NCBI RefSeq assembly: GCF_011170125.1
Contig: NZ_BLLN01000005.1
Span: forward strand, 62,001-126,000
Direction: 5' to 3'
Source of the DNA: Streptomyces diastaticus subsp. diastaticus
Lineage (GTDB): Bacteria > Actinomycetota > Actinomycetes > Streptomycetales > Streptomycetaceae
DNA: 64,000 bases
In this document: one piece after another, positions 1-64,000 of the stretch
How positions within the stretch are numbered: the first letter of the stretch is position 1
Layout of the letters: the number at the start of each line of letters is the position of its first letter
Notes under the pieces: model-generated
What the model saw: only the letters and a program-made list of their open reading frames with translations
What the model was told of the DNA's origin: nothing
Database searches by the model: none
Position numbers and translations under genes: made by a program

Positions 1-2174
1 GAGTCGACGTCGGAATCACCGCTGGACGGGATCAGGCTGGGCCAGGCCCCGTTGTCCTGCTGGAGGCTCACCAGGTAGGCGAGCGGTTCCTGGGCCGCCT
101 CCTTCTCACCCGCGCGCAGCTGCGCCATGACGCCCAGCGACTGCTTGAAGACGGACTCGGCGTAGGTGTAGTTGCCCTTGGCCGCACACCCTCTCTTCGG
201 AAGGGTGCTCTTGGCGCAGGTGCCCTTTTCGAGAGCGGCGATGAGGTCCAGGCCGGCGAAGTCGCGGGCGTCGCGTCCGACCGCCTGGGCGAGCAGCGCC
301 GTCTTGCCGATGGCGCCGCCCTGCGCGTAGGCGGTGCCGACACCGGTGTAGTCGCGGATGCTCTTGCCCGCCCCGTCCTTGCCGCCGTCGTCGATGAAGT
401 CGACGATGCCGCGCAGCGTGTTGTTGTCCAGGCCGGTGGCGGCGAGCGCGTAGGCGGTGTCGATGGTCAGGCCGAAGTCCGCTTCGGGGGACTTGGGGTC
501 GAAGAGGTGGTAGTGGCCCTGCTTCAGCTGGGCGGTGTCGGTGAGATAGGCGACGCCCTTCTTCAGGTCGGGGCCCACTCCTGGAGGCGGGGTGCCGGGC
601 TCCGTGGTCGGAGGCTGGGACGTGGGAGGCTGCGAGGTCGGCGGGCCGGTCGGCTCGGCCTTCTTGGTGGTCAGGGTGGCCAGGCTGGTGTGCGTGCCCG
701 CGAGGACGGCGACCGCGGTCGGGTAGGGGGCGGGGTCGGTGGCGCCCTCCTCGAAGCCGAAGCCTCCTCCGCCGAGCTGCTGACGGGACAGCCAGCCGAC
801 GGCAGCTTCGGCGCGTTCGGTGTCGCCCAGTCCGTGCAGGGCCTGCGCGGCGTAGGCCGTGGCATAGACGCTGCCGGAGGTGGCGCCGGTGTAGCCGGGG
901 AAGGCTCCGTCCTCGCGCTGGGTCTTGGCCAGGTAGCCGCGGGCCTTGGTGACGGCTTCGTCATGGCCGCCGGCCTGGTCGAGGACCAGGGCCACCAGGC
1001 CGGTGGTGGCCGGGTCGCCGTCGCAGTTCTCTCCGGGGCGGATGAGGACGCTGGTGACTCCGCCGTCACGGCACTGCATCTGGGTCAGCCGGTCCACCGT
1101 CTCGGCCGCCGGTGCCGTACCGGCGCGCAGGAGCGCGAGGACGGACAGGGCCTGCCCCTCGGTGTAACCGGCGTTGCGGAAGTCGCCCTTGGCGGTGCAG
1201 CCGGGAGTGGGCTCGCCGGATTCGGGGCCGGCCGCGCACACGTGGGCCGCCAGGTCGCCGAGAAGGTCGTGTCCGCCGACGGCCCGCGGATCCGCCTCGG
1301 TGCTCTCGGCCAGCAGGGCCAGGCGGGCGGCGGCGGCGGCGTCGGGGGCCTCGCCGGTGCCGTTCGGGTAGGCGTAGTCGTCGGCGTGGGCGGCAAGGAA
1401 GGCGGTGACCTTGTCGAGAGCGGCGCTCTTGCCTTCGGTGGCGGCGAGGGCGTAGGCCGTCTCCGTGGTCAGGAGGTAGTTGGGTACGTCGCTGCCGTCG
1501 TCGACGACGCGTTCACCGTCGGTGAGACGGTCCTTCAGCCAGGTCGCCGCGCCGGTCGCGTCGACCTCCCCCGGCGCTCCCGTCGGTGTTCCCGGAGCCG
1601 GGGTGCCACCCGTCTCGCCCGCGCGGACGTCGTCGGGGCTGAAGTCGGGCCCGCCCGTGCCGCCGCCGATGTCCGTGCCGCCGTACACCCAGGCGTCGAC
1701 ATCGCCGTCCTTGAGATTTCGGCTCATGGCGCCGTACTGGCTGTAGGACCACTCGTCCTCGCCAGGCGAGGCGACCCAGTAGGACCAGTACGCGGTCGCC
1801 GGCGGGGTGAGGACGCAGTCGTCCCGGTCCGGGGTCGGGTACTGGGTGCCGCCGTCGAAGGAGCCGTGGCCGATGCGGCAGATGAAGCCCGGACCGTCGT
1901 GGCCGGTGCCCGTGGTGCCGAAGCCGCCGTCGTGCAGCAGCTCGTAACCGGTGGTCGGCGTCGGGTCGCAGCCGCGCACCAGGTCACCGCCGAACGGTCC
2001 GAAGTCGACCGCGACGACGGCGCCCTTCGTGGCGGTGCACTCCCCGATCGGGTCCGCGGCGGCGGACGCCGTGGTGACGAAGCTCACGCAAGCGGCCGCC
2101 AGCACCAGGAAGGCGGTCACCAGTGCCGTCAACGGACCGGGTCTCGCTCCCACCCGTCCGTCTCTTCGCTGCAC
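1..2174 (-). CDS. Secreted alpha/alpha-barrel protein, transcobalamin-like (partial)
   Basis: The gene enters from the left edge; the 3' end is missing, and 724 codons are visible. I chose the GTG at 2172-2174 because a basic segment and a hydrophobic signal peptide ending near ASAAA (about residues 1-40) follow at once. In order come a Cys-containing beta-type domain (about 42-150), a barrel of helical repeats of the prenyltransferase/squalene-cyclase kind (about 165-450, with motifs such as TAYAAQALHGLG and QREDGAFPG), a Pro/Thr linker, and a second repeat block beginning KKGVAYL. Transcobalamin and intrinsic factor combine the same two folds. A cobalamin riboswitch precedes the gene, so I infer extracellular capture of cobalamin or a precursor. 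In related actinobacterial loci an ECF transporter often follows; here that lies outside the window. Confidence 0.8.
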   Translation of the reverse strand, partial: MQRRDGRVGARPGPLTALVTAFLVLAAACVSFVTTASAAADPIGECTATKGAVVAVDFGPFGGDLVRGCDPTPTTGYELLHDGGFGTTGTGHDGPGFICRIGHGSFDGGTQYPTPDRDDCVLTPPATAYWSYWVASPGEDEWSYSQYGAMSRNLKDGDVDAWVYGGTDIGGGTGGPDFSPDDVRAGETGGTPAPGTPTGAPGEVDATGAATWLKDRLTDGERVVDDGSDVPNYLLTTETAYALAATEGKSAALDKVTAFLAAHADDYAYPNGTGEAPDAAAAARLALLAESTEADPRAVGGHDLLGDLAAHVCAAGPESGEPTPGCTAKGDFRNAGYTEGQALSVLALLRAGTAPAAETVDRLTQMQCRDGGVTSVLIRPGENCDGDPATTGLVALVLDQAGGHDEAVTKARGYLAKTQREDGAFPGYTGATSGSVYATAYAAQALHGLGDTERAEAAVGWLSRQQLGGGGFGFEEGATDPAPYPTAVAVLAGTHTSLATLTTKKAEPTGPPTSQPPTSQPPTTEPGTPPPGVGPDLKKGVAYLTDTAQLKQGHYHLFDPKSPEADFGLTIDTAYALAATGLDNNTLRGIVDFIDDGGKDGAGKSIRDYTGVGTAYAQGGAIGKTALLAQAVGRDARDFAGLDLIAALEKGTCAKSTLPKRGCAAKGNYTYAESVFKQSLGVMAQLRAGEKEAAQEPLAYLVSLQQDNGAWPSLIPSSGDSDVD

Positions 2175-2289
2175 GCTCCCCACCGCGGCCCCCTCGTTGC
2201 CTGCCCGGCACGAACGGTGACGTGGGTGAGGGCCTCCGGCGGGGACGGAGCCCACGTACGGAAGCCGGTCGCACCACGCCGTAGTCCGC

Positions 2290-2420
2290 GACGGCGTCTG
2301 TTGCTGATGAACGCTCCAGGCATTCCGGCTCGCCCGGCAGCTGCCGGGCCCACGGTTGCGGGTCAGCGCCGGACTTCGACCGGCTTCCCCTGGAACTCAA
2401 GGCGTATCAGGCGGATTTGA
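2290..2420 (-). promoter_or_regulatory. Cobalamin riboswitch, minus strand
   Basis: Read on the minus strand, 2390-2370 gives GGGGAAGCCGGTCGAAGTCC, followed by GGCGCTGACCCGCAACCGT (the conserved central core of the B12 aptamer). A G/C stem follows, then GAGCCGGAATGCC near 2332-2320. These blocks match the conserved cobalamin riboswitch segments in the right order and spacing. It ends about 120 nt before the GTG start at 2174, so it should switch the alpha/alpha-barrel gene off when cobalamin is plentiful. Exact ends are approximate. Confidence 0.88.
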
Positions 2421-2479
2421 GCACGGTTCACCGAAAGCGTCAAGACGGGGCACTAAACCGCCACTTGGGATGCCGAGGG

Positions 2480-2640
2480 CCCCTCTGGCGGCCGGTAGGC
2501 ACGTCGGGTACCGTCCCGGACTGCCGAGTGGGGGAACCCGGTGGGAGTCCGGGGCTGACGCGCAGCGGTGTGGGACGGCAGGGGGCCGCCCCGAGCCCGA
2601 ATGCCCAGGCGGCACAGCACCTCGGAAGCCGGTCCACGCG
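2480..2640 (+). promoter_or_regulatory. Cobalamin riboswitch, plus strand
   Basis: The core at 2531-2570 contains GGGGAACCCGGTGGGAGTCC followed by GGGGCTGACGCGCAGCGGT. GAGCCCGAATGCC follows at 2592-2604, the standard conserved 3' block of B12 aptamers. It lies about 100 nt upstream of the ATG at 2738 and is back-to-back with the minus-strand riboswitch, so both divergent genes are under cobalamin control. Ends are approximate. Confidence 0.88.
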
Positions 2641-2737
2641 TCCCGGACGGCGGCCGCACCCGCTGCTCCGGCCCGCGCATCACGAGGCCCGGCGACGGCA
2701 CGGGACCGGTCGGCGTCCCCCAGCCCAGGAGCAGCCC

Positions 2738-4156
2738 ATGCCCCGTACCGTGTCCCCGTCCCTGCGCCGCTCCGCACTGACCGCGGTGGCCGCGGCCGGC
2801 GCCTTCGCCCTGACGGCCGTGCCGGCCTCGGCGACCGCGACACCCACCCAGATCGCCACCTCGAAGACCAACGGCGTCGCCTACCTCAAGACGCTCCAGG
2901 CCGCCGACGGCTCATACGCCGGGCCGGGGCTGTCCAACGAATGGGCGTTCAGCGCCTTCGCCGCCGCCGGCACCGCCGCCGTGGACGTCACACCCGGCGG
3001 CGACGCGAGCAAGAACGCGAGAACGGTCTACCGCGACCTGCTGGCCACCAGCGGCTGGCCCTCCGCCTCCCCCGTCGTCACCGACTACGAGCGCGCCACC
3101 CTCAACGCGTACGCCGCCGGCATCGACCCGGCTCGCGTCTCCGCCTCCCGCAACCTGATCGCCGACGTCTACCGCTACTGGCAGACCGCCGAGCCCGGCT
3201 ACTTCGGCCCGTCCGCCAACTTCAACGGCACCGTCTTCGCCGCCCTCGCCCTGAACGGCGCCAAGACCCAGTCGGGCCAGGTGCGTGTCCCGCAGAAGTT
3301 GCGCGAGTCGATGGTCACCCGGATACGGGCCAACCAGCACAACGACGGGGGTTGGAACTTCAGCAAGGCCGAGGGCAGCGCGACCGAACTGGCGAAGACC
3401 TCCGACATCGACATGACCGGCGCCGCGATGGCCGCCCTGTGCGTGTCCGGCGTGCCGAACACCGACACGGACATCGTCCAGGCGAAGGCATTCCTCAAGA
3501 GCAAGCTGGTGACGAACAGCGGCGCCTTCAACGCCATGTTCGGCGTCAACACCAACTCCAACGGCTGGGCGGTCTCCGGCTTGAACGCCTGCGGCATCAA
3601 CCCCCAGACCGGCGACTTCCTCACCTCCATGGGCAAGACCCCGCTGGACTTCCTGATCGCGCAGCAGTTCAACCCGGGCGGCGGATTCAAGTACCTGAGC
3701 AGTGACACCAGCCCGTCCTCGTACGCCTCCATCGACGCTCTGCGTGCGGTGGCCGGCGCCGGATTCACCGCCGCCCCGCCCGTGCCGACCACCGCCGGCG
3801 CCCCGCAGTGGGTGAGCCAGGGGACCTTCACCTCCGGTACGGCGGCGAAACTCGCGCTGACCGTGGACGACGGGGCGGGGAGCCTCAAGGTGTGCTCCGT
3901 CTCCCTCACCCCGACCGCCTCGACGACGACCCTCGGCGCCGCCCTCGACGCCGCCGTCGCCTCGGCCACACCGTCCGGCTGCGTGACCTCGGTGACCCCG
4001 TCCTCCGGTACGGGCACCGTCACCGCCCTCAACGGCAAGGCCAACAGCGGCTCGAACACCTGGAAGGTGAGCCTCGACGGCTCGTCCTTCACGACAGCGA
4101 CCCGCGGCACGACCGTGGGCGTGGGCGACACGATCGCCGTGCGCTGGGGCGTCTGA
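2738..4156 (+). CDS. Secreted alpha/alpha-barrel protein with DUF4430-like C-terminus
   Basis: 472 residues. The ATG at 2738 has an AGGAG ribosome site at 2727-2731 and starts a clear signal peptide ([20 protein letters not shown], cleavage near ASATA). Residues about 35-340 are helical-barrel repeats ([39 protein letters not shown]). The last about 120 residues form a Thr/Ser-rich beta domain ending in SLDGSSF...[10 protein letters not shown], which resembles DUF4430, the transcobalamin C-terminal domain. Barrel plus beta domain is the order seen in animal B12 carriers. It differs from its divergent partner, whose beta-type domain precedes the barrel. With the upstream riboswitch this supports a secreted corrinoid-binding role; binding itself is inferred. 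Confidence 0.85.
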
Positions 4157-4167
4157 CGCCGCTGTAG

Positions 4168-4538
4168 GTCGCGGCGGCCTTGGTGAGCTGCGCCTTGAAA
4201 CCGGCGAAGGAGCCGAAGGACTCGGCGATCGCGCCGGCCAGCTCGCCCACGCCGTCCTGGTCCAGGGGCTCGCCGCCGCCGTCACCGGTCATGTTGTGCC
4301 AGTAGATCGAGTGCAGGATGTGGCCGGAGAGGTGGAAGGCCAGGTTCTTCTCCAGGCCATTGATCGAGCCCCACGTCTCCTTGTCCCGCGCCTCGGCGAG
4401 CTGCTCCAGCGTGTCGTTGGCGCCCTTGACGTACGCCGCGTGGTGCTTGTCGTGGTGCAGCTCGATGATCTCGGGACTGATCGCGGGAGCCAGCGCCGAG
4501 CAGTCGTACGGAAGCTCCGGGAGCGTGTACACCGCCAT
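4168..4538 (-). pseudogene. sodF: Truncated Fe/Zn-type superoxide dismutase
   Basis: Starting at the ATG at 4536-4538, with GGAGGG just upstream, the sequence reads [30 protein letters not shown] and [15 protein letters not shown], unmistakably Streptomyces SodF. Homology stops after QLTKAAAT (about 124 of about 213 residues). The C-terminal half, with the DxWEH metal ligands, is missing. The frame then runs into the end of the neighbouring barrel gene. The break falls only about 12 bp after that gene's stop codon, so a deletion or recombination joined the two. It cannot encode active enzyme. Confidence 0.9.
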
Positions 4539-4559
4539 GTCCAACACCCTCCGACGTTA

Positions 4560-4576
4560 TTGCCACTGATGTGCAA
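4560..4576 (-). promoter_or_regulatory. Nur-type Fur-family box upstream of sodF remnant
   Basis: A 17-bp element TTGC-CACTGATGT-GCAA lies just upstream of the sodF start. It fits the TTGC-N9-GCAA outline of the Streptomyces Nur box (tTGCaa-n5-ttGCAA), and Nur is known to repress sodF when nickel is present. The same outline recurs at 8551 and 9245. Confidence 0.6.
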
Positions 4577-4625
4577 CTGCACACTAACGGCAGCAGTGGT
4601 GATCGATGATCAAGCATTGGCCCTA

Positions 4626-5732
4626 GGGACTGTTTGAAGTTCGGATCATGTGGTTGTGGTGAGGAGCTTCAGCCACATGACCGATCCGCGGAGGTGGAGG
4701 CCGGCTTCGTAGCTGACGGGTGCCTTGTCGTAGCGGGTGGCCAGGCCGCGCCAGGTCTTGATCTTCTGGAAGCAGCGTTCGACGGTGTTGCGCTGTTTGT
4801 AGCGTTCGGCGTCGTAGGTGACCGGCCGTCCGCCGGCCGAGCCCTTCTTCCTGCGGTTGGCCTGTTGGTCGATCTTCTCGGGGATCACCGCGGTGATGTG
4901 GCGCCGGCGTAAGTAGGCCCGGTTGGCCCTGGAGGAGTAGGCCCGGTCCGCGGCCACAGCCTGCGGCCGGGTGCGGGGGCGGCCGACGGGCCCGGGAACG
5001 CGGACCTTGTCCAGCACGGTCTGGAATTGAGGGCTGTCGCCGGCTTGTCCGGGGGTAAGCACGAACGACAGGGGCAGTCCTGCGGCGTCGACCGCCGCGT
5101 GGATCTTGCTGCTCAGTCCGCCTCGGGACCGGCCGAGCCCTGCGGCATCCGCCCTGGCCCTGCGACGCCGTCGTGCCGCCGCCCGGTCCGGATCCGGCGG
5201 GTGCGTGCCACCGGTGTCCGCACGGGCCGCTGCTGGATCACCCGTAGCACGGGGGGCTGCTTGGTGAGCGGAGCCCCCTTTTCCTCGGTCAGGGCCTGTT
5301 CCAGGGCGTCGAGGGTCTCCCCGTCCACGGCCAGACCTGCCGATTCGTGATGGGCCCGCACGATCGTGGAGTCCACGCTGACCAGTTCCAGGCCGACCTT
5401 CCCCCGCGCGGCCGCCTCGGCGATCAACGCGTCCATCAGGTTCTGGAACACCCCGGCCCTGGCCCAGGTGCTGAACCGGGAGTAGACCGTGGACCACGGC
5501 CCATACCGCTCCGGGACGTCACGTCGGCCACTGCCGGTGCGAAACCGCCACAACACCCCGTTGAACTGGTCCCGCACCCGCCGCGGCAACGGCCCGGTAG
5601 CCGCCACCGGCAACTGCGGCTCGATCAAGGCCCGCTCGGCATCCGTCACGTCAAAACGCGCCACACCCGAGTTCTACCAGCCACCGTCAGCAGACCACCG
5701 GACCCACAAAGATCCGAACCTCGAACAGCTCC
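4626..5732 (-). mobile_element. IS5-family insertion sequence, near full length
   Basis: Imperfect terminal inverted repeats run inward from 4626 (GGGACTGTTTGAAGTTCGG) and from 5732 (GGAGCTGTTCGAGGTTCGG on the other strand). TA flanks both ends (4624-4625, 5733-5734), which may be a short target duplication. It carries one transposase gene in two reading frames. A 5'-truncated, inverted copy of the same element lies at 6807-7094. Confidence 0.85.
4646..5664 (-). CDS. IS5-family transposase, two overlapping frames
   Basis: The upstream frame starts at 5664 (MARFDVTDAERALIEPQLP) and carries the first catalytic Asp in VSVDSTIVRAHHESAG. It runs out of frame near 5200, and the downstream frame continues with LGRSRGGLSSKIHAAVDAAG, the second Asp region (AVAADRAYSS) and the Glu region (NTVERCFQKIKTWRGLATRYD), ending at 4646. 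IS5 subgroups often make transposase by programmed frameshifting, so this may be functional. A real frameshift mutation would look the same. The order of conserved blocks is intact. Confidence 0.75.
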
Positions 5733-5737
5733 TAAGA

Positions 5738-5874
5738 CCTTCACCGACCCCCGGCTCTGCGCGGCGATCGTCGACCGCCTCACCTTCAACGGCACCATCA
5801 TCGAAACCGGCACCGACTCCTACCGCCTCGCCTCCACTCGAGCCCGAGCCGAGGAGTCGGCCAAGGCCAGCTGA
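5738..5874 (+). pseudogene. istB: IstB (IS21-family) C-terminal remnant
   Basis: Right after the IS5-family element a short open segment reads FTDPRLCAAIVDRLTFNGT, then GTDSYRLAS and a stop at 5872. This matches the C-terminus of IstB-type ATP-binding proteins of IS21 elements. The rest of IS21 is absent from both sides, so this is a relic into which the IS5 element inserted or was later joined. Beyond it, 5875-6123 shows no gene. Confidence 0.6.
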
Positions 5875-6123
5875 TTACTCCAGGTTCCCGATGGACGGCC
5901 CGCCGCCCACCGGGCGTCGGGCCGCCACCATGCACTGCTGACGGTCATCCGCCCCGGGCGGCTGCCGCAGCCACGAGCTAAGAACTCCATAGTCGCCATC
6001 TATCAGACCAAACCCGGCCTATGCGGGCGGCGTCGCGACCCAGGCACGATCCGTGTTCGTGACTTCGTCATCGACCCATGCGAACGGCCGCCCTGCCGCC
6101 GACAGGATCAGGTCGTTGATGCC

Positions 6124-6702
6124 CTACTTAATGCGGTCGAGGAAGCCGAGCACCCGATGGTTGACCTGCATCGCGGCCTGTTCGTCGTAAGAAGGCAGGC
6201 TGCTGTCGGTGAACAGGTGTCTGTCGCCGGGGTAGAGGAACAGCTCGGCATCCGTCACCGTCTCGACGACCGCGCGGGCGGCGTCCGCATCACCCTCCCC
6301 GGCGAAGAACGGATCTGCGTCCATGCCGTGAATCTGAACAGGGACGTCTTGAGGCCAGGTGGCGCCGAACTCCGAGACTGGGACGCACGCCTCAAGCAAC
6401 GAGGCCCCCTTCGCTCCGGGGCGAGTCTGGGCCAGCTTCTGCGCCGGCAGGACACCGAGCGAGAAGCCAACATAGATGAGCTCCGCAGGCAGCCCCTCTG
6501 CGGCGGCTGCTCCGCGCGCGATGATCGTGTCGAACCCGACGCTCTCGGCATAAGCGGCACCCTCCTCGAGGCTGTCGAAGATCTGCCCTTCGTACAGATC
6601 TGGAGCGTGGACGGTGTGTCCGGCCCGTCGCAATTGCTCGGCGAACCTGCGAATGCCGGCGGTCAGCCCGTGCCCATGGTGGAAGACCAGCACCTCAGTC
6701 AT
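6124..6702 (-). CDS. Dienelactone hydrolase family protein
   Basis: 192 residues, an alpha/beta hydrolase of the dienelactone hydrolase type. It starts MTEVLVFHHGHGLT with GGGGAGC just upstream. The nucleophile elbow is GFSLG (about residue 78) with Ser where classical dienelactone hydrolases have Cys. A catalytic Asp (GMDADPFF) and His (PGDRHLFTDSS) follow in order. Length is slightly short of the usual about 235 residues. It lies alone between an istB relic and a truncated transposase copy, so no pathway can be read from context. Substrate unknown; a small ester or lactone is the family expectation. Confidence 0.8.
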   Translation of the reverse strand: MTEVLVFHHGHGLTAGIRRFAEQLRRAGHTVHAPDLYEGQIFDSLEEGAAYAESVGFDTIIARGAAAAEGLPAELIYVGFSLGVLPAQKLAQTRPGAKGASLLEACVPVSEFGATWPQDVPVQIHGMDADPFFAGEGDADAARAVVETVTDAELFLYPGDRHLFTDSSLPSYDEQAAMQVNHRVLGFLDRIK

Positions 6703-6806
6703 GTTGCTCCCCTCGTACTGCGGTGCCCGGGTGGCGCCGCGGCACGAGTATGGACCGCAGCACTGACATCCACGGGCCTTGGCCGGACAGGACCAGCCTG
6801 GTGGTC

Positions 6807-7094
6807 CTTACGCCGGCGCCACATCACCGCGGTGATCCCCGAGAAGATCGACCAACAGGCCAACCGCAGGAAGAAGGGCTCGGCCGGCGGACGGCCGGTC
6901 ACCTACGACGCCGAACGCTACAAACAGCGCAACACCGTCGAACGCTGCTTCCAGAAGATCAAGACCTGGCGCGGCCTGGCCACCCGCTACGACAAGGCAC
7001 CCGTCAGCTACGAAGCCGGCCTCCACCTCCGCGGATCGGTCATGTGGCTGAAGCTCCTCACCACAACCACATGATCCGAACTTCAAACAGCCCC
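6807..7094 (+). mobile_element. 5'-truncated copy of the IS5-family element
   Basis: From CTTACGCC at 6807 to the end at 7094 the sequence repeats, in inverted orientation, the transposase 3' end and terminal repeat of the element at 4626-5732. Its C-terminal peptide (HITAVIPEKIDQQANRRKKG onward) matches residue for residue. The 5' two thirds, including the first two catalytic residues, are gone. The two inverted copies bracket the dienelactone-hydrolase gene, so the segment between could invert by homologous recombination. Confidence 0.85.
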
Positions 7095-7097
7095 TAG

Positions 7098-8501
7098 TAC
7101 TGCAACGGTGCTTACCGTGACGAGGCTTCAGTTCTTGGGCTGTGGCCTCGTCTCTTGTAGTGGCTGGTCCGAGCCTGGTGCTGGCGCCGTCGCCGCCAAC
7201 GGGACCAGTGCAGGACGTGGGCGATGCTGCGGTGGACAGGCTGCGTGAGGCCGGTGATCAACCGGCGGATCTCGGGGACGGTGAGTGAGATCAGGTCTGG
7301 CGTTCGAGCAGGTCCGGCCCCTTTTCAAGCTGCTGGGCCCGCACGACGGTCAGGTAGGCGTGAACGGCCATCGCGAGGGTGATGTGCCGGTGCCAGCCCG
7401 GGTGGCGGCGGACCTGGTAGTCGTCCAGGCCGCACTGGCCCTTCGCGGTTTGAAAACACTCCTCGATCGCCCAGCGGGCACCCGCGACGGCGATCAGCTC
7501 GTTGAGCGTGGCCTCGGCGGGCGCGTAGGCGATGTAGTAGGCGACCTTCGTCGGGTCGGAGATGCTGCGGCGGGCCAGGACCCAGTGCTTGCGGTCGGGT
7601 CGGTGCCAGGGCCGGACTTCGACACGCGCCCAGTCATAGATCCGCGGGCCGTGGGCGCCCTCGCCGCAGGAGCGGCGCTTCCACTTCTGCCGGGGCAGAT
7701 CGGCCATCAGGTCGTGGAGGGGATGGTCCAGGGCCCGCCGAGTGACGACGGTGTCGTGCCTGGTGGTGGCCACGACGTGGAAGACATCGGCCTGCTCGAG
7801 TTCGTAGCGCCAGCCCTTGCTGTAGCCGTAGCCCGCGTCCGCGGTCACCCAGCGGAAGGGGATCTCGTCGTCGATCGCACGGCGGACCATCTGCCGGGCG
7901 AGTTGGACCTTCGTGGCGAACTCGACGTCGTCGCCGATCCCCGCATCCCGGCAACGCACGCGGTCGTCCGTCCATGACTTCGGCAGGTAGAGCGACCGGT
8001 CGATCAACGTCCGGCCCCGCTCGCCCGAGTAGGCGAGGAATACTCCCACCTGGCAGTTCTCGGTGCGGCCGGCGGTGCCGGAGTACTGGCGCTGGACGCC
8101 GGCCGACCGCAAGCCCTTCTTCAAGAACCCGGTGTCGTCCACGATCAGCACGCCGCCAGGATCTGCCAGGTGCTCGACGACGTACTCGCGCACGTCGTCG
8201 AGCACCCCGTCCGCGTCCCAGTCGATCCGGTTCAACAGCCGCTGGATCCGGTCCGGACCGCTATGGCCGGCTTCCTCGGCCACCGTCCAGCCGTTCTTGC
8301 GTTCCAGCGGCGACAGCAGACCCCTCATGTAGGCCAGCACCGACTCCCGCGACTCGCTCCGCGCGAACCGATGGGCAAACCGCTCGTGCAACCCTGCCAG
8401 CCCGTCCGACCAGCGACGAGCATCGATCTCGGATATATCCCCACCCATGAACAGCCCAACGAGCGAACCCGACAACTGTCACGGTAAGCACCGTTGCAGT
8501 A
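7098..8501 (-). mobile_element. Intact IS701-family insertion sequence
   Basis: Perfect inverted repeats of about 24 bp (TACTGCAACGGTGCTTACCG at 7098 and its complement ending at 8501) are flanked by a 4-bp target duplication CTAG (7094-7097 and 8502-8505). This is the YTAR target typical of IS701. Perfect repeats, intact duplication and intact transposase indicate a recent insertion. It landed directly on the terminus of the truncated IS5-family copy. Confidence 0.93.
7291..8475 (-). CDS. IS701-family transposase
   Basis: 394 residues from the outermost start; an internal ATG at 8446-8448 (MGGDISEIDARRW) is an equally likely start. The DDE triad is visible: VDDTGF in the first third, VTADAGYGYSKGW in the middle, and ARWAIEECFQTAKGQCGLD near the C-terminus. 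The length is usual for the family, with no frameshift or internal stop. It should be active in trans on the perfect terminal repeats of its own element. Confidence 0.92.
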   Translation of the reverse strand: MSGSLVGLFMGGDISEIDARRWSDGLAGLHERFAHRFARSESRESVLAYMRGLLSPLERKNGWTVAEEAGHSGPDRIQRLLNRIDWDADGVLDDVREYVVEHLADPGGVLIVDDTGFLKKGLRSAGVQRQYSGTAGRTENCQVGVFLAYSGERGRTLIDRSLYLPKSWTDDRVRCRDAGIGDDVEFATKVQLARQMVRRAIDDEIPFRWVTADAGYGYSKGWRYELEQADVFHVVATTRHDTVVTRRALDHPLHDLMADLPRQKWKRRSCGEGAHGPRIYDWARVEVRPWHRPDRKHWVLARRSISDPTKVAYYIAYAPAEATLNELIAVAGARWAIEECFQTAKGQCGLDDYQVRRHPGWHRHITLAMAVHAYLTVVRAQQLEKGPDLLERQT

Positions 8502-8550
8502 CTAGGCCCTGTGCCACTCGAACCACCTCTCTGTCGCACGCCTTTTGCTG

Positions 8551-8567
8551 TTGCGGACTGATGGCAA
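8551..8567 (+). promoter_or_regulatory. Fur-family operator upstream of the regulator
   Basis: TTGC-GGACTGATG-GCAA, 41 bp before the GTG start of the Fur-family gene. It shares the TTGC-N9-GCAA outline and an internal ACTG with the boxes at 4560 and 9245, which suggests autoregulation. Its position inside the longest open frame argues for the downstream start. Confidence 0.6.
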
Positions 8568-8607
8568 TAACCTTTCGAGGAGTCTGGGGCGGCGAGAGGG
8601 CTGCGAG

Positions 8608-9078
8608 GTGGACGGAGACAGCCGAACAGCGCTCAACGAGGCGGCTCCACCAAGGGATCCACACACACTGCTTCGGCGCCACGGCCTGCGGTGCACGTCC
8701 GCACGCCTGCGCATCCTCTCCCTGCTGCACTCCTCGGGGCAGCACCTCGCCGCGACGGAGGTCTGCGACCGGCTCGCACGGAGCGGCTCGGATCGTCACC
8801 ACACGACGGCGTACCGCTCGCTCGAGGCTCTCACGACTGTGGGCGCACTCCACGCGGTGCCGGGCCGGGGCCCGACGCGGTACGGCATGTCGGACGAGCC
8901 GCACCACCATGTCGCGTGTCAGCGGTGCGGCCACATCGCGGATCTGCCCAGCACCCCCATGGCGGACGCGGTCGCCACGGTCGAGGAGCTGACCGGGCTG
9001 CGACCCGGGGCGTCGGGGTCGCTGCTTCTCTACGGCCTGTGCGCATCCTGCTCGACAGACACCGCCCTCTGCTCCTGA
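8608..9078 (+). CDS. Fur-family metal-responsive repressor
   Basis: 156 residues from the GTG at 8608, preceded by GAGAGGG. The frame is open further 5', but that part contains the operator-like box. The N-terminal winged helix is recognisable (LRRHGLRCTSARLRILSLL; HHTTAYRSLEALTTVGAL). A dimerisation domain follows with HHHVACQRCGHIADLP and a final CASC pair, the two CxxC motifs of structural zinc in Fur proteins. It sits directly upstream of, and codirectional with, the tsaD-alaS operon. The nearby TTGC-N9-GCAA boxes look like Nur (nickel) boxes, not Zur boxes, so nickel or a related divalent metal is the most likely signal; the metal is inferred. Confidence 0.85.
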   Translation: MDGDSRTALNEAAPPRDPHTLLRRHGLRCTSARLRILSLLHSSGQHLAATEVCDRLARSGSDRHHTTAYRSLEALTTVGALHAVPGRGPTRYGMSDEPHHHVACQRCGHIADLPSTPMADAVATVEELTGLRPGASGSLLLYGLCASCSTDTALCS

Positions 9079-9244
9079 GCAGCACCCGTGGGGCGGCCCT
9101 CCGACGGCCCGCCCCAGGCGATCGGCGCGGATCCGTCGGCAGTCACGGGCTCGGTACCCAAGGGGCAGGGAGGACGCCCATCGGGTGCTCCATGCGACGG
9201 CCACCTGCGCGGGACCGTTCGGGTGCACATCGGCAGCGAACTTA

Positions 9245-9261
9245 TTGCACACTGTTCGCAA
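9245..9261 (+). promoter_or_regulatory. Fur-family operator upstream of tsaD operon
   Basis: TTGC-ACACTGTTC-GCAA lies 31 bp before the tsaD start at 9292, in the only AT-richer stretch of this intergenic region (CTTATTGCAC to ACTTATTCAG). It matches the 6-5-6 layout of the Nur box well (TTGCAC-ACTGT-TCGCAA) and would overlap a promoter. Confidence 0.65.
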
Positions 9262-9291
9262 CAACTTATTCAGTGCAGGAGAGGTCGGTCG

Positions 9292-10344
9292 ATGGGATCT
9301 GCGGTGGTGCTGGGCATCGAGTCGTCCTGCGACGAGACGGGCGCGGGCCTGGTCCGGGACGGGCGGCTGCTGGGGCACGCGGTGGCGTCGAGCATGGACG
9401 AGCACGCCCGCTTCGGCGGCGTGGTGCCCGAGATCGCCTCCCGCGCCCACCTGCACGCGCTGCGCCCGGTCGTCCGGCAGGCACTGGACGAGGCGGGGCT
9501 GCGGCTGTCGGACGTCGGCGCCGTCGCCGTGACCACGGGTCCCGGGCTGTCGGGCGCCCTGCAGGTGGGGCTGGCCGGTGCGAAGGGCATCGCCTACTCC
9601 CTCGGCGTCCCGTTGTACGGGGTGCACCACCTGGCCGGGCACGTAGCCGCCGACACGCTGGAGCACGGCCCGCTGCCCGACCCGTGCATGGTGCTCATCG
9701 TCTCTGGCGGTCACACGTCACTCCTCCTCGTCCGCGACCTCGCCCGGGACCGGATCACGCACCTCGGGGACACGCTGGACGATGCCGCCGGGGAGTGTTT
9801 CGACAAGGTGGCGCGGGTCTTCGGACTGCCGTATCCCGGCGGTCCGGCCATCGACCGGACAGCGCGAGCGGGGGATCCTCGCGCTGTCCCCTTCCCGCGC
9901 CCGTTGCCCGGCTCGTACGACTTCTCCTTCTCCGGGCTGAAGACCGCCGCGGCCCGCTGGGCCGAGGGTCACGCGGGCCGGGAGCTGCCGGTGGCCGACG
10001 GCGCGGCCTCACTCCAGGAGGCCGTCGCGGACGTACTGACCCGCAAGGCGGTGGCCGCGTGCACGGAGCACGGCGTGGGCACCCTGGTCGTGGTCGGCGG
10101 GGTCGCCGCGAACTCGCGGGTGCGCTCGCTGGCCGAGGAGCGTTGCCGGGCGGCCGGTGTCGAGCTGCGGGTGCCACCGCTGCGGCTGTGCACCGACAAC
10201 GGCGCGATGATCGCGGCCGTCGGCGACCTCCTCGTGCGCGCCCGAGCCGAGCCGGCCCCGTTGGACGTGTCGATCGCTCCGTCGGCGCCGCTGGAGTACG
10301 CCGCCCTGCACCCCGTCGCCGTCGGGCAGGCGGTGGCCGCCTGA
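9292..10344 (+). CDS. tsaD: TsaD-like tRNA threonylcarbamoyltransferase paralogue
   Basis: 350 residues, start ATG with AGGAGAGG upstream. TsaD completes t6A37 formation in ANN-decoding tRNAs, using a metal-held active site. Visible family features are [10 protein letters not shown] at the N-terminus, VPEIASRAH, the metal motif HHLAGH (His113 and His117), [41 protein letters not shown] and the distal ligand Asp302 in CTDNGAMIA. All predicted ligands are kept, so it should be active. Streptomyces normally carries a chromosomal tsaD with tsaB and rimI; this copy instead sits with a GNAT gene and alaS behind a Fur-type box, so it is probably a second, metal-regulated copy. It overlaps the next start (TGATG). 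Confidence 0.85.
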
Positions 10345-10916
10345 TGAGCACCGACATCCGCGTCCGCACGGACGCCGAACTCCTCGCGCACACCGACGCG
10401 CTGCGCTCGGTGTACGTCGACGCCTTCTGCGCCCCGCCGTGGAACGAGGACGAGGAGCGGGCGACGGAGTTCGTGGACCGGCTGCCGGCGAACACGGGCC
10501 GCCCGGGCTTCACGGCCGCGACCGCCGTGCGCGACGGGGACGTGATCGGCTTCGCCACGGCCTGGATCACCCCCGCGCACTTCCCCACCGACCGCTGCCA
10601 CCCGCAGGCCGCCGCCGGGCTCGGTGCCGCGTACACCGCGGACTGGCTGTGCGGGGCCCTGGAGATCGACGAACTCGCCGTCCGCAGTGCCGCCCGCGGC
10701 ACCGGCCTCGCCGGTGACCTCCTCGACGCGGTGACCGCGCACGCGCCCGACGGGCGGGCGTGGCTGCTGACGTCCGTCCAGAACGCGCGGGCCATGGCCT
10801 TCTACCGCCGCCGGGGCTGGACACAGGTCACGCACCCGTCCCCCGACGGCAAGGGCATCGTCGTCTTCCTCGGCCCGCGCCACCCGGCCCGGTCCCTCGC
10901 CCCTCTCCCCCTGTAA
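10344..10916 (+). CDS. GNAT-family N-acetyltransferase
   Basis: 190 residues, translationally coupled to tsaD (start and stop overlap). The acetyl-CoA region is visible as LEIDELAVRSAARGTGLAG, followed by DLLDAVTAHA and the C-terminal NARAMAFYRRRGWTQV. Housekeeping tsaD operons usually contain rimI, another GNAT enzyme, so this gene may be a divergent stand-in. However, the sequence is longer and not clearly RimI. Its acceptor cannot be read from sequence. The alaS paralogue follows after 16 bp. Confidence 0.82.
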   Translation: MSTDIRVRTDAELLAHTDALRSVYVDAFCAPPWNEDEERATEFVDRLPANTGRPGFTAATAVRDGDVIGFATAWITPAHFPTDRCHPQAAAGLGAAYTADWLCGALEIDELAVRSAARGTGLAGDLLDAVTAHAPDGRAWLLTSVQNARAMAFYRRRGWTQVTHPSPDGKGIVVFLGPRHPARSLAPLPL

Positions 10917-10932
10917 GCCCCGGAGCCCCGTC

Positions 10933-13575
10933 TTGCGTACCGCCGAGATCCGCCGCCGCTTCCTCGACTTCTTCGCCGAGCGCGGCCACACCGTCGTCCC
11001 CAGCGCCCCGCTGCCGACGCCCGATCCGACCCTGCTGTTCGTCAACGCAGGCATGGTCCCCTTCAAGCCGTACCTGACCGGCGAGGTGCCGGCGCCCTGG
11101 CCGCGGGCGACCAGCGTGCAGAAGTGCGTGCGCACCCTCGACATCGAGGAGGTGGGCCGCACCACCCGGCACGGCTCCTTCTTCCAGATGAACGGCAACT
11201 TCTCCCTGGGCGACTACTTCAAGGAGGAGGCCATCGCCTTCGCCTGGGAGCTGTCGACCGCGTCGGTGGAGGGCGGCGGCTACGGCCTGGACCCGGACCG
11301 CATCTGGGTCACCGTCCACCACAGCGACGACGAGTCCCGCGGGCTGTGGCGGCGCATCGCCGGCCTGCCCGACGAGCGGATCGTGGCGCGCGGCGACGAG
11401 GACAACTTCTGGTCCATGGGCGTACCCGGCCCCTGCGGGCCGTGTTCCGAGCTGTACTACGACCGCGGCCCGGCGCTGGGCCGGGCGGGCGGCCCGGCGG
11501 TCGACGAGGACCGCTACATGGAGTTCTGGAACCTGGTCTTCATGCAGTACGAGCGCGGCAAGGGCCCCGGCAAGTCCGGCTACCCGATCCTCGGCGAACT
11601 CCCCCGCCGCAACATCGACACGGGCATGGGCCTGGAACGCATGGCCACGCTCCTCCAGGGCGTCGACAACCTCTACGAGATCGACGAGACCCGCCCGGTC
11701 CTGGACCGGGCCGCCGCCCTGGCCGAGGTGCGCTACGGCGCGGACGCGGAGGCCGACGTACGGCTGCGCGTGGTCGCCGACCACGTCCGCACCGCCCTGA
11801 TGCTGCTCGCCGACGGCACCAGCCCGGGCAACGAGGGCCGCGGCTACGTCCTGCGCCGCATCCTGCGCCGCGCGGTCCGCTCCATGCGCCAACTGGGCCA
11901 CACCGAGCCGGTCCTCGGGGACCTGCTGGCGGTCGCGCGGGACTGCATGGCGCCCAGTTACCCCGAGGTGGCCGAGGCGTACGACCGGATCGCCGACCGG
12001 GCCGCGAGCGAGGAGGAAGCCTTCCGCTCCACCCTGCGGCAGGGCACGACCGTACTGGACACGGCGGTGGCGAAGGTGAAGGAGGAAGGCAGCCGTGCGC
12101 TGCCGGGTGCCCAGGCGTTCCTCCTGCACGACACCTACGGCTTCCCCATCGACCTCACCCTGGAGATGGCCGCCGAGCAGGGCGTCGAGGTCGACCGCGA
12201 GGGCTTCACCACGCTCATGCGCGAGCAGCGGGAACGGGCCAGGGCAGACGCCCGCGCCCGCAAGGCCGGCGGCACCGACCTCGGCGTCCTGCGTCCCGTA
12301 CTGGACGAGCACGGCCCGACCGACTGGCGTGCCTTGGACACCCTGACGACCGACGCGCGGGTCCTGGCCGTCCTGGGCGTCACGGGCCCGGCGCCGGTTG
12401 TCCGTGAGGGCGAGATCGCCACCGTCGTCCTCGACCGCACCCCGTTCTACGCCGAGTCCGGCGGCCAGGACAGCGACGCCGGCCGCCTCTCGGGTGCGTC
12501 GGTGGAGGCGGAGGTACTGGACGTACAGCGCCCGCTGCCCGGACTCGTCGTGCACCAGGTGCGGGTCCTGTCCGGCGAACTGGCCACCGGGGACCGGGTG
12601 CACGCCGCCGTCGACCCGGAGTGGCGGCTCGGCGCCCGCCAGGCCCACTCCGGCACCCACGTCCTGCACGCCGCCCTGCGCCAGGTCCTCGGCCCGAACG
12701 CCCTGCAGTCCGGCTCCTACAACCGCCCCGGATACCTCCGCCTGGACTTCCCCTGGCGCGGCGCCCTCTCCGCCGCGGCTCGGAGCGAGATCGAGGCGGC
12801 GGCCAACCAGGCGCTGCGCCGCGACCTGCCGGTCGGCGTGCGCTGGATGACGCTGCCGGAGGCCAAGGAGCTGGGCGCACAGGCCCTGTTCGACGAGACC
12901 TACGGCGAGAAGGTCCGCGTCGTGGAGATCGGCGGCGCCTGGTCGCGGGAGCTGTGCGGCGGCACCCACGTCGAACACGCCTCGCAGATCGGCACCGTCG
13001 CCCTCACCTCCGAGTCATCGGTGGGGGCGGGCATGCGCCGGCTGGAGGCCGCGGTCGGCGCCGAGGGTTTCGGCTACCTGGCCCGCGAACGCGACCTGGT
13101 GAGCCGTGTCGCCGAGCAGCTCCAGGCGCCGCGCGCCGAACTTCCGGACCGCATCGCCGGGTTGCTCGACCGGCTCAAGTCCGCCGACCGGGAGAACCAA
13201 CGCCTCCGCGAGCAGGCCGACCGGGCCCGTGCGGGCGATCTCGCCGCCGACGCCACCGATGTCGACGGCACCCTGGTGGTCACCGCCACCACGGACGGCG
13301 ACGCCCGGGCCCTCGCCATCGCGGTACGGGAGCGCCTGCCCGCCACCCGACCGGGTGTGGTGGTCGTCGGCTCACCGGCCGGCGATCGGGCGACACTGGT
13401 GGCCGCGGTGAACGGCGCGGCCCGGAGTACTGGGCAGGACGCCTCGGCCCTGGTGAAGCGCCTGCTCGACGGCAGAGGCGGCGGCTCTCCCGAGCTGGCC
13501 CAGGGCGGCGGGATCCCGAGCGAACGGCTCCCGGGCACTCTCGATTCCGTCCCAGCTCTGCTCTTCCGGGCCTGA
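10933..13575 (+). CDS. alaS: Alanyl-tRNA synthetase paralogue
   Basis: 880 residues, TTG start at 10933 with MRTAEIRRRFLDFFAERGH. It charges tRNA-Ala. The class II aminoacylation core is present (FVNAGMVPFK, TSVQKCVR, GRTTRHGSFFQMNGNFS, NLVFMQYER). The editing domain has HSGTHVLHAALR and CGGTHVEHAS, giving His572, His576, Cys675 and His679 of the editing-site zinc set, and the C-Ala part includes an Arg/Glu coiled-coil stretch (about 735-760). Everything needed for activity is visible. Housekeeping alaS in Streptomyces lies by aspS/rpsD-type genes, not with tsaD; I infer a second copy, induced with tsaD when a metal is scarce or used for resistance. Confidence 0.88.
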   Translation: MRTAEIRRRFLDFFAERGHTVVPSAPLPTPDPTLLFVNAGMVPFKPYLTGEVPAPWPRATSVQKCVRTLDIEEVGRTTRHGSFFQMNGNFSLGDYFKEEAIAFAWELSTASVEGGGYGLDPDRIWVTVHHSDDESRGLWRRIAGLPDERIVARGDEDNFWSMGVPGPCGPCSELYYDRGPALGRAGGPAVDEDRYMEFWNLVFMQYERGKGPGKSGYPILGELPRRNIDTGMGLERMATLLQGVDNLYEIDETRPVLDRAAALAEVRYGADAEADVRLRVVADHVRTALMLLADGTSPGNEGRGYVLRRILRRAVRSMRQLGHTEPVLGDLLAVARDCMAPSYPEVAEAYDRIADRAASEEEAFRSTLRQGTTVLDTAVAKVKEEGSRALPGAQAFLLHDTYGFPIDLTLEMAAEQGVEVDREGFTTLMREQRERARADARARKAGGTDLGVLRPVLDEHGPTDWRALDTLTTDARVLAVLGVTGPAPVVREGEIATVVLDRTPFYAESGGQDSDAGRLSGASVEAEVLDVQRPLPGLVVHQVRVLSGELATGDRVHAAVDPEWRLGARQAHSGTHVLHAALRQVLGPNALQSGSYNRPGYLRLDFPWRGALSAAARSEIEAAANQALRRDLPVGVRWMTLPEAKELGAQALFDETYGEKVRVVEIGGAWSRELCGGTHVEHASQIGTVALTSESSVGAGMRRLEAAVGAEGFGYLARERDLVSRVAEQLQAPRAELPDRIAGLLDRLKSADRENQRLREQADRARAGDLAADATDVDGTLVVTATTDGDARALAIAVRERLPATRPGVVVVGSPAGDRATLVAAVNGAARSTGQDASALVKRLLDGRGGGSPELAQGGGIPSERLPGTLDSVPALLFRA

Positions 13576-13933
13576 CCTCGGGGCACCCGGGCGGGGTCGT
13601 TCCGGGCACTTGACGCGACTCGTCGGGGGCCTCGCGGGGGGCACACCTGAGGCCAGACCGCCGTCTCCGCACTTCGAGCCGTTCGGCGCACGGTGGTAGA
13701 GGCAGCAACTCCGGCGCCGGAACGCGAGGTCGGGGCGGTTCGTGATCGTCGTGTACGTGCTGAGCGTGTGGCACACCCTGCTGCAGGGGACCAACGTCTG
13801 GTACGGGGGTGGCCGCGCACCGTGCTGTGGCTGCTGCACTTCCGGTGGCAGTCCTGTTGTTGCTGTCTGTTGCACGCGCGACGACACCTTCTGACGCCCA
13901 CAACGGACCGCCCCGTCGGGGCAACCTGGAGCC
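13576..13933 (+). other. Intergenic stretch after alaS
   Basis: 358 bp with no convincing gene on either strand. It contains a short CCCTGCTGCAGGGG hairpin at about 13777-13790 that could end alaS transcription. I see no TTGC-N9-GCAA box here, so the dioxygenase gene downstream is not obviously in the Fur-box set. Confidence 0.4.
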
Positions 13934-14720
13934 ATGCACACACCTGCACAGACCCACCGCCCGCCCTCCTCCGGTCCGGGCATCGCCCCCGGCCGCGTCG
14001 CGCAGGGGAACCCCGGCACGGCACGGGAAACTGCTCGCCCGCGACGGGGCCGTGATCCTCACCGGCTACGAGAACACGTCCGACGCCCTGGTGGTCGCCG
14101 CGGCCCAGGTCGTCGGCGACCGACTCCGCGAGCTGTACCCGCAACGGGTCCGCACCTCGCACCCGGGCCACCCCGTCCACCTGCACGCCGACAGCTTCGA
14201 CGTCATCGTCGACATCGGCGGAGTCCCCCACCGCAGGCGCCACCCCGACGAGGACCACGTCCTCGTCCAGTGCGCTCGGCCGACACCCGAGGGAGGCGAC
14301 TCCTTCGCACTGGACGCGTACGCCTTCGTCGACGAACTCTCCACCAGCGACCCCGTGCTGCACACCTTCCTCACCAGCACCGACGTCGACCTGTACGGCG
14401 CCTGGGCGGACCTGCGCGGGCTGCCGGCCACCCCCAGGATCGGACGACACGTCGAGTACACCCGCACCGGACGCCGGATCGTTCGCCGCACCGACGGAGC
14501 CGTGCCCATCCACCGCGACCCCGACAGTGACCACATCCGCACGCAGCTCGCCCGCCTGACCGAAACGGTGCACGAAGTCGAACCATCCCTCCCCCGCTTC
14601 CGACTCGACGCCGGCGACATCCTGGTCCTCGACAACTTCCGCTGCTGGCACGGCCGCGACCGACACACCGGCGAGCGCACCGTCCGCATCCTCACCGCGC
14701 GCAGCTCCGACGCCGCATGA
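13934..14720 (+). pseudogene. TauD-like Fe(II)/2OG dioxygenase, probable N-terminal frameshift
   Basis: From about 14030 to 14720 the frame reads RDGAVILTGYENTSDALVV, RELYPQRVRTSHPGHPVHLH, HADSFDVIVDIGG, HVLVQCARP and LVLDNFRCWHGRDRHTGERT. This fits a TauD/clavaminate-synthase-like fold with the distal His in the RCWHGRD segment. The natural ATG at 13934 (MHTPAQTHRPP) is in another frame, and codon bias switches frame between about 14000 and 14035, suggesting a 1-bp indel. The in-frame ATG at 13809 gives an unnatural 75-residue extension. Either it is freshly broken or the sequence has an error. Substrate unknown. Confidence 0.6.
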
Positions 14721-14803
14721 GAGGCCGGAACGAAGACGACGGCGAGCCTGATGAGGAGTGGGCCGGAGTCACGGCGCGAACCGGACATCCCGTCACCGGT
14801 GGC

Positions 14804-17314
14804 TCAGCGGCGCGCGGCGCGGACCTCGACCCGTCCGTCGGTCACCTGCAACCACGTATGGGCGCCGGAGTCGAAGAGCGGACGATCATGGGTGACGAAG
14901 AGGACGGCGACACCGGTCCGTCCGCTCTCCACGGCCAGGAGGTCGACCGTCGCCCGGGCGACGGGCGGATCGAGGGCGGAGGTCACCTCGTCACAGATCA
15001 GCAGTGCGGGGTGGGCCGTCAGCGCGCGGAGCAGGGCGGCGCGCTGGAGCTGACCGCCGGACAGAGCCGCCGGGCGGCGGCCCAGGCTGTCCGGGGCCAG
15101 GCCCAGCCGTCGGGCGAGTGATTCCGCCTCCTGGCGCGCCTCGGCGGAGGTGAGGCCGCGCAGCAGGCGTGCGGTCCAGGTGAGCTGGTCGATGACCGAG
15201 CGGTACTCGTCGAAGGAGGCCCGCGTGTCCTGGTGCACGTACTGGACCGCACGCAGCGCCGCGCGGTCCCGGCGCTCCGCGACAGCGGCAAGCACCGTCC
15301 CCCGGTGCTCGACTCGGCCCGCGGTGGCCGGGGTCAGTCCTGCGAGGGCGCGGGCCAGGGTGGTCTTGCCCGCACCGGAGAGTCCGGTGACCACGGTGCG
15401 ACTGCCGGGCGGAAAGACCAGATCGACCGGGGAGAGTCGGGGGCGGGACGGGTCGTCCCCGATGACGGTGAGCCGGTGCGCGCGTACCCCGTCCGAAGCC
15501 CCTTCGGGTGCTGGCGGCGGAACGCAGGGGCCGGAGTGTTCCCGCGCCCCCTCGGCCGGCACCGGGGGCCGTCCGGCCGTCTCGCGGCGGAAGACTCGAC
15601 CGTCTTGCAGCACCACCGTCTCGTCGGCCAGTTCGCCGGCCAGGCGCGCGTCGTGGGTGATGAGCAGCAGCGCCGTGCCGTCGCTCATGAGGTCCCGCAG
15701 GCTACGGGTGAGGAGCGCGGTCGTGTGCTCGTCGAGGCCGCTGGTGGGTTCGTCGAGGACGAGCAGCCGGGGGCGCGTGACCAGGGCGGTGGCCAGGGCC
15801 ATGCGCTGCTGCTGTCCACCGGAGAGGCGGTGCGGGTGCCGTCGGGTGAGCGGTCCGTCCTCGGGGAGCCCAGCGGAGCGCAGGGCCCGCCGAACGTCTT
15901 CGGCGGCAGCAACTCGGCGGCGGCGCCGCACCGAACCGGCGGGTGACGCATCCCGGCTGTGGTGGAGCGCGGCGAGCTCCCGCAGGACCGCTCCGACGCG
16001 TCGGGCCGGATCCAGGACGGAGGCGGGGTCCTGGGGCAGGTGGGCGACGGTTCCGGCGCGGGCGGCTCGCAGCTCGCGCGGTGACAGGGCCAGGAGGTCG
16101 GTGCCGTTCAGGCGGACGCTGCCGGTGAGGCTGAGGCCGGGGTGGGTGAGGGCGAGGACAGCCAGGCCGAGGGTGGTCTTGCCGCTGCCCGAGGGGCCGA
16201 CGAGGGCGAGGCAGCGGCCTTGGCCCAGTTCCAGAGAAACGTCATGGAGAAGCGTGGCGCCGGCGGATGTGCGGGCCGTGAGTCCGCGGCAGACCAACAG
16301 GGGCTCCGCTGCGGGCCCCGGCGCGAGCTCGTGGTCAGGACGGACGGCGCCGGGGGCGAACCCGCTACCGAGGGCGGCCCCGGGGTGGAGCGCACGGGCC
16401 GTCTGTGAACGGGTGGTCGCCGAGGCGCGATCCGTGGCGGCCGGGTCGGCACCGCCGGCCTTCGGAACTGTGCCGGTGAAGATCTGGGCGCGTCGGGTCC
16501 GGCCCAGGAGACGGTCCGCGGTGAGGTTGCCGCCGACGGCGAGGGAGGTGAGCAGCACGGCCGGGACGAGGACGGCGTACGGCTGGAGGAACAGGGCCTC
16601 GGCGTTGCGCTCGACCAGGACGGCCCAGTCGGGTGCGTCGGTGGGCAGGCCGAGGCCGAGGAAGTTGGCGGAGGCCAGCAGCGCGAGGATCATCGTGCCG
16701 CGGTTGCCCGCGTCCGTGATCAGCGGTGCGCCCACCCTCCGCAGGACGTAGCGTCCCTGGATGTGGTGCCATGGCGCGCCCTGCATCCGCATAGCCTCCA
16801 CCGCCGTACGGCACCCGGGGGCGAGGGCCGTGGCGCGCACCAGGCGGGTGACGGCCGGTACCTGTACCACCGCGGCGATGACGACCAGCGTCGTGGCGTC
16901 CTGGTGTCCCGAGGCCGCCAGCGTCATCACGAGCAGGAGGGCGGGGAAGGCCAGCAGCACGTCCAGGCCCCGCATGACCGTCTCGTCGGCCCAGCGGCGG
17001 CGGGTCCCGGCCGCGAAGAGACCGAGCGGCAGGCCCACCGCGCCGGCGGTCAGGAGCGCGGCCAGCGTCATGGCCAGCACGGAGCGTCCGCCGCTGAGGA
17101 CGAGCGCGAGAACGTCCCGGCCGAGGACGTCCGTGCCCAGGACATGGCCCGCGCCGGGCGGCAGGAGCGGTGCGGCGTCGGGTGCGGTGGAACCGGCGAG
17201 GCCGGGTCCCAGGATGGCGAGCAGCACCGGTACGCCCAGCAGTACGAGGGCGAGTCCGTCCAGGCACGCGGCGCCGAGGCGGCGCGGACGGGGGCCGGGC
17301 GGGGAGACGGTCAC
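14804..17314 (-). CDS. Fused ABC permease plus two ATPase domains (Opp/Nik type)
   Basis: 836 residues from a GTG at 17312-17314 that overlaps the stop of the upstream permease gene. Residues 1-230 are a DppC/NikC-type permease with several hydrophobic segments and the EAA-type loop (AMRMQGAPWHHI). After a linker come two complete ATPase modules. The first has Walker A GPSGSGKTT, signature LSGGQQQR and Walker B LLVLDEPTSGLDE; the second has GLSGAGKTT, LSGGQLQR and LLICDEVTSALDP. These correspond to DppC, DppD and DppF, normally three proteins. The whole operon lies behind a cobalamin riboswitch, so the imported solute is probably cobalt, nickel or a corrinoid-related ligand. Confidence 0.88.
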   Translation of the reverse strand: MTVSPPGPRPRRLGAACLDGLALVLLGVPVLLAILGPGLAGSTAPDAAPLLPPGAGHVLGTDVLGRDVLALVLSGGRSVLAMTLAALLTAGAVGLPLGLFAAGTRRRWADETVMRGLDVLLAFPALLLVMTLAASGHQDATTLVVIAAVVQVPAVTRLVRATALAPGCRTAVEAMRMQGAPWHHIQGRYVLRRVGAPLITDAGNRGTMILALLASANFLGLGLPTDAPDWAVLVERNAEALFLQPYAVLVPAVLLTSLAVGGNLTADRLLGRTRRAQIFTGTVPKAGGADPAATDRASATTRSQTARALHPGAALGSGFAPGAVRPDHELAPGPAAEPLLVCRGLTARTSAGATLLHDVSLELGQGRCLALVGPSGSGKTTLGLAVLALTHPGLSLTGSVRLNGTDLLALSPRELRAARAGTVAHLPQDPASVLDPARRVGAVLRELAALHHSRDASPAGSVRRRRRVAAAEDVRRALRSAGLPEDGPLTRRHPHRLSGGQQQRMALATALVTRPRLLVLDEPTSGLDEHTTALLTRSLRDLMSDGTALLLITHDARLAGELADETVVLQDGRVFRRETAGRPPVPAEGAREHSGPCVPPPAPEGASDGVRAHRLTVIGDDPSRPRLSPVDLVFPPGSRTVVTGLSGAGKTTLARALAGLTPATAGRVEHRGTVLAAVAERRDRAALRAVQYVHQDTRASFDEYRSVIDQLTWTARLLRGLTSAEARQEAESLARRLGLAPDSLGRRPAALSGGQLQRAALLRALTAHPALLICDEVTSALDPPVARATVDLLAVESGRTGVAVLFVTHDRPLFDSGAHTWLQVTDGRVEVRAARR

Positions 17315-18348
17315 GCGCGTTCCTCCCGTTGGGGGGTCAGGCGGGCCGCGGTCAGGTCGGCGAGGAGGTTGACGGTCAGCGCGGTCGCCGCGAACAGCAG
17401 GGCGTAGCCCTGGACGGCCGGGATGTCGCGGTCCTGCACGGACTCGACGAACCCGGTACCGAGGCCACCCACGGCGAACAGCGACTCGATGACGACGGTG
17501 CCGCCGAGCAGTCCGTCGACGCAGCGTGCCAGTTGCTGCACGGAAGGGGCGAGGCAGCCGGGCAGGACGTGCCGGAGCACGATCGTGCGCTCGGGCAGGC
17601 CGAGCAGGCGCAGGTGGCGGACGACGGGACCGCCCGTCTGCGCCGCCACGCCGATGCGGATCTGCCGGGCGAGGTCGCACAGCTGCCGGGCGACCAGGAC
17701 GCCGACCGGCAGGATCAGGACGGCCGGTTCGGTGAGGATCTCGGAGCCGCGCAGTCCGGCGGCAGTGGCGGGCAGCAGCCCGAGGCCGACGCTGAGCCAG
17801 GCGGTCAGCAGCAGACCGAGGACGAACTCCGGTACGGCGTGCAGGGCGAGTGTCGAGGCGTTGAGTACCCGGTCCGCCAGGGAGCCCTCGCGCAGTCCGG
17901 TCAGCAGGCCCAGCGCGAGGGCGAGCGGGACGAGGACCGCCAGCGCCGCGCCGGCGAGGACCGCCGTCGCCGCGAACCTGCTGCCGATCTCGTCCGTGAC
18001 GGGCAGGCCGGTGACCAGGGAGTGACCCAGGTCGGCGTGACCCAGGTCGGACACCCAGTGGACGAACCTGGTCCAGGCGGGCTCGTCCAGCCCGAGTTCG
18101 GCGCGGGCCAGGCGCTGCTGTTCGGAGGTGCCCTGTTCGCCCAGGACGGCATCCACGCTGTCACCCGGCAGCAGCGAGGTGAGGACGAACACGGCGACCA
18201 GCACGAAGGCTGCCTGGAGCATTGCCGTCGCCGTCCGGATCAGCGTGTAGCGGGCGGTGCCCGAGAGCCGGCGGCGGTGTCCGCGTGGGGACCGCAGGCC
18301 GGCGTCGGGTGGAGTTCCGGGCGACTTCTGCGGCGGGTACCGCGTCAC
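17311..18348 (-). CDS. ABC transporter permease, DppB/NikB type
   Basis: 345 residues, GTG start. Typical DppB layout: a first membrane segment (LQAAFVLVAVFVLTSLLPGD), a periplasmic stretch containing LGLDEPAWTRFVHWV, then a five-segment permease domain with the ATPase-contact loop HLRLLGLPERTIVLRHVLPG. The stop overlaps the start of the fused permease-ATPase gene. It begins 14 bp after the binding-protein gene ends, so three genes form one operon for an importer of the peptide/nickel family. Confidence 0.87.
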   Translation of the reverse strand: MTRYPPQKSPGTPPDAGLRSPRGHRRRLSGTARYTLIRTATAMLQAAFVLVAVFVLTSLLPGDSVDAVLGEQGTSEQQRLARAELGLDEPAWTRFVHWVSDLGHADLGHSLVTGLPVTDEIGSRFAATAVLAGAALAVLVPLALALGLLTGLREGSLADRVLNASTLALHAVPEFVLGLLLTAWLSVGLGLLPATAAGLRGSEILTEPAVLILPVGVLVARQLCDLARQIRIGVAAQTGGPVVRHLRLLGLPERTIVLRHVLPGCLAPSVQQLARCVDGLLGGTVVIESLFAVGGLGTGFVESVQDRDIPAVQGYALLFAATALTVNLLADLTAARLTPQREERA

Positions 18349-18361
18349 GTACGACGCGCCC

Positions 18362-19891
18362 TCAGCCGAGCTTCACGCGGTCGAACCGGGCCCAGTCGCA
18401 GGAGTTGGGCGGCGCGGCCCGCAGTCCGGTGACGGCGTCGCTGTGGCCGATGTTCCAGTCGCTGAAGGCCCACACCAGTTGGCCGTCGCGGTCCCGGGCA
18501 CGGCGCTGGGCGCGGTCGAGGAGTTCCAGGCGGGTCTTCTCGTCGCGGGTGGCGGTGGCCTGGGCGAGCAGACGGTCGAAGGTGGCGTCCTCATAGCCCA
18601 TGAGGTTGTTCGCGGCGTCGCTGCGCAGCCGGGACCGCAGGTGAGTGACAACGGGGAGGGTGGCCGTGCGGCTGTGGAAGGCGACGCCCTTGTCCTTGAC
18701 CTCGCCGAAGTAGGTGGCGGCGGAACGGACGTGCGGGGTGACCTTCAGGCCGATGTCCTTGAGCTGGTCGGCGATGAGGGCGGAGGCGTTGCGCCAGGTG
18801 GGGTCGGCGTCGCTCGTCTCCAGCGCGACCGTCAGTCCCTCGGCGCCGGCCGCCTTGACGAGGGCACGGGCGCGGTCGACGTCGCGTTCGCGCGGGGGCG
18901 GGTCGTCGGGGTAGGCGCGCAGCCCCATACCGAAGAGGTCGTTGCCCACGGTGCCGTGGCCGGACAGGGCGACCTCGACCAGCCGGTCCCGGTCGAGTCC
19001 GAGGGTGAACGCCTGGACGAGACGGGCGTCGTCGAAGGGGGCGCGGGACAGGCGCAGCAGGACGGCCTGCATGGTGCTGAGCCTGCTGCGCAGGACCGCG
19101 AGCCCGTCGCGGTCGCCGACGCGGCTCGCGGAGGCCGCCGTCAGGTCGTGGGCGTAGTCGACCTGGCCGGACAGCAGGGCGTTTAGGCGGGCCCGCTCGT
19201 CGTTGACGGGCACGAACTCCAGTTCCTCGATGCTCGGTCCGCCGTCCCAGTGGTCGGCCCAGGCGGTGAACAGGGCCTTGCCGCCGGGTGTGAAGGAGCC
19301 GTACCGGAAGGGACCGGAGCCGACGGGCTTCGCAAAGTCCTTGGTGTCCTTCGGGACGATCTCGGTGCCGGGGGCGCCGAGGGCCGCCGGGAACTCGAAG
19401 TCCGGCCCCTGCAGAACGAGAGTGAGATCCCTGCCCTTGGCGGTGCTCGCCTCGAAGTCGACGCCGGAGAAGAGCTGCTGGGCGGCGGCTCCGGTGGCCG
19501 GGTCGGCTATGCGCCGGTAGTTCCACAGGACGTCGGCGGCGGTGACGGGGCTGCCGTCGTGGAAGCGGGCGTCGGAGCGCAGCCGTATCGTCCAGCGGCT
19601 GCCGGACCGGTCGCTCTCCCAGCGTTCGGCGAGCCGGGCCTGCACGGACATGTCGTCCTTGTACGTCAGCACGCTGTCGTACAGCGCCTTGGAACGGGCC
19701 TGGTCGACGAAGAGCGGCGCGATGTGCGGGTCGAGGGTCTCCTGCGAGCCGCCCGCGCTGAAGGCGGCGCGCAGCCGGCGGCTGCCCGACGAGCCGCCGT
19801 CACCACCGGAGGAACACCCCGCCAGGAGGGTTCCGGCGGCGAGGGCTCCCGCCCCGGTGAGCAGGCGACGGCGCGCGAAGGAGGGTGTCAT
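18362..19891 (-). CDS. Family 5 solute-binding lipoprotein of B12-regulated importer
   Basis: 509 residues from the ATG at 19889-19891 (GGGGAAGG upstream). The signal has RRRLLTGAGALAAGTLLAGC, a twin-arginine-like start with a clear lipobox Cys. The mature part is a SBP_bac_5 protein (LDPHIAPLFVDQARSKALYD, WTIRLRSDARFHDGSPVTAADVLWNYRR). The family binds peptides, nickel or metal chelates at the outer face of the membrane. The gene is first in the operon and follows a cobalamin riboswitch. B12-regulated Nik/Dpp-like systems have been proposed as cobalt importers; the ligand here is inferred from that regulation only. Confidence 0.87.
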   Translation of the reverse strand: MTPSFARRRLLTGAGALAAGTLLAGCSSGGDGGSSGSRRLRAAFSAGGSQETLDPHIAPLFVDQARSKALYDSVLTYKDDMSVQARLAERWESDRSGSRWTIRLRSDARFHDGSPVTAADVLWNYRRIADPATGAAAQQLFSGVDFEASTAKGRDLTLVLQGPDFEFPAALGAPGTEIVPKDTKDFAKPVGSGPFRYGSFTPGGKALFTAWADHWDGGPSIEELEFVPVNDERARLNALLSGQVDYAHDLTAASASRVGDRDGLAVLRSRLSTMQAVLLRLSRAPFDDARLVQAFTLGLDRDRLVEVALSGHGTVGNDLFGMGLRAYPDDPPPRERDVDRARALVKAAGAEGLTVALETSDADPTWRNASALIADQLKDIGLKVTPHVRSAATYFGEVKDKGVAFHSRTATLPVVTHLRSRLRSDAANNLMGYEDATFDRLLAQATATRDEKTRLELLDRAQRRARDRDGQLVWAFSDWNIGHSDAVTGLRAAPPNSCDWARFDRVKLG

Positions 19892-20014
19892 GGTGTGCGG
19901 GGCCTTCCCCTGGTCGCCGGACGGGTCCCGGAGGGAGGCACTGCGCAGGCCGCGCGGCGGGCCCTGACACGCATCGTGAACCTCTTCCTGAGGAGTCCAC
20001 GCCCCCGGACGGTC

Positions 20015-20185
20015 GGTGAAGCGACGGGCCAGTCTCCTGGCTGCCGGATCACCGCTCTCCCCGCCTTCCGGCCATACGGCCGTGGGGCATGGGGTTCGCT
20101 CCCCGGTCACAGTGGCGGGACCGCGCCGGATTCGCACCGGCTTCCTGGTTCCCGTCGCTCATGTGTACGGCCCGCATTATGCCGG
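20015..20185 (-). promoter_or_regulatory. Cobalamin riboswitch upstream of the ABC importer operon
   Basis: On the minus strand, 20155-20090 reads GGGAACCAGGAAGCCGGTGC, GAATCCGGCGCGGTCCCGCC and ACTGT. At 20048-20022 it reads GCCAGGAGACTGGCCCGTCG. These are all the classical B12-box core blocks in order. It is about 125 nt upstream of the binding-protein start. A small CCTC-TTCCT-GAGG hairpin at 19981-19993 lies between them and could belong to the expression platform. Confidence 0.9.
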
Positions 20186-20774
20186 ACGCTTCTGCCGACT
20201 CGGACGGAGCCCTGGTCGGCTCGGACGTCGCGGAATCGTGGACGTTCCGGTCCCGCTCGGTACCGGCCGAGCGCCGACCGTTCACCATCCAGGTGTCGGC
20301 CTCCTCATCGATGACCGGCGCTTCGAAGACTCGATGCCGCCGTACAGAGCCGAAAGATCGTCCACGAGCGGTGGGAGCCCTCTGGGACTTCTCTGGGACT
20401 TCCGCTCCATCAACCGGCACGAGCGTGCAACAGTCGAAAGGTCATTCGCGCAGGTCAGCGGGGCGCAGCCCCCTAACGCAGCAGGTCACAGGGTTGCCTG
20501 GTCTCTTCCGGGATCTGACGAGCAGGAAGCAGCAGCTCCGCCCTGAGCGTCGCCCGCCCTCGACGCCGCATCGACACTCGCCATCCGGACGGGGTCTGAC
20601 CTGTCCAGCAGGCCTCCTGACGCCTCATCAGATCGAGCGCCATTCCGGCGTCAAGATATCGCCCGTAATGCCCACACCGCACATAATACGCACGCGCAAA
20701 ACCGCAGGTCGGGAGCCCATCGCGGCCGGTTCAAGGATTGCGACACACTCCACGTGGCGGGGTCGGCGAGAACA
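20186..20774 (+). other. Gene-poor stretch
   Basis: Open frames here have no protein-like composition, and I recognise no RNA gene. The only pattern is a short tandem near 20385-20402 (CTGGGACTTCT, CTGGGACTTCC). Base composition is less GC-rich than the flanks around 20670-20700. Confidence 0.4.
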
Positions 20775-20933
20775 GGTCGGCCCCGCGCCCGCGGGGATGC
20801 TCCGTGCCAGAGGTGTGACCTGCGGCGGGGCTTGCCGGCCACAACGTGTCCTCTCCGCTCGAGCGGAGGTACCCCGTTGATGCCGTGCCCCGAGGATGAC
20901 GATGCCCTCTCCAGCGTGAGCGGAGGAAGTCCG
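20775..20933 (-). CRISPR. Degenerate type I-E-like CRISPR repeat relic
   Basis: On the minus strand, 20803-20775 reads GGAGCATCCCCGCGGGCGCG then GGGCCGACC, matching the 29-nt type I-E repeat common in Streptomyces (hairpin CCCCGC...GCGGGG). Two weaker copies upstream on that strand, at about 20876-20847 (GGGGTACCTCCGCTCGAGCG) and 20933-20904 (GGACTTCCTCCGCTCACGCT), keep the palindrome but have drifted. Start-to-start spacing is 57 and 72 bp instead of 61. No cas gene is in the window. I read this as a decayed array end, not a working array. Confidence 0.45.
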
Positions 20934-21106
20934 CATCAGGACCTCGGCTAACGAGCTCGTGCACGGTAAGCGGTGAGACGTCGGACACCTGATCGTCGAT
21001 CATGGTCATGTGGTGGGAAACGCGTCTCGTGCAGCAATCATCAGCGACCGGAGGGTCGCGGGCCTGTCGGCTGACGTGGTTGCTGAACTCGTATCTCGGT
21101 CGCTGC

Positions 21107-21807
21107 TCAGCCGGCGATTCGGCGCGTCCGGTCGGTGTCGGCGGTGCTCCCGGAGTCGGCGGCGCGGGCGGCGCGGTCCTTGCGTGCCTTGAGGATCGCT
21201 CCGGCGCGGATAGTGTCGGGGTGCTTGGTGCGGGCGGCCTGCTGGCGCGCGGCTGCGGCGGCTTCCTGGGCGGGGCGGAAGTGGTGCTGGGGTTCGCGGC
21301 CGGCTTCGCGGAGTTGGCGCTCGGCGGCGGCGTGGATGGCGGGGTCGGTGAGCTGGGGGTGGTGGTAGGCCTGGTGGGCGGCGAGGGTCTCGCGGTAGCC
21401 GGCGGAGGCGTTCTCTCGGGTGCGGGTCGGTCCGCGCGATGTCGGAGTGGGGCGGGCCTCGACCTGGGCGGGGTCGATGGCGCGGGCGTTGGGGTTGAGG
21501 ACGCGGATGGGTTCTCATCAGGGTGCCGGCAGCGTGGTTGTTGGCAGCGTTGGTGAGGGAGACCGGCCATGAGGCGGGCTTGGGTGGCGTGGGAGGGGCT
21601 GGTCGCGGTGATGTCGAGGCGGCCGGCGTCGGCGTCGAAGGAGGTGGCGGTGGTGTGGCGGGCAAGAGCGGGGGCGACGGCGGCGGCAATGTCCGGCCCC
21701 TGGTCGCAGATGGTGCCGCCGGAGGCGGGGGCGGTGTAGCCGCGTTCGGCGAGCGTGCGCTCGATGGCGGTGCCGGGGCCGAGGGGCTCGCGGCCGGTGC
21801 GGGGGGG
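21107..21807 (-). pseudogene. DciA-like (DUF721) gene, 3' part, frameshifted
   Basis: Read on the minus strand from about 21807: RTGREPLGPGTAIERTLAER, TICDQGPDIAAAVAPALARH, AGRLDITATSPSHATQARLM, then a frame change near 21580. A second open segment (VLNPNARAIDPAQVEARPTP and onward through AGAILKARKDRAARA) ends at TGA 21107. This is the DUF721/DciA replication-associated fold with a long Arg/Ala-rich tail. The gene is split by the IS110-family element; its N-terminus is at 23352-23532. Housekeeping dciA lies near recF, so this is a dispensable paralogue. Confidence 0.7.
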
Positions 21808-23351
21808 GTGCCTCTATGTCGTTCGTCAAGGCATCCCTGCCGGATTTGGGGTGGTTCGTGATGGTGGGGTTATGCGGCGAGTTCAACGTCCTTCGGTGTC
21901 CGGGATTGGTAGAAGGTGCCGTCGCGGAGCATGGCGAACAGGACGCTGATGCGCTGGCGGGCGAGGCGGAGGAGGGCCTGGGTGTGGGTCTTGCCGCGGG
22001 CTCGCTGGCGGTCGTAGTAGGCGCGAGAGACGGGATCGGCGTTCATGCAGGCGAAGGCGGACAGGAACATCGCCCGTTTGAGTTGCCGATTGCCGCCTCG
22101 GGGTGCGTGTTCGCCGTGGATCGAGGTTCCCGACTGCTTCGTGGTGGGGGCGAGGCCGGCGTAGGAGGCCAGGTGGGCAGCGGTGGGGAAGCTGGTGCCG
22201 TCGCCGACGGTGACCAGCAGGACAGCGGCGGTCCTGACGCCGACGCCGGGCATCGACGTCAGGACCGGGGAAAGAGGGTGGGCCTCCAGCAGCGTGTTGA
22301 TCTGGGCTTCCATCGCCCTGCGCTGGGTGTGGACGGCGGCGAGCGAGGCGGCCAGGGAGGGCACGACGATATCGAGGGTGCCGGTGCCCGGGACGACGAC
22401 GGTCTGTTCGTCGAGGGCCTCGAAGATGTCGTCGATCAGCCGCTGGGCCATGCGCGGCGCCTTGGGCCGGATCAGTTCGACGAGTCTGCGGCGGCCGGCT
22501 TTGCGCAGGGCGGCCGGGGAGCCGTGACGCTCCAGGAGCCAGGTGACGGCCTGGTGGTCGAGGCGCGGGCCCAGAACACGTTCCAGGCTGGGATGGAACT
22601 GAGTGAGCAGGCCGCGTATCCGGTTGCTGGTGCGGGTGGCCTCGGCCGCGAGGTCCTGGTCGAAGCCGACGAGCACGGTCAGCTCGGCGGTGATCTCATC
22701 GGTAAGGTCCAGGGAACGCAGGGCGTGCGGCATCGTCCGGGCCGCGTCCGCGATCACCGCCGCGTCCTTGGCGTCGGTCTTGGCCTCGCCCGGGTAGAGG
22801 TCGGCGATCCGCCGCATGGCGAGTCCGGGCAGGTAGGCGACCTGGCAGCCCGCGTCCCGGGCCACGGTCAGCGGGAGGGCGCCGATCGAGGCGGGCTGGT
22901 CCACGATCACCAACACGGTGCCGAACTTCGCGGTCAGCTTGTCGAGAACGGCCCGCAGTTTCGGTTCGCTGTTGGGCAGCGGCTTGTCGAAGACCTTCTT
23001 CCCGGCCGGGGTGAGCCCGTGGCCGTGATGGTTGCTCTTGCCGACGTCCAGGCCGAGGAACACGCCCACGCCTTCGATCTCGAACATCGCGCCCTTCCCA
23101 GGGGTGTTGACGGTGCCGGCCTCGGCTCGGGTGTCGTGCTCGCGCATCCACGTTATGCAGACCTGCCGCCCGCGAACCGCCCGGCATTGCACCGGACCGG
23201 ACGGTGGCCGGACCTCTGATCAGCGTCTCCGACGAACACCCCCGGGCCCGGTGACACCACCCCCCAGGTCATTCCTTCGACAGGGGGACACAGTCATGCC
23301 GGGCCCAGAGGCCAGCGGCCCCGTTGCGGAGCCGCAGAAAACATAACGGGG
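21808..23351 (-). mobile_element. IS110-family insertion sequence
   Basis: About 1.54 kb separating the two halves of a DciA-like gene. Both boundaries fall within C/G runs (CCCCC on the minus strand), as judged from where the interrupted reading frame stops and resumes. IS110 elements lack inverted repeats and long target duplications, which agrees with the absence of either. The exact ends are uncertain by a few bases. Confidence 0.75.
21870..23087 (-). CDS. IS110-family transposase
   Basis: 405 residues from the ATG at 23085-23087, preceded by GGGAAGG; the longer frame to 23192 has no good start signal. The N-terminal DEDD domain is intact (VFLGLDVGKSNHHGH, VIVDQPASIGAL, AKTDAKDAAVIADAAR). 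The C-terminal Tnp_20 domain has LTSMPGVGVRTAAVLLVTVG and the serine-containing block KQSGTSIHGEHAPRGGNRQL. There is no frameshift or internal stop, so the element is probably mobile. Confidence 0.9.
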   Translation of the reverse strand: MFEIEGVGVFLGLDVGKSNHHGHGLTPAGKKVFDKPLPNSEPKLRAVLDKLTAKFGTVLVIVDQPASIGALPLTVARDAGCQVAYLPGLAMRRIADLYPGEAKTDAKDAAVIADAARTMPHALRSLDLTDEITAELTVLVGFDQDLAAEATRTSNRIRGLLTQFHPSLERVLGPRLDHQAVTWLLERHGSPAALRKAGRRRLVELIRPKAPRMAQRLIDDIFEALDEQTVVVPGTGTLDIVVPSLAASLAAVHTQRRAMEAQINTLLEAHPLSPVLTSMPGVGVRTAAVLLVTVGDGTSFPTAAHLASYAGLAPTTKQSGTSIHGEHAPRGGNRQLKRAMFLSAFACMNADPVSRAYYDRQRARGKTHTQALLRLARQRISVLFAMLRDGTFYQSRTPKDVELAA

Positions 23352-23532
23352 GATGCTCGTGAAGCGGCGGGGGGCGGCGCTGGACGGCAGCTTCGGCGCC
23401 TTGGCGCTTGGCGGCGGCGCGGGCGGCGTTGAGGGCGACGCGGGCGAGGTCGACGCCGGTGGGCTCCGAGAGGTCGGTGTACGACGTGCCGTCGTAGGTG
23501 TTCTCGATCCGGTGATCCAGTACCGGTCCCAC
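23352..23532 (-). pseudogene. DciA-like (DUF721) gene, 5' part
   Basis: From a GTG at 23532 the frame reads DLSEPTGVDLARVALNAARA then AAKRQGAEAAVQRRPPPLHE, the N-terminal motif of Streptomyces DUF721 proteins (GVDLARVAL..A). It stops matching where the IS110 element begins. Joined to 21807 and below it would give one continuous DUF721 protein apart from the frameshift near 21580. Confidence 0.7.
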
Positions 23533-23701
23533 AGTCTGTGCGGCGAACGCACGGCCCGCCGGGACGGTGATCGCGGCGGCCAGGGAGCCGGTCGACGGCC
23601 AGTGCGGCTCGTCTTCGTATTGTGTCTGTCCCTCTCCATAGTGGCGCGGGCCGCTTCGACGTGCGCCGGGGCCCGGCCGGCGGTGGCCGGGCCCCGGTGG
23701 T

Positions 23702-25681
23702 TCAGGGTTGTGGAACGAGGTTCCACGTCTGGATCGCGGTGGAACCGGCCGGCTGCTGGGAGATCAGCCCTCCGTCGGATCGGGACGCCAAGGTCAGCAG
23801 AAGTCCGCTGGACCTGGCGGTCAGGGTGTAGCCGCCGTCCTTCCACCTGGCGGCCCAGCGCTGGTTCGCCGCCCCGCTGCACGGCCACTGGGTGACGGCA
23901 GCCCCCGCCTGCGTGGAGTTGTCGCGGACGTCCGCGCACAGACCCGAGTGCACGTTCCGCAGCGTGTGGGTGCCGTCCGCGTTGCGGGTGACCGTCCACT
24001 TCTGGTTGTCGCCGCCATGCCACTTCCAGCCGTTCAGCTGGGTGCCCCGCACGGTGGAGTTGGCGGGCACGTCGACGGCCTGGCCGCTCGCGGAGATCTG
24101 ATACACCCCGTTCGCCGGCCCCTCAGGAGCGGTGCAGGCCGTCGTCGCCTGGTGGGCGCCGCGGTCGGGAACGCAACCGGCCGTGACCGGGTTGCCGAAG
24201 TAGTCGCGGCCGCCGGGCGATGCCACGGCCCGGCCGTTGGCGAGCGCGGACGAGCCGGCCTGGAGCCGGTAACCGTCCGCGTCGGCGCGCGAGGTCGCGG
24301 TGCCCGGTGCGGCGAGCTTCGGATCGCCGGTCACCTTGTTCGGGTCGGCCGGCTCACCGGCCGGGTGGCTGCCGTGGAAGACGTTCGAGTCGAAGCCCAG
24401 GCTGCCCGCATCGACGTAGGAGGCCTCGGACGTGGCCACGTGGAAGATGTTGTTGCTGAAGACCGCGCTCGCGGCACCCGAGCCGTTGGCGTTGTTGATG
24501 ATGTCCACCGGACGGGAGAGGTAGAAGGTGTTGTTGTAGATCTGCGTGTTGCTGGTCTTCGCGCAGACGATGTCGAAGAGTTGTCCGCCGTCGTTCTGGC
24601 TGATGTTGTAGCGCACGATGTTGTCGGCGGTGGTCGAGCCGGAGCCGTTGCACAGGAGGATGAAGCCGCCCTCGTTGTCGTGGCTGTAGTTGTACTGGTA
24701 GACGGTGCCGATGTTGGCCTCGTCGATGTCCAGGCCCTGGCCGTCGCACTCGCTCCTGCCGCCGCTGACCTCGTTGTACTGGTACAGGGCGCGGTCGGTG
24801 TTCCAGCCCCAGATGCCGGCCGCGCAGTGGGCCGGCTCCCGCTCGCGGAAGCCGTCGACCCTGTTGTGCTCGACGAGCGCGCCCTCGGTGTGGTGCGGAA
24901 CGATCGCGTCGCCGCCGATGTCGGTCACGGTGTTGCCGCGGACGACGACCCGGGTCTGCGGTGTCCAGGGCCCGCAGGCCGTACCGCAGTTGGGGTTGTT
25001 GAGTTCCGGCCGCAGCATCCAGCGTGTCCAGAAGTGGATGCCGTAGCGGTCGACGGTCCGCACCGTGTTGTTCTCGACCACCACGTCGTCGAACCGGGTC
25101 GGTGTCGTCTGGCCGAGGACCTCGAAGAAGATGCCCGCGCTGGCGTCGTCGTCCTTCTTGGTCTGGTTGCCGTTCACGTCGTGCACGTCCAGCCCGCGGA
25201 GCCGGTAGTACGTTCCGGTTCCCGAGTCGGTGCGGGTGATGTGGACGCCGCGCCTGGTCGCCGCGGTGTCCCCCTTGTTGGAGATGTCGAGGTCGGCGAT
25301 CTCCCAGTGCTCCTGGTCCGCGAGCCGGACCACGTCCGTCACCTGGCCGGCACCCGCCAGCTTCGGCTTGGCGCCGCTGCCGTAGGCGCCGATCCGGATC
25401 GGGCTCCCGGGAGACCCCGAGCCCTTGGGGAAGAGCTGCTGTCCGGTGCAGGTGGAACCGCGTTTGAGGAGGATCGCGTCACCGGGCTGGAAGGTCCGGG
25501 CGTTGACCGTCGCCAGAGTGTTCCAGGGTTTGGCCTGGCTGCCGTCGCCGCCGGCGGCGGCACCGCAGTCCACGTGGAAGGACTGGGCCCGCGCCGACGC
25601 GTGGCCGGCGGGCGCGAACCCCACCGAGGTGAGGGGGAGGGACAGGACGGACAGGAGCAGAGTCAGTCTCCGTAGACGCAC
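23702..25681 (-). CDS. Secreted right-handed beta-helix protein with ricin-type lectin domain
   Basis: 659 residues, GTG start at 25679-25681 (GGGAGAAA upstream). Signal peptide MRLRRLTLLLSVLSLPLTSV, cleavage near HASA. Residues about 35-500 form a parallel beta-helix of the pectate-lyase-like superfamily, with many Asn-ladder turns (VVENNTVRTVDRYGIHFW, ALVEHNRVDGF, TQIYNNTFYLSRPVDIINN). Residues about 530-659 are a ricin/CBM13 trefoil with QxW repeats NQKWTV, NQRWAA and IQTWNL. Polysaccharide cleavage outside the cell is the family expectation; the substrate is not evident. It is divergent from the GH35 gene with a shared control region, so the two may act on one galactose-containing polymer. 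Confidence 0.85.
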   Translation of the reverse strand: MRLRRLTLLLSVLSLPLTSVGFAPAGHASARAQSFHVDCGAAAGGDGSQAKPWNTLATVNARTFQPGDAILLKRGSTCTGQQLFPKGSGSPGSPIRIGAYGSGAKPKLAGAGQVTDVVRLADQEHWEIADLDISNKGDTAATRRGVHITRTDSGTGTYYRLRGLDVHDVNGNQTKKDDDASAGIFFEVLGQTTPTRFDDVVVENNTVRTVDRYGIHFWTRWMLRPELNNPNCGTACGPWTPQTRVVVRGNTVTDIGGDAIVPHHTEGALVEHNRVDGFREREPAHCAAGIWGWNTDRALYQYNEVSGGRSECDGQGLDIDEANIGTVYQYNYSHDNEGGFILLCNGSGSTTADNIVRYNISQNDGGQLFDIVCAKTSNTQIYNNTFYLSRPVDIINNANGSGAASAVFSNNIFHVATSEASYVDAGSLGFDSNVFHGSHPAGEPADPNKVTGDPKLAAPGTATSRADADGYRLQAGSSALANGRAVASPGGRDYFGNPVTAGCVPDRGAHQATTACTAPEGPANGVYQISASGQAVDVPANSTVRGTQLNGWKWHGGDNQKWTVTRNADGTHTLRNVHSGLCADVRDNSTQAGAAVTQWPCSGAANQRWAARWKDGGYTLTARSSGLLLTLASRSDGGLISQQPAGSTAIQTWNLVPQP

Positions 25682-25750
25682 GGTTTCTCCCTGCGAGGTC
25701 GTCGGACGGAACCGGGAGGTGCGATGTGCTCGTTCAAGCTGGTAGAACTC

Positions 25751-25770
25751 GTCAGAAGACGTCTGATGTC
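25751..25770. promoter_or_regulatory. Palindromic operator candidate between glycosidase genes
   Basis: GTCAGAAGACGTCTGATGTC, centred on the perfect palindrome AGACGTCT (25757-25764), 70-90 bp upstream of the beta-helix gene start. Similar CAGACGTCTG-like sites occur before sugar-utilisation genes controlled by GntR regulators in Streptomyces. No regulator gene is adjacent, so assignment is tentative. Confidence 0.4.
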
Positions 25771-26128
25771 TTGACCACCAGGACGGTAGGAGAGGTGTGA
25801 GAGCACCGTCAAGAGTGCGCGCACCGCACCACGGGTCCTGGCCGTCCTCCCCGGAGGGCGGGACCGCCGGCTGGCCGGCCCCGCCCGCCGCCGCGCGAAC
25901 GGGCCTCCGCGGCACGGGCCCGCGCACCGCCAGGGCTCGACGGGCACGGGGCGTACCGCAGCCCACCCGCACCGCCCCTGTTGGCATCGACGGTGCCGTC
26001 TGCCATAGTTCCGGGTCGTGCTTCACGGGAGGGTCCGGCCTTGCCCCGACGTGGCGTGTCCGGTCCCTCCCCGCTCGCGGCACGCGCGGCCGCGGAGCGG
26101 AAACCGCAGGTCGAGCGATGGGGCAAAC

Positions 26129-28042
26129 ATGACAGCGACGGCATCCGGGACGCCTCACAGCGCGGAGGGCCGGGGCGAGACCCCGGGGGAAGGGGCCGCC
26201 GACGGCCGGACGGCCGAGGGGCCTCTGCCGGCCGTCGGACCGATCCTGGTGGAGGGGGCCGCGCCGGGTCCGCTCCTGGCCCACCCGCACGGGCGGCTGC
26301 TGCGGGCCGGGCGCCCGCACCGGATCCTGTCGGGGTCCTTGCACTACTTCCGCGTCCACCCGGACCAGTGGGCCGACCGCTTGGAGCGGGTCGCGGCCAT
26401 GGGCCTGAACACGGTGGACACGTACGTCCCGTGGAACTTCCACGAACCGCGCCCGGGCCGCCGCCGGTTCACCGGGGGGCACGACGTCGAACGCTTCCTG
26501 CTCACGGCCCAGGAAACCGGTCTGGACGTCGTCGTGCGGCCCGGTCCCTACATCTGCGCCGAGTGGGACAACGGAGGGCTGCCCGTCTGGCTGACCGGCC
26601 GTCCGGGCATGCGTCTCCGTTCCTCCCACCCGCCGTACCTGGCGGAGGTCGAGCGCTGGTTCGACGAGCTGATCCCGCGGATCGCGGGCCTCCAGGCGGG
26701 CCGGGGCGGTCCGGTGGTCGCCGTGCAGATCGAGAACGAGTACGGCAGTTACGGTGACGACCACGCCTACGTCCGGTGGGTGCGGGACGCCCTTGTCGCA
26801 CGAGGCATCACCGAACTGCTCTACACGGCCGACGGCCCCACCGAACTGATGCAGGACGGCGGGAGCCTGCCCGGCCACCTGGCAGCCGCCACGTTCGGCT
26901 CCCACGCGGGGGAGGCGGCCGCACTGCTGCGGTCGCGCCGCCGCGACGAGCCCTTCCTGTGCGCCGAGTTCTGGAACGGCTGGTTCGACCACTGGGGCGA
27001 GAAACACCACGTCCGGTCGGCCGGGAGCGCCGTCGCCACCCTCTCCGACATCCTCGGCGCCGACGGCTCGGTCAGCCTCTACATGGCACACGGCGGCACG
27101 AACTTCGGGCTGTGGTCCGGCGCCAACCACGACGGCACGACCTTCCAGCCGACCGTGACCAGCTACGACTCCGACGCTCCGATCACCGAGCACGGGGCGC
27201 TCACCGAGAAGTTCCACGCCTTCCGGGACCTGCTGCACACGGCCGCCGGAGTTCCGCGACGCCCGCTGCCGGCCGATCCGCCGCTGCTGTCCCCCCGCAC
27301 CCTCCCCGTCACCCGCGAGGCCGGCCTGCTCGCGGCGCTCCGCGCGGTCTCCGCGCCGGTCGCCTCCCCCCACCCGCTGAGCTTCGAGGAACTGGGCCAG
27401 GCCTCGGGGCTGCTCCTCCACCGCGCCACGCCGTACCTGCCGGCGGGCAGCCACCGGCTCACCGTCCACCAACTGCGCGACCGTGCCCAGGTTCTCCTCG
27501 ACGGCGTCCCCCTCGGCGTCCTGGACCGGGAGAACGCCTCCCTCGACCTGCCGGGCCGCGGCGAACGGGCCGTCCTGGAACTGCTGGTGGAGAATCTGGG
27601 GCGGGTGAACTACGGACCCCGGCTCGGGGAGCACAAGGGCATCCTCGGCGGAGTCACGGTCGGCCCACGGCTGGTGCACGGCTGGACGATGCGTCCGCTG
27701 CCGCTCGACACCTGGACCGAGGAGGACCTGGCACGGGCGGCGTCGGCCGCGCTGCCGGAGGGGACCGCCGGGTTCGCGACGGCACGGTTCACGGTCACCG
27801 AGCCGGCCGACGCGTTCCTCGCCTTCCCCGGCTTCGCCAAGACCTTCGTGTGGCTCAACGGCACCCTTCTCGGCCGCCACTGGGAGGTCGGACCCCAGCG
27901 CACGCTCTACCTGCCCGCCCCTCTGCTGGTACCGGGCGAGAACACCCTCACCCTGCTGGAACTCGAACGACTGGGTGACCGGGTGGATGTCCTCGACCGG
28001 CCCGACCTCGGCCCGACCGAGGAGTACGTCGAGACTTTCTGA
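26129..28042 (+). CDS. GH35 beta-galactosidase
   Basis: 637 residues. I chose the ATG at 26129; upstream in-frame sequence is not protein-like. It hydrolyses terminal beta-galactosides. The TIM barrel shows LSGSLHYFRVHPDQW, NTVDTYVPWNFHEP and RPGPYICAEWDNGGLP. The acid/base is Glu204 (QIENEYGSYG) and the nucleophile Glu280 (CAEFWNGWFDHWG), followed by MAHGGTNFG. The C-terminal beta domains include VENLGRVNYGP and FAKTFVWLNGTLLGRHW. No signal peptide is visible, so it is probably cytoplasmic and degrades imported oligosaccharides released by extracellular enzymes such as its divergent neighbour. Confidence 0.92.
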   Translation: MTATASGTPHSAEGRGETPGEGAADGRTAEGPLPAVGPILVEGAAPGPLLAHPHGRLLRAGRPHRILSGSLHYFRVHPDQWADRLERVAAMGLNTVDTYVPWNFHEPRPGRRRFTGGHDVERFLLTAQETGLDVVVRPGPYICAEWDNGGLPVWLTGRPGMRLRSSHPPYLAEVERWFDELIPRIAGLQAGRGGPVVAVQIENEYGSYGDDHAYVRWVRDALVARGITELLYTADGPTELMQDGGSLPGHLAAATFGSHAGEAAALLRSRRRDEPFLCAEFWNGWFDHWGEKHHVRSAGSAVATLSDILGADGSVSLYMAHGGTNFGLWSGANHDGTTFQPTVTSYDSDAPITEHGALTEKFHAFRDLLHTAAGVPRRPLPADPPLLSPRTLPVTREAGLLAALRAVSAPVASPHPLSFEELGQASGLLLHRATPYLPAGSHRLTVHQLRDRAQVLLDGVPLGVLDRENASLDLPGRGERAVLELLVENLGRVNYGPRLGEHKGILGGVTVGPRLVHGWTMRPLPLDTWTEEDLARAASAALPEGTAGFATARFTVTEPADAFLAFPGFAKTFVWLNGTLLGRHWEVGPQRTLYLPAPLLVPGENTLTLLELERLGDRVDVLDRPDLGPTEEYVETF

Positions 28043-28394
28043 GCGCGGGAGACGGTAGGACGGCAGCACACCCCACGCCCGCCGCCTGTGCCCGGGCCGC
28101 GGGCCGGAGCCGGAAGGGGCGTCGGCCTCGCCCCGGGCCGGGCGGCCCGTACCGCTTCTGAACCGTTCGCGCGAGGTGGCCTCCCCCGCCGATGCCACCG
28201 GGATGTCGCCGAGCACGCTGTCCCGACGGGAACGAGGCCCAGGGGCAGGCGCCCTCCGGGAGGGCCGCGCAGGTCACGGCCCCGCCTCGCCGCGGCCACC
28301 GCGTTCCCGGCCGGGACCCGTGGCCGTCAGGAGGACGGACAGACCGCGGCCGGTCTCGACGGTGGCCGTACGGGTCAAGGGGACGCGACCGCGC
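28043..28394 (+). other. Intergenic stretch after the GH35 gene
   Basis: About 350 bp, very GC-rich, open in several frames on both strands but without any recognisable protein segment. I see no clear terminator. It leads into two gene remnants. Confidence 0.4.
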
Positions 28395-28590
28395 ACTGAT
28401 GGCCTGGAAAGGCCGTGGCTTACGTGGCGGCCCGGCCGGGATGCGGCGAGGCCAAGGTGCGGCGCGCGGTGAACTACGCGATCCGTGGCGGTCTCGCCGC
28501 CTACAAGCGGCCCGCCCGTCTGGAGTCCCGCGACGAGCTCCCGACCACGTCGACCGGCAAACTGGCCGCCTGCGAGCTGCGGAAGGCATC
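28395..28590 (+). pseudogene. C-terminal remnant of an adenylate-forming (acyl-CoA ligase) enzyme
   Basis: The frame GKAVAYVAARPGCGEAKVRR, then GGLAAYKRPARLESRDELP and TTSTGKLAACELRK is the C-terminal subdomain of acyl-CoA synthetases and adenylation enzymes, including the catalytic Lys motif TSTGKL. A stop lies just upstream in frame and nothing of the large N-terminal domain is present. It abuts the ketosynthase remnant without a gap. Confidence 0.65.
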
Positions 28591-28594
28591 GGCG

Positions 28595-29560
28595 CAGCAG
28601 CGACCTGGAACATCACGGGCACCGCCGCCGTCGCCAACCTCTGTGCCGGCCCCGAGGAGGTATTCGCCGCGTTGTGCGCGGGCCAGGAGAGCCGCGGGCC
28701 TGCGAGCGTTCGACCCCGACCGGTACAGGGCCGGCCTGGCCTACGAGATGGACGACCGGCCCGAGGGCGGTGGTGATATCCCGCGGCGCCCACCGGCCGG
28801 CTTTCCACCGTGGTCCGTCAGGCAGTCGCCGACGCGGGCCTGGGTGAGGACCTGTCCAAGGTACCGGTGCTGCTGGGGACCACCATGCGCGAGCAGCGCG
28901 GCATCGAACTGCGGTGGCGTGACGATGCGGACGCCGCCCTCGAGCACCTGCACTTCGGCACCGCCCTGAACGCGGCCTTCGGGGCGTCCACCACGTACAC
29001 CTTCGCCAACGCCTCCCTCCGCCACGTTGTACGCGCTCGGCATGGCCACCGGCATGACCGGACTCGGCCTGGCCGACACAGTCGTCGTCGCCGGCACCGA
29101 CGCCGCAACCGAGAGCGGCTTCGGCACGCCCGACCGGGTGCAGAACGACATCCCCGAGGCGCTGCGCCCCTTCGACGCCACGCACAAGGGGATGCTGATG
29201 GGTGAGGGCACGGCGGCCGTCGTCGTCCAGCGCGCCGGCACCGGGAACGGCCCCGTGCGCGCCCGGGTGCGCGGTGTGGGCACGAACTGCGACGCCCGCC
29301 ACGCCACCGCGCCCGGCCTCGACGGCATCACCCGGGTGGTCCAGGACGCCTACCGCAGAGCAGGGGCACGGGCGCAGGACATCGACCCGGTGATACTGCA
29401 CGGCAGCGGCACCCCCTCAACGACGCGACGGAGGCGAGCGTCCCGCGCCGCGTCTTCGACGGCGCCGGGCCCGGTCCGCGGATGACCGCCGTCGAGGCGG
29501 TGACCGGCCACACCCTGGGCGGCTCGGGAGTGTTCAGCCTCCTTATGGCGGTGCTCACCG
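28595..29560 (+). pseudogene. Decayed beta-ketoacyl synthase
   Basis: Ketosynthase blocks appear in order but in shifting frames: GTAAVANLCAGPEEVFAALC, then LRAFDPDRYRAGLAYEMDDR, LGEDLSKVPVLLGTTMREQR, TTYTFANAS, then after a 1-bp insertion YALGMATGMTGLGLADTVVV, LMGEGTAAVVVQRAG, VILHGSGTP and GHTLGGSGVFSLL. The shift falls at the active site, and the Cys codon expected after TFANA reads as Ser. At least three frameshifts are needed, so it is a pseudogene. It lies immediately upstream of the biosynthetic cluster, possibly a worn edge of an older aryl-polyene or fatty-acid-like locus. Confidence 0.75.
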
Positions 29561-29570
29561 GAGCCCGGAA

Positions 29571-30000
29571 CCGAGCTGGTCGGCAAATGCCGATCGCGAC
29601 GCGAGAAACCGGGCATAACACCATGTTCTGCGCGGAGGGATTGATTCCACGGAATCCGGTTGACCCTGAACCGTGCGACCTATTAGTCTCTCGGCCATTG
29701 CACGGGAAGTTGTCGGTACGAAAAGGCGACACGGGGGGCCCGGTTTGTTGACTTACTTTTTCGCCTGGGAATAGTTGCGCGTAGACCTGACTTGAGGTAC
29801 GCGCCCTCAGGCCGACCGTCCCGCGGAATCCCGGGCGGACTTCACTGATCACCGATCTTCCATCCACATCGCGACGTCTCGCACTGTCATGCCATCACTC
29901 ATGCCGTGAATGATGGCGTGTTTCGCCGTGCCGAGGTCTCGTCGCGATTGCTTTCATGCACACAATCACCGAGCTCAGAGCGAGATTTCGAGGGTCATCT
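29571..30000 (+). promoter_or_regulatory. Control region of the ATP-grasp/Hpg cluster
   Basis: About 430 bp, clearly less GC-rich than its surroundings and without a gene. TTGACT at about 29749 followed after about 18 bp by TAGTTG is a possible promoter. GAGGG at 29989-29993 suits the GTG at 30001 as ribosome site. No regulator gene of the cluster type lies within the cluster. Confidence 0.4.
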
Positions 30001-31245
30001 GTGTCTAAACGCGTCCTGGTGGTACAACCGGCGTTCTCCGCGAACGCCTACGTCGCCCATGCCCATTCTCTCGGCTGGGAGATCTTAGTCGCCTCCCACG
30101 AAAGCGACGGCCGCGTAGTCGCCGACGCCGTGCGTTCTCTGGCCACAGAGATCCTCACCGTGGACACCAACGACAACGCCGCCCTCGAGGCCGCGGTCGA
30201 AGCATCTCACCAGCAGGACCCCATCCACGCCGTGGTCGCCGGCGGCGAGTACTACGTCCCGGCCGCCGCGCTGCTGTCCGCCCGGCTCGGCCTGTCCGGC
30301 CTGGCCCCCGCCGCCGTCGACCTGGTCCGGCACAAGGCGAGAATGCGTGAGGCGGTCGCCGCCTCCGGCTTGGAGCAGCCGAAGTTCACCGTCGTCCGCG
30401 ACGCCGCGGAGATCGACGCCGCCTGTGCGCACGTGGGCCTGCCCGCCGTCGTCAAGCCGGTCGACTCCGGCGGCAGCGTGCACGTCTCCCGCGTCGACAC
30501 CCCGGACGAGGCCCGCGCCGCACTCGCGGCGATCCACGCCGAGGAGGGCTTCGAGTTCGACCGGGCGCTGACCACCGACGCCATCGTCGAACAGTACGTA
30601 CCCGGCACGGAGTACAGCGCCGACGGCTACGTGCACGACGGCGAAGTGGTTGTCGTCGCCGTGACGCGCAAGCTCCTCGGGCCCGAGCCCCGCTTCCTGG
30701 AGCTCGGCCACCTCACCCCGGCCCCGCTCGACGAGCCCACCCGCTCCGCGCTGGCCGCTTACGCCACCGATGTCGTCAAGGCGGTGCGCATCACGACCGG
30801 CCCGTTCCACTGCGAGCTGCGGCTCAGCGACGGCCGCCCGGTGCTCATGGAGGTGGCGGCGCGCCTGCCCGGCGACAAGATCACCGAGCTCATGGAGATG
30901 GCCACCGGCCTGGTGCTGCCCGGGCGGGTCCTCGCGGATCTCACCGGCTCCGACCCCGTGCGTGCGAAAGCCCACAAGGAGACGTTCGCCAAGGCCGCCG
31001 GAATCCGCTTCCTGACGGCCGGCGGAACGGGTTCGTACGCGCGACTCGAAGGCTGGGAAGAACTCTCGGCGGAACCATGGGTGGTGGCGAACCCGGTCCT
31101 TATCGCGCCGGGTGCGCCCATCAAGACCACCGAAGCGGATTACAGCTGCCGCATTGCCGCTGTCGTTTTCACGGCGGATTCCCCCGAAGAGGCCCACGAA
31201 CGGTGGACCGAAATCGGTGAGCGCGTACGCGTGATCGGCGCCTGA
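30001..31245 (+). CDS. ATP-grasp ligase 1 of the Hpg cluster
   Basis: 414 residues from the GTG at 30001 (an upstream ATG at 29956 lacks a ribosome site). ATP-grasp enzymes join a carboxylate to an amine through an acyl-phosphate. Visible elements are an N-terminal domain (VLVVQPAFSANAYVAHAHSLG), AVVKPVDSGGSVHVSRV (phosphate grip), DAIVEQYVPGTEYSADGYVH, and the metal-binding core FHCELRLSDGRPVLMEVAAR followed by LPGDKI. It belongs to the amino-acid ligase type (BacD/DdaF-like). A TTA codon at 30085-30087 suggests bldA-dependent translation. It leads the cluster and is followed after 59 bp by the luciferase-like monooxygenase. Confidence 0.87.
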   Translation: MSKRVLVVQPAFSANAYVAHAHSLGWEILVASHESDGRVVADAVRSLATEILTVDTNDNAALEAAVEASHQQDPIHAVVAGGEYYVPAAALLSARLGLSGLAPAAVDLVRHKARMREAVAASGLEQPKFTVVRDAAEIDAACAHVGLPAVVKPVDSGGSVHVSRVDTPDEARAALAAIHAEEGFEFDRALTTDAIVEQYVPGTEYSADGYVHDGEVVVVAVTRKLLGPEPRFLELGHLTPAPLDEPTRSALAAYATDVVKAVRITTGPFHCELRLSDGRPVLMEVAARLPGDKITELMEMATGLVLPGRVLADLTGSDPVRAKAHKETFAKAAGIRFLTAGGTGSYARLEGWEELSAEPWVVANPVLIAPGAPIKTTEADYSCRIAAVVFTADSPEEAHERWTEIGERVRVIGA

Positions 31246-31304
31246 CGCACACCCTCCGCTCGAAATCCGCGATCGGCGCTGAATAACGAAAGGGAGATCC
31301 CCTC

Positions 31305-32369
31305 ATGGACGCTCTGCGCTTTCACTGGTGCTCGCCGCCCGACACGGGCCAGGCCACGCCCACGGACACCTACAAGATCGGCGCGCTCGACATGGGCGAA
31401 GTCACCGACTTCGTCCAGGAAGCCGAAGAACTCGGTGTCGACAGCCTGCTGTTCGGAATTTCCAACTACCTGCCCGACCCGCTCCCGGTGCTCGGTGCGC
31501 TCTCGCAGGTGACGGACCGCGTGAAATTCATGCTCGCGTACCGTCCCGGCCTCATGTCACCGACCCTCTTCGCCCAGGTCGTCAACACCCTGGCGTGGAT
31601 GTCGGACCGACGCATCTCCCTCAACATCGTCTCCGGCATCTCCCCCGCGGAGCAGGCCGGGTACGGCGACTTCCTCAGCCACGACGAGCGGTACGCCCGC
31701 TGCGGCGAATTCCTGGAGATCATCCGCGGTCTCTGGGAGGACAAGCAGCCCATGAGCTACGACGGCAAGCACTACACCCTCGAGGACGCGTCGCTGGGTC
31801 TCGGTCACAAGGGCGGCGGCCGCCCGGAGATCTACATCAGCGGCGCCTCCGCCGTGGCGCAGCAGACCGCGCTCGCCTCGGGCGACTGCTGGCTGCGGTA
31901 CGGGGACACCCCCGAGGGGATCGCGAAGGCGAGCAAGCCCGTCCTCGACGGCGGCACCCGGGTCGGCACCCGTATGCACGTCCTGGCCCGCCCCACCCGC
32001 GAGGAGGCGGTGGCGGAGCTGGCGCGCCTCATGCGCAACCCGGACGAGGACCACGAGGCGTGGATCCGCAAGTGGGTCGACACGACCGACTCGGAGGCCG
32101 TGAAGTCCTCGTACCGTCTCGCCGACGGCGCGAAGGACGAGTGGCTCTCCCCCTTCATCTGGACCGGCGCTGTCGCCTACCGCGGCGGTCCGGCGCTCTG
32201 CATCGTCGGCAGCTATGAGGAAGTGGCCACCTACGTCCACAGCTACAAGGCCGCGGGCGTCAGTGAGTTCATCTTCTCCGGCTGGCCGACGCGGGACGAG
32301 ATGCGGAACTTCTTCACCCATGTGGTCCCGCTGATCCGCCGCCTCGAAGAGCAGGAGCCGACCGCGTGA
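31305..32369 (+). CDS. Luciferase-like FMN-dependent monooxygenase
   Basis: 354 residues, ATG with AAGGGAGAT upstream. It is an SsuD-like TIM-barrel flavin monooxygenase that uses FMNH2 supplied by a separate reductase. Family signatures are FHWCSPPDTG, EAEELGVDSLLFG, SPTLFAQVVNTLAWMSDRRI, LNIVSGISPAEQAGYGDFLS, HDERYARCGEFLEIIRGLW and YISGASAVAQQTA. Its last bases overlap the start of the second ATP-grasp gene, so they are coupled. The reductase partner is probably the flavin reductase at 36199. Members oxidise C-H, C-S or N positions; the target here is unknown. Confidence 0.87.
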   Translation: MDALRFHWCSPPDTGQATPTDTYKIGALDMGEVTDFVQEAEELGVDSLLFGISNYLPDPLPVLGALSQVTDRVKFMLAYRPGLMSPTLFAQVVNTLAWMSDRRISLNIVSGISPAEQAGYGDFLSHDERYARCGEFLEIIRGLWEDKQPMSYDGKHYTLEDASLGLGHKGGGRPEIYISGASAVAQQTALASGDCWLRYGDTPEGIAKASKPVLDGGTRVGTRMHVLARPTREEAVAELARLMRNPDEDHEAWIRKWVDTTDSEAVKSSYRLADGAKDEWLSPFIWTGAVAYRGGPALCIVGSYEEVATYVHSYKAAGVSEFIFSGWPTRDEMRNFFTHVVPLIRRLEEQEPTA

Positions 32370-33589
32370 GCGCGCCCGAGGAACGCGAGCTGCTACTCGT
32401 CGGCGTCGGCTTCATGGGACGTCCGTACGCGGCGGCCGCCAAGCGGCTGGGCCTGCGGGTCCGCGCCATCGAGGCGCACGACTGGGCCGGGGCCATCGAG
32501 CACCTGGTCGACGCCGTCGAGCCGAGCCAGGGCCGGTACGGCGCGCTGGACGAGCTGTGGGCGGAGACCGTGCACGCGGCCGTGGAGAAGAGCCTACCGA
32601 CCGGCATCTTCGGGTTCACCGAGTCGCACGTCCTGGGCGCGGCCATGGCCCAGGACCGCTTCGGACTGCCCGGCCCCTCCCTCCAGGCGGCCGTGATTTC
32701 GCGGAACAAGGCGCTCCAGCGCGGGCGGTTCCGCGTCCAGGGGATCGGCCAGCCCGAGTACCGCCTCACCGACGACCTGGCGGCCGCGGCCGAGTGGGCC
32801 GCCGCCCGCCTGCCGGTGATCGTGAAGCCCCTCTCGTCGGCCGGCAGCGACGGCGTCGAGCTGGTGGCCGACACCGAGTCGTTCGAGCGGGCCGCGGTGC
32901 GGCGCGCCGCCGAGCGGCCGCTGCTGGTGGAGAAGGCGCTCGACGGACCGGAGTACAGCTGGGAGGCCCTGGTCCGGGACGGCGAGGTCTGGTTCTCCAA
33001 CCTGACCGCCAAGGAGACGACGGGCCCGCCCCACTTCGTCGAGGTCACACACCGTACGGTGCCGCCCCTGTCGGAGCCGGACGCCCAGCGGGTCGCCGCA
33101 CTGGGCCGGGAGGTCCTCGCGGCCATCGGTATGCGCACCGGGATCGTCCACCTGGAGTTCCGGCTGACGCGGTCGGGGCCGGCGGTGATGGAGGTGGCGG
33201 TCCGCACGCCCGGCGACTACCTCATGGAGCTGTGCTCCCTGACGTACGGGATCGACTGGTTCGAGATGGTGGTGCGGCTCACCACCGGGATGGAGCTGCC
33301 CCCGGCGCCCCAGAGCCCGGTGCGGTATGCGGCCAGCCATTTCGTGATCTCCGATCCGGGCCAGGTCGTCGCCGTCGACGGGCTGGAGGAGGTCCTCGGC
33401 CATCCCGCGGTCGAGGACGCCGCGTTCAAGGTGGCGGTGGGCGACATCGTCCCGAGGACGTCCTCCTCCTTGCAGCGGACCGGGTACGCGGTGCTCGCCG
33501 CGGACTCGCCCGAGGAGCGGGAGGAAGCCATCGCGTTCGTCCGCCGGACGCTGTCGGTCAAGACGGTTCCCGTGGCGTCGGAGGAGTGA
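32366..33589 (+). CDS. ATP-grasp ligase 2 of the Hpg cluster
   Basis: 407 residues, GTG start overlapping the previous stop. The N-terminal domain opens with LLLVGVGFMGRPYAAAAKRL. The ATP-grasp part shows PVIVKPLSSAGSDGVELVAD, PLLVEKALDGPEYSWEALV and the metal site IVHLEFRLTRSGPAVMEVAV then RTPGDYLMEL. The fold is the same as ligase 1 but the sequence is clearly different, so it is not a recent duplicate and probably forms another bond. The stop is 3 bp from the third ligase. Confidence 0.86.
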   Translation: MSAPEERELLLVGVGFMGRPYAAAAKRLGLRVRAIEAHDWAGAIEHLVDAVEPSQGRYGALDELWAETVHAAVEKSLPTGIFGFTESHVLGAAMAQDRFGLPGPSLQAAVISRNKALQRGRFRVQGIGQPEYRLTDDLAAAAEWAAARLPVIVKPLSSAGSDGVELVADTESFERAAVRRAAERPLLVEKALDGPEYSWEALVRDGEVWFSNLTAKETTGPPHFVEVTHRTVPPLSEPDAQRVAALGREVLAAIGMRTGIVHLEFRLTRSGPAVMEVAVRTPGDYLMELCSLTYGIDWFEMVVRLTTGMELPPAPQSPVRYAASHFVISDPGQVVAVDGLEEVLGHPAVEDAAFKVAVGDIVPRTSSSLQRTGYAVLAADSPEEREEAIAFVRRTLSVKTVPVASEE

Positions 33590-33591
33590 GC

Positions 33592-34836
33592 ATGCACATC
33601 GTTGTCGTCAACCGCTGGCCCAGGTTCCATGACGGCCGCCGCTGGGACTTCTCCCTCGGCCGTTTCGAGGAACTCATCGACCACGACCGGCACCGCGTCA
33701 GCTACGTGGTCGATCCGGTCGGCGCCACCGGCGTCCTCGCGGACCCCGCCAAGATCGCGAGCCTCGTCCAGATCGGCGATGTCAACGACTTCGCGGCGCT
33801 CCGCGACGCCGTCCGGCAGGTCGCGGAGGAGGTCGGCCCCGTCGACCGGCTCGTGGCCGTCTCGGAGTTCACGCTCGGCATCGCGGCGGAGGTCCGCGAG
33901 GCCCTGGACATCCCCGGGCCGCGCCCCGCCGACGTGGCGGTCTACCGCGACAAGCTGCGGATGAAGGAAATGGTCGCCGAGGCCGGCGTCCGCGTACCGC
34001 GCTTCGCCTCGTGCGCGGACCGCGGCGCCGCGGTGGAGTTCGCCCGGTCGACCGGGTTCCCCCTGATCCTCAAGCCGGTGGGCGGCGCGGCGAGCATCGG
34101 TATCCACCGGGTCGAGGACGAGGCCGCGCTCACCGTCCTGCTGGATCAGGTCGACACCGCCGACCACGAACTCGAGGAGTTCATCGACGGGGCCATCTAC
34201 CACGTGGACGGATTCGCGGACCAGGACGCCCGGATCCCCTTCATGGCGGTCTCCCGCTACATCAACGACTGCCTGTCCTTCGAGGCCGCCGGGGAACCGC
34301 TCGGTTCGGTCGTCGTGCAGGCGTCCCCGCTGCGGGAGCGGGTGGAGGAGTTCGCGCGGCGGTGCGTGTCGGCGCTCGGCATGACCTCCATGCCCTTCCA
34401 TCTGGAACTCTTCCTCACCCCCGGCGGAGAGCTGGTCTTCCTGGAGGTCGCCGGTCGTATCGGCGGCGCCGAGGTGCCGTACCTCACGGAGAAGCTCTTC
34501 GGGATCAACCTCTTCCGTGCCTGGCTGGACGCCGTCTGCGAGGGCGGGGCCACGCTCCCGCCTCAGGTGGGCGACCCGTCGGGCGGCTGGCTCATCATCC
34601 CGAAGCCGGGCGGGCTGCCGGCCCGAGTGAGGAGTGTGACCTCGCTGCGCGAGGAGTTCGGCACGATCTGGCGCGAGCTGGTTCCGGCCGTCGGCGACGT
34701 CATGGAGCCCGGCGGCAGCTACGACGCCGTGCACAGCGGTCGGTTCATCCTCGTCGGCGACGAGGAGACCGTGGAGGAGGACATCCGGAAGATCATCGCC
34801 GGATTCCACCTCGAGACCGCCCCGGTGCGGCAGTGA
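33592..34836 (+). CDS. ATP-grasp ligase 3 of the Hpg cluster
   Basis: 414 residues from ATG 33592, with GGAGG in the end of the preceding gene. It starts MHIVVVNRWPRFHDGRRWDF, continues through PLILKPVGGAASIGIHRVED, the conserved linker ELEEFIDGAIYHVDGFADQD, and the catalytic core FHLELFLTPGGELVFLEVAG then RIGGAEVPYLTEKLFGINL. This subfamily usually couples free amino acids or small acids without carrier proteins. Three adjacent ligases suggest at least two amide bonds, or activation of an unusual unit. Confidence 0.86.
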   Translation: MHIVVVNRWPRFHDGRRWDFSLGRFEELIDHDRHRVSYVVDPVGATGVLADPAKIASLVQIGDVNDFAALRDAVRQVAEEVGPVDRLVAVSEFTLGIAAEVREALDIPGPRPADVAVYRDKLRMKEMVAEAGVRVPRFASCADRGAAVEFARSTGFPLILKPVGGAASIGIHRVEDEAALTVLLDQVDTADHELEEFIDGAIYHVDGFADQDARIPFMAVSRYINDCLSFEAAGEPLGSVVVQASPLRERVEEFARRCVSALGMTSMPFHLELFLTPGGELVFLEVAGRIGGAEVPYLTEKLFGINLFRAWLDAVCEGGATLPPQVGDPSGGWLIIPKPGGLPARVRSVTSLREEFGTIWRELVPAVGDVMEPGGSYDAVHSGRFILVGDEETVEEDIRKIIAGFHLETAPVRQ

Positions 34837-34888
34837 CACGGCTCGCGCCGGGCCGCGGCCGGGCGAGCGAAAGGGAGCGACCAAGCTG

Positions 34889-36133
34889 ATGTCCACCCGA
34901 CCACGGCTGCACCGAAGACTCTTCGGCTGCGGTGTCCTTTTAGGGATCGTCGCCGAGCAGATGATGCTCTTCGCGGTGCCGCTGCTCATCTTCCAGGACA
35001 CCGAAGAAGTCTCGGCCCTCGGATTCGCCTACGCGATCGAGTGGCTGCCGGCGCTGCTGGCGTACCCGTTCGCCGGCCTCCTCGCCGACCGGGACGGCGG
35101 TGCGCGGCTCTTCCGCTTCGTCACCGCCGGCCGGGGCGTCGTCCTCATCGGCGCGCTGATCGGCTGCCTGGCGGCGCCCTCCCTGCTGACGCCGATCCTG
35201 ATGACCTCGGGCGCGCTGCTCTCCCTGTTGATGGCGCCGGTGCGGATGTCCGTCGAGAAGGTGGTGCCGCAGCTGGCCAAGGACACGGAGCTGGCGAAGA
35301 TCCAGGGCCTGGTACAGAGCATGGAGGTCTCGGCGATGGCCGTGGGCCCCGCTCTGGCCATGCTGGGCGTTGCCTTCCTCGACAAGATCTGGCTCCTGGG
35401 CGGTGCCGCTCTCGTCTTCCTCGCCGCCGCCGCCTGCTGGCTGCCGCTGCCGCGCGGGCTGCGCACCCCCAGCACCGGCAAGGCGCGCGAGACCTTCGCC
35501 GAGCTGCGGCTGGGCTGGTCGATCCTCAGACACACGAAGCCGCTGGTCCTGTTGGCCTCGCTCAACTTCTCGATCAACCTGGTCTTCTCGACGGTGCTCA
35601 GCGCCAACGCCGCACTGGTCACCGGGGTGTTCAAGGCCCCCGAGTCGACGTTCGCCCTGCTCAACATCTGTGTCGGGGTCCTGGGGATCGTCAATCTCCT
35701 GTTGATTCCCTTCACTCTCAAATTCGTGGGTGTCCGCACCCTCGGAATATTCGGCCTCTCCCTGCTCTGCGTCTGCCTGATATCCATCGGCTGGGCCACG
35801 TCCATGCTGCTCTACGGCGCGGCATTCGTCGCGGCCATGCTCGGCGTGACCTACTTCAATGTTTTCAACCGGACTCAGCGAATCAGGGTCCTGCCGCAGG
35901 AGCATCTGGGTAAGGTGATGGGACCGTTCTATCTGCTCAATATGCTGGCCCTGCCCCTGGCCGGCCTTCTCGTCGCCGGCTTCGGCTCCAGTCTCGGCCC
36001 GCAGCGACTCGTCGCCATTCTGGCGATATCGCTCACCGTATTCGGCGCGATCATGCTGCCCCTGACGATTCGCGCCTTCAGTCGTGCGTTCGCCGCGCAG
36101 GAGAAGACTCTCGTGGGCGCGAACGCGGAATAG
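34889..36133 (+). CDS. MFS exporter of the cluster
   Basis: 414 residues, ATG with AAGGGAGC upstream. About twelve hydrophobic segments are visible, with an MFS-type loop LLADRDGGARLFRFV between the second and third. It resembles the MFS_3/EntS-like exporters found in many Streptomyces clusters. It carries a TTA codon at 34940-34942 (second residue of the Leu pair in GVLLGIV), an uncommon feature typical of bldA-controlled genes. Likely role: export of the product and self-protection. Confidence 0.85.
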   Translation: MSTRPRLHRRLFGCGVLLGIVAEQMMLFAVPLLIFQDTEEVSALGFAYAIEWLPALLAYPFAGLLADRDGGARLFRFVTAGRGVVLIGALIGCLAAPSLLTPILMTSGALLSLLMAPVRMSVEKVVPQLAKDTELAKIQGLVQSMEVSAMAVGPALAMLGVAFLDKIWLLGGAALVFLAAAACWLPLPRGLRTPSTGKARETFAELRLGWSILRHTKPLVLLASLNFSINLVFSTVLSANAALVTGVFKAPESTFALLNICVGVLGIVNLLLIPFTLKFVGVRTLGIFGLSLLCVCLISIGWATSMLLYGAAFVAAMLGVTYFNVFNRTQRIRVLPQEHLGKVMGPFYLLNMLALPLAGLLVAGFGSSLGPQRLVAILAISLTVFGAIMLPLTIRAFSRAFAAQEKTLVGANAE

Positions 36134-36198
36134 TGACGGCATTTCATGAAAACGGTCCATCCAGCATCGATTCAGCAGCTGCTCCGAGGAGGAACGTG

Positions 36199-36717
36199 AT
36201 GGGTACGGGCTCTGCGCGGTTCAGCGAATTCTTCGGCTCGTTCCCCACGCCGATCTCGATCGTGACGGCACGGGACCGCGAGGGCCGGCTGTTCGGCTTC
36301 ACCAGCAACGCCGTGTGTTCCGTCTCGGCGGCCTCGCGGACGCTGCTCGTCTCGGTGGGCAAGGGGTCACGCACCCTGCCGGCCATCCAGGAGTCGCAGG
36401 CCTTCGCGGTGAATTTCCTCTCCGCTGCCGGGCGGGCCGCCTCACAGGTATTCGCGAGTAAAGCCGCGGACAAATTCGCCAATGTGGAATGGGAGCCTTC
36501 ACCTGTAGCGGAAGGCGCTCCCCTACTTGTCGACATCGCCTTGAGTTTTGCCGAATGCAGGGTTGAGAATGCTATCGAAGTCAGCGACCATTGGCTCTTC
36601 ATAGCCCGAGTGGAAGAAAGTACCGTCTTCCCTCGCGAGCCCTTGCTCTACCGCAGAGGCGACTACGGCATCTGGTCGCCGAACAACGCCGGCGTAGAAG
36701 AACTCTCGGCTTTATGA
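36199..36717 (+). CDS. Flavin reductase, partner of the monooxygenase
   Basis: 172 residues from ATG 36199, which has a very strong GAGGAGG at 36186-36192; the GTG at 36133 touching the previous stop lacks one. It is a HpaC/SnaC-like flavin reductase: RFSEFFGSFPTPISIVTARD, GFTSNAVCSVSAASRTLLV and FAVNFLSAAGRAASQVF are typical FMN-binding split-barrel blocks. Expected reaction: NAD(P)H-dependent reduction of FMN for the luciferase-like enzyme at 31305. The gene sits after the exporter and 57 bp before the hydroxymandelate synthase gene. Confidence 0.85.
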   Translation: MGTGSARFSEFFGSFPTPISIVTARDREGRLFGFTSNAVCSVSAASRTLLVSVGKGSRTLPAIQESQAFAVNFLSAAGRAASQVFASKAADKFANVEWEPSPVAEGAPLLVDIALSFAECRVENAIEVSDHWLFIARVEESTVFPREPLLYRRGDYGIWSPNNAGVEELSAL

Positions 36718-36774
36718 AAGCCCTGCGCCCGCCCTCGCCTCTCACTCACTCCCAGAGAAAAGAAAGGCATTTGC

Positions 36775-37839
36775 ATGGACATCGGAGCCGTAGACCACGT
36801 CGAGTTCTACGTCGGAGACGCACAGCAGTCGGCGTTCTACCTCTGCACCGGGTTCGGCTTCCGGGTGTGCGGACAGGCCGGCCCCGAGAACGGGCAGGCC
36901 GACCACCGCTCGCTGCTGCTGCGGCAGGGCGGTACCGAGATCGTCCTCACCTCCGCGCTGACTCCTGACCACCCGGCCGCGGCCTACGTGGCTCAGCACG
37001 GCGACGGTGTCGCCAACATCGCGTTCGAGGTCAGCGACGCGGCCAAGGCGTTCGCGCTCGCGGTGGAACGGGGGGCCACCGCAGTCGAGGAGCCGGTCGT
37101 GCACAGCCAGGACGGCACCGAAGTGGTCACCGCCTCGGTCCTGGGCTTCGGGGACGTGGCGCACCGCTTCGTCCAGCGGTCCGGGGACCGGGACCAGTTC
37201 CTGCCCGGGGTGATGGACATCTTCGCCGCCGACCCCGACGAGGGCGAGCAGCTCCTGAGCATCGTCGACCACGCGGCGATCTGCCTGCCGGCCGGGCAGC
37301 TCCGCTCCACCGTCGCCTTCTACGAGAAGGTCTTCGGCTTCTCCCAGATCTTCGAGGAGTTCATCGAGGTCGGCAGCCAGGCCATGGACTCCAAGGTGGT
37401 GCAGAGCCCGTCCGGCAAGGTGACCTTCACCCTGATCGAGCCGGTCACCGACCGCGAACCCGGCCAGATCGACACCTTCCTGGCCCGCCACGGCGGCGCG
37501 GGCGTCCAGCACCTGGCCCTGCTCTGCGACGACATCGTCTCGACCGTGGAGACCCTGGGCAACCGCGGCGTCGCGTTCCTCCAGACCCCGGGCTCCTACT
37601 ACGACCAGCTCCAGGAGCGCTTCGTCCGCTCGAACCTCCTGGTCGAGGACCTGCGCCGGACCAATGTGCTGATCGACGAGGACCACTGGGGCCAGGTGTT
37701 CCAGATCTTCACCCAGTCCCAGCACGTCCGGAAGACCTTCTTCTGGGAGGTCATCGACCGGCACGGCGCCCGCACCTTCGGCAGCGGCAACATCAAGGCG
37801 CTCTACGAAGCGGTCGCCCGCGAGAAGATCACCTCCTGA
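36775..37839 (+). CDS. hmaS: 4-hydroxymandelate synthase
   Basis: 354 residues. Fe(II)-dependent enzyme turning 4-hydroxyphenylpyruvate into 4-hydroxymandelate. Two vicinal-oxygen-chelate halves are visible. The iron ligands are His166 (VDHAAICL), His246 (GVQHLAL) and Glu325 (FFWEVIDRHG). It is close to 4-hydroxyphenylpyruvate dioxygenase, but the C-terminal helix reads GSGNIKALYEAV: Ile340 sits where dioxygenases carry Phe (GNFKALFE), a known switch towards hydroxymandelate. ADHRSLLLRQG and TLIEPVTDREPGQIDTFL also resemble glycopeptide HmaS proteins. Hmo, HpgT and a prephenate dehydrogenase lie just downstream, which settles the assignment. Confidence 0.9.
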   Translation: MDIGAVDHVEFYVGDAQQSAFYLCTGFGFRVCGQAGPENGQADHRSLLLRQGGTEIVLTSALTPDHPAAAYVAQHGDGVANIAFEVSDAAKAFALAVERGATAVEEPVVHSQDGTEVVTASVLGFGDVAHRFVQRSGDRDQFLPGVMDIFAADPDEGEQLLSIVDHAAICLPAGQLRSTVAFYEKVFGFSQIFEEFIEVGSQAMDSKVVQSPSGKVTFTLIEPVTDREPGQIDTFLARHGGAGVQHLALLCDDIVSTVETLGNRGVAFLQTPGSYYDQLQERFVRSNLLVEDLRRTNVLIDEDHWGQVFQIFTQSQHVRKTFFWEVIDRHGARTFGSGNIKALYEAVAREKITS

Positions 37840-38105
37840 CCCTGACGCCCGCGCCGGACCCGGCCCCCTCGCCCGGCGATCAGCCCGGCTCGGCCCGCGC
37901 CACCCACCCGCTCGACAGGCGGCACCGGCAGGAGTGACGTACCCGGGCAACGTGCCCTCGGCCACTCCGCCGCTTCTCCTCCCTTCCTCCCGGCCACTCG
38001 GCCGCTCCGGCCCGGTCCCCGACCGGGCCCGCCGAGCCGTGCGCCCGGCCTCCTCCCCTCGCGCAACACGTTCGTCCATCGACCCACGCACGCGTAAGGA
38101 AGACC

Positions 38106-39023
38106 ATGACCGTCGAAGACTCCACGACCTTCACCCTGACCGCGGAGGAGCTCAGTCTCCTGCCCTCCGACGAGGACGTCGCGTTCTACGCCGAGCACGG
38201 CTGGTACCTGTCGAAGAAGCTCTTCACCGACGAGGAGGTCGAGCAGCTGGAGGCCGCCAGCGAGCGCTTCTACGCAGGCCACCGCGACCGCAAGCTGCCG
38301 GCCCGCCCGCCCAAGCTGGCGTACTGGGAGCCGGAGAAGGGCGACGTCCAGCGGCACAACGACTACATCCACTACGAGGACGACACCATCGGCCGCATCC
38401 TGCGCAAGCCGCTGCTGGGTGCCGTGGCGGCGCGGCTGGCCCGCGCCGAGCAGATACGGGTGTTCCAGTCGACCCTCATCTACAAGCCGCCGGTGGCCGA
38501 GGAGCAGTCGAACATCGTGCCCTGGCACTTCGACCGGCACTACTGGTCGACCTCCACCTCCGAGGAGATGCTGACCGCGTTCATCCCCTTCCACGACTGC
38601 GGCGAGGAGATGGGCACGATCACGATGGTCGACGGCAGCCACCTGTGGAAGGAGATGGCGGAGGCCGACAGCACCTCCCTGCACTTCGCCGAGCGCGACC
38701 GCTCCGAGCTGGACCAGATGCTCGACGACAACGCCGCGTACAACGGGGCGGAGGTCCGCAAGATCCCGGTCCACATCCCCAAGGGCCACGTCAACTTCCA
38801 CCACTGCCGCACGTACCACGGCAGCGGTGCCAACGTGAGCGACCGCCCGCGCCGTGCCATCTCGTTCCACCTCCAGGACGGCGCGAACCGCTACCGCGAC
38901 TTCTTCCGCTCGGACGGCACCCAGGTCGCCTACAACCATGACCTGCTGGTCCGTCGCACCCCCGAGGGCACCCCGGACTACTCCGACCCCGAGTTCCTCC
39001 CCCTGCTGTGGAGCGAACACTGA
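38106..39023 (+). CDS. PhyH-family Fe(II)/2OG dioxygenase
   Basis: 305 residues, ATG with AAGGAAG upstream, after a 266-bp gap that may hold a second promoter. Phytanoyl-CoA-dioxygenase fold: AFYAEHGWYLSKKLFTDEEV, metal ligands His141 and Asp143 in WHFDRHYW, TAFIPFHDCGEEMGTITMVD, and distal His238 with the 2OG-binding Arg in the stretch RTYHGSG...RPRRAISFH. Such enzymes hydroxylate amino acids or small metabolites in antibiotic pathways. Its stop overlaps the start of the prephenate dehydrogenase gene, so it belongs to the same transcript. Substrate unknown; Hpg or the partner amino acid are candidates. Confidence 0.87.
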   Translation: MTVEDSTTFTLTAEELSLLPSDEDVAFYAEHGWYLSKKLFTDEEVEQLEAASERFYAGHRDRKLPARPPKLAYWEPEKGDVQRHNDYIHYEDDTIGRILRKPLLGAVAARLARAEQIRVFQSTLIYKPPVAEEQSNIVPWHFDRHYWSTSTSEEMLTAFIPFHDCGEEMGTITMVDGSHLWKEMAEADSTSLHFAERDRSELDQMLDDNAAYNGAEVRKIPVHIPKGHVNFHHCRTYHGSGANVSDRPRRAISFHLQDGANRYRDFFRSDGTQVAYNHDLLVRRTPEGTPDYSDPEFLPLLWSEH

Positions 39024-39937
39024 TGGACAGTGCCGCCGTGGTCGGAACCGGCCTGATCGGTACATCGATCGCCCTGGCCCTTCGGGGCCGGGGCGTGGCC
39101 ACCTACCTGATCGACACGGACCAGGAGGCGGCCCGCGTCGCCGCCGGCCTCGGGGCCGGCATCGCGGGCCCCCCGCGCGGACCGGTCGACCTGGCCGTCC
39201 TCGCGGTGCCCCCGCAGCAGGTCGCAGCGGCCCTCAAGGAACACCAACTGGGCGACCTGGCTGACGACTTCACGGACGCGGCCAGCGTCAAGGAACCACC
39301 CCAGCGGGAGGCGGCTCGGCTCGGCTGCGACCTGACCCGTTTCGTCGGCGGGCATCCGATGGGCGGCCGGGAGCAGTCCGGGCCGCTGGCCGCGCGGGAC
39401 GACCTGTTCCACGGGCGGCCGTGGGTCCTCACACCGTCCGCGCGGACCCGGCCGCAGACCCATGAACGCGCCAGGCGACTGGCCGAGTTGTGCGGCGCAC
39501 GGCCTGTCGTGATGACCCACGCGGAGCACGACCGGGCGGTCGCCCTCATCTCGCACGCCCCACACCTGGTCTCGACGCTGCTGGCAGCGCGGCTGCTGCA
39601 CGGCGCACGGTCCCAGTTGGGGCTCGCCGGGCAGGGACTCCAGGACGTGACGCGGCTGGCCGGCGGCAGCGCCGAGCTGTGGACCGACATCCTCGGTTCG
39701 AACGCCGTGGCCGTCGCCGACGTCCTCGCCGACTTCGCCCACGAAGTCGACGACGTGGTCGAGGTCCTGCGGGAGCTGGGCACCGCCCGCGAGCCGGAAC
39801 AGCGACGTACGCACCTGGAAGCGCTGTCGACGGTCCTGGTCCGCGGCGTCCAGGGCCGGGCCCGGATCCCCGCCTGCGGGGGCACGGGCGCACCGAGTAC
39901 GAGTACGGCCTACGCGGCCGCGCCGGGAGGAGCCTGA
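39023..39937 (+). CDS. tyrA: Prephenate dehydrogenase
   Basis: 304 residues from the ATG at 39023 (TGATG overlap). NAD(P)-dependent oxidative decarboxylation of prephenate to 4-hydroxyphenylpyruvate. The Rossmann motif VVGTGLIGTSIALALRGRG opens the protein; DLAVLAVPPQQV, GGHPMGGREQSGP (substrate-binding His) and ISHAPHLVSTLLAARLL follow. A dedicated copy feeds the precursor pool of hydroxyphenylglycine, as in glycopeptide clusters. The next gene starts directly after its stop. Confidence 0.9.
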   Translation: MDSAAVVGTGLIGTSIALALRGRGVATYLIDTDQEAARVAAGLGAGIAGPPRGPVDLAVLAVPPQQVAAALKEHQLGDLADDFTDAASVKEPPQREAARLGCDLTRFVGGHPMGGREQSGPLAARDDLFHGRPWVLTPSARTRPQTHERARRLAELCGARPVVMTHAEHDRAVALISHAPHLVSTLLAARLLHGARSQLGLAGQGLQDVTRLAGGSAELWTDILGSNAVAVADVLADFAHEVDDVVEVLRELGTAREPEQRRTHLEALSTVLVRGVQGRARIPACGGTGAPSTSTAYAAAPGGA

Positions 39938-41275
39938 ATGGTGACGCCGACCGCTCCCCCGACACCGGCCCCCCTCTCCCTCGCCGAGCTGCACACCTCG
40001 CTCAGCGACCCGGTCCTGGACGCGATGAACTTCCTCAACGAGGTCGTCGCGCGCTTCCCGGACGCCATCTCCTTCGCGCCCGGCCGTCCCACCGAGGGCA
40101 CCTTCGAGCCGGAGGACCTCGCCCGCCATCTCCAGTCGTACACCACCTACTTGGAGCAGGAGCTGGGCTGGTCGCGCGACCAGACCCGGACCCTGCTGTT
40201 CCAGTACGGCCGTACCAACGGCATCATCCACGAGCTGATCGCAAGGACCGTCGCCAACGACGAGGGGATCGAGGTCCCGCCCGAAGCGGTGGTGGTGACG
40301 ACCGGCTGCCAGGAGGCGATGCTCCTCACTCTGCGGGCGCTCTTCGCCCGTCCCGAGGACACCCTGCTGGTCAGCTCGCCGTGTTACGTGGGCATCACCG
40401 GCGTGGCCCGGCTCCTGGGCATCCAGGTCCGCCCCGTGCCCGAGGGCCCCGACGGGCCCGACCCGCTGGCCGTCCAGGCGGCCGCCCGCGCCGCGAAGCA
40501 GGCCGGGCAGCGCCCCCGGGCCTTCTACGTGGTCCCGGACTTCGCCAACCCCTCCGGCGCGAGCATGAGCCGGGCGGCGCGGGAGCTTCTGCTGGCAGTG
40601 GCCGAGGAGGAGGAGCTGCTCGTCCTGGAGGACGACCCGTACGGCTTCTTCGTCCGGACCGGCGAGGCCCGGCCCACGCTCAAGGCGCTCGACCGCGGCC
40701 GGCGCGTCGTGCACCTGGGCTCCTTCGCCAAGACGGCGCTGCCCGGGGCCCGGGTCGGCTACGTCCTCGCCGACCAGGAGGTGGTCGGGCCCGAGGGCGG
40801 GCGGACGCTTCTCGCGGACGAGTTGTCGAAGATCAAGAGCATGACCACCGTCAACACCTCGGCCGTCAGCCAGGCCGTCATCGGCGGCCTGCTGGTCGAG
40901 AGCGGCTGCCGGCTCCGCGAGGCCAACTCGGCCGCCGTCGCGCACTACCGCACCACCATGGACACCCTGCTCGACGCGTTGGAGCGGCACTTCCCCGCGG
41001 AGCGCCAAGCCGAGCTGGGCGTCTCCTGGAACCGTCCGGACGGCGGCTTCTTCCTCGTCGTCGACGTCCCCTTCGCCGCCGACCACAAGGCCCTGGAGCT
41101 CTCCGCACGCGCCTTCGGCGTGCTGTGGACGCCGATGCGCGACTTCCACCTCGACGGCGGCGGCACCCGTCAGTTGCGGCTCTCGTGCAGCTCCCAGAGC
41201 CCGGAGGCGATCACCGAGGGCATCGCCCGGCTGGCCGCCTTCATCACCGCGCAGATCACCGGCACGGCCGCCTGA
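39938..41275 (+). CDS. hpgT: Hydroxyphenylglycine aminotransferase (HpgT-like)
   Basis: 445 residues; the start follows the previous stop without a gap. A fold type I PLP aminotransferase. Motifs are NFLNEVVARFPDAISFAPGR, LLFQYGRTNGIIHELIA, VTTGCQEAMLLTLRALF, VPDFANPSGASMS, VLEDDPYGFF and the Schiff-base Lys265 in GSFAKTALPGARVGYV. HpgT transfers the amino group of tyrosine to 4-hydroxybenzoylformate, giving L-4-hydroxyphenylglycine and regenerating 4-hydroxyphenylpyruvate for HmaS. The neighbouring hmaS and hmo make that role far more likely than general aminotransfer. Confidence 0.88.
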   Translation: MVTPTAPPTPAPLSLAELHTSLSDPVLDAMNFLNEVVARFPDAISFAPGRPTEGTFEPEDLARHLQSYTTYLEQELGWSRDQTRTLLFQYGRTNGIIHELIARTVANDEGIEVPPEAVVVTTGCQEAMLLTLRALFARPEDTLLVSSPCYVGITGVARLLGIQVRPVPEGPDGPDPLAVQAAARAAKQAGQRPRAFYVVPDFANPSGASMSRAARELLLAVAEEEELLVLEDDPYGFFVRTGEARPTLKALDRGRRVVHLGSFAKTALPGARVGYVLADQEVVGPEGGRTLLADELSKIKSMTTVNTSAVSQAVIGGLLVESGCRLREANSAAVAHYRTTMDTLLDALERHFPAERQAELGVSWNRPDGGFFLVVDVPFAADHKALELSARAFGVLWTPMRDFHLDGGGTRQLRLSCSSQSPEAITEGIARLAAFITAQITGTAA

Positions 41276-41320
41276 CACCGACGGCCCGCCACCCCCTGAC
41301 GTACGGAGAACGGAGACGAT

Positions 41321-42418
41321 GTGGTGATGGCGCTGCACACGTACGAGGCAGCGGCCGAGGAGCGCTTGCCTGGCCCGGTGTGGGACTTCTTCGCCGGCGG
41401 CAGCGGCACCGAGTCGATGCTGACGGCCGGACGGGAGGCACTGGACCGCGTCCAGCTGCGGCCGCGCTGCATGGTCGACGTCTCCCGCTGCGACCCGGGC
41501 ACCGACCTGCTGGGCGCGCGGCTGGCGGCGCCGTTGGCCGTCGCCCCCATGGCCTACCACCAACTGGCGCACCCGGAGGGCGAAGTGGCCTCGGCGCGCG
41601 GCGCGGGCGAGGCGGGCGCACTGCTCACCGTGAGCATGTTCGCGAGCCGGGCCCTGGAGGACATCGCGGCCGCGGCGAGCGGGCCACTCTGGCTCCAGCT
41701 GTACTGGCTCAGGCGCCGCGAGGTGATGCGCGACCTGATCCGGCGGGCCGAGGCCGCCGGTTTCCGGGCGCTGGTCCTGACGGTCGACGCCCCCCGGGTG
41801 GCGTACCGGCCCCGGGACGCGGCCAACGGGTTCGCCGTCCCGCCCGGCGTCCGCGCGGTCAACCTCTCCACGGAGGTCATGGCCGCCTCGCACGGCAGCA
41901 GATCGGGGGAGTCAGCCCTGGCCCGGCACTCGCGGGAGCAGTTCGACGCCTCCATCACCTGGGAGGACCTGGCCTGGCTGCGGGAGGTGACCTCGCTGCC
42001 GGTGGTACTGAAGGGCGTCCTCACCGGCGAGGACGCGGAGTTGGCGGTCAAGCACGGAGTCTCGGGACTGATCGTCTCCAACCACGGCGGCCGCCAGCTC
42101 GACTTCGCCCGCAGCGCCCCGGAGTGCCTCACCGAGGTGGTGGACGCCGTCGGCGGGAGCTGCCCGGTCATCCTCGACGGAGCGATCCGGCACGGCGCCG
42201 ACCTGGCCAAGGCGCTCTGCATGGGGGCGGACGCGGTCATGCTGGGACGCCCGGCCCTGTGGGGCCTCGCGCACTCCGGCGACGCAGGGGTCGCCGGAGT
42301 GCTGCGGCTGCTCATCGACCAGTTCGAGGAGGTGATGGCCTTGATGGGAGCACCGACCGTCGCCGACTTCGGGCGGTCCGGCATCGCGTATCCCGTCTGC
42401 GGCCGTCTCCCGTCCTGA
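41321..42418 (+). CDS. hmo: 4-hydroxymandelate oxidase, FMN-dependent
   Basis: 365 residues from the GTG at 41321; the ATG at 41327 is an alternative. It is an alpha-hydroxyacid oxidase of the glycolate-oxidase family, expected to convert 4-hydroxymandelate to 4-hydroxybenzoylformate with O2. Motifs: GPVWDFFAGGSGTESMLTAG, APLAVAPMAYHQLAHPEGE, LWLQLYWLRRREV, LKGVLTGEDAELAVKHG, the catalytic His255 with Arg in IVSNHGGRQLDF, and VMLGRPALWGL. It is last in the cluster; a strong hairpin follows 10 bp after the stop. Confidence 0.9.
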   Translation: MVMALHTYEAAAEERLPGPVWDFFAGGSGTESMLTAGREALDRVQLRPRCMVDVSRCDPGTDLLGARLAAPLAVAPMAYHQLAHPEGEVASARGAGEAGALLTVSMFASRALEDIAAAASGPLWLQLYWLRRREVMRDLIRRAEAAGFRALVLTVDAPRVAYRPRDAANGFAVPPGVRAVNLSTEVMAASHGSRSGESALARHSREQFDASITWEDLAWLREVTSLPVVLKGVLTGEDAELAVKHGVSGLIVSNHGGRQLDFARSAPECLTEVVDAVGGSCPVILDGAIRHGADLAKALCMGADAVMLGRPALWGLAHSGDAGVAGVLRLLIDQFEEVMALMGAPTVADFGRSGIAYPVCGRLPS

Positions 42419-42427
42419 ACACCGCGG

Positions 42428-42455
42428 GTCCGGCCGGCCCCAGCGCCGGCCGGAC
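42428..42455 (+). terminator. Hairpin terminator at the end of the cluster
   Basis: An 11-bp perfect stem GTCCGGCCGGC / GCCGGCCGGAC with a 6-nt loop lies between the convergent hmo and aldo/keto reductase genes, so it probably stops transcription from both sides. Confidence 0.8.
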
Positions 42456-42477
42456 CGCGTCCGTCTCCCGTACGCGG

Positions 42478-43530
42478 CTACTCCGCGGCGGCCCGCTCCC
42501 CGACCGGGCGCCTGCGCCGGTCGAGGTGGGTGAGCGACGGCGGCTGCCACACGCCGTCGGGCTGGTAGAGATCGGTGCCGGGGGCCACGATCGCGTCGAT
42601 CCGGTCGAGCACCTCGTCCTCCAGCACCAGGTCGGCGCCGTCGAGCAGCGAGGTGAGCTGGTCCATGGTGCGCGGGCCGATGATCACCGAGGTGACGGCC
42701 GGGTGCACCAGTGGAAACGCGACGGCCAGCTCCGGCAGACCACACCCCATTTCCTCGGCGAGGGCGATGAGCTGCTCGGCGACCGCGAGCTTGGCGGCGT
42801 TTCCCGGCACGGCCGGGTCGAACCGCTTCGGCGTGCGCTTGGCCCGCCCGGTGGTGAGGTCGACCGGCCGGCCCTCACGGTACTTGCCGGAGAGGAAGCC
42901 CGAGGCCAGCGGCGACCAGGTCAGCACGCCCATCCCCAGCCGCCGAGCGGTCGGCAGCACCGACCGCTCGATGCCGCGCGCCAGGATCGAGTACGGCGGC
43001 TGCTCCGTCCGCATCCGCATCAGCCCGCGCCGCTCCGCCACATGATGCGCCTCGACGAGGTCCTCGGCGGGGAAGGTGGACGAGCCGAATGCCCGGATCT
43101 TCCCCTCCCGCACGAGGTCGCTCAGGACGGACAGCGTCTCCTCGACATCCGTCGTGTGGTCGGGCCGGTGCACCTGGTAGAGGTCGATCCACTCCGTGTC
43201 CAGCCGCCGCAGACTGTCCTCGACGGCCCGCACGATCCACCGGCGCGAGTTCCCGCTCCGGTTGCGCCCCTCCCCCATCGGGAAGTGCACCTTCGTCGCG
43301 AGCACGACATCGTCCCGCCGCCCCTTGAGCGCCTTCCCGACGATCTCCTCGCACTCCCCGGTCGCGTACATGTCGGCGGTGTCCATGAAGTTGATCCCCG
43401 CGTCCAACGCCGCGTTGACCACCCGCGAGCAGTCCTCGTGATCAGGATTCCCGGCCCCCCCGAACATCATCGTGCCGAGACAGTGCGTACTGACCTCAAT
43501 GCCGGTCTTACCGAGAACGCGATAACGCAT
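42478..43530 (-). CDS. Aldo/keto reductase
   Basis: 350 residues, ATG start. NAD(P)H-dependent reductase with a TIM barrel. The N-terminus MRYRVLGKTGIEVSTHCLGT and the catalytic tetrad are readable: Asp and Tyr in FMDTADMYATGECE, Lys in VVLATKVHFPMG, His in IDLYQVHRPDHTTD; SPLASGFLSGKYREG and TSVIIGPRTMDQL mark the cofactor end. It converges on the biosynthetic cluster across a terminator and is probably independent of it. Substrate unknown. Confidence 0.9.
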   Translation of the reverse strand: MRYRVLGKTGIEVSTHCLGTMMFGGAGNPDHEDCSRVVNAALDAGINFMDTADMYATGECEEIVGKALKGRRDDVVLATKVHFPMGEGRNRSGNSRRWIVRAVEDSLRRLDTEWIDLYQVHRPDHTTDVEETLSVLSDLVREGKIRAFGSSTFPAEDLVEAHHVAERRGLMRMRTEQPPYSILARGIERSVLPTARRLGMGVLTWSPLASGFLSGKYREGRPVDLTTGRAKRTPKRFDPAVPGNAAKLAVAEQLIALAEEMGCGLPELAVAFPLVHPAVTSVIIGPRTMDQLTSLLDGADLVLEDEVLDRIDAIVAPGTDLYQPDGVWQPPSLTHLDRRRRPVGERAAAE

Positions 43531-43904
43531 ACGGGCACTCCGTCGCAGAGGATGGGGGGGCGTGGATCGACCCGGTCAGTCTAGGACTTGGAGCGGGTGG
43601 GGGTGGGGATCTTCGCGGCGTCCAGCGCCTGACGCACGGTGGCGCCCCAGCCGCGGTCATCGCCCACCCGGTCCGCCAGCGGGGCGAGCCCCCGGTCGAA
43701 GGAGGCCACGGCGTCAGGCCGCGGCAGCGCCCCCATGGCGAACCGGCACTGGTCCCGCCGAAACGGTGCCCGGCCCTCGCGCCACGGCCGCTCTCTCGAC
43801 GGAACCGGGGACAACCCGGGCGCGTGTCTGATGGAGTGACGTGTTGAAGGCACCGTGTGTGCGTGCCCCAGTTCCGGACTGATCTCTCAGGGGGAAGAGC
43901 GAGG
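43531..43904 (-). other. Intergenic stretch with a possible C-terminal gene remnant
   Basis: On the minus strand, 43734-43581 encodes MGALPRPDAVASFDRGLAPL, then ADRVGDDRGWGATVRQALDA and KIPTPTRSKS, which has normal coding composition and a natural end. Nothing recognisable precedes it. It may be the tail of a lost gene or a short protein. No family assignment. The rest is non-coding. Confidence 0.3.
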
Positions 43905-44378
43905 ATGCTGTCAGAGGCGATGACCGCGCTGGCTACGGCTGGAGGCACTGCGGTGGTGCAGGCCGCGGGCACAGACGCATGGACAGGGGTACGCCAGCAG
44001 GTGGCCCGCTGGTTCGGCCGGGGGAATCCGCAGCGCGAGCACGCCGAGCTGGAGCGCCTCGAACAGACCGCGGGCGAGCTGGAGGCGGCTCGGCCGACCG
44101 AGGTGGAACGGGTCCGGATCCGCCAGGAGTCGGCGTGGCAGGGCCGGATCGAGGCCCTGCTGGAAAGTCTGGAGGACGGCGAACGGGCCCGGATCGCGGA
44201 TGAGCTGCGCACCCTGCTGGTCCAGCAAACCTCCCACAGCAGTGTGTCGGCCGGCCAGAGTGGGCTGGCCGTCGGCGGACCCGTGGACGTCCGGGCCGAC
44301 CACGGGTCCGCCGCCGCTGTGACCATGGGGAATGTGACACTGGGAAACCCTTCCCAGCCGGGTCCGCACCAGGACTGA
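43905..44378 (+). CDS. Small partner protein of the NB-ARC/TPR gene
   Basis: 157 residues from ATG 43905 (GGGGGAAGAGCGAGG upstream). The N-terminal half is a predicted helical/coiled region rich in Glu and Arg (HAELERLEQTAGELEAARPT, VERVRIRQESAWQGRIEALL). The C-terminus is Gly/Val-rich (SGLAVGGPVDVRADHGSAAA, VTMGNVTLGNPS). The phrase ADHGSAAAV recurs as ADHGSIAVGYAEQV in front of the NB-ARC domain of the next gene, so the two proteins may share an oligomerising segment. Such small proteins commonly precede NB-ARC/TPR genes in Streptomyces; function unknown. Confidence 0.75.
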   Translation: MLSEAMTALATAGGTAVVQAAGTDAWTGVRQQVARWFGRGNPQREHAELERLEQTAGELEAARPTEVERVRIRQESAWQGRIEALLESLEDGERARIADELRTLLVQQTSHSSVSAGQSGLAVGGPVDVRADHGSAAAVTMGNVTLGNPSQPGPHQD

Positions 44379-44524
44379 GCGCACCCGGTTCCGCCTCGGC
44401 CGCGCCGACTCACCACATCGGTGGCATCTTCGCCGACCACGGCAGCATCGCCGTCGGCTACGCCGAGCAAGTCCACCACCACGCTGCGCCCCGCGCCCCG
44501 GCCTCCTGGCCGCACCAGGTCGGC

Positions 44525-47500
44525 GTGCTCCCGCCCCGCGCTCTGTCATTCCAGCACCGGGCCGAGGTCGATCAGTTGCGGACAGCGGTCGACGGCGGGG
44601 GTACCGCGGTGCTCAGCCAGGTACTCACCGGCACCGGCGGGGTGGGCAAGACGCAGCTGGCCGCCGACTACGCCCGCACCGCATGGGACAGCGGCAGTGT
44701 GGATGTGCTGGTGTGGATCAGCGCCAGTAGTCGGTCGGCGATCACAAACGGGTACGCGCAGGCCGGTGTCGAGGTGCTGGGAGCTGACCCCACGGACACC
44801 GAGAAGGCTACGCGGGAGTTCCTGGCCTGGCTGGAACCCAAGACCGGAACGAAACCATGCCGGTGGTTGGTGGTGCTTGACGACCTTGCCGACCCCGCCG
44901 ACCTGCGCGGCTTGTGGCCGCCGGCCAGTCCGCGCGGCCGCACTCTCGTCACCACCCGCCGCCGCGACGCCGCACTGACCGGAGCGGGCCGACGCCTGGT
45001 GCACGTGGGCCTGTTCATGCCCTGGGAAGCCGCCGCCTACCTCACCGAGGTGCTCGCCGCCCACGACCACACCGAACCCGCCGAGCAGATCAACGCTCTC
45101 GCCGCCGACCTGGGACACCTGCCCCTGGCCCTCGCCCAGGCTGCCGCCTACCTCGTTGACGCCGAGCTGGCCTGCGCCGACTACCGCGAGCTGTTCGCCG
45201 ATCGGATGAGGAAGCTGGCCGACTTGCTGCCCGAGTCCAGCTCGCTGCCCGACGACCAGGCCGTCACCGTGGCCGCCACCTGGTCACTGTCCATCGAACG
45301 CGCCGACCAACTCCGCCCCGCGGGCCTGGCCCGCCCCATGATCCAGTTGGCCGCCATGCTCGACCCCAACGGCATCCCCGCTACGGTCCTCACCAGTCAG
45401 CCCGCCCTTGCACACGTCACCGAGCGTCGCACCTCCAACGGTACGGACAGCACCCATCAGGCAGCGCCGGTCTCGGCCGAGGACGCTGTACGCGCGTTAC
45501 GGGCCCTGCATCGACTCAGCCTCATCGACCACAGTCCACCAACACCGCACCAAGCCGTCCGCGTCCACCAGCTCATCCAGCGCGCCACCCGCGACGCCCT
45601 CACACCCGACCAGCACGACCGGGTCGCCCTTACCGCCGCCGACGCCCTGAGCGCCGCCTGGCCCGACGTCGAACGAGACACCGGCCTCGCCCGCACCCTG
45701 CGCGCCAACGTCACCGCCCTCACCCACACCGCCGAGGACGCCCTGTACCTGCGGTCCGCCCCCCACAGAGTGCTCTTCCGCGCCGGCCGGAGCCTCGGCC
45801 AAGCCGGCCAGGTCACTGACGCCATCGCCCACTTCGATCGCCTGACCGAAGCCACCCGCCACCGCCTCGGCCCTGACCACACCCACGCCTTGGGGGCCCG
45901 CAACATGCTCGCACGGTGGCGGGGTGAGGCGGGGGACGCGGCAGGTGCCGTGGCCGCGTTCGAAGAGCTGCTGGCCGACCAGGAACGGTCACTGGGCCCC
46001 GACCACATAGACACCCTGATGACCCGCCGCGCGCTCGCCGGGTGGCGGGGTGAGGCGGGGGACGCGGCAGGTGCCGCGGCCGCGTTCGAAGAGCTGCTGG
46101 CCGACCCGGCGTGGCTGCTGGGCCCCGACTCCCCGGACACCTTGGCCGTCCGTGACGAGCTCGCCCGGTGGCGGGGTGAGGCGGGGGACGCGGCGGGTGC
46201 CGCGGCCGCGCGGAAGAACCTGCTGGCTGACCGGGTACGGGTGCTGGGCCCCGACCACCCGGACACACTGAGCACCCGCCACGAACTCGCCCGGTGGCGA
46301 GGTATGGCGGGGGACGCGGCGGGTGCCGCGGCCGCGTTCGAAGAGCTGCTGCCCGACCAGGAACGGGTAATGGGCCCCGACCACCCGGACACACTGACCG
46401 CCCGCCACGAACTCGCCCGGTGGCAAGGTATGGCGGGAGAAGCGGCGGGTGCCGCGGCCGCGCTCGAAGAGCTGCTGCCCGACCAGGAACGAGTGCTGGA
46501 CCCTGACCACTTCCACACCCTGGTCACCCGCTACAACCTCGCCAACATGCGAGGTGTGGCGGGGGACGTAGCGGGTGCCGCGGCCGCGTTCGAAGAGCTG
46601 CTGCCCGACCAGGAACGGGTAATGGGCCCGGACCACCCGAACACGCTGAACGCCCGTGGATGCCTCGCCAACAGTCGGGGTATGGCGGGGGACGCGGCGG
46701 GTGCCGCGGCCGCGCTCGAAGAGCTGCTGCCCGACCAGGAACGGGTAATGGGCGCCGACCACCCGGACACACTGAACACCGAGTTCAACCTTGCCTGGTG
46801 GCGGGGGGCGGCGGGGGACACGGCGGCGCTCGAAGAGCTGCTGGCCGACCGGGCGCGGGCGCTGGGACCCGACCACCTCCACACTCTGATCGCCCACGTT
46901 GGCCTCGCCCACTGGCGGGGTGACGCGCAGGACGTGACAGGTCCCGCGGCCGCGTTGAAGGAGCTGCTTGCACCCGACCCGGCGCGGCTGTCGGGCCCCG
47001 ATCTCCCGGACAACCTGAACGCCCGCAACAAGCTCGCCCGATTGCGGAGTGACGCAGCCGCGTGGAAGAAACAGCTGGTCGACCAGGTGCGGGTACTGGG
47101 CCCCGGCCATCCCCGTGCCTTGGTCGCCCGTCACGAGCTCGCCGAGTTGAGGGGGAAGGCGGGGGACGCGGCGGGTGCCGTGGCCGCGTTCCAGGAACTG
47201 CTGGCCGACCGGACGCGGGTACTGGGCCCCGACCACCCGGACACCCTGTTGACCCGCTACGAGATCGCCGGCTGGCGGGCCACGGCGGGGGACGCGGCGG
47301 GTGCTGTGGCAGCGTTCCAGGAACTGCTGGCCGCCGAGGTGCGAGTTCTGGGCCCCGACCACCCGGACACCCTGATGACCCGCTACGAGATCGCCGGCTG
47401 GCGGGGTGAAGCGGGGGACGGGGCGGGTGCCCTGGCCGCGTTCAGGGAGCTGCTGATCGACCAGATGCGGGTACTGGGTCCCGACCACCCGAAGACCCTG

Positions 47501-47578
47501 AGCACCCGCCGCGCGCTCACCGAGTGGCAGATGCAGCAATCGTTGATGGATCAACCGATTGATGAGCAAGATCGATAA
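44525..47578 (+). CDS. NB-ARC STAND ATPase with long TPR array
   Basis: At least 1017 residues. The GTG at 44525 is the first conventional start, but protein-like sequence in frame (GGIFADHGSIAVGYAEQVHH) extends upstream towards about 44400 without ATG or GTG, so the true start is unsure. The NB-ARC part has Walker A VLTGTGGVGKTQLAADYA, Walker B WLVVLDDLAD, a sensor region TLVTTRRRDAALT and GHLPLALAQAAAYL. A winged-helix stretch follows, then about 13 TPR units of 42 residues (WRGEAGDAAGAAAAFEELL, LGPDHPDTL) to the end. STAND proteins of this form sense a ligand through the repeats and then oligomerise; many act in defence or cell death. No enzymatic effector domain is visible, so the effector may be the upstream small protein or missing. 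Confidence 0.85.
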   Translation: MLPPRALSFQHRAEVDQLRTAVDGGGTAVLSQVLTGTGGVGKTQLAADYARTAWDSGSVDVLVWISASSRSAITNGYAQAGVEVLGADPTDTEKATREFLAWLEPKTGTKPCRWLVVLDDLADPADLRGLWPPASPRGRTLVTTRRRDAALTGAGRRLVHVGLFMPWEAAAYLTEVLAAHDHTEPAEQINALAADLGHLPLALAQAAAYLVDAELACADYRELFADRMRKLADLLPESSSLPDDQAVTVAATWSLSIERADQLRPAGLARPMIQLAAMLDPNGIPATVLTSQPALAHVTERRTSNGTDSTHQAAPVSAEDAVRALRALHRLSLIDHSPPTPHQAVRVHQLIQRATRDALTPDQHDRVALTAADALSAAWPDVERDTGLARTLRANVTALTHTAEDALYLRSAPHRVLFRAGRSLGQAGQVTDAIAHFDRLTEATRHRLGPDHTHALGARNMLARWRGEAGDAAGAVAAFEELLADQERSLGPDHIDTLMTRRALAGWRGEAGDAAGAAAAFEELLADPAWLLGPDSPDTLAVRDELARWRGEAGDAAGAAAARKNLLADRVRVLGPDHPDTLSTRHELARWRGMAGDAAGAAAAFEELLPDQERVMGPDHPDTLTARHELARWQGMAGEAAGAAAALEELLPDQERVLDPDHFHTLVTRYNLANMRGVAGDVAGAAAAFEELLPDQERVMGPDHPNTLNARGCLANSRGMAGDAAGAAAALEELLPDQERVMGADHPDTLNTEFNLAWWRGAAGDTAALEELLADRARALGPDHLHTLIAHVGLAHWRGDAQDVTGPAAALKELLAPDPARLSGPDLPDNLNARNKLARLRSDAAAWKKQLVDQVRVLGPGHPRALVARHELAELRGKAGDAAGAVAAFQELLADRTRVLGPDHPDTLLTRYEIAGWRATAGDAAGAVAAFQELLAAEVRVLGPDHPDTLMTRYEIAGWRGEAGDGAGALAAFRELLIDQMRVLGPDHPKTLSTRRALTEWQMQQSLMDQPIDEQDR
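45895..47530 (+). repeat. About 13 tandem 126-bp TPR-coding repeats
   Basis: Each unit encodes about 42 residues around GDAAGAAAAFEELLPDQERV and MGPDHPDTL. Units at about 46280-46760 are nearly identical at DNA level, including a shared GGGGACGCGGCGGGTGCCGC. Two units (about 46800-46900 and 47040-47100) are shortened. Such homogeneity indicates recent unit duplication and likely length variation between strains. Confidence 0.85.
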
Positions 47579-47639
47579 GCGACGTCGCGCTGTTGCCGTC
47601 CTCCAGCAGCACGACCGCAGGAACAGCCATGACCTCGCC

Positions 47640-48080
47640 GGTCACCTCCTCGGCCGCGTCGAGGAGGCCCGGGCCATCCTGTTGCCCAGACGCCCCCGCT
47701 TGGTGGTGAACCCGCGCCGCGAGCGGTCCAGGCCCTCACCTCCCGCACCACCTCCGCCATGCGGGCGAGGAGGCTCTGCCACGCCGTCTCGTCCTGGTGT
47801 TCTACCTCTGTGCCCCTCTTTGAGGCGGGCGGCGGTTCGTTGCGGGCGCCGGCGGCGTGCTGATGGGCCCGCACGACGGTGGAGTCGACCGAGACGTCCC
47901 AATCGATCTCCCCGGCCACCTCGGCCTCGGCCTCAACCTGCTGGAGCAGGCGTTCCCGGGTTCCGCCGGCCGACCACAGGCGGTGACGTTCGCAGACCGT
48001 CTTCCACAGGCCGAGCCGTTCGGGCAGGCCACGCCACTGATCGCCGGTCCTCCGCCAACACCCGGAACCAAGCCCCTGCC
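47640..48080 (-). pseudogene. IS5-family transposase remnant
   Basis: On the minus strand the frame reads GDQWRGLPERLGLWKTVCER, HRLWSAGGTRERLLQQ and DWDVSVDSTVVRAHQHAAGA, with the first catalytic Asp. A frame change near 47720 then gives LDRSRRGFTTK, and homology ends. The N-terminus and the Glu part are missing. No inverted repeats are visible. Confidence 0.75.
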
Positions 48081-48176
48081 AGCGATCAGAGAACAGGCTC
48101 TGGATCGGAGCCGAGAAGAGCTGACGGCTACGTGTTCTTTCGCGGTGACAGAGTGTGCCCGGGCTAGTGTGCGTAC

Positions 48177-48593
48177 GTGAACAAGACAATCTCCGACGAC
48201 TCCGGCCTGGTGTCCCTGCCCAGCGCGTGGCCATTCCCTCCCACGGTCGAACGACTGTGCGAGGCGATCACGGCTGCCGGCTACCACGTCTTCTCACGGG
48301 TCGACCACGCGGCCAACGCAGCTCACGCCGGCATCACACTGCGCCCCACCGAGCTGGTCCTGCTCGGCAGTCCCCGGGTGGGTACAGAGCTGATGCTCGA
48401 TCAGCAACGTGTAGGGCTCGATCTTCCCTCCAAGGTCCTTGTCTGGCAGGACGGCCAGGACAAGGTCTGGCTGACCTATAACACCGCAGCCTGGCTAGTC
48501 CAGCGCCACGGCCTGGGCGAGGGCGGTAGTGCAGCCGCCACAGCCCTGGAAGGCACGCTGGCGCAGGTCTGCGGCCAGGCTGCATCTGAGTGA
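48177..48593 (+). CDS. DUF302 domain protein
   Basis: 138 residues, GTG start at 48177. DUF302 features are visible: the strand-helix ERLCEAITAAGYHVFSRVDH, then AANAAHAGITLRPTELVLLG, SPRVGTELMLDQQRVGLDLP and KVLVWQDGQDKVWLTYN. Proteins of this fold are small, cytoplasmic or periplasmic, and have no agreed function. It stands alone next to an IS remnant. No signal peptide. Confidence 0.8.
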   Translation: MNKTISDDSGLVSLPSAWPFPPTVERLCEAITAAGYHVFSRVDHAANAAHAGITLRPTELVLLGSPRVGTELMLDQQRVGLDLPSKVLVWQDGQDKVWLTYNTAAWLVQRHGLGEGGSAAATALEGTLAQVCGQAASE

Positions 48594-48908
48594 CGTTCTC
48601 CCGACACGGGGAACGGGTTCCCGGAAGGTACGGGTTCTCATGTACGAAGGCCAGACGGTGCGTGCGCCGAGGATGTACCCGGTGGAGTCGCGCGAGTGTG
48701 CGGTACGGATGTACCGGGGCTCTGTGGTCACGCGGGGAGCGTGAGTGCAGCGGTGTGGTGTCGGCGTTCGTTTCGTCCGGACCGAGGTGGCCATTCGCGG
48801 AGTTCCGACGGCTGGTGGTAGATCAGCCAGACATCTCCGGTACTCAGCGGCAGGCGCCGATGCCGCCGTAGCCGCCCTCTGTCCCGGGACGCAGAACGCT
48901 CCAGCGGA
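48594..48908 (+). other. Intergenic stretch
   Basis: About 315 bp. Short open frames lack coding bias. I see no RNA gene or clear terminator. Confidence 0.35.
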
Positions 48909-49376
48909 TCAGTAGTTCCCTGTCCGGCCGGTGTAGACGAGGACGCTGGCGTCGTACCAGCCGTACGCGTAGCTGGTCACCCCGCTGTCTCCGACCATCT
49001 TCGTGTGGCAGGTCCCCCCGTTGGTCGGAACGGTGCACTTGTAGGAGCGGCCGTCGCTGTTCCGAATGATCTTCGTGTGCGGGGCGGTGGCGTTGTTGAC
49101 GTCGTAGTTGCCTTTCGACATCCGCGACCAGATCGCCTCGCACGACGGCGAGTACCGGAGCTCCACTACTCGGTACTTGCTGCCGGACGGAAGCGAGAAG
49201 CTGTCGACCGTCCGGGCATCCCCCTGGCAGTAGGCGGCGGGGTCCTTGCCGTCACAACCGGTGTGCCAGCAGCCGCCCATCGGGCCGGCGGGCACCGCCT
49301 GCGCGGTCGGTGCGAGCACCACCGTGCCCGCCGCCATGGCCAGTGCCCCCGCTGCGGCGGCGAATCTCCGTCTCAT
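48909..49376 (-). CDS. Secreted DUF2690-like Cys-rich protein
   Basis: 155 residues from the ATG at 49374-49376 with a G-run ribosome site. Signal peptide MRRRFAAAAGALAMAAGTVV, cleavage near AQAVP. The mature part (GGCWHTGCDGKDPAAYCQGD, YRVVELRYSPSCEAIWSRMS, GTCHTKMVGDSG, SYAYGWYDASVLVYTG) matches the DUF2690 pattern, with conserved Cys positions likely forming disulphides. These are small extracellular proteins of unknown function, common in Streptomyces. No partner gene. Confidence 0.82.
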   Translation of the reverse strand: MRRRFAAAAGALAMAAGTVVLAPTAQAVPAGPMGGCWHTGCDGKDPAAYCQGDARTVDSFSLPSGSKYRVVELRYSPSCEAIWSRMSKGNYDVNNATAPHTKIIRNSDGRSYKCTVPTNGGTCHTKMVGDSGVTSYAYGWYDASVLVYTGRTGNY

Positions 49377-49877
49377 GTGTCCCCCCGTGTGAATCTCGCG
49401 GCCTGATCGCCCCGGGACGTTCCTGCTTCGGTTCCCTTGACTCCCCCGCTGTAGACCTCGGTTGCAGGCATTGGGCCGGTTCAGGGCCCATGGGTGACCG
49501 CATTTCTCCCTTGGGCCGGACCTACCCTCCGGCCTTGCCTCCTGGAGCTCGCGCACCGGTGGCGGGGGGAACCTCAGCGCAGGAGGGCGAGCGGGGCAGC
49601 CCGGACGCGCAGGTCGCCGACGGCGGCACGAGCCGGTGGCGACGGCCAGGACAGGGAACCCGGCCAAGCGGATACCGCCCGCCGGTGCACGAAGCACGAG
49701 GGTTCCGAGATTCCTGAACGCTGGCAGGCCGGACCCTGCGCGTCAGTTGACAGCCGCGGCGGTCCCGCACGCGGGTTCCGGCGAAGCTGCCGGAACCCGC
49801 TTTTCCGAGCGTTCGCGGTGCTGCCGACCCAACTGGCTAACCGGCAGGCCAATGCGGGTTCGGCGTGCCGTCATCGC
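49377..49877 (+). other. Gene-free stretch
   Basis: About 500 bp open in several frames but without recognisable protein. CGGTCCCGCACGCGGGTTCCG at about 49758-49780 contains an imperfect inverted repeat that may be a terminator. Nothing else seen. Confidence 0.35.
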
Positions 49878-50249
49878 TCATGTGCGCCCGTCGCCAGACA
49901 GCGAGGCCCGCTGCCGCGCCGAGTACGCGGCACCGGCCGCAGCGCGCCGTCTGGCCGCTGTGACCCAGCGCCCACCGGCCTGTTGGCCAGACTCCGGCGC
50001 CGCCTGTGTGTCTGCGAGCGGCTCCGCCTGAGGCAGATCAGCAACCGTGCAGTTCAGCGCCGTGCAGATCTTGTCGAGGTCGTCGAGGCGGACTGTGATC
50101 GGGGCACCACCCCACAACGCGGCGACCTTGCTGAGCGAGGGGTTGAACCCCACTTGTCGGAAGGCCGCCAGCGTCGGTAGGCCGCCACAGGTCACGCTGG
50201 GCCGCCACCATCCGCAGATTCCACTTCGCCGCGGGTTCTCCCAGTCCAT
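49878..50249 (-). pseudogene. HTH (XRE-like) regulator, frameshifted
   Basis: ATG at 50247-50249 with GGAG upstream: MDWENPRR, then one frame off KWNLRMVAAQRDLWRPT, then back in another frame QVGFNPSLSKVAALWGGAPI, TVRLDDLDKICTALNCTVAD. This is the Cro/CI-type helix-turn-helix that follows integrase genes in Streptomyces integrated elements. Two frameshifts break it. Confidence 0.65.
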
Positions 50250-50384
50250 CACCGCTCCTTGCGCAGCCTGCGCGCTCACAGCCAAGTTCGCCACCTCCGG
50301 ATCGGCGTGCGCGGTCGGCATGTGCCGAAGTGTCGTAGTGGCCCAGTCGTGCCCGAGGACCTTCTGCACCTCCCACCACGTCAT
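50250..50384 (-). pseudogene. C-terminal remnant of a tyrosine integrase
   Basis: VQKVLGHDWATTTLRHMPTA, then HADPEVANLAVSAQAAQ, is the end of a phage-type integrase; the first part fits the LGH...T..Y block near the active site with the Tyr replaced by His. The HTH remnant follows directly, as in actinomycete integrative elements. The rest of the integrase is gone, replaced by an IS5 fragment. Confidence 0.6.
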
Positions 50385-50465
50385 CCCGCGCTCGGGACGT
50401 GCAACTTGGAACCCGTCTTGCCGCGGTCCACGAGGCTCGGACCGGCGACTTCGCTCCCTTCTAGG

Positions 50466-50790
50466 CCCTGCCGTGGGCGGAGTCGAGGGCCGCCGGGACA
50501 GGTCGAGCAGGCCGGCGTCGTCGAGACGGTGCAGGATCTCCTCGTGGAGTCGGGACCAGACGCCGGCTTCGGACCAGATCAGGAACCTGCGGTGGGCTGT
50601 CGACTTCGATATCCCGAAGCAAGGCGGCAGTGCCGCAAGGCGCGTCCGTTGACCAGGACGTAGATGATCGCGGCGAACCGCGTCTCATCGGGCGTGTCCC
50701 GCGTCCCGCCACCCTGCGGCCGCACCTTCGGCGGCGGGATCAGCGGCTCCGCGATCTCCACAGTCCGTCCGGAACAATGGAACTCCACGT
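50466..50790 (-). pseudogene. IS5-family transposase N-terminal remnant
   Basis: From 50790 downward: EIAEPLIPPPKVRPQGGGTR, DTPDETRFAAIIYVLVNGRA, then in other frames a segment related to CFGISKSTAHRRFLIW and AGVWSRLHEEILHRLDD, ending near LDLS at 50470. Several frameshifts, catalytic region missing. Typical N-terminal domain of IS5 transposases. Confidence 0.7.
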
Positions 50791-50876
50791 GCCCCGCCCC
50801 ATGACCGACTCACCACAGAGGACACGACTTACGCGGACCCTGCCGTGGCTGGTCGGTCAGTGGGGCACGGGGTCGG

Positions 50877-51143
50877 CTACACCTCGTTGAAGCCACGCGA
50901 GGCGTCGTAGATGTCGGCCTTGATGACGACCACGAAGAAGCGCGTCACGACGTAGTGGATCATCAAGCGGTCTTCCCAGATTTCGCGGGTCGCGGTGTCG
51001 TTCATGTAGGCGAGGAAACTGCCGGCGCCTTCAGGATCGGCTGCGACCCTGCCGACGAGACGCTGGAACTTCTCCCGGTCTGCAGGCGGTATGTAGTCCC
51101 GGAAACGCACCACCTGCTCGGTGAACTGCACGCGCTTCTTCAT
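50877..51143 (-). CDS. Small RelE/ParE-like protein
   Basis: 88 residues, ATG start. MKKRVQFTEQVVRFRDYIPP, DREKFQRLVGRVAADPEGAG and TREIWEDRLMIHYVVTRFFV with VVIKADIYD suggest the small alpha/beta fold of RelE/ParE-type toxins: a helix-rich first half, then strands. No antitoxin gene is next to it. The match is by general shape only, so it stays a hypothetical protein with a possible toxin-like fold. A terminator for the downstream minus-strand operon separates it from its neighbour. Confidence 0.6.
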   Translation of the reverse strand: MKKRVQFTEQVVRFRDYIPPADREKFQRLVGRVAADPEGAGSFLAYMNDTATREIWEDRLMIHYVVTRFFVVVIKADIYDASRGFNEV

Positions 51144-51269
51144 CGCGGCAGATCCTATGGGCGCGGCAGAGGCCCCTTGCCCCCGGAGGCCCGGCGTCGT
51201 TCCGTGCCGGGCATGGGGCGTCCGGCTCTCGGTTCCGCAGAAGACCGGCGGCCTGGCCGCCCGGGAAAG

Positions 51270-51308
51270 CCGTGGTGCCCCGGGGGAACGAGCCTCGGGG
51301 CACCACGG
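51270..51308 (-). terminator. Hairpin terminator after the methyltransferase-GNAT gene
   Basis: A perfect 13-bp stem (CCGTGGTGCCCCG / CGGGGCACCACGG) with a 13-nt loop, starting 7 bp beyond the stop at 51315. It ends the rsgA operon before the small gene at 50877. Confidence 0.8.
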
Positions 51309-51314
51309 GAACGG

Positions 51315-52604
51315 TCAGACGCCGAACGGGGCCGGGTACTGGATGGTGCCCGCCGGGACAGGGCGAGTGTCATCCAGAGCCATCGCCATCATGGCTTCGT
51401 CAGGTACGTCGAACGGGGCTCGGATGCCGAAGCGGGAGGCCGGTGTGAAGCCGAACCGAGGGTAGTACTCGGGGTGGCCCAGGACGACGACGAGGTTCTC
51501 TCCCATGGCCTGGGCGGCGGACAAGGCGGTGCGGATGGCCGCGGAGCCGGCTCCGGCGCGCTGGGCCGAGGGCAGTACCGCGCACGGTGCCAGGGCGAGG
51601 GCAGGTTGACCGCCGACGTGGCAGCGTGTGAGCAGCGCGTACCCGACCGGGGTGCTGTCAGGGGCGGTGGTGACCATCGACAGGCCGTCGATCCACGCCT
51701 GGGGGTCGGCGCGCAGGGCGTCCACGATGTCGGTCTCGGCGGCGGTGGGAAAGGCCGCGAGGAGGATGGCACGGACAGCGGGGATGTCGTCAGCGGTTTC
51801 GGGACGGGCGGTCCAGGAGGTCATGGTTCCGTTCTCAGCGGTGGGGTGAGGGTGGGGGCGGAGGATGTAGGCGGCATAGCGGTAGTCACTGCCGTGTTCC
51901 CGTCGCGTGTCGATCTCCGCGCGGTGCGCGGCCAGGGCCTCCGGCATGCCGGGCCGCCGTGGGTCCACTCGTGCCAGGCGCTGGGTGAGCGGCGTGTAGT
52001 ACTCGTCCCACCAGTCGTTTTCCGGCAGCGGCCAGTGCGCGTGGACGCCGTAGCCGGCGGCTCGCGCGGCGTCGGTGTTCGCGGCACGGGTGCGCAGTGG
52101 GTAGACAGAGTCCCAGTAGGCACTCACCGCGGCGGCGGGGTCGGGCGCGGTCCACTCGATCTCGGTGACGACGAGGACGCCGCCCGGGGCGAGCAGGCGA
52201 CGCCAGGCCCTGAGGGCGTTGTCAAAACCGATGGAGTACACGGAGCCCTCGGCCCAGATCAGGTCGAAGCTGTGATCGGGGACGGCCAGCCGGTCCATCG
52301 AGCAGTTGACGACCGCGACCTGGTCTCCCAGGCCCCGGCGGGCCGCCTCGGCGGCGAGGCCGTCCAGGAAGGGCTGGTGCAAGTCGACGGCGGTCACGTG
52401 CGCACCGGCCTCTTCCGCCAGGAGCAGGGCTGAGCGACCGGGACCGCAGCCCGCGTCCAGCACGCGCGGATGCTCCGGCAGTGGCCCGGCCATTTCGAGC
52501 AGGCGCCGTGTGGTGGCATCCGAGCCGGGGCCCTGCCGGGGCAGATCCTGGTGCAGGGCGAAGAACGCCTCCGTCACGGCGTCGGTCGTGCCGGTGTCGT
52601 TCAC
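51315..52604 (-). CDS. SAM-dependent methyltransferase fused to GNAT acetyltransferase
   Basis: 429 residues, GTG start overlapping the rsgA stop. Residues about 1-255: class I methyltransferase, with motif I RVLDAGCGPGRSALLLAEEA, acidic residue in HVTAVDLHQPF, and VVNCSMDRLAVPDHSFDLIW. Residues about 263-429: GNAT domain with DDIPAVRAILLAAFP, ALAPCAVLPSAQRAGAGSAA and HPEYYPRFGFTPAS. There is no stop or frameshift between them; MTSWTARPE at the junction looks like an old independent start, so two genes probably fused. The operon position after an RsgA paralogue suggests a ribosome or antibiotic connection, but no substrate is visible. Confidence 0.85.
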   Translation of the reverse strand: MNDTGTTDAVTEAFFALHQDLPRQGPGSDATTRRLLEMAGPLPEHPRVLDAGCGPGRSALLLAEEAGAHVTAVDLHQPFLDGLAAEAARRGLGDQVAVVNCSMDRLAVPDHSFDLIWAEGSVYSIGFDNALRAWRRLLAPGGVLVVTEIEWTAPDPAAAVSAYWDSVYPLRTRAANTDAARAAGYGVHAHWPLPENDWWDEYYTPLTQRLARVDPRRPGMPEALAAHRAEIDTRREHGSDYRYAAYILRPHPHPTAENGTMTSWTARPETADDIPAVRAILLAAFPTAAETDIVDALRADPQAWIDGLSMVTTAPDSTPVGYALLTRCHVGGQPALALAPCAVLPSAQRAGAGSAAIRTALSAAQAMGENLVVVLGHPEYYPRFGFTPASRFGIRAPFDVPDEAMMAMALDDTRPVPAGTIQYPAPFGV

Positions 52605-53692
52605 AGCTGGCGCTCCCGGAACTGGTAGGTGGCACGCAGGTGCCGCGTGATGTCCTTCCTGGCGGCCTCGCGGTCGCTGCGCAACCGGGCGTCGGTACGG
52701 GAGGCCGCGTAGGCGTTCTCCCTCAGCAGTTGGCGGTAGCTGTCCAGGCGGCGCTGGGTGATCTCGCCTGCCTCGACGGCAGCCAGTACCGCGCAGCCGG
52801 GTTCCTCCGCGTGCGCGCAGTCCGTGAACCGGCAGTCCCGTGCGAGGTGTTCGATCTCGGCGAAGGTCTGCTCCAGCCCGTCCTGGGCGTCGTGCAGGCC
52901 GATCGCCCGCAGACCGGGGGTGTCCAGCAGGACCCCGCCACCGGGCAGAGGAATCAGCTCCCGCCACGCAGTGGTGTGCCGCCCCTTGTGATCCACGTCG
53001 CGCACAGCCGTGGTCGCCAACCGGTCCTCGCCCAACAACTGGTTGCCCAGCGTGGACTTACCGGCGCCCGAAGGTCCCAGCAGCACGACGGTGCCGTTCA
53101 GGACGGCCGTCAGGGTGTCGAGGCCCAGCCCGCTCACGGCGCTGGTGACCAGGACATCGACGCCTCGTGCCACCTCGGACACTTCGGTTGCGGCGCGTTG
53201 GGTGTCGGCACACCGGTCGGCCTTGGTGAGCACCACGACCGGCTGGGCACCGCTCTCCCAGGCCAGGGCCAGCATACGTTCGGTCCTGCCGTGCTTCAGC
53301 GGCGTGTCCAGCGAGACCGTCACCGCGACCGTGTCGATGTTGGCGGCCAGGACCTGGCCCCGGGAGGTACGCGAAGCGGTGGACCGGATCAGGGCGGTGC
53401 GTCGCTCCAGTAGCGCGTGCAGCACCGGTCCGTGATGGGGGGTGGCGGGGCGGAGGGCGGCCCAGTCGCCCGTGCACGGCGCCACATTCGCCTGGCCGGC
53501 GGCATCGGGGATCTCCGCACGGACAATCCCGGCGTCGGTGACCGCCTCACACGAGCCGCGCTCGGCTCGCACGACACGGGCCGGGATCAAACCGGCGGCA
53601 CGATGAGGGGTGAAGGTGTGCTCGCTCGCCTCGTCCCAGCCGTAATCCGTCAGGGAGTACGGCTGAGCATGGTCGAAAGTAGATTGATGCAA
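52601..53692 (-). CDS. rsgA: Ribosome-assembly GTPase RsgA paralogue
   Basis: 363 residues, TTG start at 53690-53692. RsgA matures the 30S subunit. Circularly permuted GTPase order is visible: G4 VVLTKADRC, then G1 LLGPSGAGKSTLGNQLLG, then G3 LLDTPGLRAIGL. An N-terminal OB-type part (GDWAALRPATPHHGPVLHAL, LERRTALIRST) and the C-terminal zinc motif CRFTDCAHAEEPGCAV are present, so all functional parts are kept. It is probably an extra copy. It is coupled to the methyltransferase-GNAT gene, and a leader ORF and hairpin lie between promoter and start. Confidence 0.87.
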   Translation of the reverse strand: MHQSTFDHAQPYSLTDYGWDEASEHTFTPHRAAGLIPARVVRAERGSCEAVTDAGIVRAEIPDAAGQANVAPCTGDWAALRPATPHHGPVLHALLERRTALIRSTASRTSRGQVLAANIDTVAVTVSLDTPLKHGRTERMLALAWESGAQPVVVLTKADRCADTQRAATEVSEVARGVDVLVTSAVSGLGLDTLTAVLNGTVVLLGPSGAGKSTLGNQLLGEDRLATTAVRDVDHKGRHTTAWRELIPLPGGGVLLDTPGLRAIGLHDAQDGLEQTFAEIEHLARDCRFTDCAHAEEPGCAVLAAVEAGEITQRRLDSYRQLLRENAYAASRTDARLRSDREAARKDITRHLRATYQFRERQL

Positions 53693-53724
53693 CGTAGAGA
53701 CCCTTGAACAGGGGCCCCGTCGAG

Positions 53725-53745
53725 CGCAAGGCTCAACCCCTTGCG
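53725..53745 (-). promoter_or_regulatory. Hairpin in the rsgA leader
   Basis: CGCAAGG / CCTTGCG stem of 7 bp with a 7-nt loop, located after the leader ORF stop and 33 nt before the rsgA start. Its position would allow ribosome stalling on the leader ORF to alter folding near the rsgA start. Confidence 0.45.
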
Positions 53746-53776
53746 AGTCGTCGGACTCAGGGAGATGAACGCCAGG

Positions 53777-53848
53777 TCAGGCCGGGGCCAGGGACGTGAG
53801 GATGGTCCGGCGTGCGCTGCGCACGGCAGCGGCCTTCACGGCAGACAT
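53777..53848 (-). CDS. Candidate 23-residue leader peptide upstream of rsgA
   Basis: ATG at 53846-53848 with an excellent GGAGGTGA ribosome site; the peptide starts MSAVKAAAVRSARRTILTSL and ends APA. It is 84 bp ahead of rsgA on the same strand. The strong initiation signal, very short length, basic core and following hairpin resemble leader peptides that control ribosome-protection or resistance genes by stalling. It matches no peptide I know. It could instead be a bioactive or cryptic small protein. Confidence 0.5.
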   Translation of the reverse strand: MSAVKAAAVRSARRTILTSLAPA

Positions 53849-54119
53849 CGACTCACCTCCCTCTTCCGGTCTCGCAGCTGACCTGACGGTCTCTTCTGCG
53901 TGGAGGATAACACGTGTAATCGCGAACGTCGGGCACAGCAAGGAGCGAAGGGTGCACGCCTGCCCCGTCCACGTCTCGTGCGCAGCGGCTTCCCCCTCAC
54001 GACCCAGGACGGGTACCGGGTGTCGGCACCGGGAGTCTCCGCGCTCAGCGATGAGGACTGCACCCGGTTGCCCCCGCGACGGAGGCGATCCGGCTGCCCC
54101 GGACCGGACCGGGGTGGTC

Positions 54120-54440
54120 CCGGGCCCGGCCCGGACACGTCTTGGCTGACAAGGGCCACAGCTCGAAGGCGATCCGCATCTGGCTTCGCCGCAAGGGGCA
54201 TCGCCCACACGATGCCCGAGCGGGCCGATCAGATCCGCGACCGGTCCCGGCGAGGCAGCAGCGGAGGCGCCGCCCGCCGGCCTTCGACCGCAAGAGCTAC
54301 AAACGACGCAACGTCGTGCGACGGTGCTTCGACCGCCTGAGGCAGTGGCGCGGCATCGCCACCCGTACGACAAGACCGCCGAGTCCTACGAGGCAGCCGT
54401 CGCCCTCGCGTCACTCCTGATGCGGGCGTGGCAATTGACA
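54120..54440 (+). pseudogene. IS5-family transposase C-terminal remnant
   Basis: Plus-strand segments VLADKGHSSKAIRIWLRRKG, IAHTMPERADQIRDRSRRGS, FDRKSYKRRNVVRRCFDRLR and QWRGIATR then TAESYEAAVALASLLMRAW follow IS5 transposases in order, but in three frames. It holds the second Asp and the Glu region; the start is missing. 54441-54624 shows nothing further. Confidence 0.75.
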
Positions 54441-54624
54441 ACAGAACCCAGGGCAGCATCGGGGTGCTCCTGGCGAAAGGCCCTGCCCATGCCGCACGTG
54501 TCGGAGGTTGAGGTGTACCCCGCGATTCGGCGTGACCACGGCGGCGGCATGAAGAGGCCGGCTGACCTCCGCCCGCCGCACCTCGACAGTGCCGCCTTCG
54601 ACCAGCGCCCTCGAAGGCACACGC

Positions 54625-55110
54625 TCAGCCGAGGTCAGCTGCTCGTTTCGCTGTGAAGTCCGTACGCCATCGGTCGATCAGCGGGGGCAGCTCGCGCAGT
54701 ATGAACGCATAGAAGTCCTCCATCTCCGCCAGTCGCCGCCCAGCCGGGGTGGATGGGCCTCCGGCCGCTGCGAGTCCCTGCTCGGCGACTTCGCCCATGG
54801 TGGCCAGTAGCTGGTTCTGCTGCGACATGAGCTTTGCCCAGGCACCATCCGGGAAACGGTAGTGGTCGCGGCGGCTGCCCGGCGCCGGGACCCGCTCCAA
54901 CAGGCCACTCAGGGTGAGCTGCTTCACGGCGCCGGACACCGCACCGGAGCTGATCTGCAGCTCCTCGCGCAGGTCGGCGGCGGTCGTTGTTTCCCGCTGG
55001 CTGAACAGCAGGGAGGCCATCACCCGCGCGGTGGTCTTCTGCATCCCGCCTTGCGCGAGGATCAGCGCCAGCTTCTCTGCCGCGTCCCGCAGCTGCTTGT
55101 CGTGGCCCAT
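54625..55110 (-). CDS. MarR-type winged-helix regulator
   Basis: 161 residues, ATG. MGHDKQLRDAAEKLALILAQ, GGMQKTTARVMASLLF, then the recognition-helix region LREELQISSGAVSGAVKQLT and the wing LLERVPAPGSRRDHYRFPDG. C-terminal helices probably dimerise. This is the GbsR/MarR-like form seen next to membrane proteins. It is divergent from the DUF6653 membrane gene with a palindrome between, so it probably represses that gene and itself. Confidence 0.85.
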   Translation of the reverse strand: MGHDKQLRDAAEKLALILAQGGMQKTTARVMASLLFSQRETTTAADLREELQISSGAVSGAVKQLTLSGLLERVPAPGSRRDHYRFPDGAWAKLMSQQNQLLATMGEVAEQGLAAAGGPSTPAGRRLAEMEDFYAFILRELPPLIDRWRTDFTAKRAADLG

Positions 55111-55140
55111 GCCTACACCTTAACCGAGAACTCCCCACAC

Positions 55141-55163
55141 TCAGAGTCTTCAAAGATCTCTGA
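55141..55163. promoter_or_regulatory. Inverted repeat, probable MarR operator
   Basis: TCAGAG-N11-CTCTGA, with the inner TCTTC/AAAGA partly palindromic too, lies in the divergent region 31 bp upstream of the regulator start. It is the obvious binding site for that regulator. Confidence 0.55.
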
Positions 55164-55250
55164 ACACTGCCTATGCTCGAGGCTGCGGACGCGACTGAGC
55201 ATCGCGTCCGATGAGCGCCGAATGCGTCGAGCAGAAGGGCCCACCCACCC

Positions 55251-55739
55251 GTGACTCGCAAGAACGCCGCAGCCACCGTCCACGGAATGTCCGACGAAAC
55301 CTGGAAGAGGCACGCCAATCCGTGGAGCGTGTGGACTCGCCTCGCCGCCATCCCGGCCTTCGAGCTGGCCGTGTGGAGCCGGCAATGGCTCGGCTGGTGG
55401 TGCCTGGCCGCCGTCCTCATCGTCGTTGTCTGGCTCTGGCTCAACGTGCACCTGTTCCAGCCGGTGGAGCCCACCAGCTGGGCCGCAAAGGGCATCTACG
55501 GTGAACAGCTCCACGTCGACGGCAAGGTTCCAGCCGAGCACAAGACGACCCTCAACTGGCTGATCGCATCCGGCCTGGTCGGCTTCGCGCTGATCGCCTG
55601 GGGACTGACCGCCTTGACCATCTGGCCGCTCGCCCTGGGCACCGTCGTGGCCGTGCTCGCCCAGCTATGGCGGATCGACCGCTACGGCCTGCTGTTCCAA
55701 CAGCACCTGCACGAGCAGTCCCGGGGTGACACGGCGTGA
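55251..55739 (+). CDS. DUF6653-like membrane protein
   Basis: 162 residues, GTG start. Two hydrophobic helices are visible (WWCLAAVLIVVVWLWLNVHL and LIASGLVGFALIAWGLTAL with a neighbouring third segment), plus the cytosolic start SDETWKRHANPWSVWTR, which is the conserved entry motif of the DUF6653 family. Function unknown. It is divergent from a MarR-type gene and likely its target. Confidence 0.75.
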   Translation: MTRKNAAATVHGMSDETWKRHANPWSVWTRLAAIPAFELAVWSRQWLGWWCLAAVLIVVVWLWLNVHLFQPVEPTSWAAKGIYGEQLHVDGKVPAEHKTTLNWLIASGLVGFALIAWGLTALTIWPLALGTVVAVLAQLWRIDRYGLLFQQHLHEQSRGDTA

Positions 55740-56262
55740 AGCACCCCCAGCCTTCAGGCGGCGCCCCATCCCCACACTGCTGCGATTTCTCGCGAACATC
55801 CATGAGGCCCCAGGCCACAAGCCGCTGCCCGAACCGGTGGACGAACGCTGCTGTTTGAATCGGACGTAGCCTGTCGGCGCCCGCGACGTCGCCAGCTCCT
55901 GGTGCGCGCCCCCGACACCACTGCCATCGCCGGCACGGGCGCGCCGCCTCCAGCGCCATGCCGGTCCTCATCTGCAACAGCCGCCCCGGGCCCGGTAGAA
56001 GCTCCGCGCAGGAGTCCCCTTGAGCGCCGCCGCTGCACGCGAGGCACGTTTTTGCGGTGGCGGAAGGGTTCGATCCGCCGGACAGGCCCTCGACGTGGCG
56101 TTCTGTGCCGCAGCAGTCGTCGCGCTCGACATCTGTACGATCACCGCCGCCAGGTAGCAGACCTCCCTGACGCAGTTCCGGTACAGGGCGCCCGACCAGG
56201 GCGGCCAGTTCTGCCCCAGAGACCCCTCACCGGCCCTGAACTGCGGCATTACGAAAGAAACA
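55740..56262 (+). other. Gene-free stretch
   Basis: Roughly 520 bp without recognisable protein or RNA; the left border of the transposase fragment (56263) marks its end. Confidence 0.35.
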
Positions 56263-56572
56263 CACTCGCTGATCCCGAACCCGGCGGCGATCTTCGCGAG
56301 GGTGGCGTGTTCGCACAGGTACACCAATGCCACCATCGCGCGCTGTGACGGACGGAGCTTGCAGCGCCGGTCGCCCTCACGGGTGACGATCAACATGGGT
56401 GACCCAGTCCACGAGTGCATGCGGCAGGACGAGTGCGGCAGGATGCATGACCGACGAGGCCCCCGAGCAACGTGATGGAAACGTCAGACATCTCGATCAA
56501 CAGCCCGGGGGCCTCGCTCGTTGCGCTTCACGGCCCGTCACCCGATCGGTGGCCAACTCGAAGAACTCAGTG
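56263..56572 (-). mobile_element. Fragment of an IS5-family element with DDE_Tnp_4-type transposase, copy A
   Basis: The minus strand encodes [40 protein letters not shown], the N-terminus of the same transposase as at 61657-61968, followed upstream by the shared non-coding end containing GAGGCCCCCGAGCAACGTGA. The DDE domain is missing. About 310 bp in the same orientation as copy B, so the two are direct repeats 5.4 kb apart. Confidence 0.8.
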
Positions 56573-56857
56573 ATGCTGATCCCTGGTGATGCGGTCCAGG
56601 GAGGTAACCATCAAGGCCTCCCACTCGTACCAGAGCGGGTCCTTCATCCACCGGCCCAGCTTCGGCCGCTCGTCCAGGTTCACCGCACCCGAGACGGTCG
56701 AGTCCTCGACTTCGCCTGCTACCGCGTACCGACCTGCTTCTGTGGCAGCGTCCAGCTCCTCGCCTTGGCGGGCAAGAGCAGAGCTGTCCTCGGTGTCGCG
56801 GCTGATACGCCGCACCTTGAGGGCCCGCATACCGGGCAAGAGTCGCACATTGGACAT
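56573..56857 (-). pseudogene. Serine recombinase, N-terminal fragment
   Basis: ATG at 56855-56857 with GAAGGTGA upstream: MSNVRLLPGMRALKVRRISR, DTEDSSALARQGEELDAATE, then GAVNLDERPKLGRWM, EWEALMVTSLDRITRDQ. This is the resolvase-type catalytic domain of large serine integrases, cut off after about 94 residues where the transposase fragment begins. It implies that an integrative element once occupied this spot. Confidence 0.75.
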
Positions 56858-57572
56858 AGGTTCACCTTCTGTCACATCTGCCTTGGGCGCCAACTTTGGT
56901 GATCTTGTTTCCCCAGGACTGGGAGGCCAACCACGCGATCCAGGCCCGGCCCGCGGAACACCGGGTGTCCTGGCGGCCGTAATCCGGAGATCATCTCCCC
57001 AATGACAACCGGCCGTTCAGAAGTGCCCGAGGCCGTTCATGCCGGTTCGGGAGGATGCGGGTTCCCGATGGGCGAGGGGTGACGTTCTCCGTAGCGCCGT
57101 CGGGCCCAGGCCCCACCGGAGCGGCCGGAGCGGCGCTCGGACCCGGTGAGCCCGTCCGGCTCCGGGGCGATGGAAGCGGGCGGCGGCGCGGGGCGGCGGG
57201 TGGCCCGATGCCGCCGGGCGTCATCGCGCCACCGCCCGGCTCTTGAAGAACTCGTTCCGGGGCGCGGCTCCGGTGGCCCGGCGCACGGTGCGGGCACCAT
57301 CCCTCCAGGTCACAGCCCCGCACCGTACGGAATGCGGGACTCCGTCACCGATATCAGCACGCCAACTCCCCCTTGAACACCGGTTGGTGCGAACATTTCC
57401 CTCTCCCGGACGCCGACCCCTTTGATATCGTCAACCTCGTTGACGATCATTAGGGGATTCGGGGGGTCTCCAGCATGTCTTCCGGGCTGCCGTACCGATG
57501 TACCGCCGATCCGCTTGCGGATCTACCCACTTCCGGCATCGAAACAATCCGGCCTCGCACCGGGCGGTGCGC
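56858..57572 (+). other. Gene-free stretch upstream of the carrier-thioesterase remnant
   Basis: About 700 bp, no supported gene. At 57420-57455 (TTGATATCGTCAACCTCGTT, then GACGATCATTAGGGG) there is an AT-richer patch with an imperfect inverted repeat GTCAACCTCGTTGAC that could be a promoter/operator. Confidence 0.4.
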
Positions 57573-58977
57573 ATGACCGGCACACCGGCCGACCGGGACA
57601 CGACGGCCGTCGCCGACTGGATCGCCGCGCAACTCTGCGCCGAACTGCCCCTACCCGCTGAGCAGTTGAACCGGCAAGCGACCTTCTTCTCGCTCGGCCT
57701 CACCTCGCAGGCAGCCGTGGCGATGGTCAGCCGTCTGGCGGTGCGCCTCGGCCGTGACGTCCCCGCCGCCACGCTGTGGGCCTCCCCGACGGTGAACGGG
57801 TTCGCCCGCCGCGGTGGTCTCCGCGGAGGACGGCGCCGACGTGCCGGAGGGCCGACGGACCGCCGAGACGCGGCCGGGTGAGCCCCTGGCGATCGTGTCG
57901 ATGGCGGCACGGCTTCCGGGCGCCGACTCCGTCGCGCAGCTGTGGGAGCTGGTCCTCGCCGGCAAGGACGCGTTCGGCCCGCCCCCGGAGGGGCGGTTCC
58001 CGGACGCCCGGGAGGCGATGCCGGACGCGGGCTATCTCAGTCGCGCTCGGCGGGAACTCCCTGCTCGGTGTGCAGTTGGTGTCCCGGATCAGGGCCGCCC
58101 TGGGAACGACGCTCCCGCTGTCGGTGCTGTTCACCCACTCCACGGTCGCCGCCATGGCCGGGGCGGTCCGCGACGGGCGGGCGCAGCGCACGACGCTGGT
58201 GCCGATCCGCTCCGAAGGGACCGGCCCCACCTCGTACTGGATCCACCCGGTGGGCGGCGACGTCGTCTGCTACCGCGGCCTGGCGCAGCTCCTCGGCATG
58301 CCGGTGACCGGCGTCCAGGTCCCCGACGGCCTGGGCTCCTCGTTCGGTCTCGACGAGCTCGCGGATCTGTACGCCGACGCGATCGCCGACGACGCCACGG
58401 GCCCGGAGGTACGGATCGCCGGCTGGTCGATGGGCGGGGTCCTCGCGCTGGAGGTCGCCGAGCGGCTGGCGGAACGCGGCTTCGCCGTGGCACCGGTCGT
58501 CGCGCTCGACCTGATGGAGCACCCCGACGAGGACCACGGCGAGGTGTCCCACGCCGAGCTGCTGGCCTGGTTCGCCCGGGACGTCGCGCACATCGCCGAC
58601 GCCCCCGACCCGCTGGCCGGGCACGACCTGGCGGCGGAGGAGGACCCGGCCGCCGTACTGACCGAGCGGCTGCGCCTCGGCGGGCTGCTCGGGCCGGACA
58701 CCGACGACGAGACGATCGGCGCGCTGTTGGCCCGCTTCACCGCCAACTCCCGTGCCCTGTCGGGCCATCGGCCCGGCACCTACCGTGTTCCCGCGGTACT
58801 GGTCCGCGCCGCCGACGGGGCGTCCCAGGACGTGACGTCGGCGTGGGCCGCGGCCACCTCAAGGACCTGGTCGCCGTCCACACCCTCGGCGGTGACCACT
58901 ACTCCGTGCTCCAGCCCGACCGTATCGAGAGGTTCGCCTCGGTGGTGCGCGCGAGCTGGGACGCAGAAGACCACTGA
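57573..58977 (+). pseudogene. Deleted PKS/NRPS remnant: carrier, KS start, carrier, thioesterase
   Basis: From ATG 57573: a complete carrier domain (DWIAAQLCAELPLPAEQLNR, phosphopantetheine Ser in FFSLGLTSQAAV), then in another frame the first 55 residues of a ketosynthase (EPLAIVSMAARLPGADSVAQ, LWELVLAGKDAF). After an abrupt switch near 58045 comes the second half of a carrier (LGGNSLLGVQLVSRI), then a type I thioesterase (IHPVGGDVVCYRGLA, nucleophile in RIAGWSMGGVLALEVAER). One more frameshift near 58850 precedes its end (LGGDHYSVLQPDRIERFASV, catalytic His). The KS body and everything to the last carrier are deleted. Not a working synthase. Confidence 0.75.
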
Positions 58978-59025
58978 GCGACAACCCCGTCGCTCGCTTC
59001 ACACCCCTCAGAAAAGGAAGTCATC

Positions 59026-59577
59026 ATGTCTTTCACCCGTCACGACGCCGCCTCGGCCCCCGAGCAGTCCCGCCCGATCGTCGAGAACACCGCCAAGGGT
59101 TTCGGGTTCCTGCCCGCGCCGGTGGCGCTGATGGCCGAGTCGCCGGAGCTGCTGGAAGCCTTCATGACCGGCAACGGGCTGTTCAACAAGACGAGCCTGA
59201 GCCAGATGGAGCGTGAGGTCTTCGTCCTCACCATGGCCGCCAAGGTGGAGTGCCACTACTGCGTGGCCATGCACTCCTCCATGCTGACCCGCTCGAAGGC
59301 GGAGCCGGCCCTCATTGAGGCGCTGCGCGCCCGCAAGCCCCTGGACGACGCGAAGCTGGAGGCGATGCGTGTCTTCACCCTCGCCGTCATGGAGGGCCAG
59401 GGGTACGTGGAGCCGGAGACGATGGAGGCGTTCCTCTCCGCCGGCTACACCCGCCGCAACGCGCTGGAGGTCGTCCTCGGCCTGGGCGTCTACACCATCT
59501 CGACATACGCGAACCGTATGACCGAGGCCCCGCTCGACGAGCCCTTCAAGGCCTTCGAGTGGCACTCGGAGCACTGA
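59026..59577 (+). CDS. AhpD/carboxymuconolactone decarboxylase-like protein
   Basis: 183 residues, ATG with AAGGAAG. All-helical AhpD-like fold; EREVFVLTMAAKVECHYCVA followed by MHSSML holds the CxxC and the nearby His of the peroxidase-type site. Such proteins reduce peroxides or act as small decarboxylases. It starts 48 bp after the thioesterase remnant and may once have been its operon partner. The secreted protein follows 79 bp later. Confidence 0.85.
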   Translation: MSFTRHDAASAPEQSRPIVENTAKGFGFLPAPVALMAESPELLEAFMTGNGLFNKTSLSQMEREVFVLTMAAKVECHYCVAMHSSMLTRSKAEPALIEALRARKPLDDAKLEAMRVFTLAVMEGQGYVEPETMEAFLSAGYTRRNALEVVLGLGVYTISTYANRMTEAPLDEPFKAFEWHSEH

Positions 59578-59656
59578 GTCTCCGGACACTGAGGTGCGCG
59601 CGGCGTGACCCGCGCGCACCGACCAGAGGTAGGAACCAAGGGGGAGAAATCAACCG

Positions 59657-60574
59657 ATGAAGATATCCGCAAGCCGTGTGCGCTGGTCGCTGGTGGGCCT
59701 CGCGTTCGGTGTCACCACGGTGATCGGGCTCGCACCGATGGTCTCGGCGACGAACGCCTCGGACTCCGCGGCGGTAGCGGCGGAGTCCGACCTTCCGGCG
59801 CTCAAGCTGTTCAACCAGGTCTCCCTGGGCGACGGTTTCGTCCAGACCCTGTACGCCACCGACGCCTCGAACCGTCCGAAGGTCCTGGCGGTCAGGATCG
59901 ACGCGGCGGCCGTGAACACACTGCCGACGACGCCGACCCATGACGGCCAGACCTGTTTCGACAAGGACGGCGACGGCATCAACCTGGAGACGGACTGCGC
60001 GAGCGGCCACGAGCGGAACCTGTGGTTCCCCAAGCTCCCGGGGCTTCCGTTCAAGTGGCTGATGTTCAACTGGCAGCGCAACGGCCACGGCCCGACCCAT
60101 GTCTTCGACAAGCCGCACTTCGACTTCCACTTCTTCATCCAGGATTTCACGGAGCGGAACAAGATCCGGACCGGGCCGTGCAACCTCGTCATCAACTGCG
60201 ATGACGAGGCCACCGCGATGAAGCCGGTCCCGGCGCAGTTCATGCCTGCGGGCTGGGGCATGCCGGGCGCCGTCGGCCGCATGGGCAACCACATCGTGAA
60301 CCCCAACGCGGCTCCGGCCAACGGGGATCCGTTCACCCAGGCGTTCGCCTACGGCGTCTACGACGGCCACGTCACCTACTGGGAGCCGGTCGTCAACAAG
60401 GACTGGGTCGTCGCGACCAAGCCCACCAAGGTGTGCCAGCCGATCACCCAGGCGCCGGAGGTGGAGCTGTCCGGCTACTACCCGACCCAGATGTGCACCC
60501 GCTACAACTCCGCCGGTGACGTCACGTTCACCATGGAGAACTTCGTGCAGCGCACGGCCCCCAGCGGGTCCTGA
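59657..60574 (+). CDS. Secreted protein with HxDxHF motif (DUF5602-like)
   Basis: 305 residues, ATG with GGGGGAGA. Signal peptide MKISASRVRWSLVGLAFGVT, cleavage near VSATN. The mature protein has DKPHFDFHFFIQDFTERNKI, MPAGWGMPGAVGRMGNHIVN and FTQAFAYGVYDGHVTYWEPV; the His-rich HFDFHFF and GNH blocks suggest a metal site. It is similar in outline to the DUF5602/TTHB210-like extracellular family; function unknown. A strong terminator follows. Confidence 0.75.
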   Translation: MKISASRVRWSLVGLAFGVTTVIGLAPMVSATNASDSAAVAAESDLPALKLFNQVSLGDGFVQTLYATDASNRPKVLAVRIDAAAVNTLPTTPTHDGQTCFDKDGDGINLETDCASGHERNLWFPKLPGLPFKWLMFNWQRNGHGPTHVFDKPHFDFHFFIQDFTERNKIRTGPCNLVINCDDEATAMKPVPAQFMPAGWGMPGAVGRMGNHIVNPNAAPANGDPFTQAFAYGVYDGHVTYWEPVVNKDWVVATKPTKVCQPITQAPEVELSGYYPTQMCTRYNSAGDVTFTMENFVQRTAPSGS

Positions 60575-60640
60575 CCTCCGATGCGTCCCCGTCGGATCCC
60601 GGCCCGCGCACCAGCACCCTGACGCCGGGCCCCTCGCACC

Positions 60641-60679
60641 GTGCCCGTGCGGCTCACCGACCGTGAGCCGCACGGGCAC
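60641..60679. terminator. Bidirectional hairpin terminator
   Basis: Perfect 17-bp stem (GTGCCCGTGCGGCTCAC and its complement) around a 5-nt loop, between the convergent secreted-protein gene and MarR-family gene. It should end both transcripts. Confidence 0.88.
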
Positions 60680-60730
60680 CACGCTTTCCCACCGCTTCCC
60701 GCGGGCCCGGCCGTCGCGGGGACGCGACGG

Positions 60731-61192
60731 TCAGGACCCCAGCCAGCCCATGACCCGCTCGATCCCGCCGGGCCGGGCGACCCGGGCCAGCGTGTCCTCG
60801 ACCAGGGTCATCTCGGGCCCGCCCACGGTCTCGGCCCACTCCTCGCGCAACTCGTTGAGGATCTCGCCGGACAGCATGAGCGCCTCCATCCCGCGTTCCG
60901 TGAGGACGACGTCGACCTGGCGCTGGTCCCTGGCGTTCGGGGTCCGCCGGACATACCCCAGCTGCTCCAGCCCTCCGACCGTCTTGTGAGCAGCCTGCTT
61001 GGACACCCCCAGCCGCCGCCCGAGGTCGGAGATGCTCCCGCCCTGCCTGATCATTTGCATGGCGAACCCATGGGCCGGCCGCAGATCGGGGTGCCCGGCC
61101 TCGGCGAGGCGTACATGCAGCTCGTCGATCAGCGTGCGGAAAGCCTGGAGAAGAAGAAAGGGAAGCGCATTCCCGGGGCGGTGCGAAGACAT
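60731..61192 (-). CDS. MarR-family regulator
   Basis: 153 residues, ATG at 61190-61192. Winged helix: GFAMQMIRQGGSISDLGRRL, GVSKQAAHKTVGGLEQLGYV, RRTPNARDQRQVDVVLTERG. Dimer helices flank it. A perfect palindrome ACTTTA-TT-TAAAGT lies just upstream, presumably its own operator. It faces the AhpD-like and secreted-protein genes across a terminator; whether it controls them is not shown by sequence. Confidence 0.88.
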   Translation of the reverse strand: MSSHRPGNALPFLLLQAFRTLIDELHVRLAEAGHPDLRPAHGFAMQMIRQGGSISDLGRRLGVSKQAAHKTVGGLEQLGYVRRTPNARDQRQVDVVLTERGMEALMLSGEILNELREEWAETVGGPEMTLVEDTLARVARPGGIERVMGWLGS

Positions 61193-61218
61193 AAGAGGAC
61201 CCGTATATACGTGCGATC

Positions 61219-61232
61219 ACTTTATTTAAAGT
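61219..61232. promoter_or_regulatory. Palindromic operator of the MarR gene
   Basis: ACTTTATTTAAAGT, arms of 6 bp with TT between, 27-40 bp upstream of the regulator start in an AT-rich patch that stands out in this genome. Likely autoregulatory site. Confidence 0.6.
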
Positions 61233-61282
61233 AAAACTGTATCAGCTCCTGGAAGCCTGATACGCAACCCCGCCCGGAACGA

Positions 61283-61968
61283 TCACAGAATCTCGCCCCC
61301 GGGGTTCCATCCGGCCGACCGATATCGAACTTCGGCCACGATCGGTACGCTCTGGCGCTCGCAGATCCGGATGATCCGGTGGGTGCGGGCAGCGGTCAGG
61401 TCGTGGGTGCGGCCCGGCAGGGCGGGCGAGAGCCACAGCAGCCGGCCGCCGGGATCGGTGACGACCTGCACGTTCACACCGTGGCGCCGACGCTTGTGGG
61501 AGTAGTCGGCCCGGCCGTCGCCGACCCGGTCGCATTCGGCGAGGGTGCCGTCGAGCAGGACGAAGTCGGGTTCGTGGTCGCGCAGCGCCTTCAGCAGGCC
61601 CGGTGCACGGGTGGCGAGCAGGTCGAGGACCCCGCTGGTGCAGGCGTGGGCGGTGCACTCGCTGATCCCGAACCCGGCGGCGATCTTCGCGAGGGTGGCG
61701 TGTTCGCGCAGGTACACCAGTGCCACCATCGCGCGCTGGGACGGACGGAGCTTGCAGCGCCGGTCGCCCTCACGGGTGCCGATCAGCATGGTGACCCACT
61801 CCACGAGTGCGTGCGGCAGGTCGAGTGCGGCAGGGTGTGTGACCGACGAGGCCCCCGAGCAACGTGATGGAGACGTCAGACATCTCGATCAACACCCCGG
61901 GGGCCCTCGCTCGTTGCACTTCACGGCCCGACACCCGATCGGTGGCCAACTCGAGGAAGCTCAGTCGC
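61283..61968 (-). mobile_element. Truncated IS5-family element with DDE_Tnp_4-type transposase, copy B
   Basis: The minus-strand frame from 61804 reads [26 protein letters not shown]-type helices ([20 protein letters not shown]), then the DDE part [60 protein letters not shown]. Matching ends at [15 protein letters not shown] near 61300, so the third catalytic residue and the right end are lost. The left end (61805-61968) is shared with copy A. Confidence 0.8.
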
Positions 61969-62079
61969 TGGAGGCGGCGCGGGATGCGGAGTGGGCTTGG
62001 GGGGGGGCATAGCGGAGCGACGCGGCCCGCATTCCATGCCGGGAGTGCGGGCCACATTTCTGTCAGTGGCGCAGCACGG

Positions 62080-63963
62080 TCAGAAGAAGAAGTTGCGCAT
62101 TTTATATTTCCATGCGTCCAGCCGGCTGCATTCCGGGAACTTCACGGTGGGCCGCGTCCATTCACTGTCCAGGTGCTTCTTTGCCATCTCCTCCAGATTG
62201 GTACTCACATTCGATTCCCAGTCCTTCGGGATCGCCCGGCACGTCAGATATTCGAAGATCGGATCGCCTGCGGTGAGGCCCACGCCGTAGGATTCAACGG
62301 TGCCGGCGAGTCGAACCACATGCCCTTTTTTCGCCTCTTCCCCCTCTCCGGTTCGATAGTCGTTCATCTGATTGAGGCCTGCGAGGATGATTTCATCCGT
62401 AATGACGACATGGACATTCTCATCATTCCAGCATTGCTGATACGAGGCCTTCGTCGTATGGTCGACATCCTCCTTCTTCAAGTAGTCCTCCGACGTCGAC
62501 CCGACGGCGGTGCAGATTCGGTCCCGGTCGTACTCCCGGATGTCGTCGATCCCTTCCACCGAGGCAACGCCCTCTTCCGTTCCCCAGACCAGCGCGGACA
62601 GGCTTGTCTTGAAATAGGGGCCGACGAAACTAAGCGGTACGCTGGCGTGTTTCCTGGCCTTCGTTGCCTGGGAACCGTCCATGGTCCAGGTTGCCAGGAC
62701 GAAGTCCACTTCTCCGCTCTGCAGCAGTCGGTCGCGGTCCTTCGTTTCCACGGCCCGGAACTTCACCTTGTGACGGGGGAATCCAAGGCCAGCCGCGATG
62801 TTGTATGCCAAGTCGATTTCGAAGCCCTGCCATTGTCCAGGTGTTGTTTCGCTGGCGAGGCCTGGCTGATCCGCCTTGACCCCGACCTTGATGGTGCCCT
62901 TGCCGTGGATCTGGCGGATCTGAGGTGAGTCCTCGGGCGAGACGGAGAACACGGAGTATCCCCCCAGAAGCAGGGCCAGGGCAGCCGCCGCAAGCCCCAC
63001 GAGGCGGACGGCCTTCCGTTGCATCAACGGGATCGGCTTGCCGTCCGGGATGTTCGCGGTCCGCCGGGGAACTGCGGCAGCCTTTGAGGTGGCAGACGTG
63101 CGCGACGGCGGCGGCGTTCCCGTGCCGCTGGTCTCGGCGAGTGGCCGTTGCTGCGCGGGAACAGGCGGCAGGGGAGCGTCACCGGAAGGAGCGTAGGCGG
63201 CGTTCTTGATGAACGGGGCGCGGTCCAGGTGGTCGCGGCTCTGCTTCGACGGCTGGGGCCTGTTGCTGAGTGTGAGCTCTTTGCTCAGTCGGCGGAAGAT
63301 GCTGTCGAGATCAAGGTAGCGAGGCAGGCCCGGGACCCCGTTGCGCAATACAGTCAGTAACGCGCCTGTGAACGCGGTGAATTCCTCGCCAGGCGGTGAC
63401 ACCGCGGTGGCGGTCTCGCTCGCCGCGGCGAGGACGTAGGTTCCCGCCACCTCAAAGAGGGCGGAGTCGGACTGCGACCCGAAGGCGCGGGCGGCGTAGC
63501 AACAGTCGAGGATGACGATGCGCCGCTCGGCGCGGCTCTTCTCGACGTGTTCCTTGACCCAGGCGTACGGGACCGCGGTGTCGTGCACGGACTCCCGCTC
63601 GCTGCTTCGCACCGCCAGGTGAAAGTGTCCGGACCAGTCGATGAGTCCGTGGCCTGCGTAGTACACCAGCAGGGTGTCGGTGGCCTCCTTGGCGGCCTCC
63701 TCCACGGCCCGCGAGAGATCGCGGGGCGATGCCGGGTCACGAAGGACTGTGCAGTTCGCGACGGGAAGGTTCCAGGCGGCGGTGATGAGATCGGCCAGGT
63801 CCTCGACGTTGCGGCGCGTCGCCGGCAACTGGTGGAGTTCGTTGAACCGTCCGGCGCCGATCAGCACGATGCGGGTCCCGGACGGGTCGGGCAGGCCCGT
63901 GCCGGCGAGGGGGCTTGTCGATTCGCTGCCGTCGGGAGCCGGAGGCTGCTGCGTGGAGGTCAT
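62080..63963 (-). CDS. Caspase-like protease linked by a membrane helix to a solute-binding domain
   Basis: 627 residues, ATG overlapping the stop of the gene upstream. Residues about 28-255: peptidase C14 (caspase) domain with the catalytic His105 in LLVYYAGHGLIDW and Cys155 in VILDCCYAARAF. A Pro/Thr-rich linker follows (255-315), then one membrane helix at about 318-341 (AVRLVGLAAAALALLLGGYS). Residues about 355-627: a family 3 solute-binding protein (GTIKVGVKADQPGLASETTP, WQGFEIDLAYNIAAGLG, GEVDFVLATWTMDG, GVGLTAGDP). Orientation implies a cytoplasmic protease and an extracellular ligand sensor. The binding domain lacks its own signal and transporter partners, so it should sense rather than import. 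Confidence 0.85.
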   Translation of the reverse strand: MTSTQQPPAPDGSESTSPLAGTGLPDPSGTRIVLIGAGRFNELHQLPATRRNVEDLADLITAAWNLPVANCTVLRDPASPRDLSRAVEEAAKEATDTLLVYYAGHGLIDWSGHFHLAVRSSERESVHDTAVPYAWVKEHVEKSRAERRIVILDCCYAARAFGSQSDSALFEVAGTYVLAAASETATAVSPPGEEFTAFTGALLTVLRNGVPGLPRYLDLDSIFRRLSKELTLSNRPQPSKQSRDHLDRAPFIKNAAYAPSGDAPLPPVPAQQRPLAETSGTGTPPPSRTSATSKAAAVPRRTANIPDGKPIPLMQRKAVRLVGLAAAALALLLGGYSVFSVSPEDSPQIRQIHGKGTIKVGVKADQPGLASETTPGQWQGFEIDLAYNIAAGLGFPRHKVKFRAVETKDRDRLLQSGEVDFVLATWTMDGSQATKARKHASVPLSFVGPYFKTSLSALVWGTEEGVASVEGIDDIREYDRDRICTAVGSTSEDYLKKEDVDHTTKASYQQCWNDENVHVVITDEIILAGLNQMNDYRTGEGEEAKKGHVVRLAGTVESYGVGLTAGDPIFEYLTCRAIPKDWESNVSTNLEEMAKKHLDSEWTRPTVKFPECSRLDAWKYKMRNFFF

Positions 63964-64000
63964 CCTTCGAAGAGGTGTCGGATCATCGCCTCGGTCTCCT
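63960..64000 (-). CDS. C-terminus of the gene upstream of the caspase gene (partial)
   Basis: Only the last twelve residues (ETEAMIRHLFEG) are in the window; the TGA at 63960-63962 overlaps the caspase start (ATGA), so the genes are translationally coupled. Caspases of this type in Streptomyces usually follow small effector-associated components; this fragment is too short to identify. Confidence 0.6.
   Translation of the reverse strand, partial: ETEAMIRHLFEG

Follow-up and report, generated by a model that had tools for sequence, protein, structure and literature searches.

Three ATP-grasp ligases, a luciferase-like monooxygenase and hydroxyphenylglycine genes in one Streptomyces operon: a predicted branch of a larger NRPS-free peptide family

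The bacilysin (BacD) and dapdiamide (DdaF) clusters combine stand-alone ATP-grasp ligases with an exporter and dedicated amino-acid genes, and dapdiamide contains diaminopropionate as one of its residues. 4-Hydroxyphenylglycine (Hpg) is supplied in the glycopeptide, CDA and nocardicin pathways by HmaS, Hmo, HpgT and Pdh; to our knowledge, it is known only from NRPS products. In pantaphos biosynthesis (hvr), a two-component flavin monooxygenase, ATP-grasp genes and an MFS exporter are found in one small operon, and the monooxygenase component HvrB is described as NtaA/ScmK-like (PMC7858074).

In the window, i.e. the whole stretch of 64,000 nucleotides that was analysed, eleven co-directional genes (here A to K) form an operon on the + strand of a Streptomyces chromosome, spanning 29956-42418. 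We consider it likely that this operon is an NRPS-free peptide cluster, in which a modified-Hpg cassette is plugged into a chassis made up of a luciferase-like monooxygenase (LLM), ligase D and an exporter. A small Hpg-containing peptide would fit the gene content, which is as follows:

29956..31245, + strand: A, ATP-grasp ligase of the L-amino acid ligase type, 429 aa (Pfam ATP-grasp_4, LAL_C2)
31305..32369, + strand: B, luciferase-like FMN monooxygenase (LLM, SsuD-like; Pfam Bac_luciferase)
32366..33589, + strand: C, ATP-grasp ligase of the L-amino acid ligase type, 407 aa (Pfam ATP-grasp_4, LAL_C2)
33592..34836, + strand: D, ATP-grasp ligase, 414 aa (Pfam ATP-grasp_4)
34889..36133, + strand: E, MFS exporter (Pfam MFS_1)
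36133..36717, + strand: F, flavin reductase (Pfam Flavin_Reduct)
36775..37839, + strand: G, putative 4-hydroxymandelate synthase, HmaS (Pfam glyoxalase/HPPD; best PDB match 2r5v)
38106..39023, + strand: H, PhyH-type Fe(II)/2-oxoglutarate (2OG) dioxygenase (Pfam PhyH)
39008..39937, + strand: I, prephenate dehydrogenase, for 4-hydroxyphenylpyruvate supply (Pfam PDH_N, PDH_C)
39938..41275, + strand: J, putative HpgT-type aminotransferase (Pfam Aminotran_1_2)
41321..42418, + strand: K, putative 4-hydroxymandelate oxidase, Hmo (Pfam FMN_dh)

The initial annotation had placed an eleven-gene cluster at 30001..42418; its gene set and its end (42418) are borne out, but the start lies at 29956. The Pfam families agree with the three ATP-grasp ligases, LLM, flavin reductase, PhyH protein and MFS exporter that it had named, and also with its statement that no NRPS, PKS or carrier gene lies inside: no NRPS, PKS or carrier family, and no adenylation, condensation or carrier domain, is among the Pfam matches of these proteins. 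Nine of the ten gene junctions overlap or are at most 60 bp wide, the gap between G and H being 266 bp. A terminator/promoter scan at 42350-42560 found nothing, and an ORF running across D in another frame (34011-34889) has no Pfam match. The eleven-gene set recurs in identical order and orientation in four other Streptomyces genomes (protein identity 73-92%), so that five complete syntenic copies are at hand with the window included, and dN/dS values of 0.12-0.45 for each gene (against loci L032 and L034) indicate that all eleven are under purifying selection. The conserved arrangement together with these values argues that the set did not arise by chance. At a sixth locus, in S. monashensis, C is absent and E is reduced to a fragment, with the Hpg genes, the LLM and D retained; thus C may be dispensable, or this copy may be decaying.

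Looking beyond these copies, we find that the LLM and ligase D occur together far more widely than the Hpg genes do. A scan built on two short peptide patterns gave 64 loci, a set that is not exhaustive, and 62 remained after exclusion of L114 (26% identity) and L115 (68 residues); L009, L033 and L035 were part of the clustering but stand outside these counts. A relative of D with more than 36% identity, assigned by best match among A, C and D and not by tree, lies within about 10 kb in 59 of the 62 LLM loci, the exceptions being two short contigs (L056, L096) and a locus whose D relative has 31% identity (L092). By comparison, a search that scored about four candidates per genome gave D relatives with E 1e-30 or better in 4/396 genomes drawn from the phylum, the own genome included; as four to at most five candidates per genome were considered, this and the other genome-search counts (25/392 and 32/392) are possibly lower bounds. 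The E-type MFS family is present in at least 49 and the F-type flavin reductase in at least 26 of the 62 loci; the gene caller, a simple GC-frame script, called the LLM in 61/62 loci and missed F in L052 and L053, so both counts are lower bounds (F was found by tblastn in L032 and L034). No matches to A, C or D were found in about 25-29 kb around two more distant LLMs (36-40%; L010, L011), and D relatives also occur at loci without a match to the LLM. In types V and VI, described below, the D-like proteins have 37-43% identity and could be paralogues.

The building-block genes of the 62 loci vary. Most frequent are glutamate mutase/PP-loop genes (type III, 33 loci) and EPSP synthase/DUF1611 genes (type V, 15 loci), followed by haem-oxygenase-like genes (type VI, 4 loci), Hpg genes (type I, 3 loci), aspartate kinase/ASADH/glutamate mutase genes (type II, 3 loci) and a PALP/ornithine-cyclodeaminase pair (type IV, 2 loci), which by its likeness to SbnA/SbnB we take to be diaminopropionate genes; two loci have other content. 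In the LLM tree, type I is nested together with type II within a starred group. On these sequence comparisons, the LLM appears as the hub of a wider family with ligase D as its constant partner and variable building-block genes, and the Hpg cluster as one branch of it.

As to the enzyme itself, the best PDB matches of B are alkanesulfonate monooxygenases, and B belongs to the same family as SsuD. It keeps R223 and R293, presumably the two anion-binding arginines of SsuD, and also H225, whose position is occupied by Gln or Ser in other family members. B differs from SsuD in that it scores 182.3 bits against an SsuD equivalog cut-off of 518.2 (NCBIfam) and in that Cys54, Tyr331 and His333, which we took as the E. 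coli SsuD positions for comparison, are replaced. Plain SsuD desulfonation is therefore unsupported: B falls short of the equivalog cut-off, and its active site is partly altered. F presumably supplies FMNH2 to B.

Based on gene content, prephenate would be converted to L-4-hydroxyphenylglycine by I, G, K and J; H would alter Hpg or a precursor ahead of ligation, and the three ligases would link the modified residue to one to three more amino acids. D and the FMNH2-dependent B, fed by F, could serve as the shared chassis and produce a single oxidised unit common to the whole family, with the variable part attached by A and C and the product, of whatever bioactivity it may have, leaving via E. 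More tentatively, and with somewhat less than even confidence, we propose that the chassis (LLM, D, MFS) defines an undescribed class of ligase-built peptides, in which D and the LLM provide the shared oxidised unit and each branch adds its own amino-acid cassette and extra ligases: modified Hpg here, and elsewhere diaminopropionate, 3-methylaspartate, aspartate-semialdehyde or EPSP-synthase-derived residues. The branch in the window might then have arisen when an aspartate-kinase-type ancestor took up a modified-Hpg cassette that also occurs in free-standing sets and in diazotase/nitrosuccinate-lyase-like clusters.

The strongest competing explanation, which we nevertheless regard as unlikely, is that PhyH and the LLM both tailor the peptide after ligation and the Hpg residue enters unmodified. 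Both genes lie inside the operon and oxidation late in the pathway is common for peptide clusters, which counts in its favour; the initial annotation, too, had seen an FMN enzyme and the 2OG enzyme as tailoring the peptide. However, PhyH adjoins HmaS at 27 of 34 Streptomyces places. Identity is at least 66% at each of the 27; the other seven, none of them above 65%, lack a nearby HmaS match. The pairing is found in at least three different settings, and at most of the 27 places the locus contains nothing that matches A, C or D. Moreover, a protein with 68% identity to PhyH occurs in a plasmid set consisting of HmaS, Hmo, PhyH, HpgT, a DMT exporter and prephenate dehydrogenase; this set has no A, C or D match, and the PLSDB gene table, which is incomplete, lists no ATP-grasp or NRPS gene in about 20 kb on either side. 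A role at the peptide level would thus require a different peptide in each setting. Since PhyH travels with HmaS, at many loci without ATP-grasp genes, it probably modifies Hpg or a precursor and not the peptide, and is better placed among the building-block enzymes. With respect to its chemistry, H141-x-D143 and H238 are invariant in eight sequences; as we take a retained HxD aspartate to be a sign against a 2OG halogenase, such an activity is not favoured.

The ligases were compared with solved structures and with the known equivalogs. The best PDB matches are the L-amino acid ligase BL00235 for A (3vot, 91 bits), 30vh, annotated as L-amino acid ligase, for C (62 bits) and the L-amino acid ligase 4wd3 for D (76 bits), with BacD also among the best solved relatives. 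None of them is BacD or DdaF as such: A reaches 47 and 48 bits against the respective NCBIfam cut-offs of 850 and 840, and C and D score lower. We predict A, C and D to be dipeptide-forming ATP-grasp enzymes of the L-amino-acid-ligase type; their characterised relatives are so distant (best 62-91 bits) that substrates are not readable from the sequence. That they load amino acids onto another scaffold or form esters instead of peptide bonds seems improbable to us. ATP-grasp esterification is known, e.g. from VlpF in valinophos (PMC12723261), but the best solved relatives here are all annotated as L-amino acid ligases, LAL_C2, the C-terminal domain of such ligases, is present in A and C, and none of the eleven proteins matches a sugar, polyketide or nucleoside family in Pfam.

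The earlier TyrA, HmaS, Hmo and HpgT assignments largely hold, with a qualification for G. This protein scores 381 bits against the NCBIfam 4HPPD equivalog cut-off of 277, and no separate HmaS model is among its three matched families, so that the library by itself would name it HPPD. As this cut-off is passed, the HmaS call relies on motif, structural match and context: G has GNIKAL where the genome's second copy has GNFKAL, the Ile (also present in L117 and L118) being in our understanding the position of the C-terminal NIKAL motif that separates HmaS from HPPD; its best PDB match is 2r5v (PCZA361.1), and 3zgj, which carries an HPPD label and which we take to be an HmaS, is also among the best. 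On this basis G reads as a probable 4-hydroxymandelate synthase. K keeps the expected catalytic residues (D156, K231, H255 and R258, each identical in all four sequences compared), and its PDB matches include the 4-hydroxymandelate oxidase 5zzp, ranked under lactate and glycolate oxidases. J has the invariant PLP lysine K265 and shares 57-62% identity with four aminotransferases encoded close to HmaS-like genes at four other loci. It matches 57 NCBIfam families, and its scores for the 25 that were listed are all under the cut-off (the NCBIfam run covered ten of the eleven proteins, I being left out); its best PDB matches are general aminotransferases, and the genome encodes another J-like protein (51%) at a locus where no HmaS match is present. 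A pathway that falls short of Hpg, with G acting as HPPD, or with an end at 4-hydroxyphenylglyoxylate and J working on another substrate, could draw on the 4HPPD score of G and on these features of J, but is very unlikely in view of the Ile motif missing from the second copy, the match to 2r5v, the relatives of J near HmaS-like genes, and the joint presence of G, K and J in all five complete copies and at many PhyH-HmaS loci.

Among the papers listed by searches of open-licence full texts, PMC4010436 included, none describes a cluster with this gene content. As the searches did not extend to subscription journals or cluster databases, this is weak evidence of novelty; the initial annotation, too, had named no product for the gene set. 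The combination of LLM and ligase D may serve as a search rule, as it retrieves dozens of clusters from Actinomycetota and Pseudomonadota whose products did not come up in the open-licence searches, and the HmaS-linked PhyH points to a modified Hpg residue across many Streptomyces. A stand-alone ligase accepting Hpg would also be of use: in an NRPS-free penicillin route (2026), the CoA ligase is reported to have been unable to activate Hpg, and its engineering was taken up (PMC13338154).

Compared with the described systems, the operon shares with pantaphos (hvr) a flavin monooxygenase, ATP-grasp genes and an MFS exporter; HvrB, NtaA/ScmK-like in that description, is set apart from the SsuD-like LLM by description and not by sequence. 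A phosphonate cluster was rejected on this difference and because none of the eleven proteins matches a phosphonate family in Pfam. With the glycopeptide, CDA and nocardicin pathways it has in common the same four enzyme steps for Hpg supply, and the HmaS and Hmo proteins of Nonomuraea gerenzanensis are 51% and 48% identical to those of the operon; no PhyH match is listed for the N. gerenzanensis record at E 1e-10. It differs from these pathways in combining its Hpg genes with ATP-grasp ligases and no NRPS, and in having PhyH as part of the cassette. Dapdiamide, with its diaminopropionate residue, finds a parallel in the branch of the LLM family that has the PALP/ornithine-cyclodeaminase pair. 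Finally, stand-alone ATP-grasp ligases, an exporter and dedicated amino-acid genes are common to the operon and the bacilysin and dapdiamide clusters; unlike these, it has three ligases plus an LLM, PhyH and Hpg genes.

The window occupies positions 62001-126000 of contig C5 in the 7.08 Mb genome (G000), and we found that its span 29956-42418 is taken up by eleven genes, all on the + strand, in the following order:

A, +, 1st gene: ATP-grasp ligase, 429 aa
B, +, 2nd gene: luciferase-like monooxygenase (LLM), 354 aa
C, +, 3rd gene: ATP-grasp ligase, 407 aa
D, +, 4th gene: ATP-grasp ligase, 414 aa
E, +, 5th gene: MFS exporter, 414 aa
F, +, 6th gene: flavin reductase, 194 aa
G, +, 7th gene: HmaS, 354 aa
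H, +, 8th gene: PhyH, 305 aa
I, +, 9th gene: prephenate dehydrogenase, 309 aa
J, +, 10th gene: HpgT-type aminotransferase, 445 aa
K, +, 11th gene: Hmo, 365 aa

Nine of the ten junctions overlap or are shorter than 60 bp, the exception being G-H (266 bp). A GH35 beta-galactosidase gene lies upstream and a convergent aldo-keto reductase gene downstream; the latter has no match in loci L032-L035, where the downstream flank is barely covered. An NB-ARC/TPR protein adjoining the cluster (44525-47578) is probably unrelated to it. Relatives of ligase C at E 1e-40 or better occur in 25 of 392 genus genomes (own genome included), and four of these (G456, G592, G420, G670) carry the complete set with order and orientation kept at 73-92% identity, which confirms the gene cluster seen in the initial annotation. 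A sixth locus, found by searching with H in Streptomyces monashensis (G687; L054/L151), contains A, B, D and F-K; there the MFS gene E is reduced to a fragment and no match to ligase C was found. Every operon gene has accumulated more synonymous than non-synonymous change per site, with dN/dS values of 0.12-0.31 and 0.16-0.45 against L032 and L034, respectively.

Judged by sequence, the operon belongs to a larger set of loci that combine an LLM with a relative of ligase D. Using patterns from seven aligned LLMs, we scanned 84,980 species genomes and obtained 64 loci; 62 of these (L052-L113) were read, the two set aside being a hit at 26% identity and a partial one. A protein from one of our ATP-grasp sequence clusters is present in 61 of the 62, and a D relative with >36% identity in 59; the remaining three are L092 (31%) and, on contigs measuring just 7 and 9 kb, L056 and L096. 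The same MFS family was found in at least 49 and an F-family flavin reductase in at least 26 loci, both being lower bounds as the gene caller missed some. As a background, D relatives at E 1e-30 occur in 4 of 396 phylum genomes (own included; few candidates scored per genome). Around the LLMs of L010 and L011 (36-40% identity) there is no A, C or D match within about 25-29 kb, and a second close LLM is absent from the window genome. We typed the 62 loci by their remaining genes, with Pfam run on representatives.

Types of LLM loci, with identity to D; a protein was assigned to D when D was its best match of the three ligases, which leaves orthology unproven for types V and VI
Type I, 3 loci: Hpg (4-hydroxyphenylglycine) genes; 77-80%
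Type II, 3 loci: aspartate kinase, semialdehyde dehydrogenase and class III aminotransferase (these three named from sequence, without family scan), glutamate mutase subunits; 63-75%
Type III, 33 loci: glutamate mutase subunits, PP-loop-like protein (named by eye; no Pfam match), class II tRNA-synthetase-like protein; 50-65% for 33 of 35 assigned proteins
Type IV, 2 loci: PALP/ornithine-cyclodeaminase-type pair, read as diaminopropionate genes; 57%
Type V, 15 loci: EPSP synthase and DUF1611, mostly with haem-oxygenase-like and PhyH-like proteins (the latter named by eye); 39-43%
Type VI, 4 loci: haem-oxygenase-like protein; 37-39%
Other, 2 loci

A tree of the LLMs, built by a quick method with SH-aLRT as its only support measure, places all six type I rows together with the three type II loci in one starred group, L055 being nearest, as if the Hpg cassette had taken the place of earlier building-block genes. 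A more distant version, on a Pseudoalteromonas xiamenensis plasmid (L009), has an LLM at 47% identity, three ATP-grasp genes, MFS and DUF6421, and additionally a prephenate-dehydratase-like protein and a DAHP synthase/chorismate mutase.

The other two ligases vary in occurrence: we saw C-like proteins in types I, II and IV and at a single type III locus, and A-like proteins (>40%) in types I and VI, in one of the three type II loci and in the truncated L056. The best solved relatives of all three are L-amino acid ligases (A, 3vot, 91 bits; C, 30vh, 62 bits; D, 4wd3, 76 bits), BacD also being among them, and all three score below the BacD and DdaF family cut-offs. Streptomyces clusters L038-L043, in which no LLM match was seen, contain as many as six ATP-grasp genes apiece, including one with 50-61% identity to C. 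In the symbiosis region of Paraburkholderia phymatum pBPHY02, locus L184, with nif genes on one side and nod genes on the other, has a pair of neighbouring ATP-grasp genes and a small hypothetical gene; one of the pair shows 38% identity to D.

Concerning the Hpg route, the best solved-structure matches of G are 2r5v and 3zgj. Its C-terminal motif is GNIKAL, with Ile likewise in the L117 and L118 proteins, and the second copy of G in the window genome reads GNFKAL; we take this Ile/Phe position to be the site distinguishing HmaS from HPPD. Against the HmaS naming, G exceeds the NCBIfam 4HPPD cut-off; the motif contrast and the gene context continue to favour HmaS. Hmo (K) retains the residues expected of an FMN hydroxy-acid oxidase, and in the PDB search 4-hydroxymandelate oxidase scores below lactate and glycolate oxidases. 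J retains the PLP lysine. Four aminotransferases encoded close to HmaS-like genes, on Streptomyces plasmids and in one genome locus, share 57-62% identity with it, these HmaS-like genes being annotated hppD where annotated; partial matches at 76-87% lie at the edge of several further HmaS loci. J-like enzymes are found outside the Hpg context as well, because a protein 51% identical to J is encoded in the same genome at L181 (G000:C5:2540800-2560700), where no HmaS match was found. L181 also holds A-like (36%) and D-like (35%) ATP-grasp genes, two NRPS-like ORFs, and a TauD-like and an MFS-like gene (both named by eye).

Relatives of H at E 1e-30 or better were found at 34 places in 32 of 392 genus genomes, and all 34 neighbourhoods were read for about 10 kb on each side (less at ends of contigs or fetched stretches). 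HmaS adjoins PhyH in 27 of them, all with at least 66% identity to H, and in none of the seven at 65% or less, which include L170 and L174 on short contigs. The 27 comprise (a) six of the window type, (b) nine loci, L152-L160, and (c) twelve other, mostly compact, Hpg gene sets. In eight of the nine loci of setting (b), 5.7-5.8 kb separate Hmo from HmaS, no Hmo being seen on the L160 contig; L152 and L153, read gene by gene, encode a carrier protein, adenylating enzymes and a ketosynthase within this gap. Proteins of L152 gave matches below cut-off to the aminoavenalumate diazotase and nitrosuccinate lyase families; a diazo pathway using Hpg is possible for L152-L160. The window HmaS and PhyH are 75-85% identical to those of setting (b); to setting (c), HmaS shows 43-54% and PhyH 65-71%.

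Adding the plasmid locus L117 (NZ_CP104318.1) of S. angustmyceticus brings setting (c) to thirteen loci, with a DMT-family exporter in seven and a small protein common to five, which in L164 weakly matches 5-carboxymethyl-2-hydroxymuconate isomerase. Eight Hpg and PhyH sets (L117, L161-L165, L168, L177) have the exporter in seven and the muconate-isomerase-like protein in five cases, which hints at a modified Hpg that stays a free amino acid. Of the thirteen loci, only L173 showed an A, C or D match nearby. NRPS absence from the thirteen was judged from ORF size and annotation; a 1206-aa PKS-like ORF lies near L164, and NRPS-like ORFs near L171, which is itself broken and belongs to a genome estimated as 55% complete.

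The proposal of an NRPS-free, Hpg-containing di- or tripeptide tailored by an FMN and a 2OG enzyme holds in outline, with its context widened and the place of the 2OG enzyme revised: as the same PhyH stands beside HmaS in clusters with different assembly machinery, its substrate is most likely Hpg or a precursor. Since Hpg has no beta carbon beyond the ring, hydroxylation of the ring, the alpha position or a precursor are the candidate reactions. H141, D143 and H238 of PhyH are invariant in eight sequences, including L169 and L174, both without an HmaS match nearby. Compared with SsuD (L116), the window LLM retains R223, H225 and R293, which align with Arg226, His228 and Arg297 of the E. coli enzyme, and has other residues in place of Cys54, Tyr331 and His333; the H225 position is Gln in L062 and Ser in L009. 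An anionic substrate, not necessarily a sulfonate, is plausible from these residues.

Searches of an open-licence full-text library turned up no described cluster with these eleven genes. The Hpg supply pathway is already known, as are NRPS-free ligase peptides, e.g. bacilysin and dapdiamide. What looks new is the gene combination, the LLM and D chassis and the PhyH within the Hpg cassette; if D and LLM were shown to make a shared unit, this would amount to a new class of peptides built by ligases.
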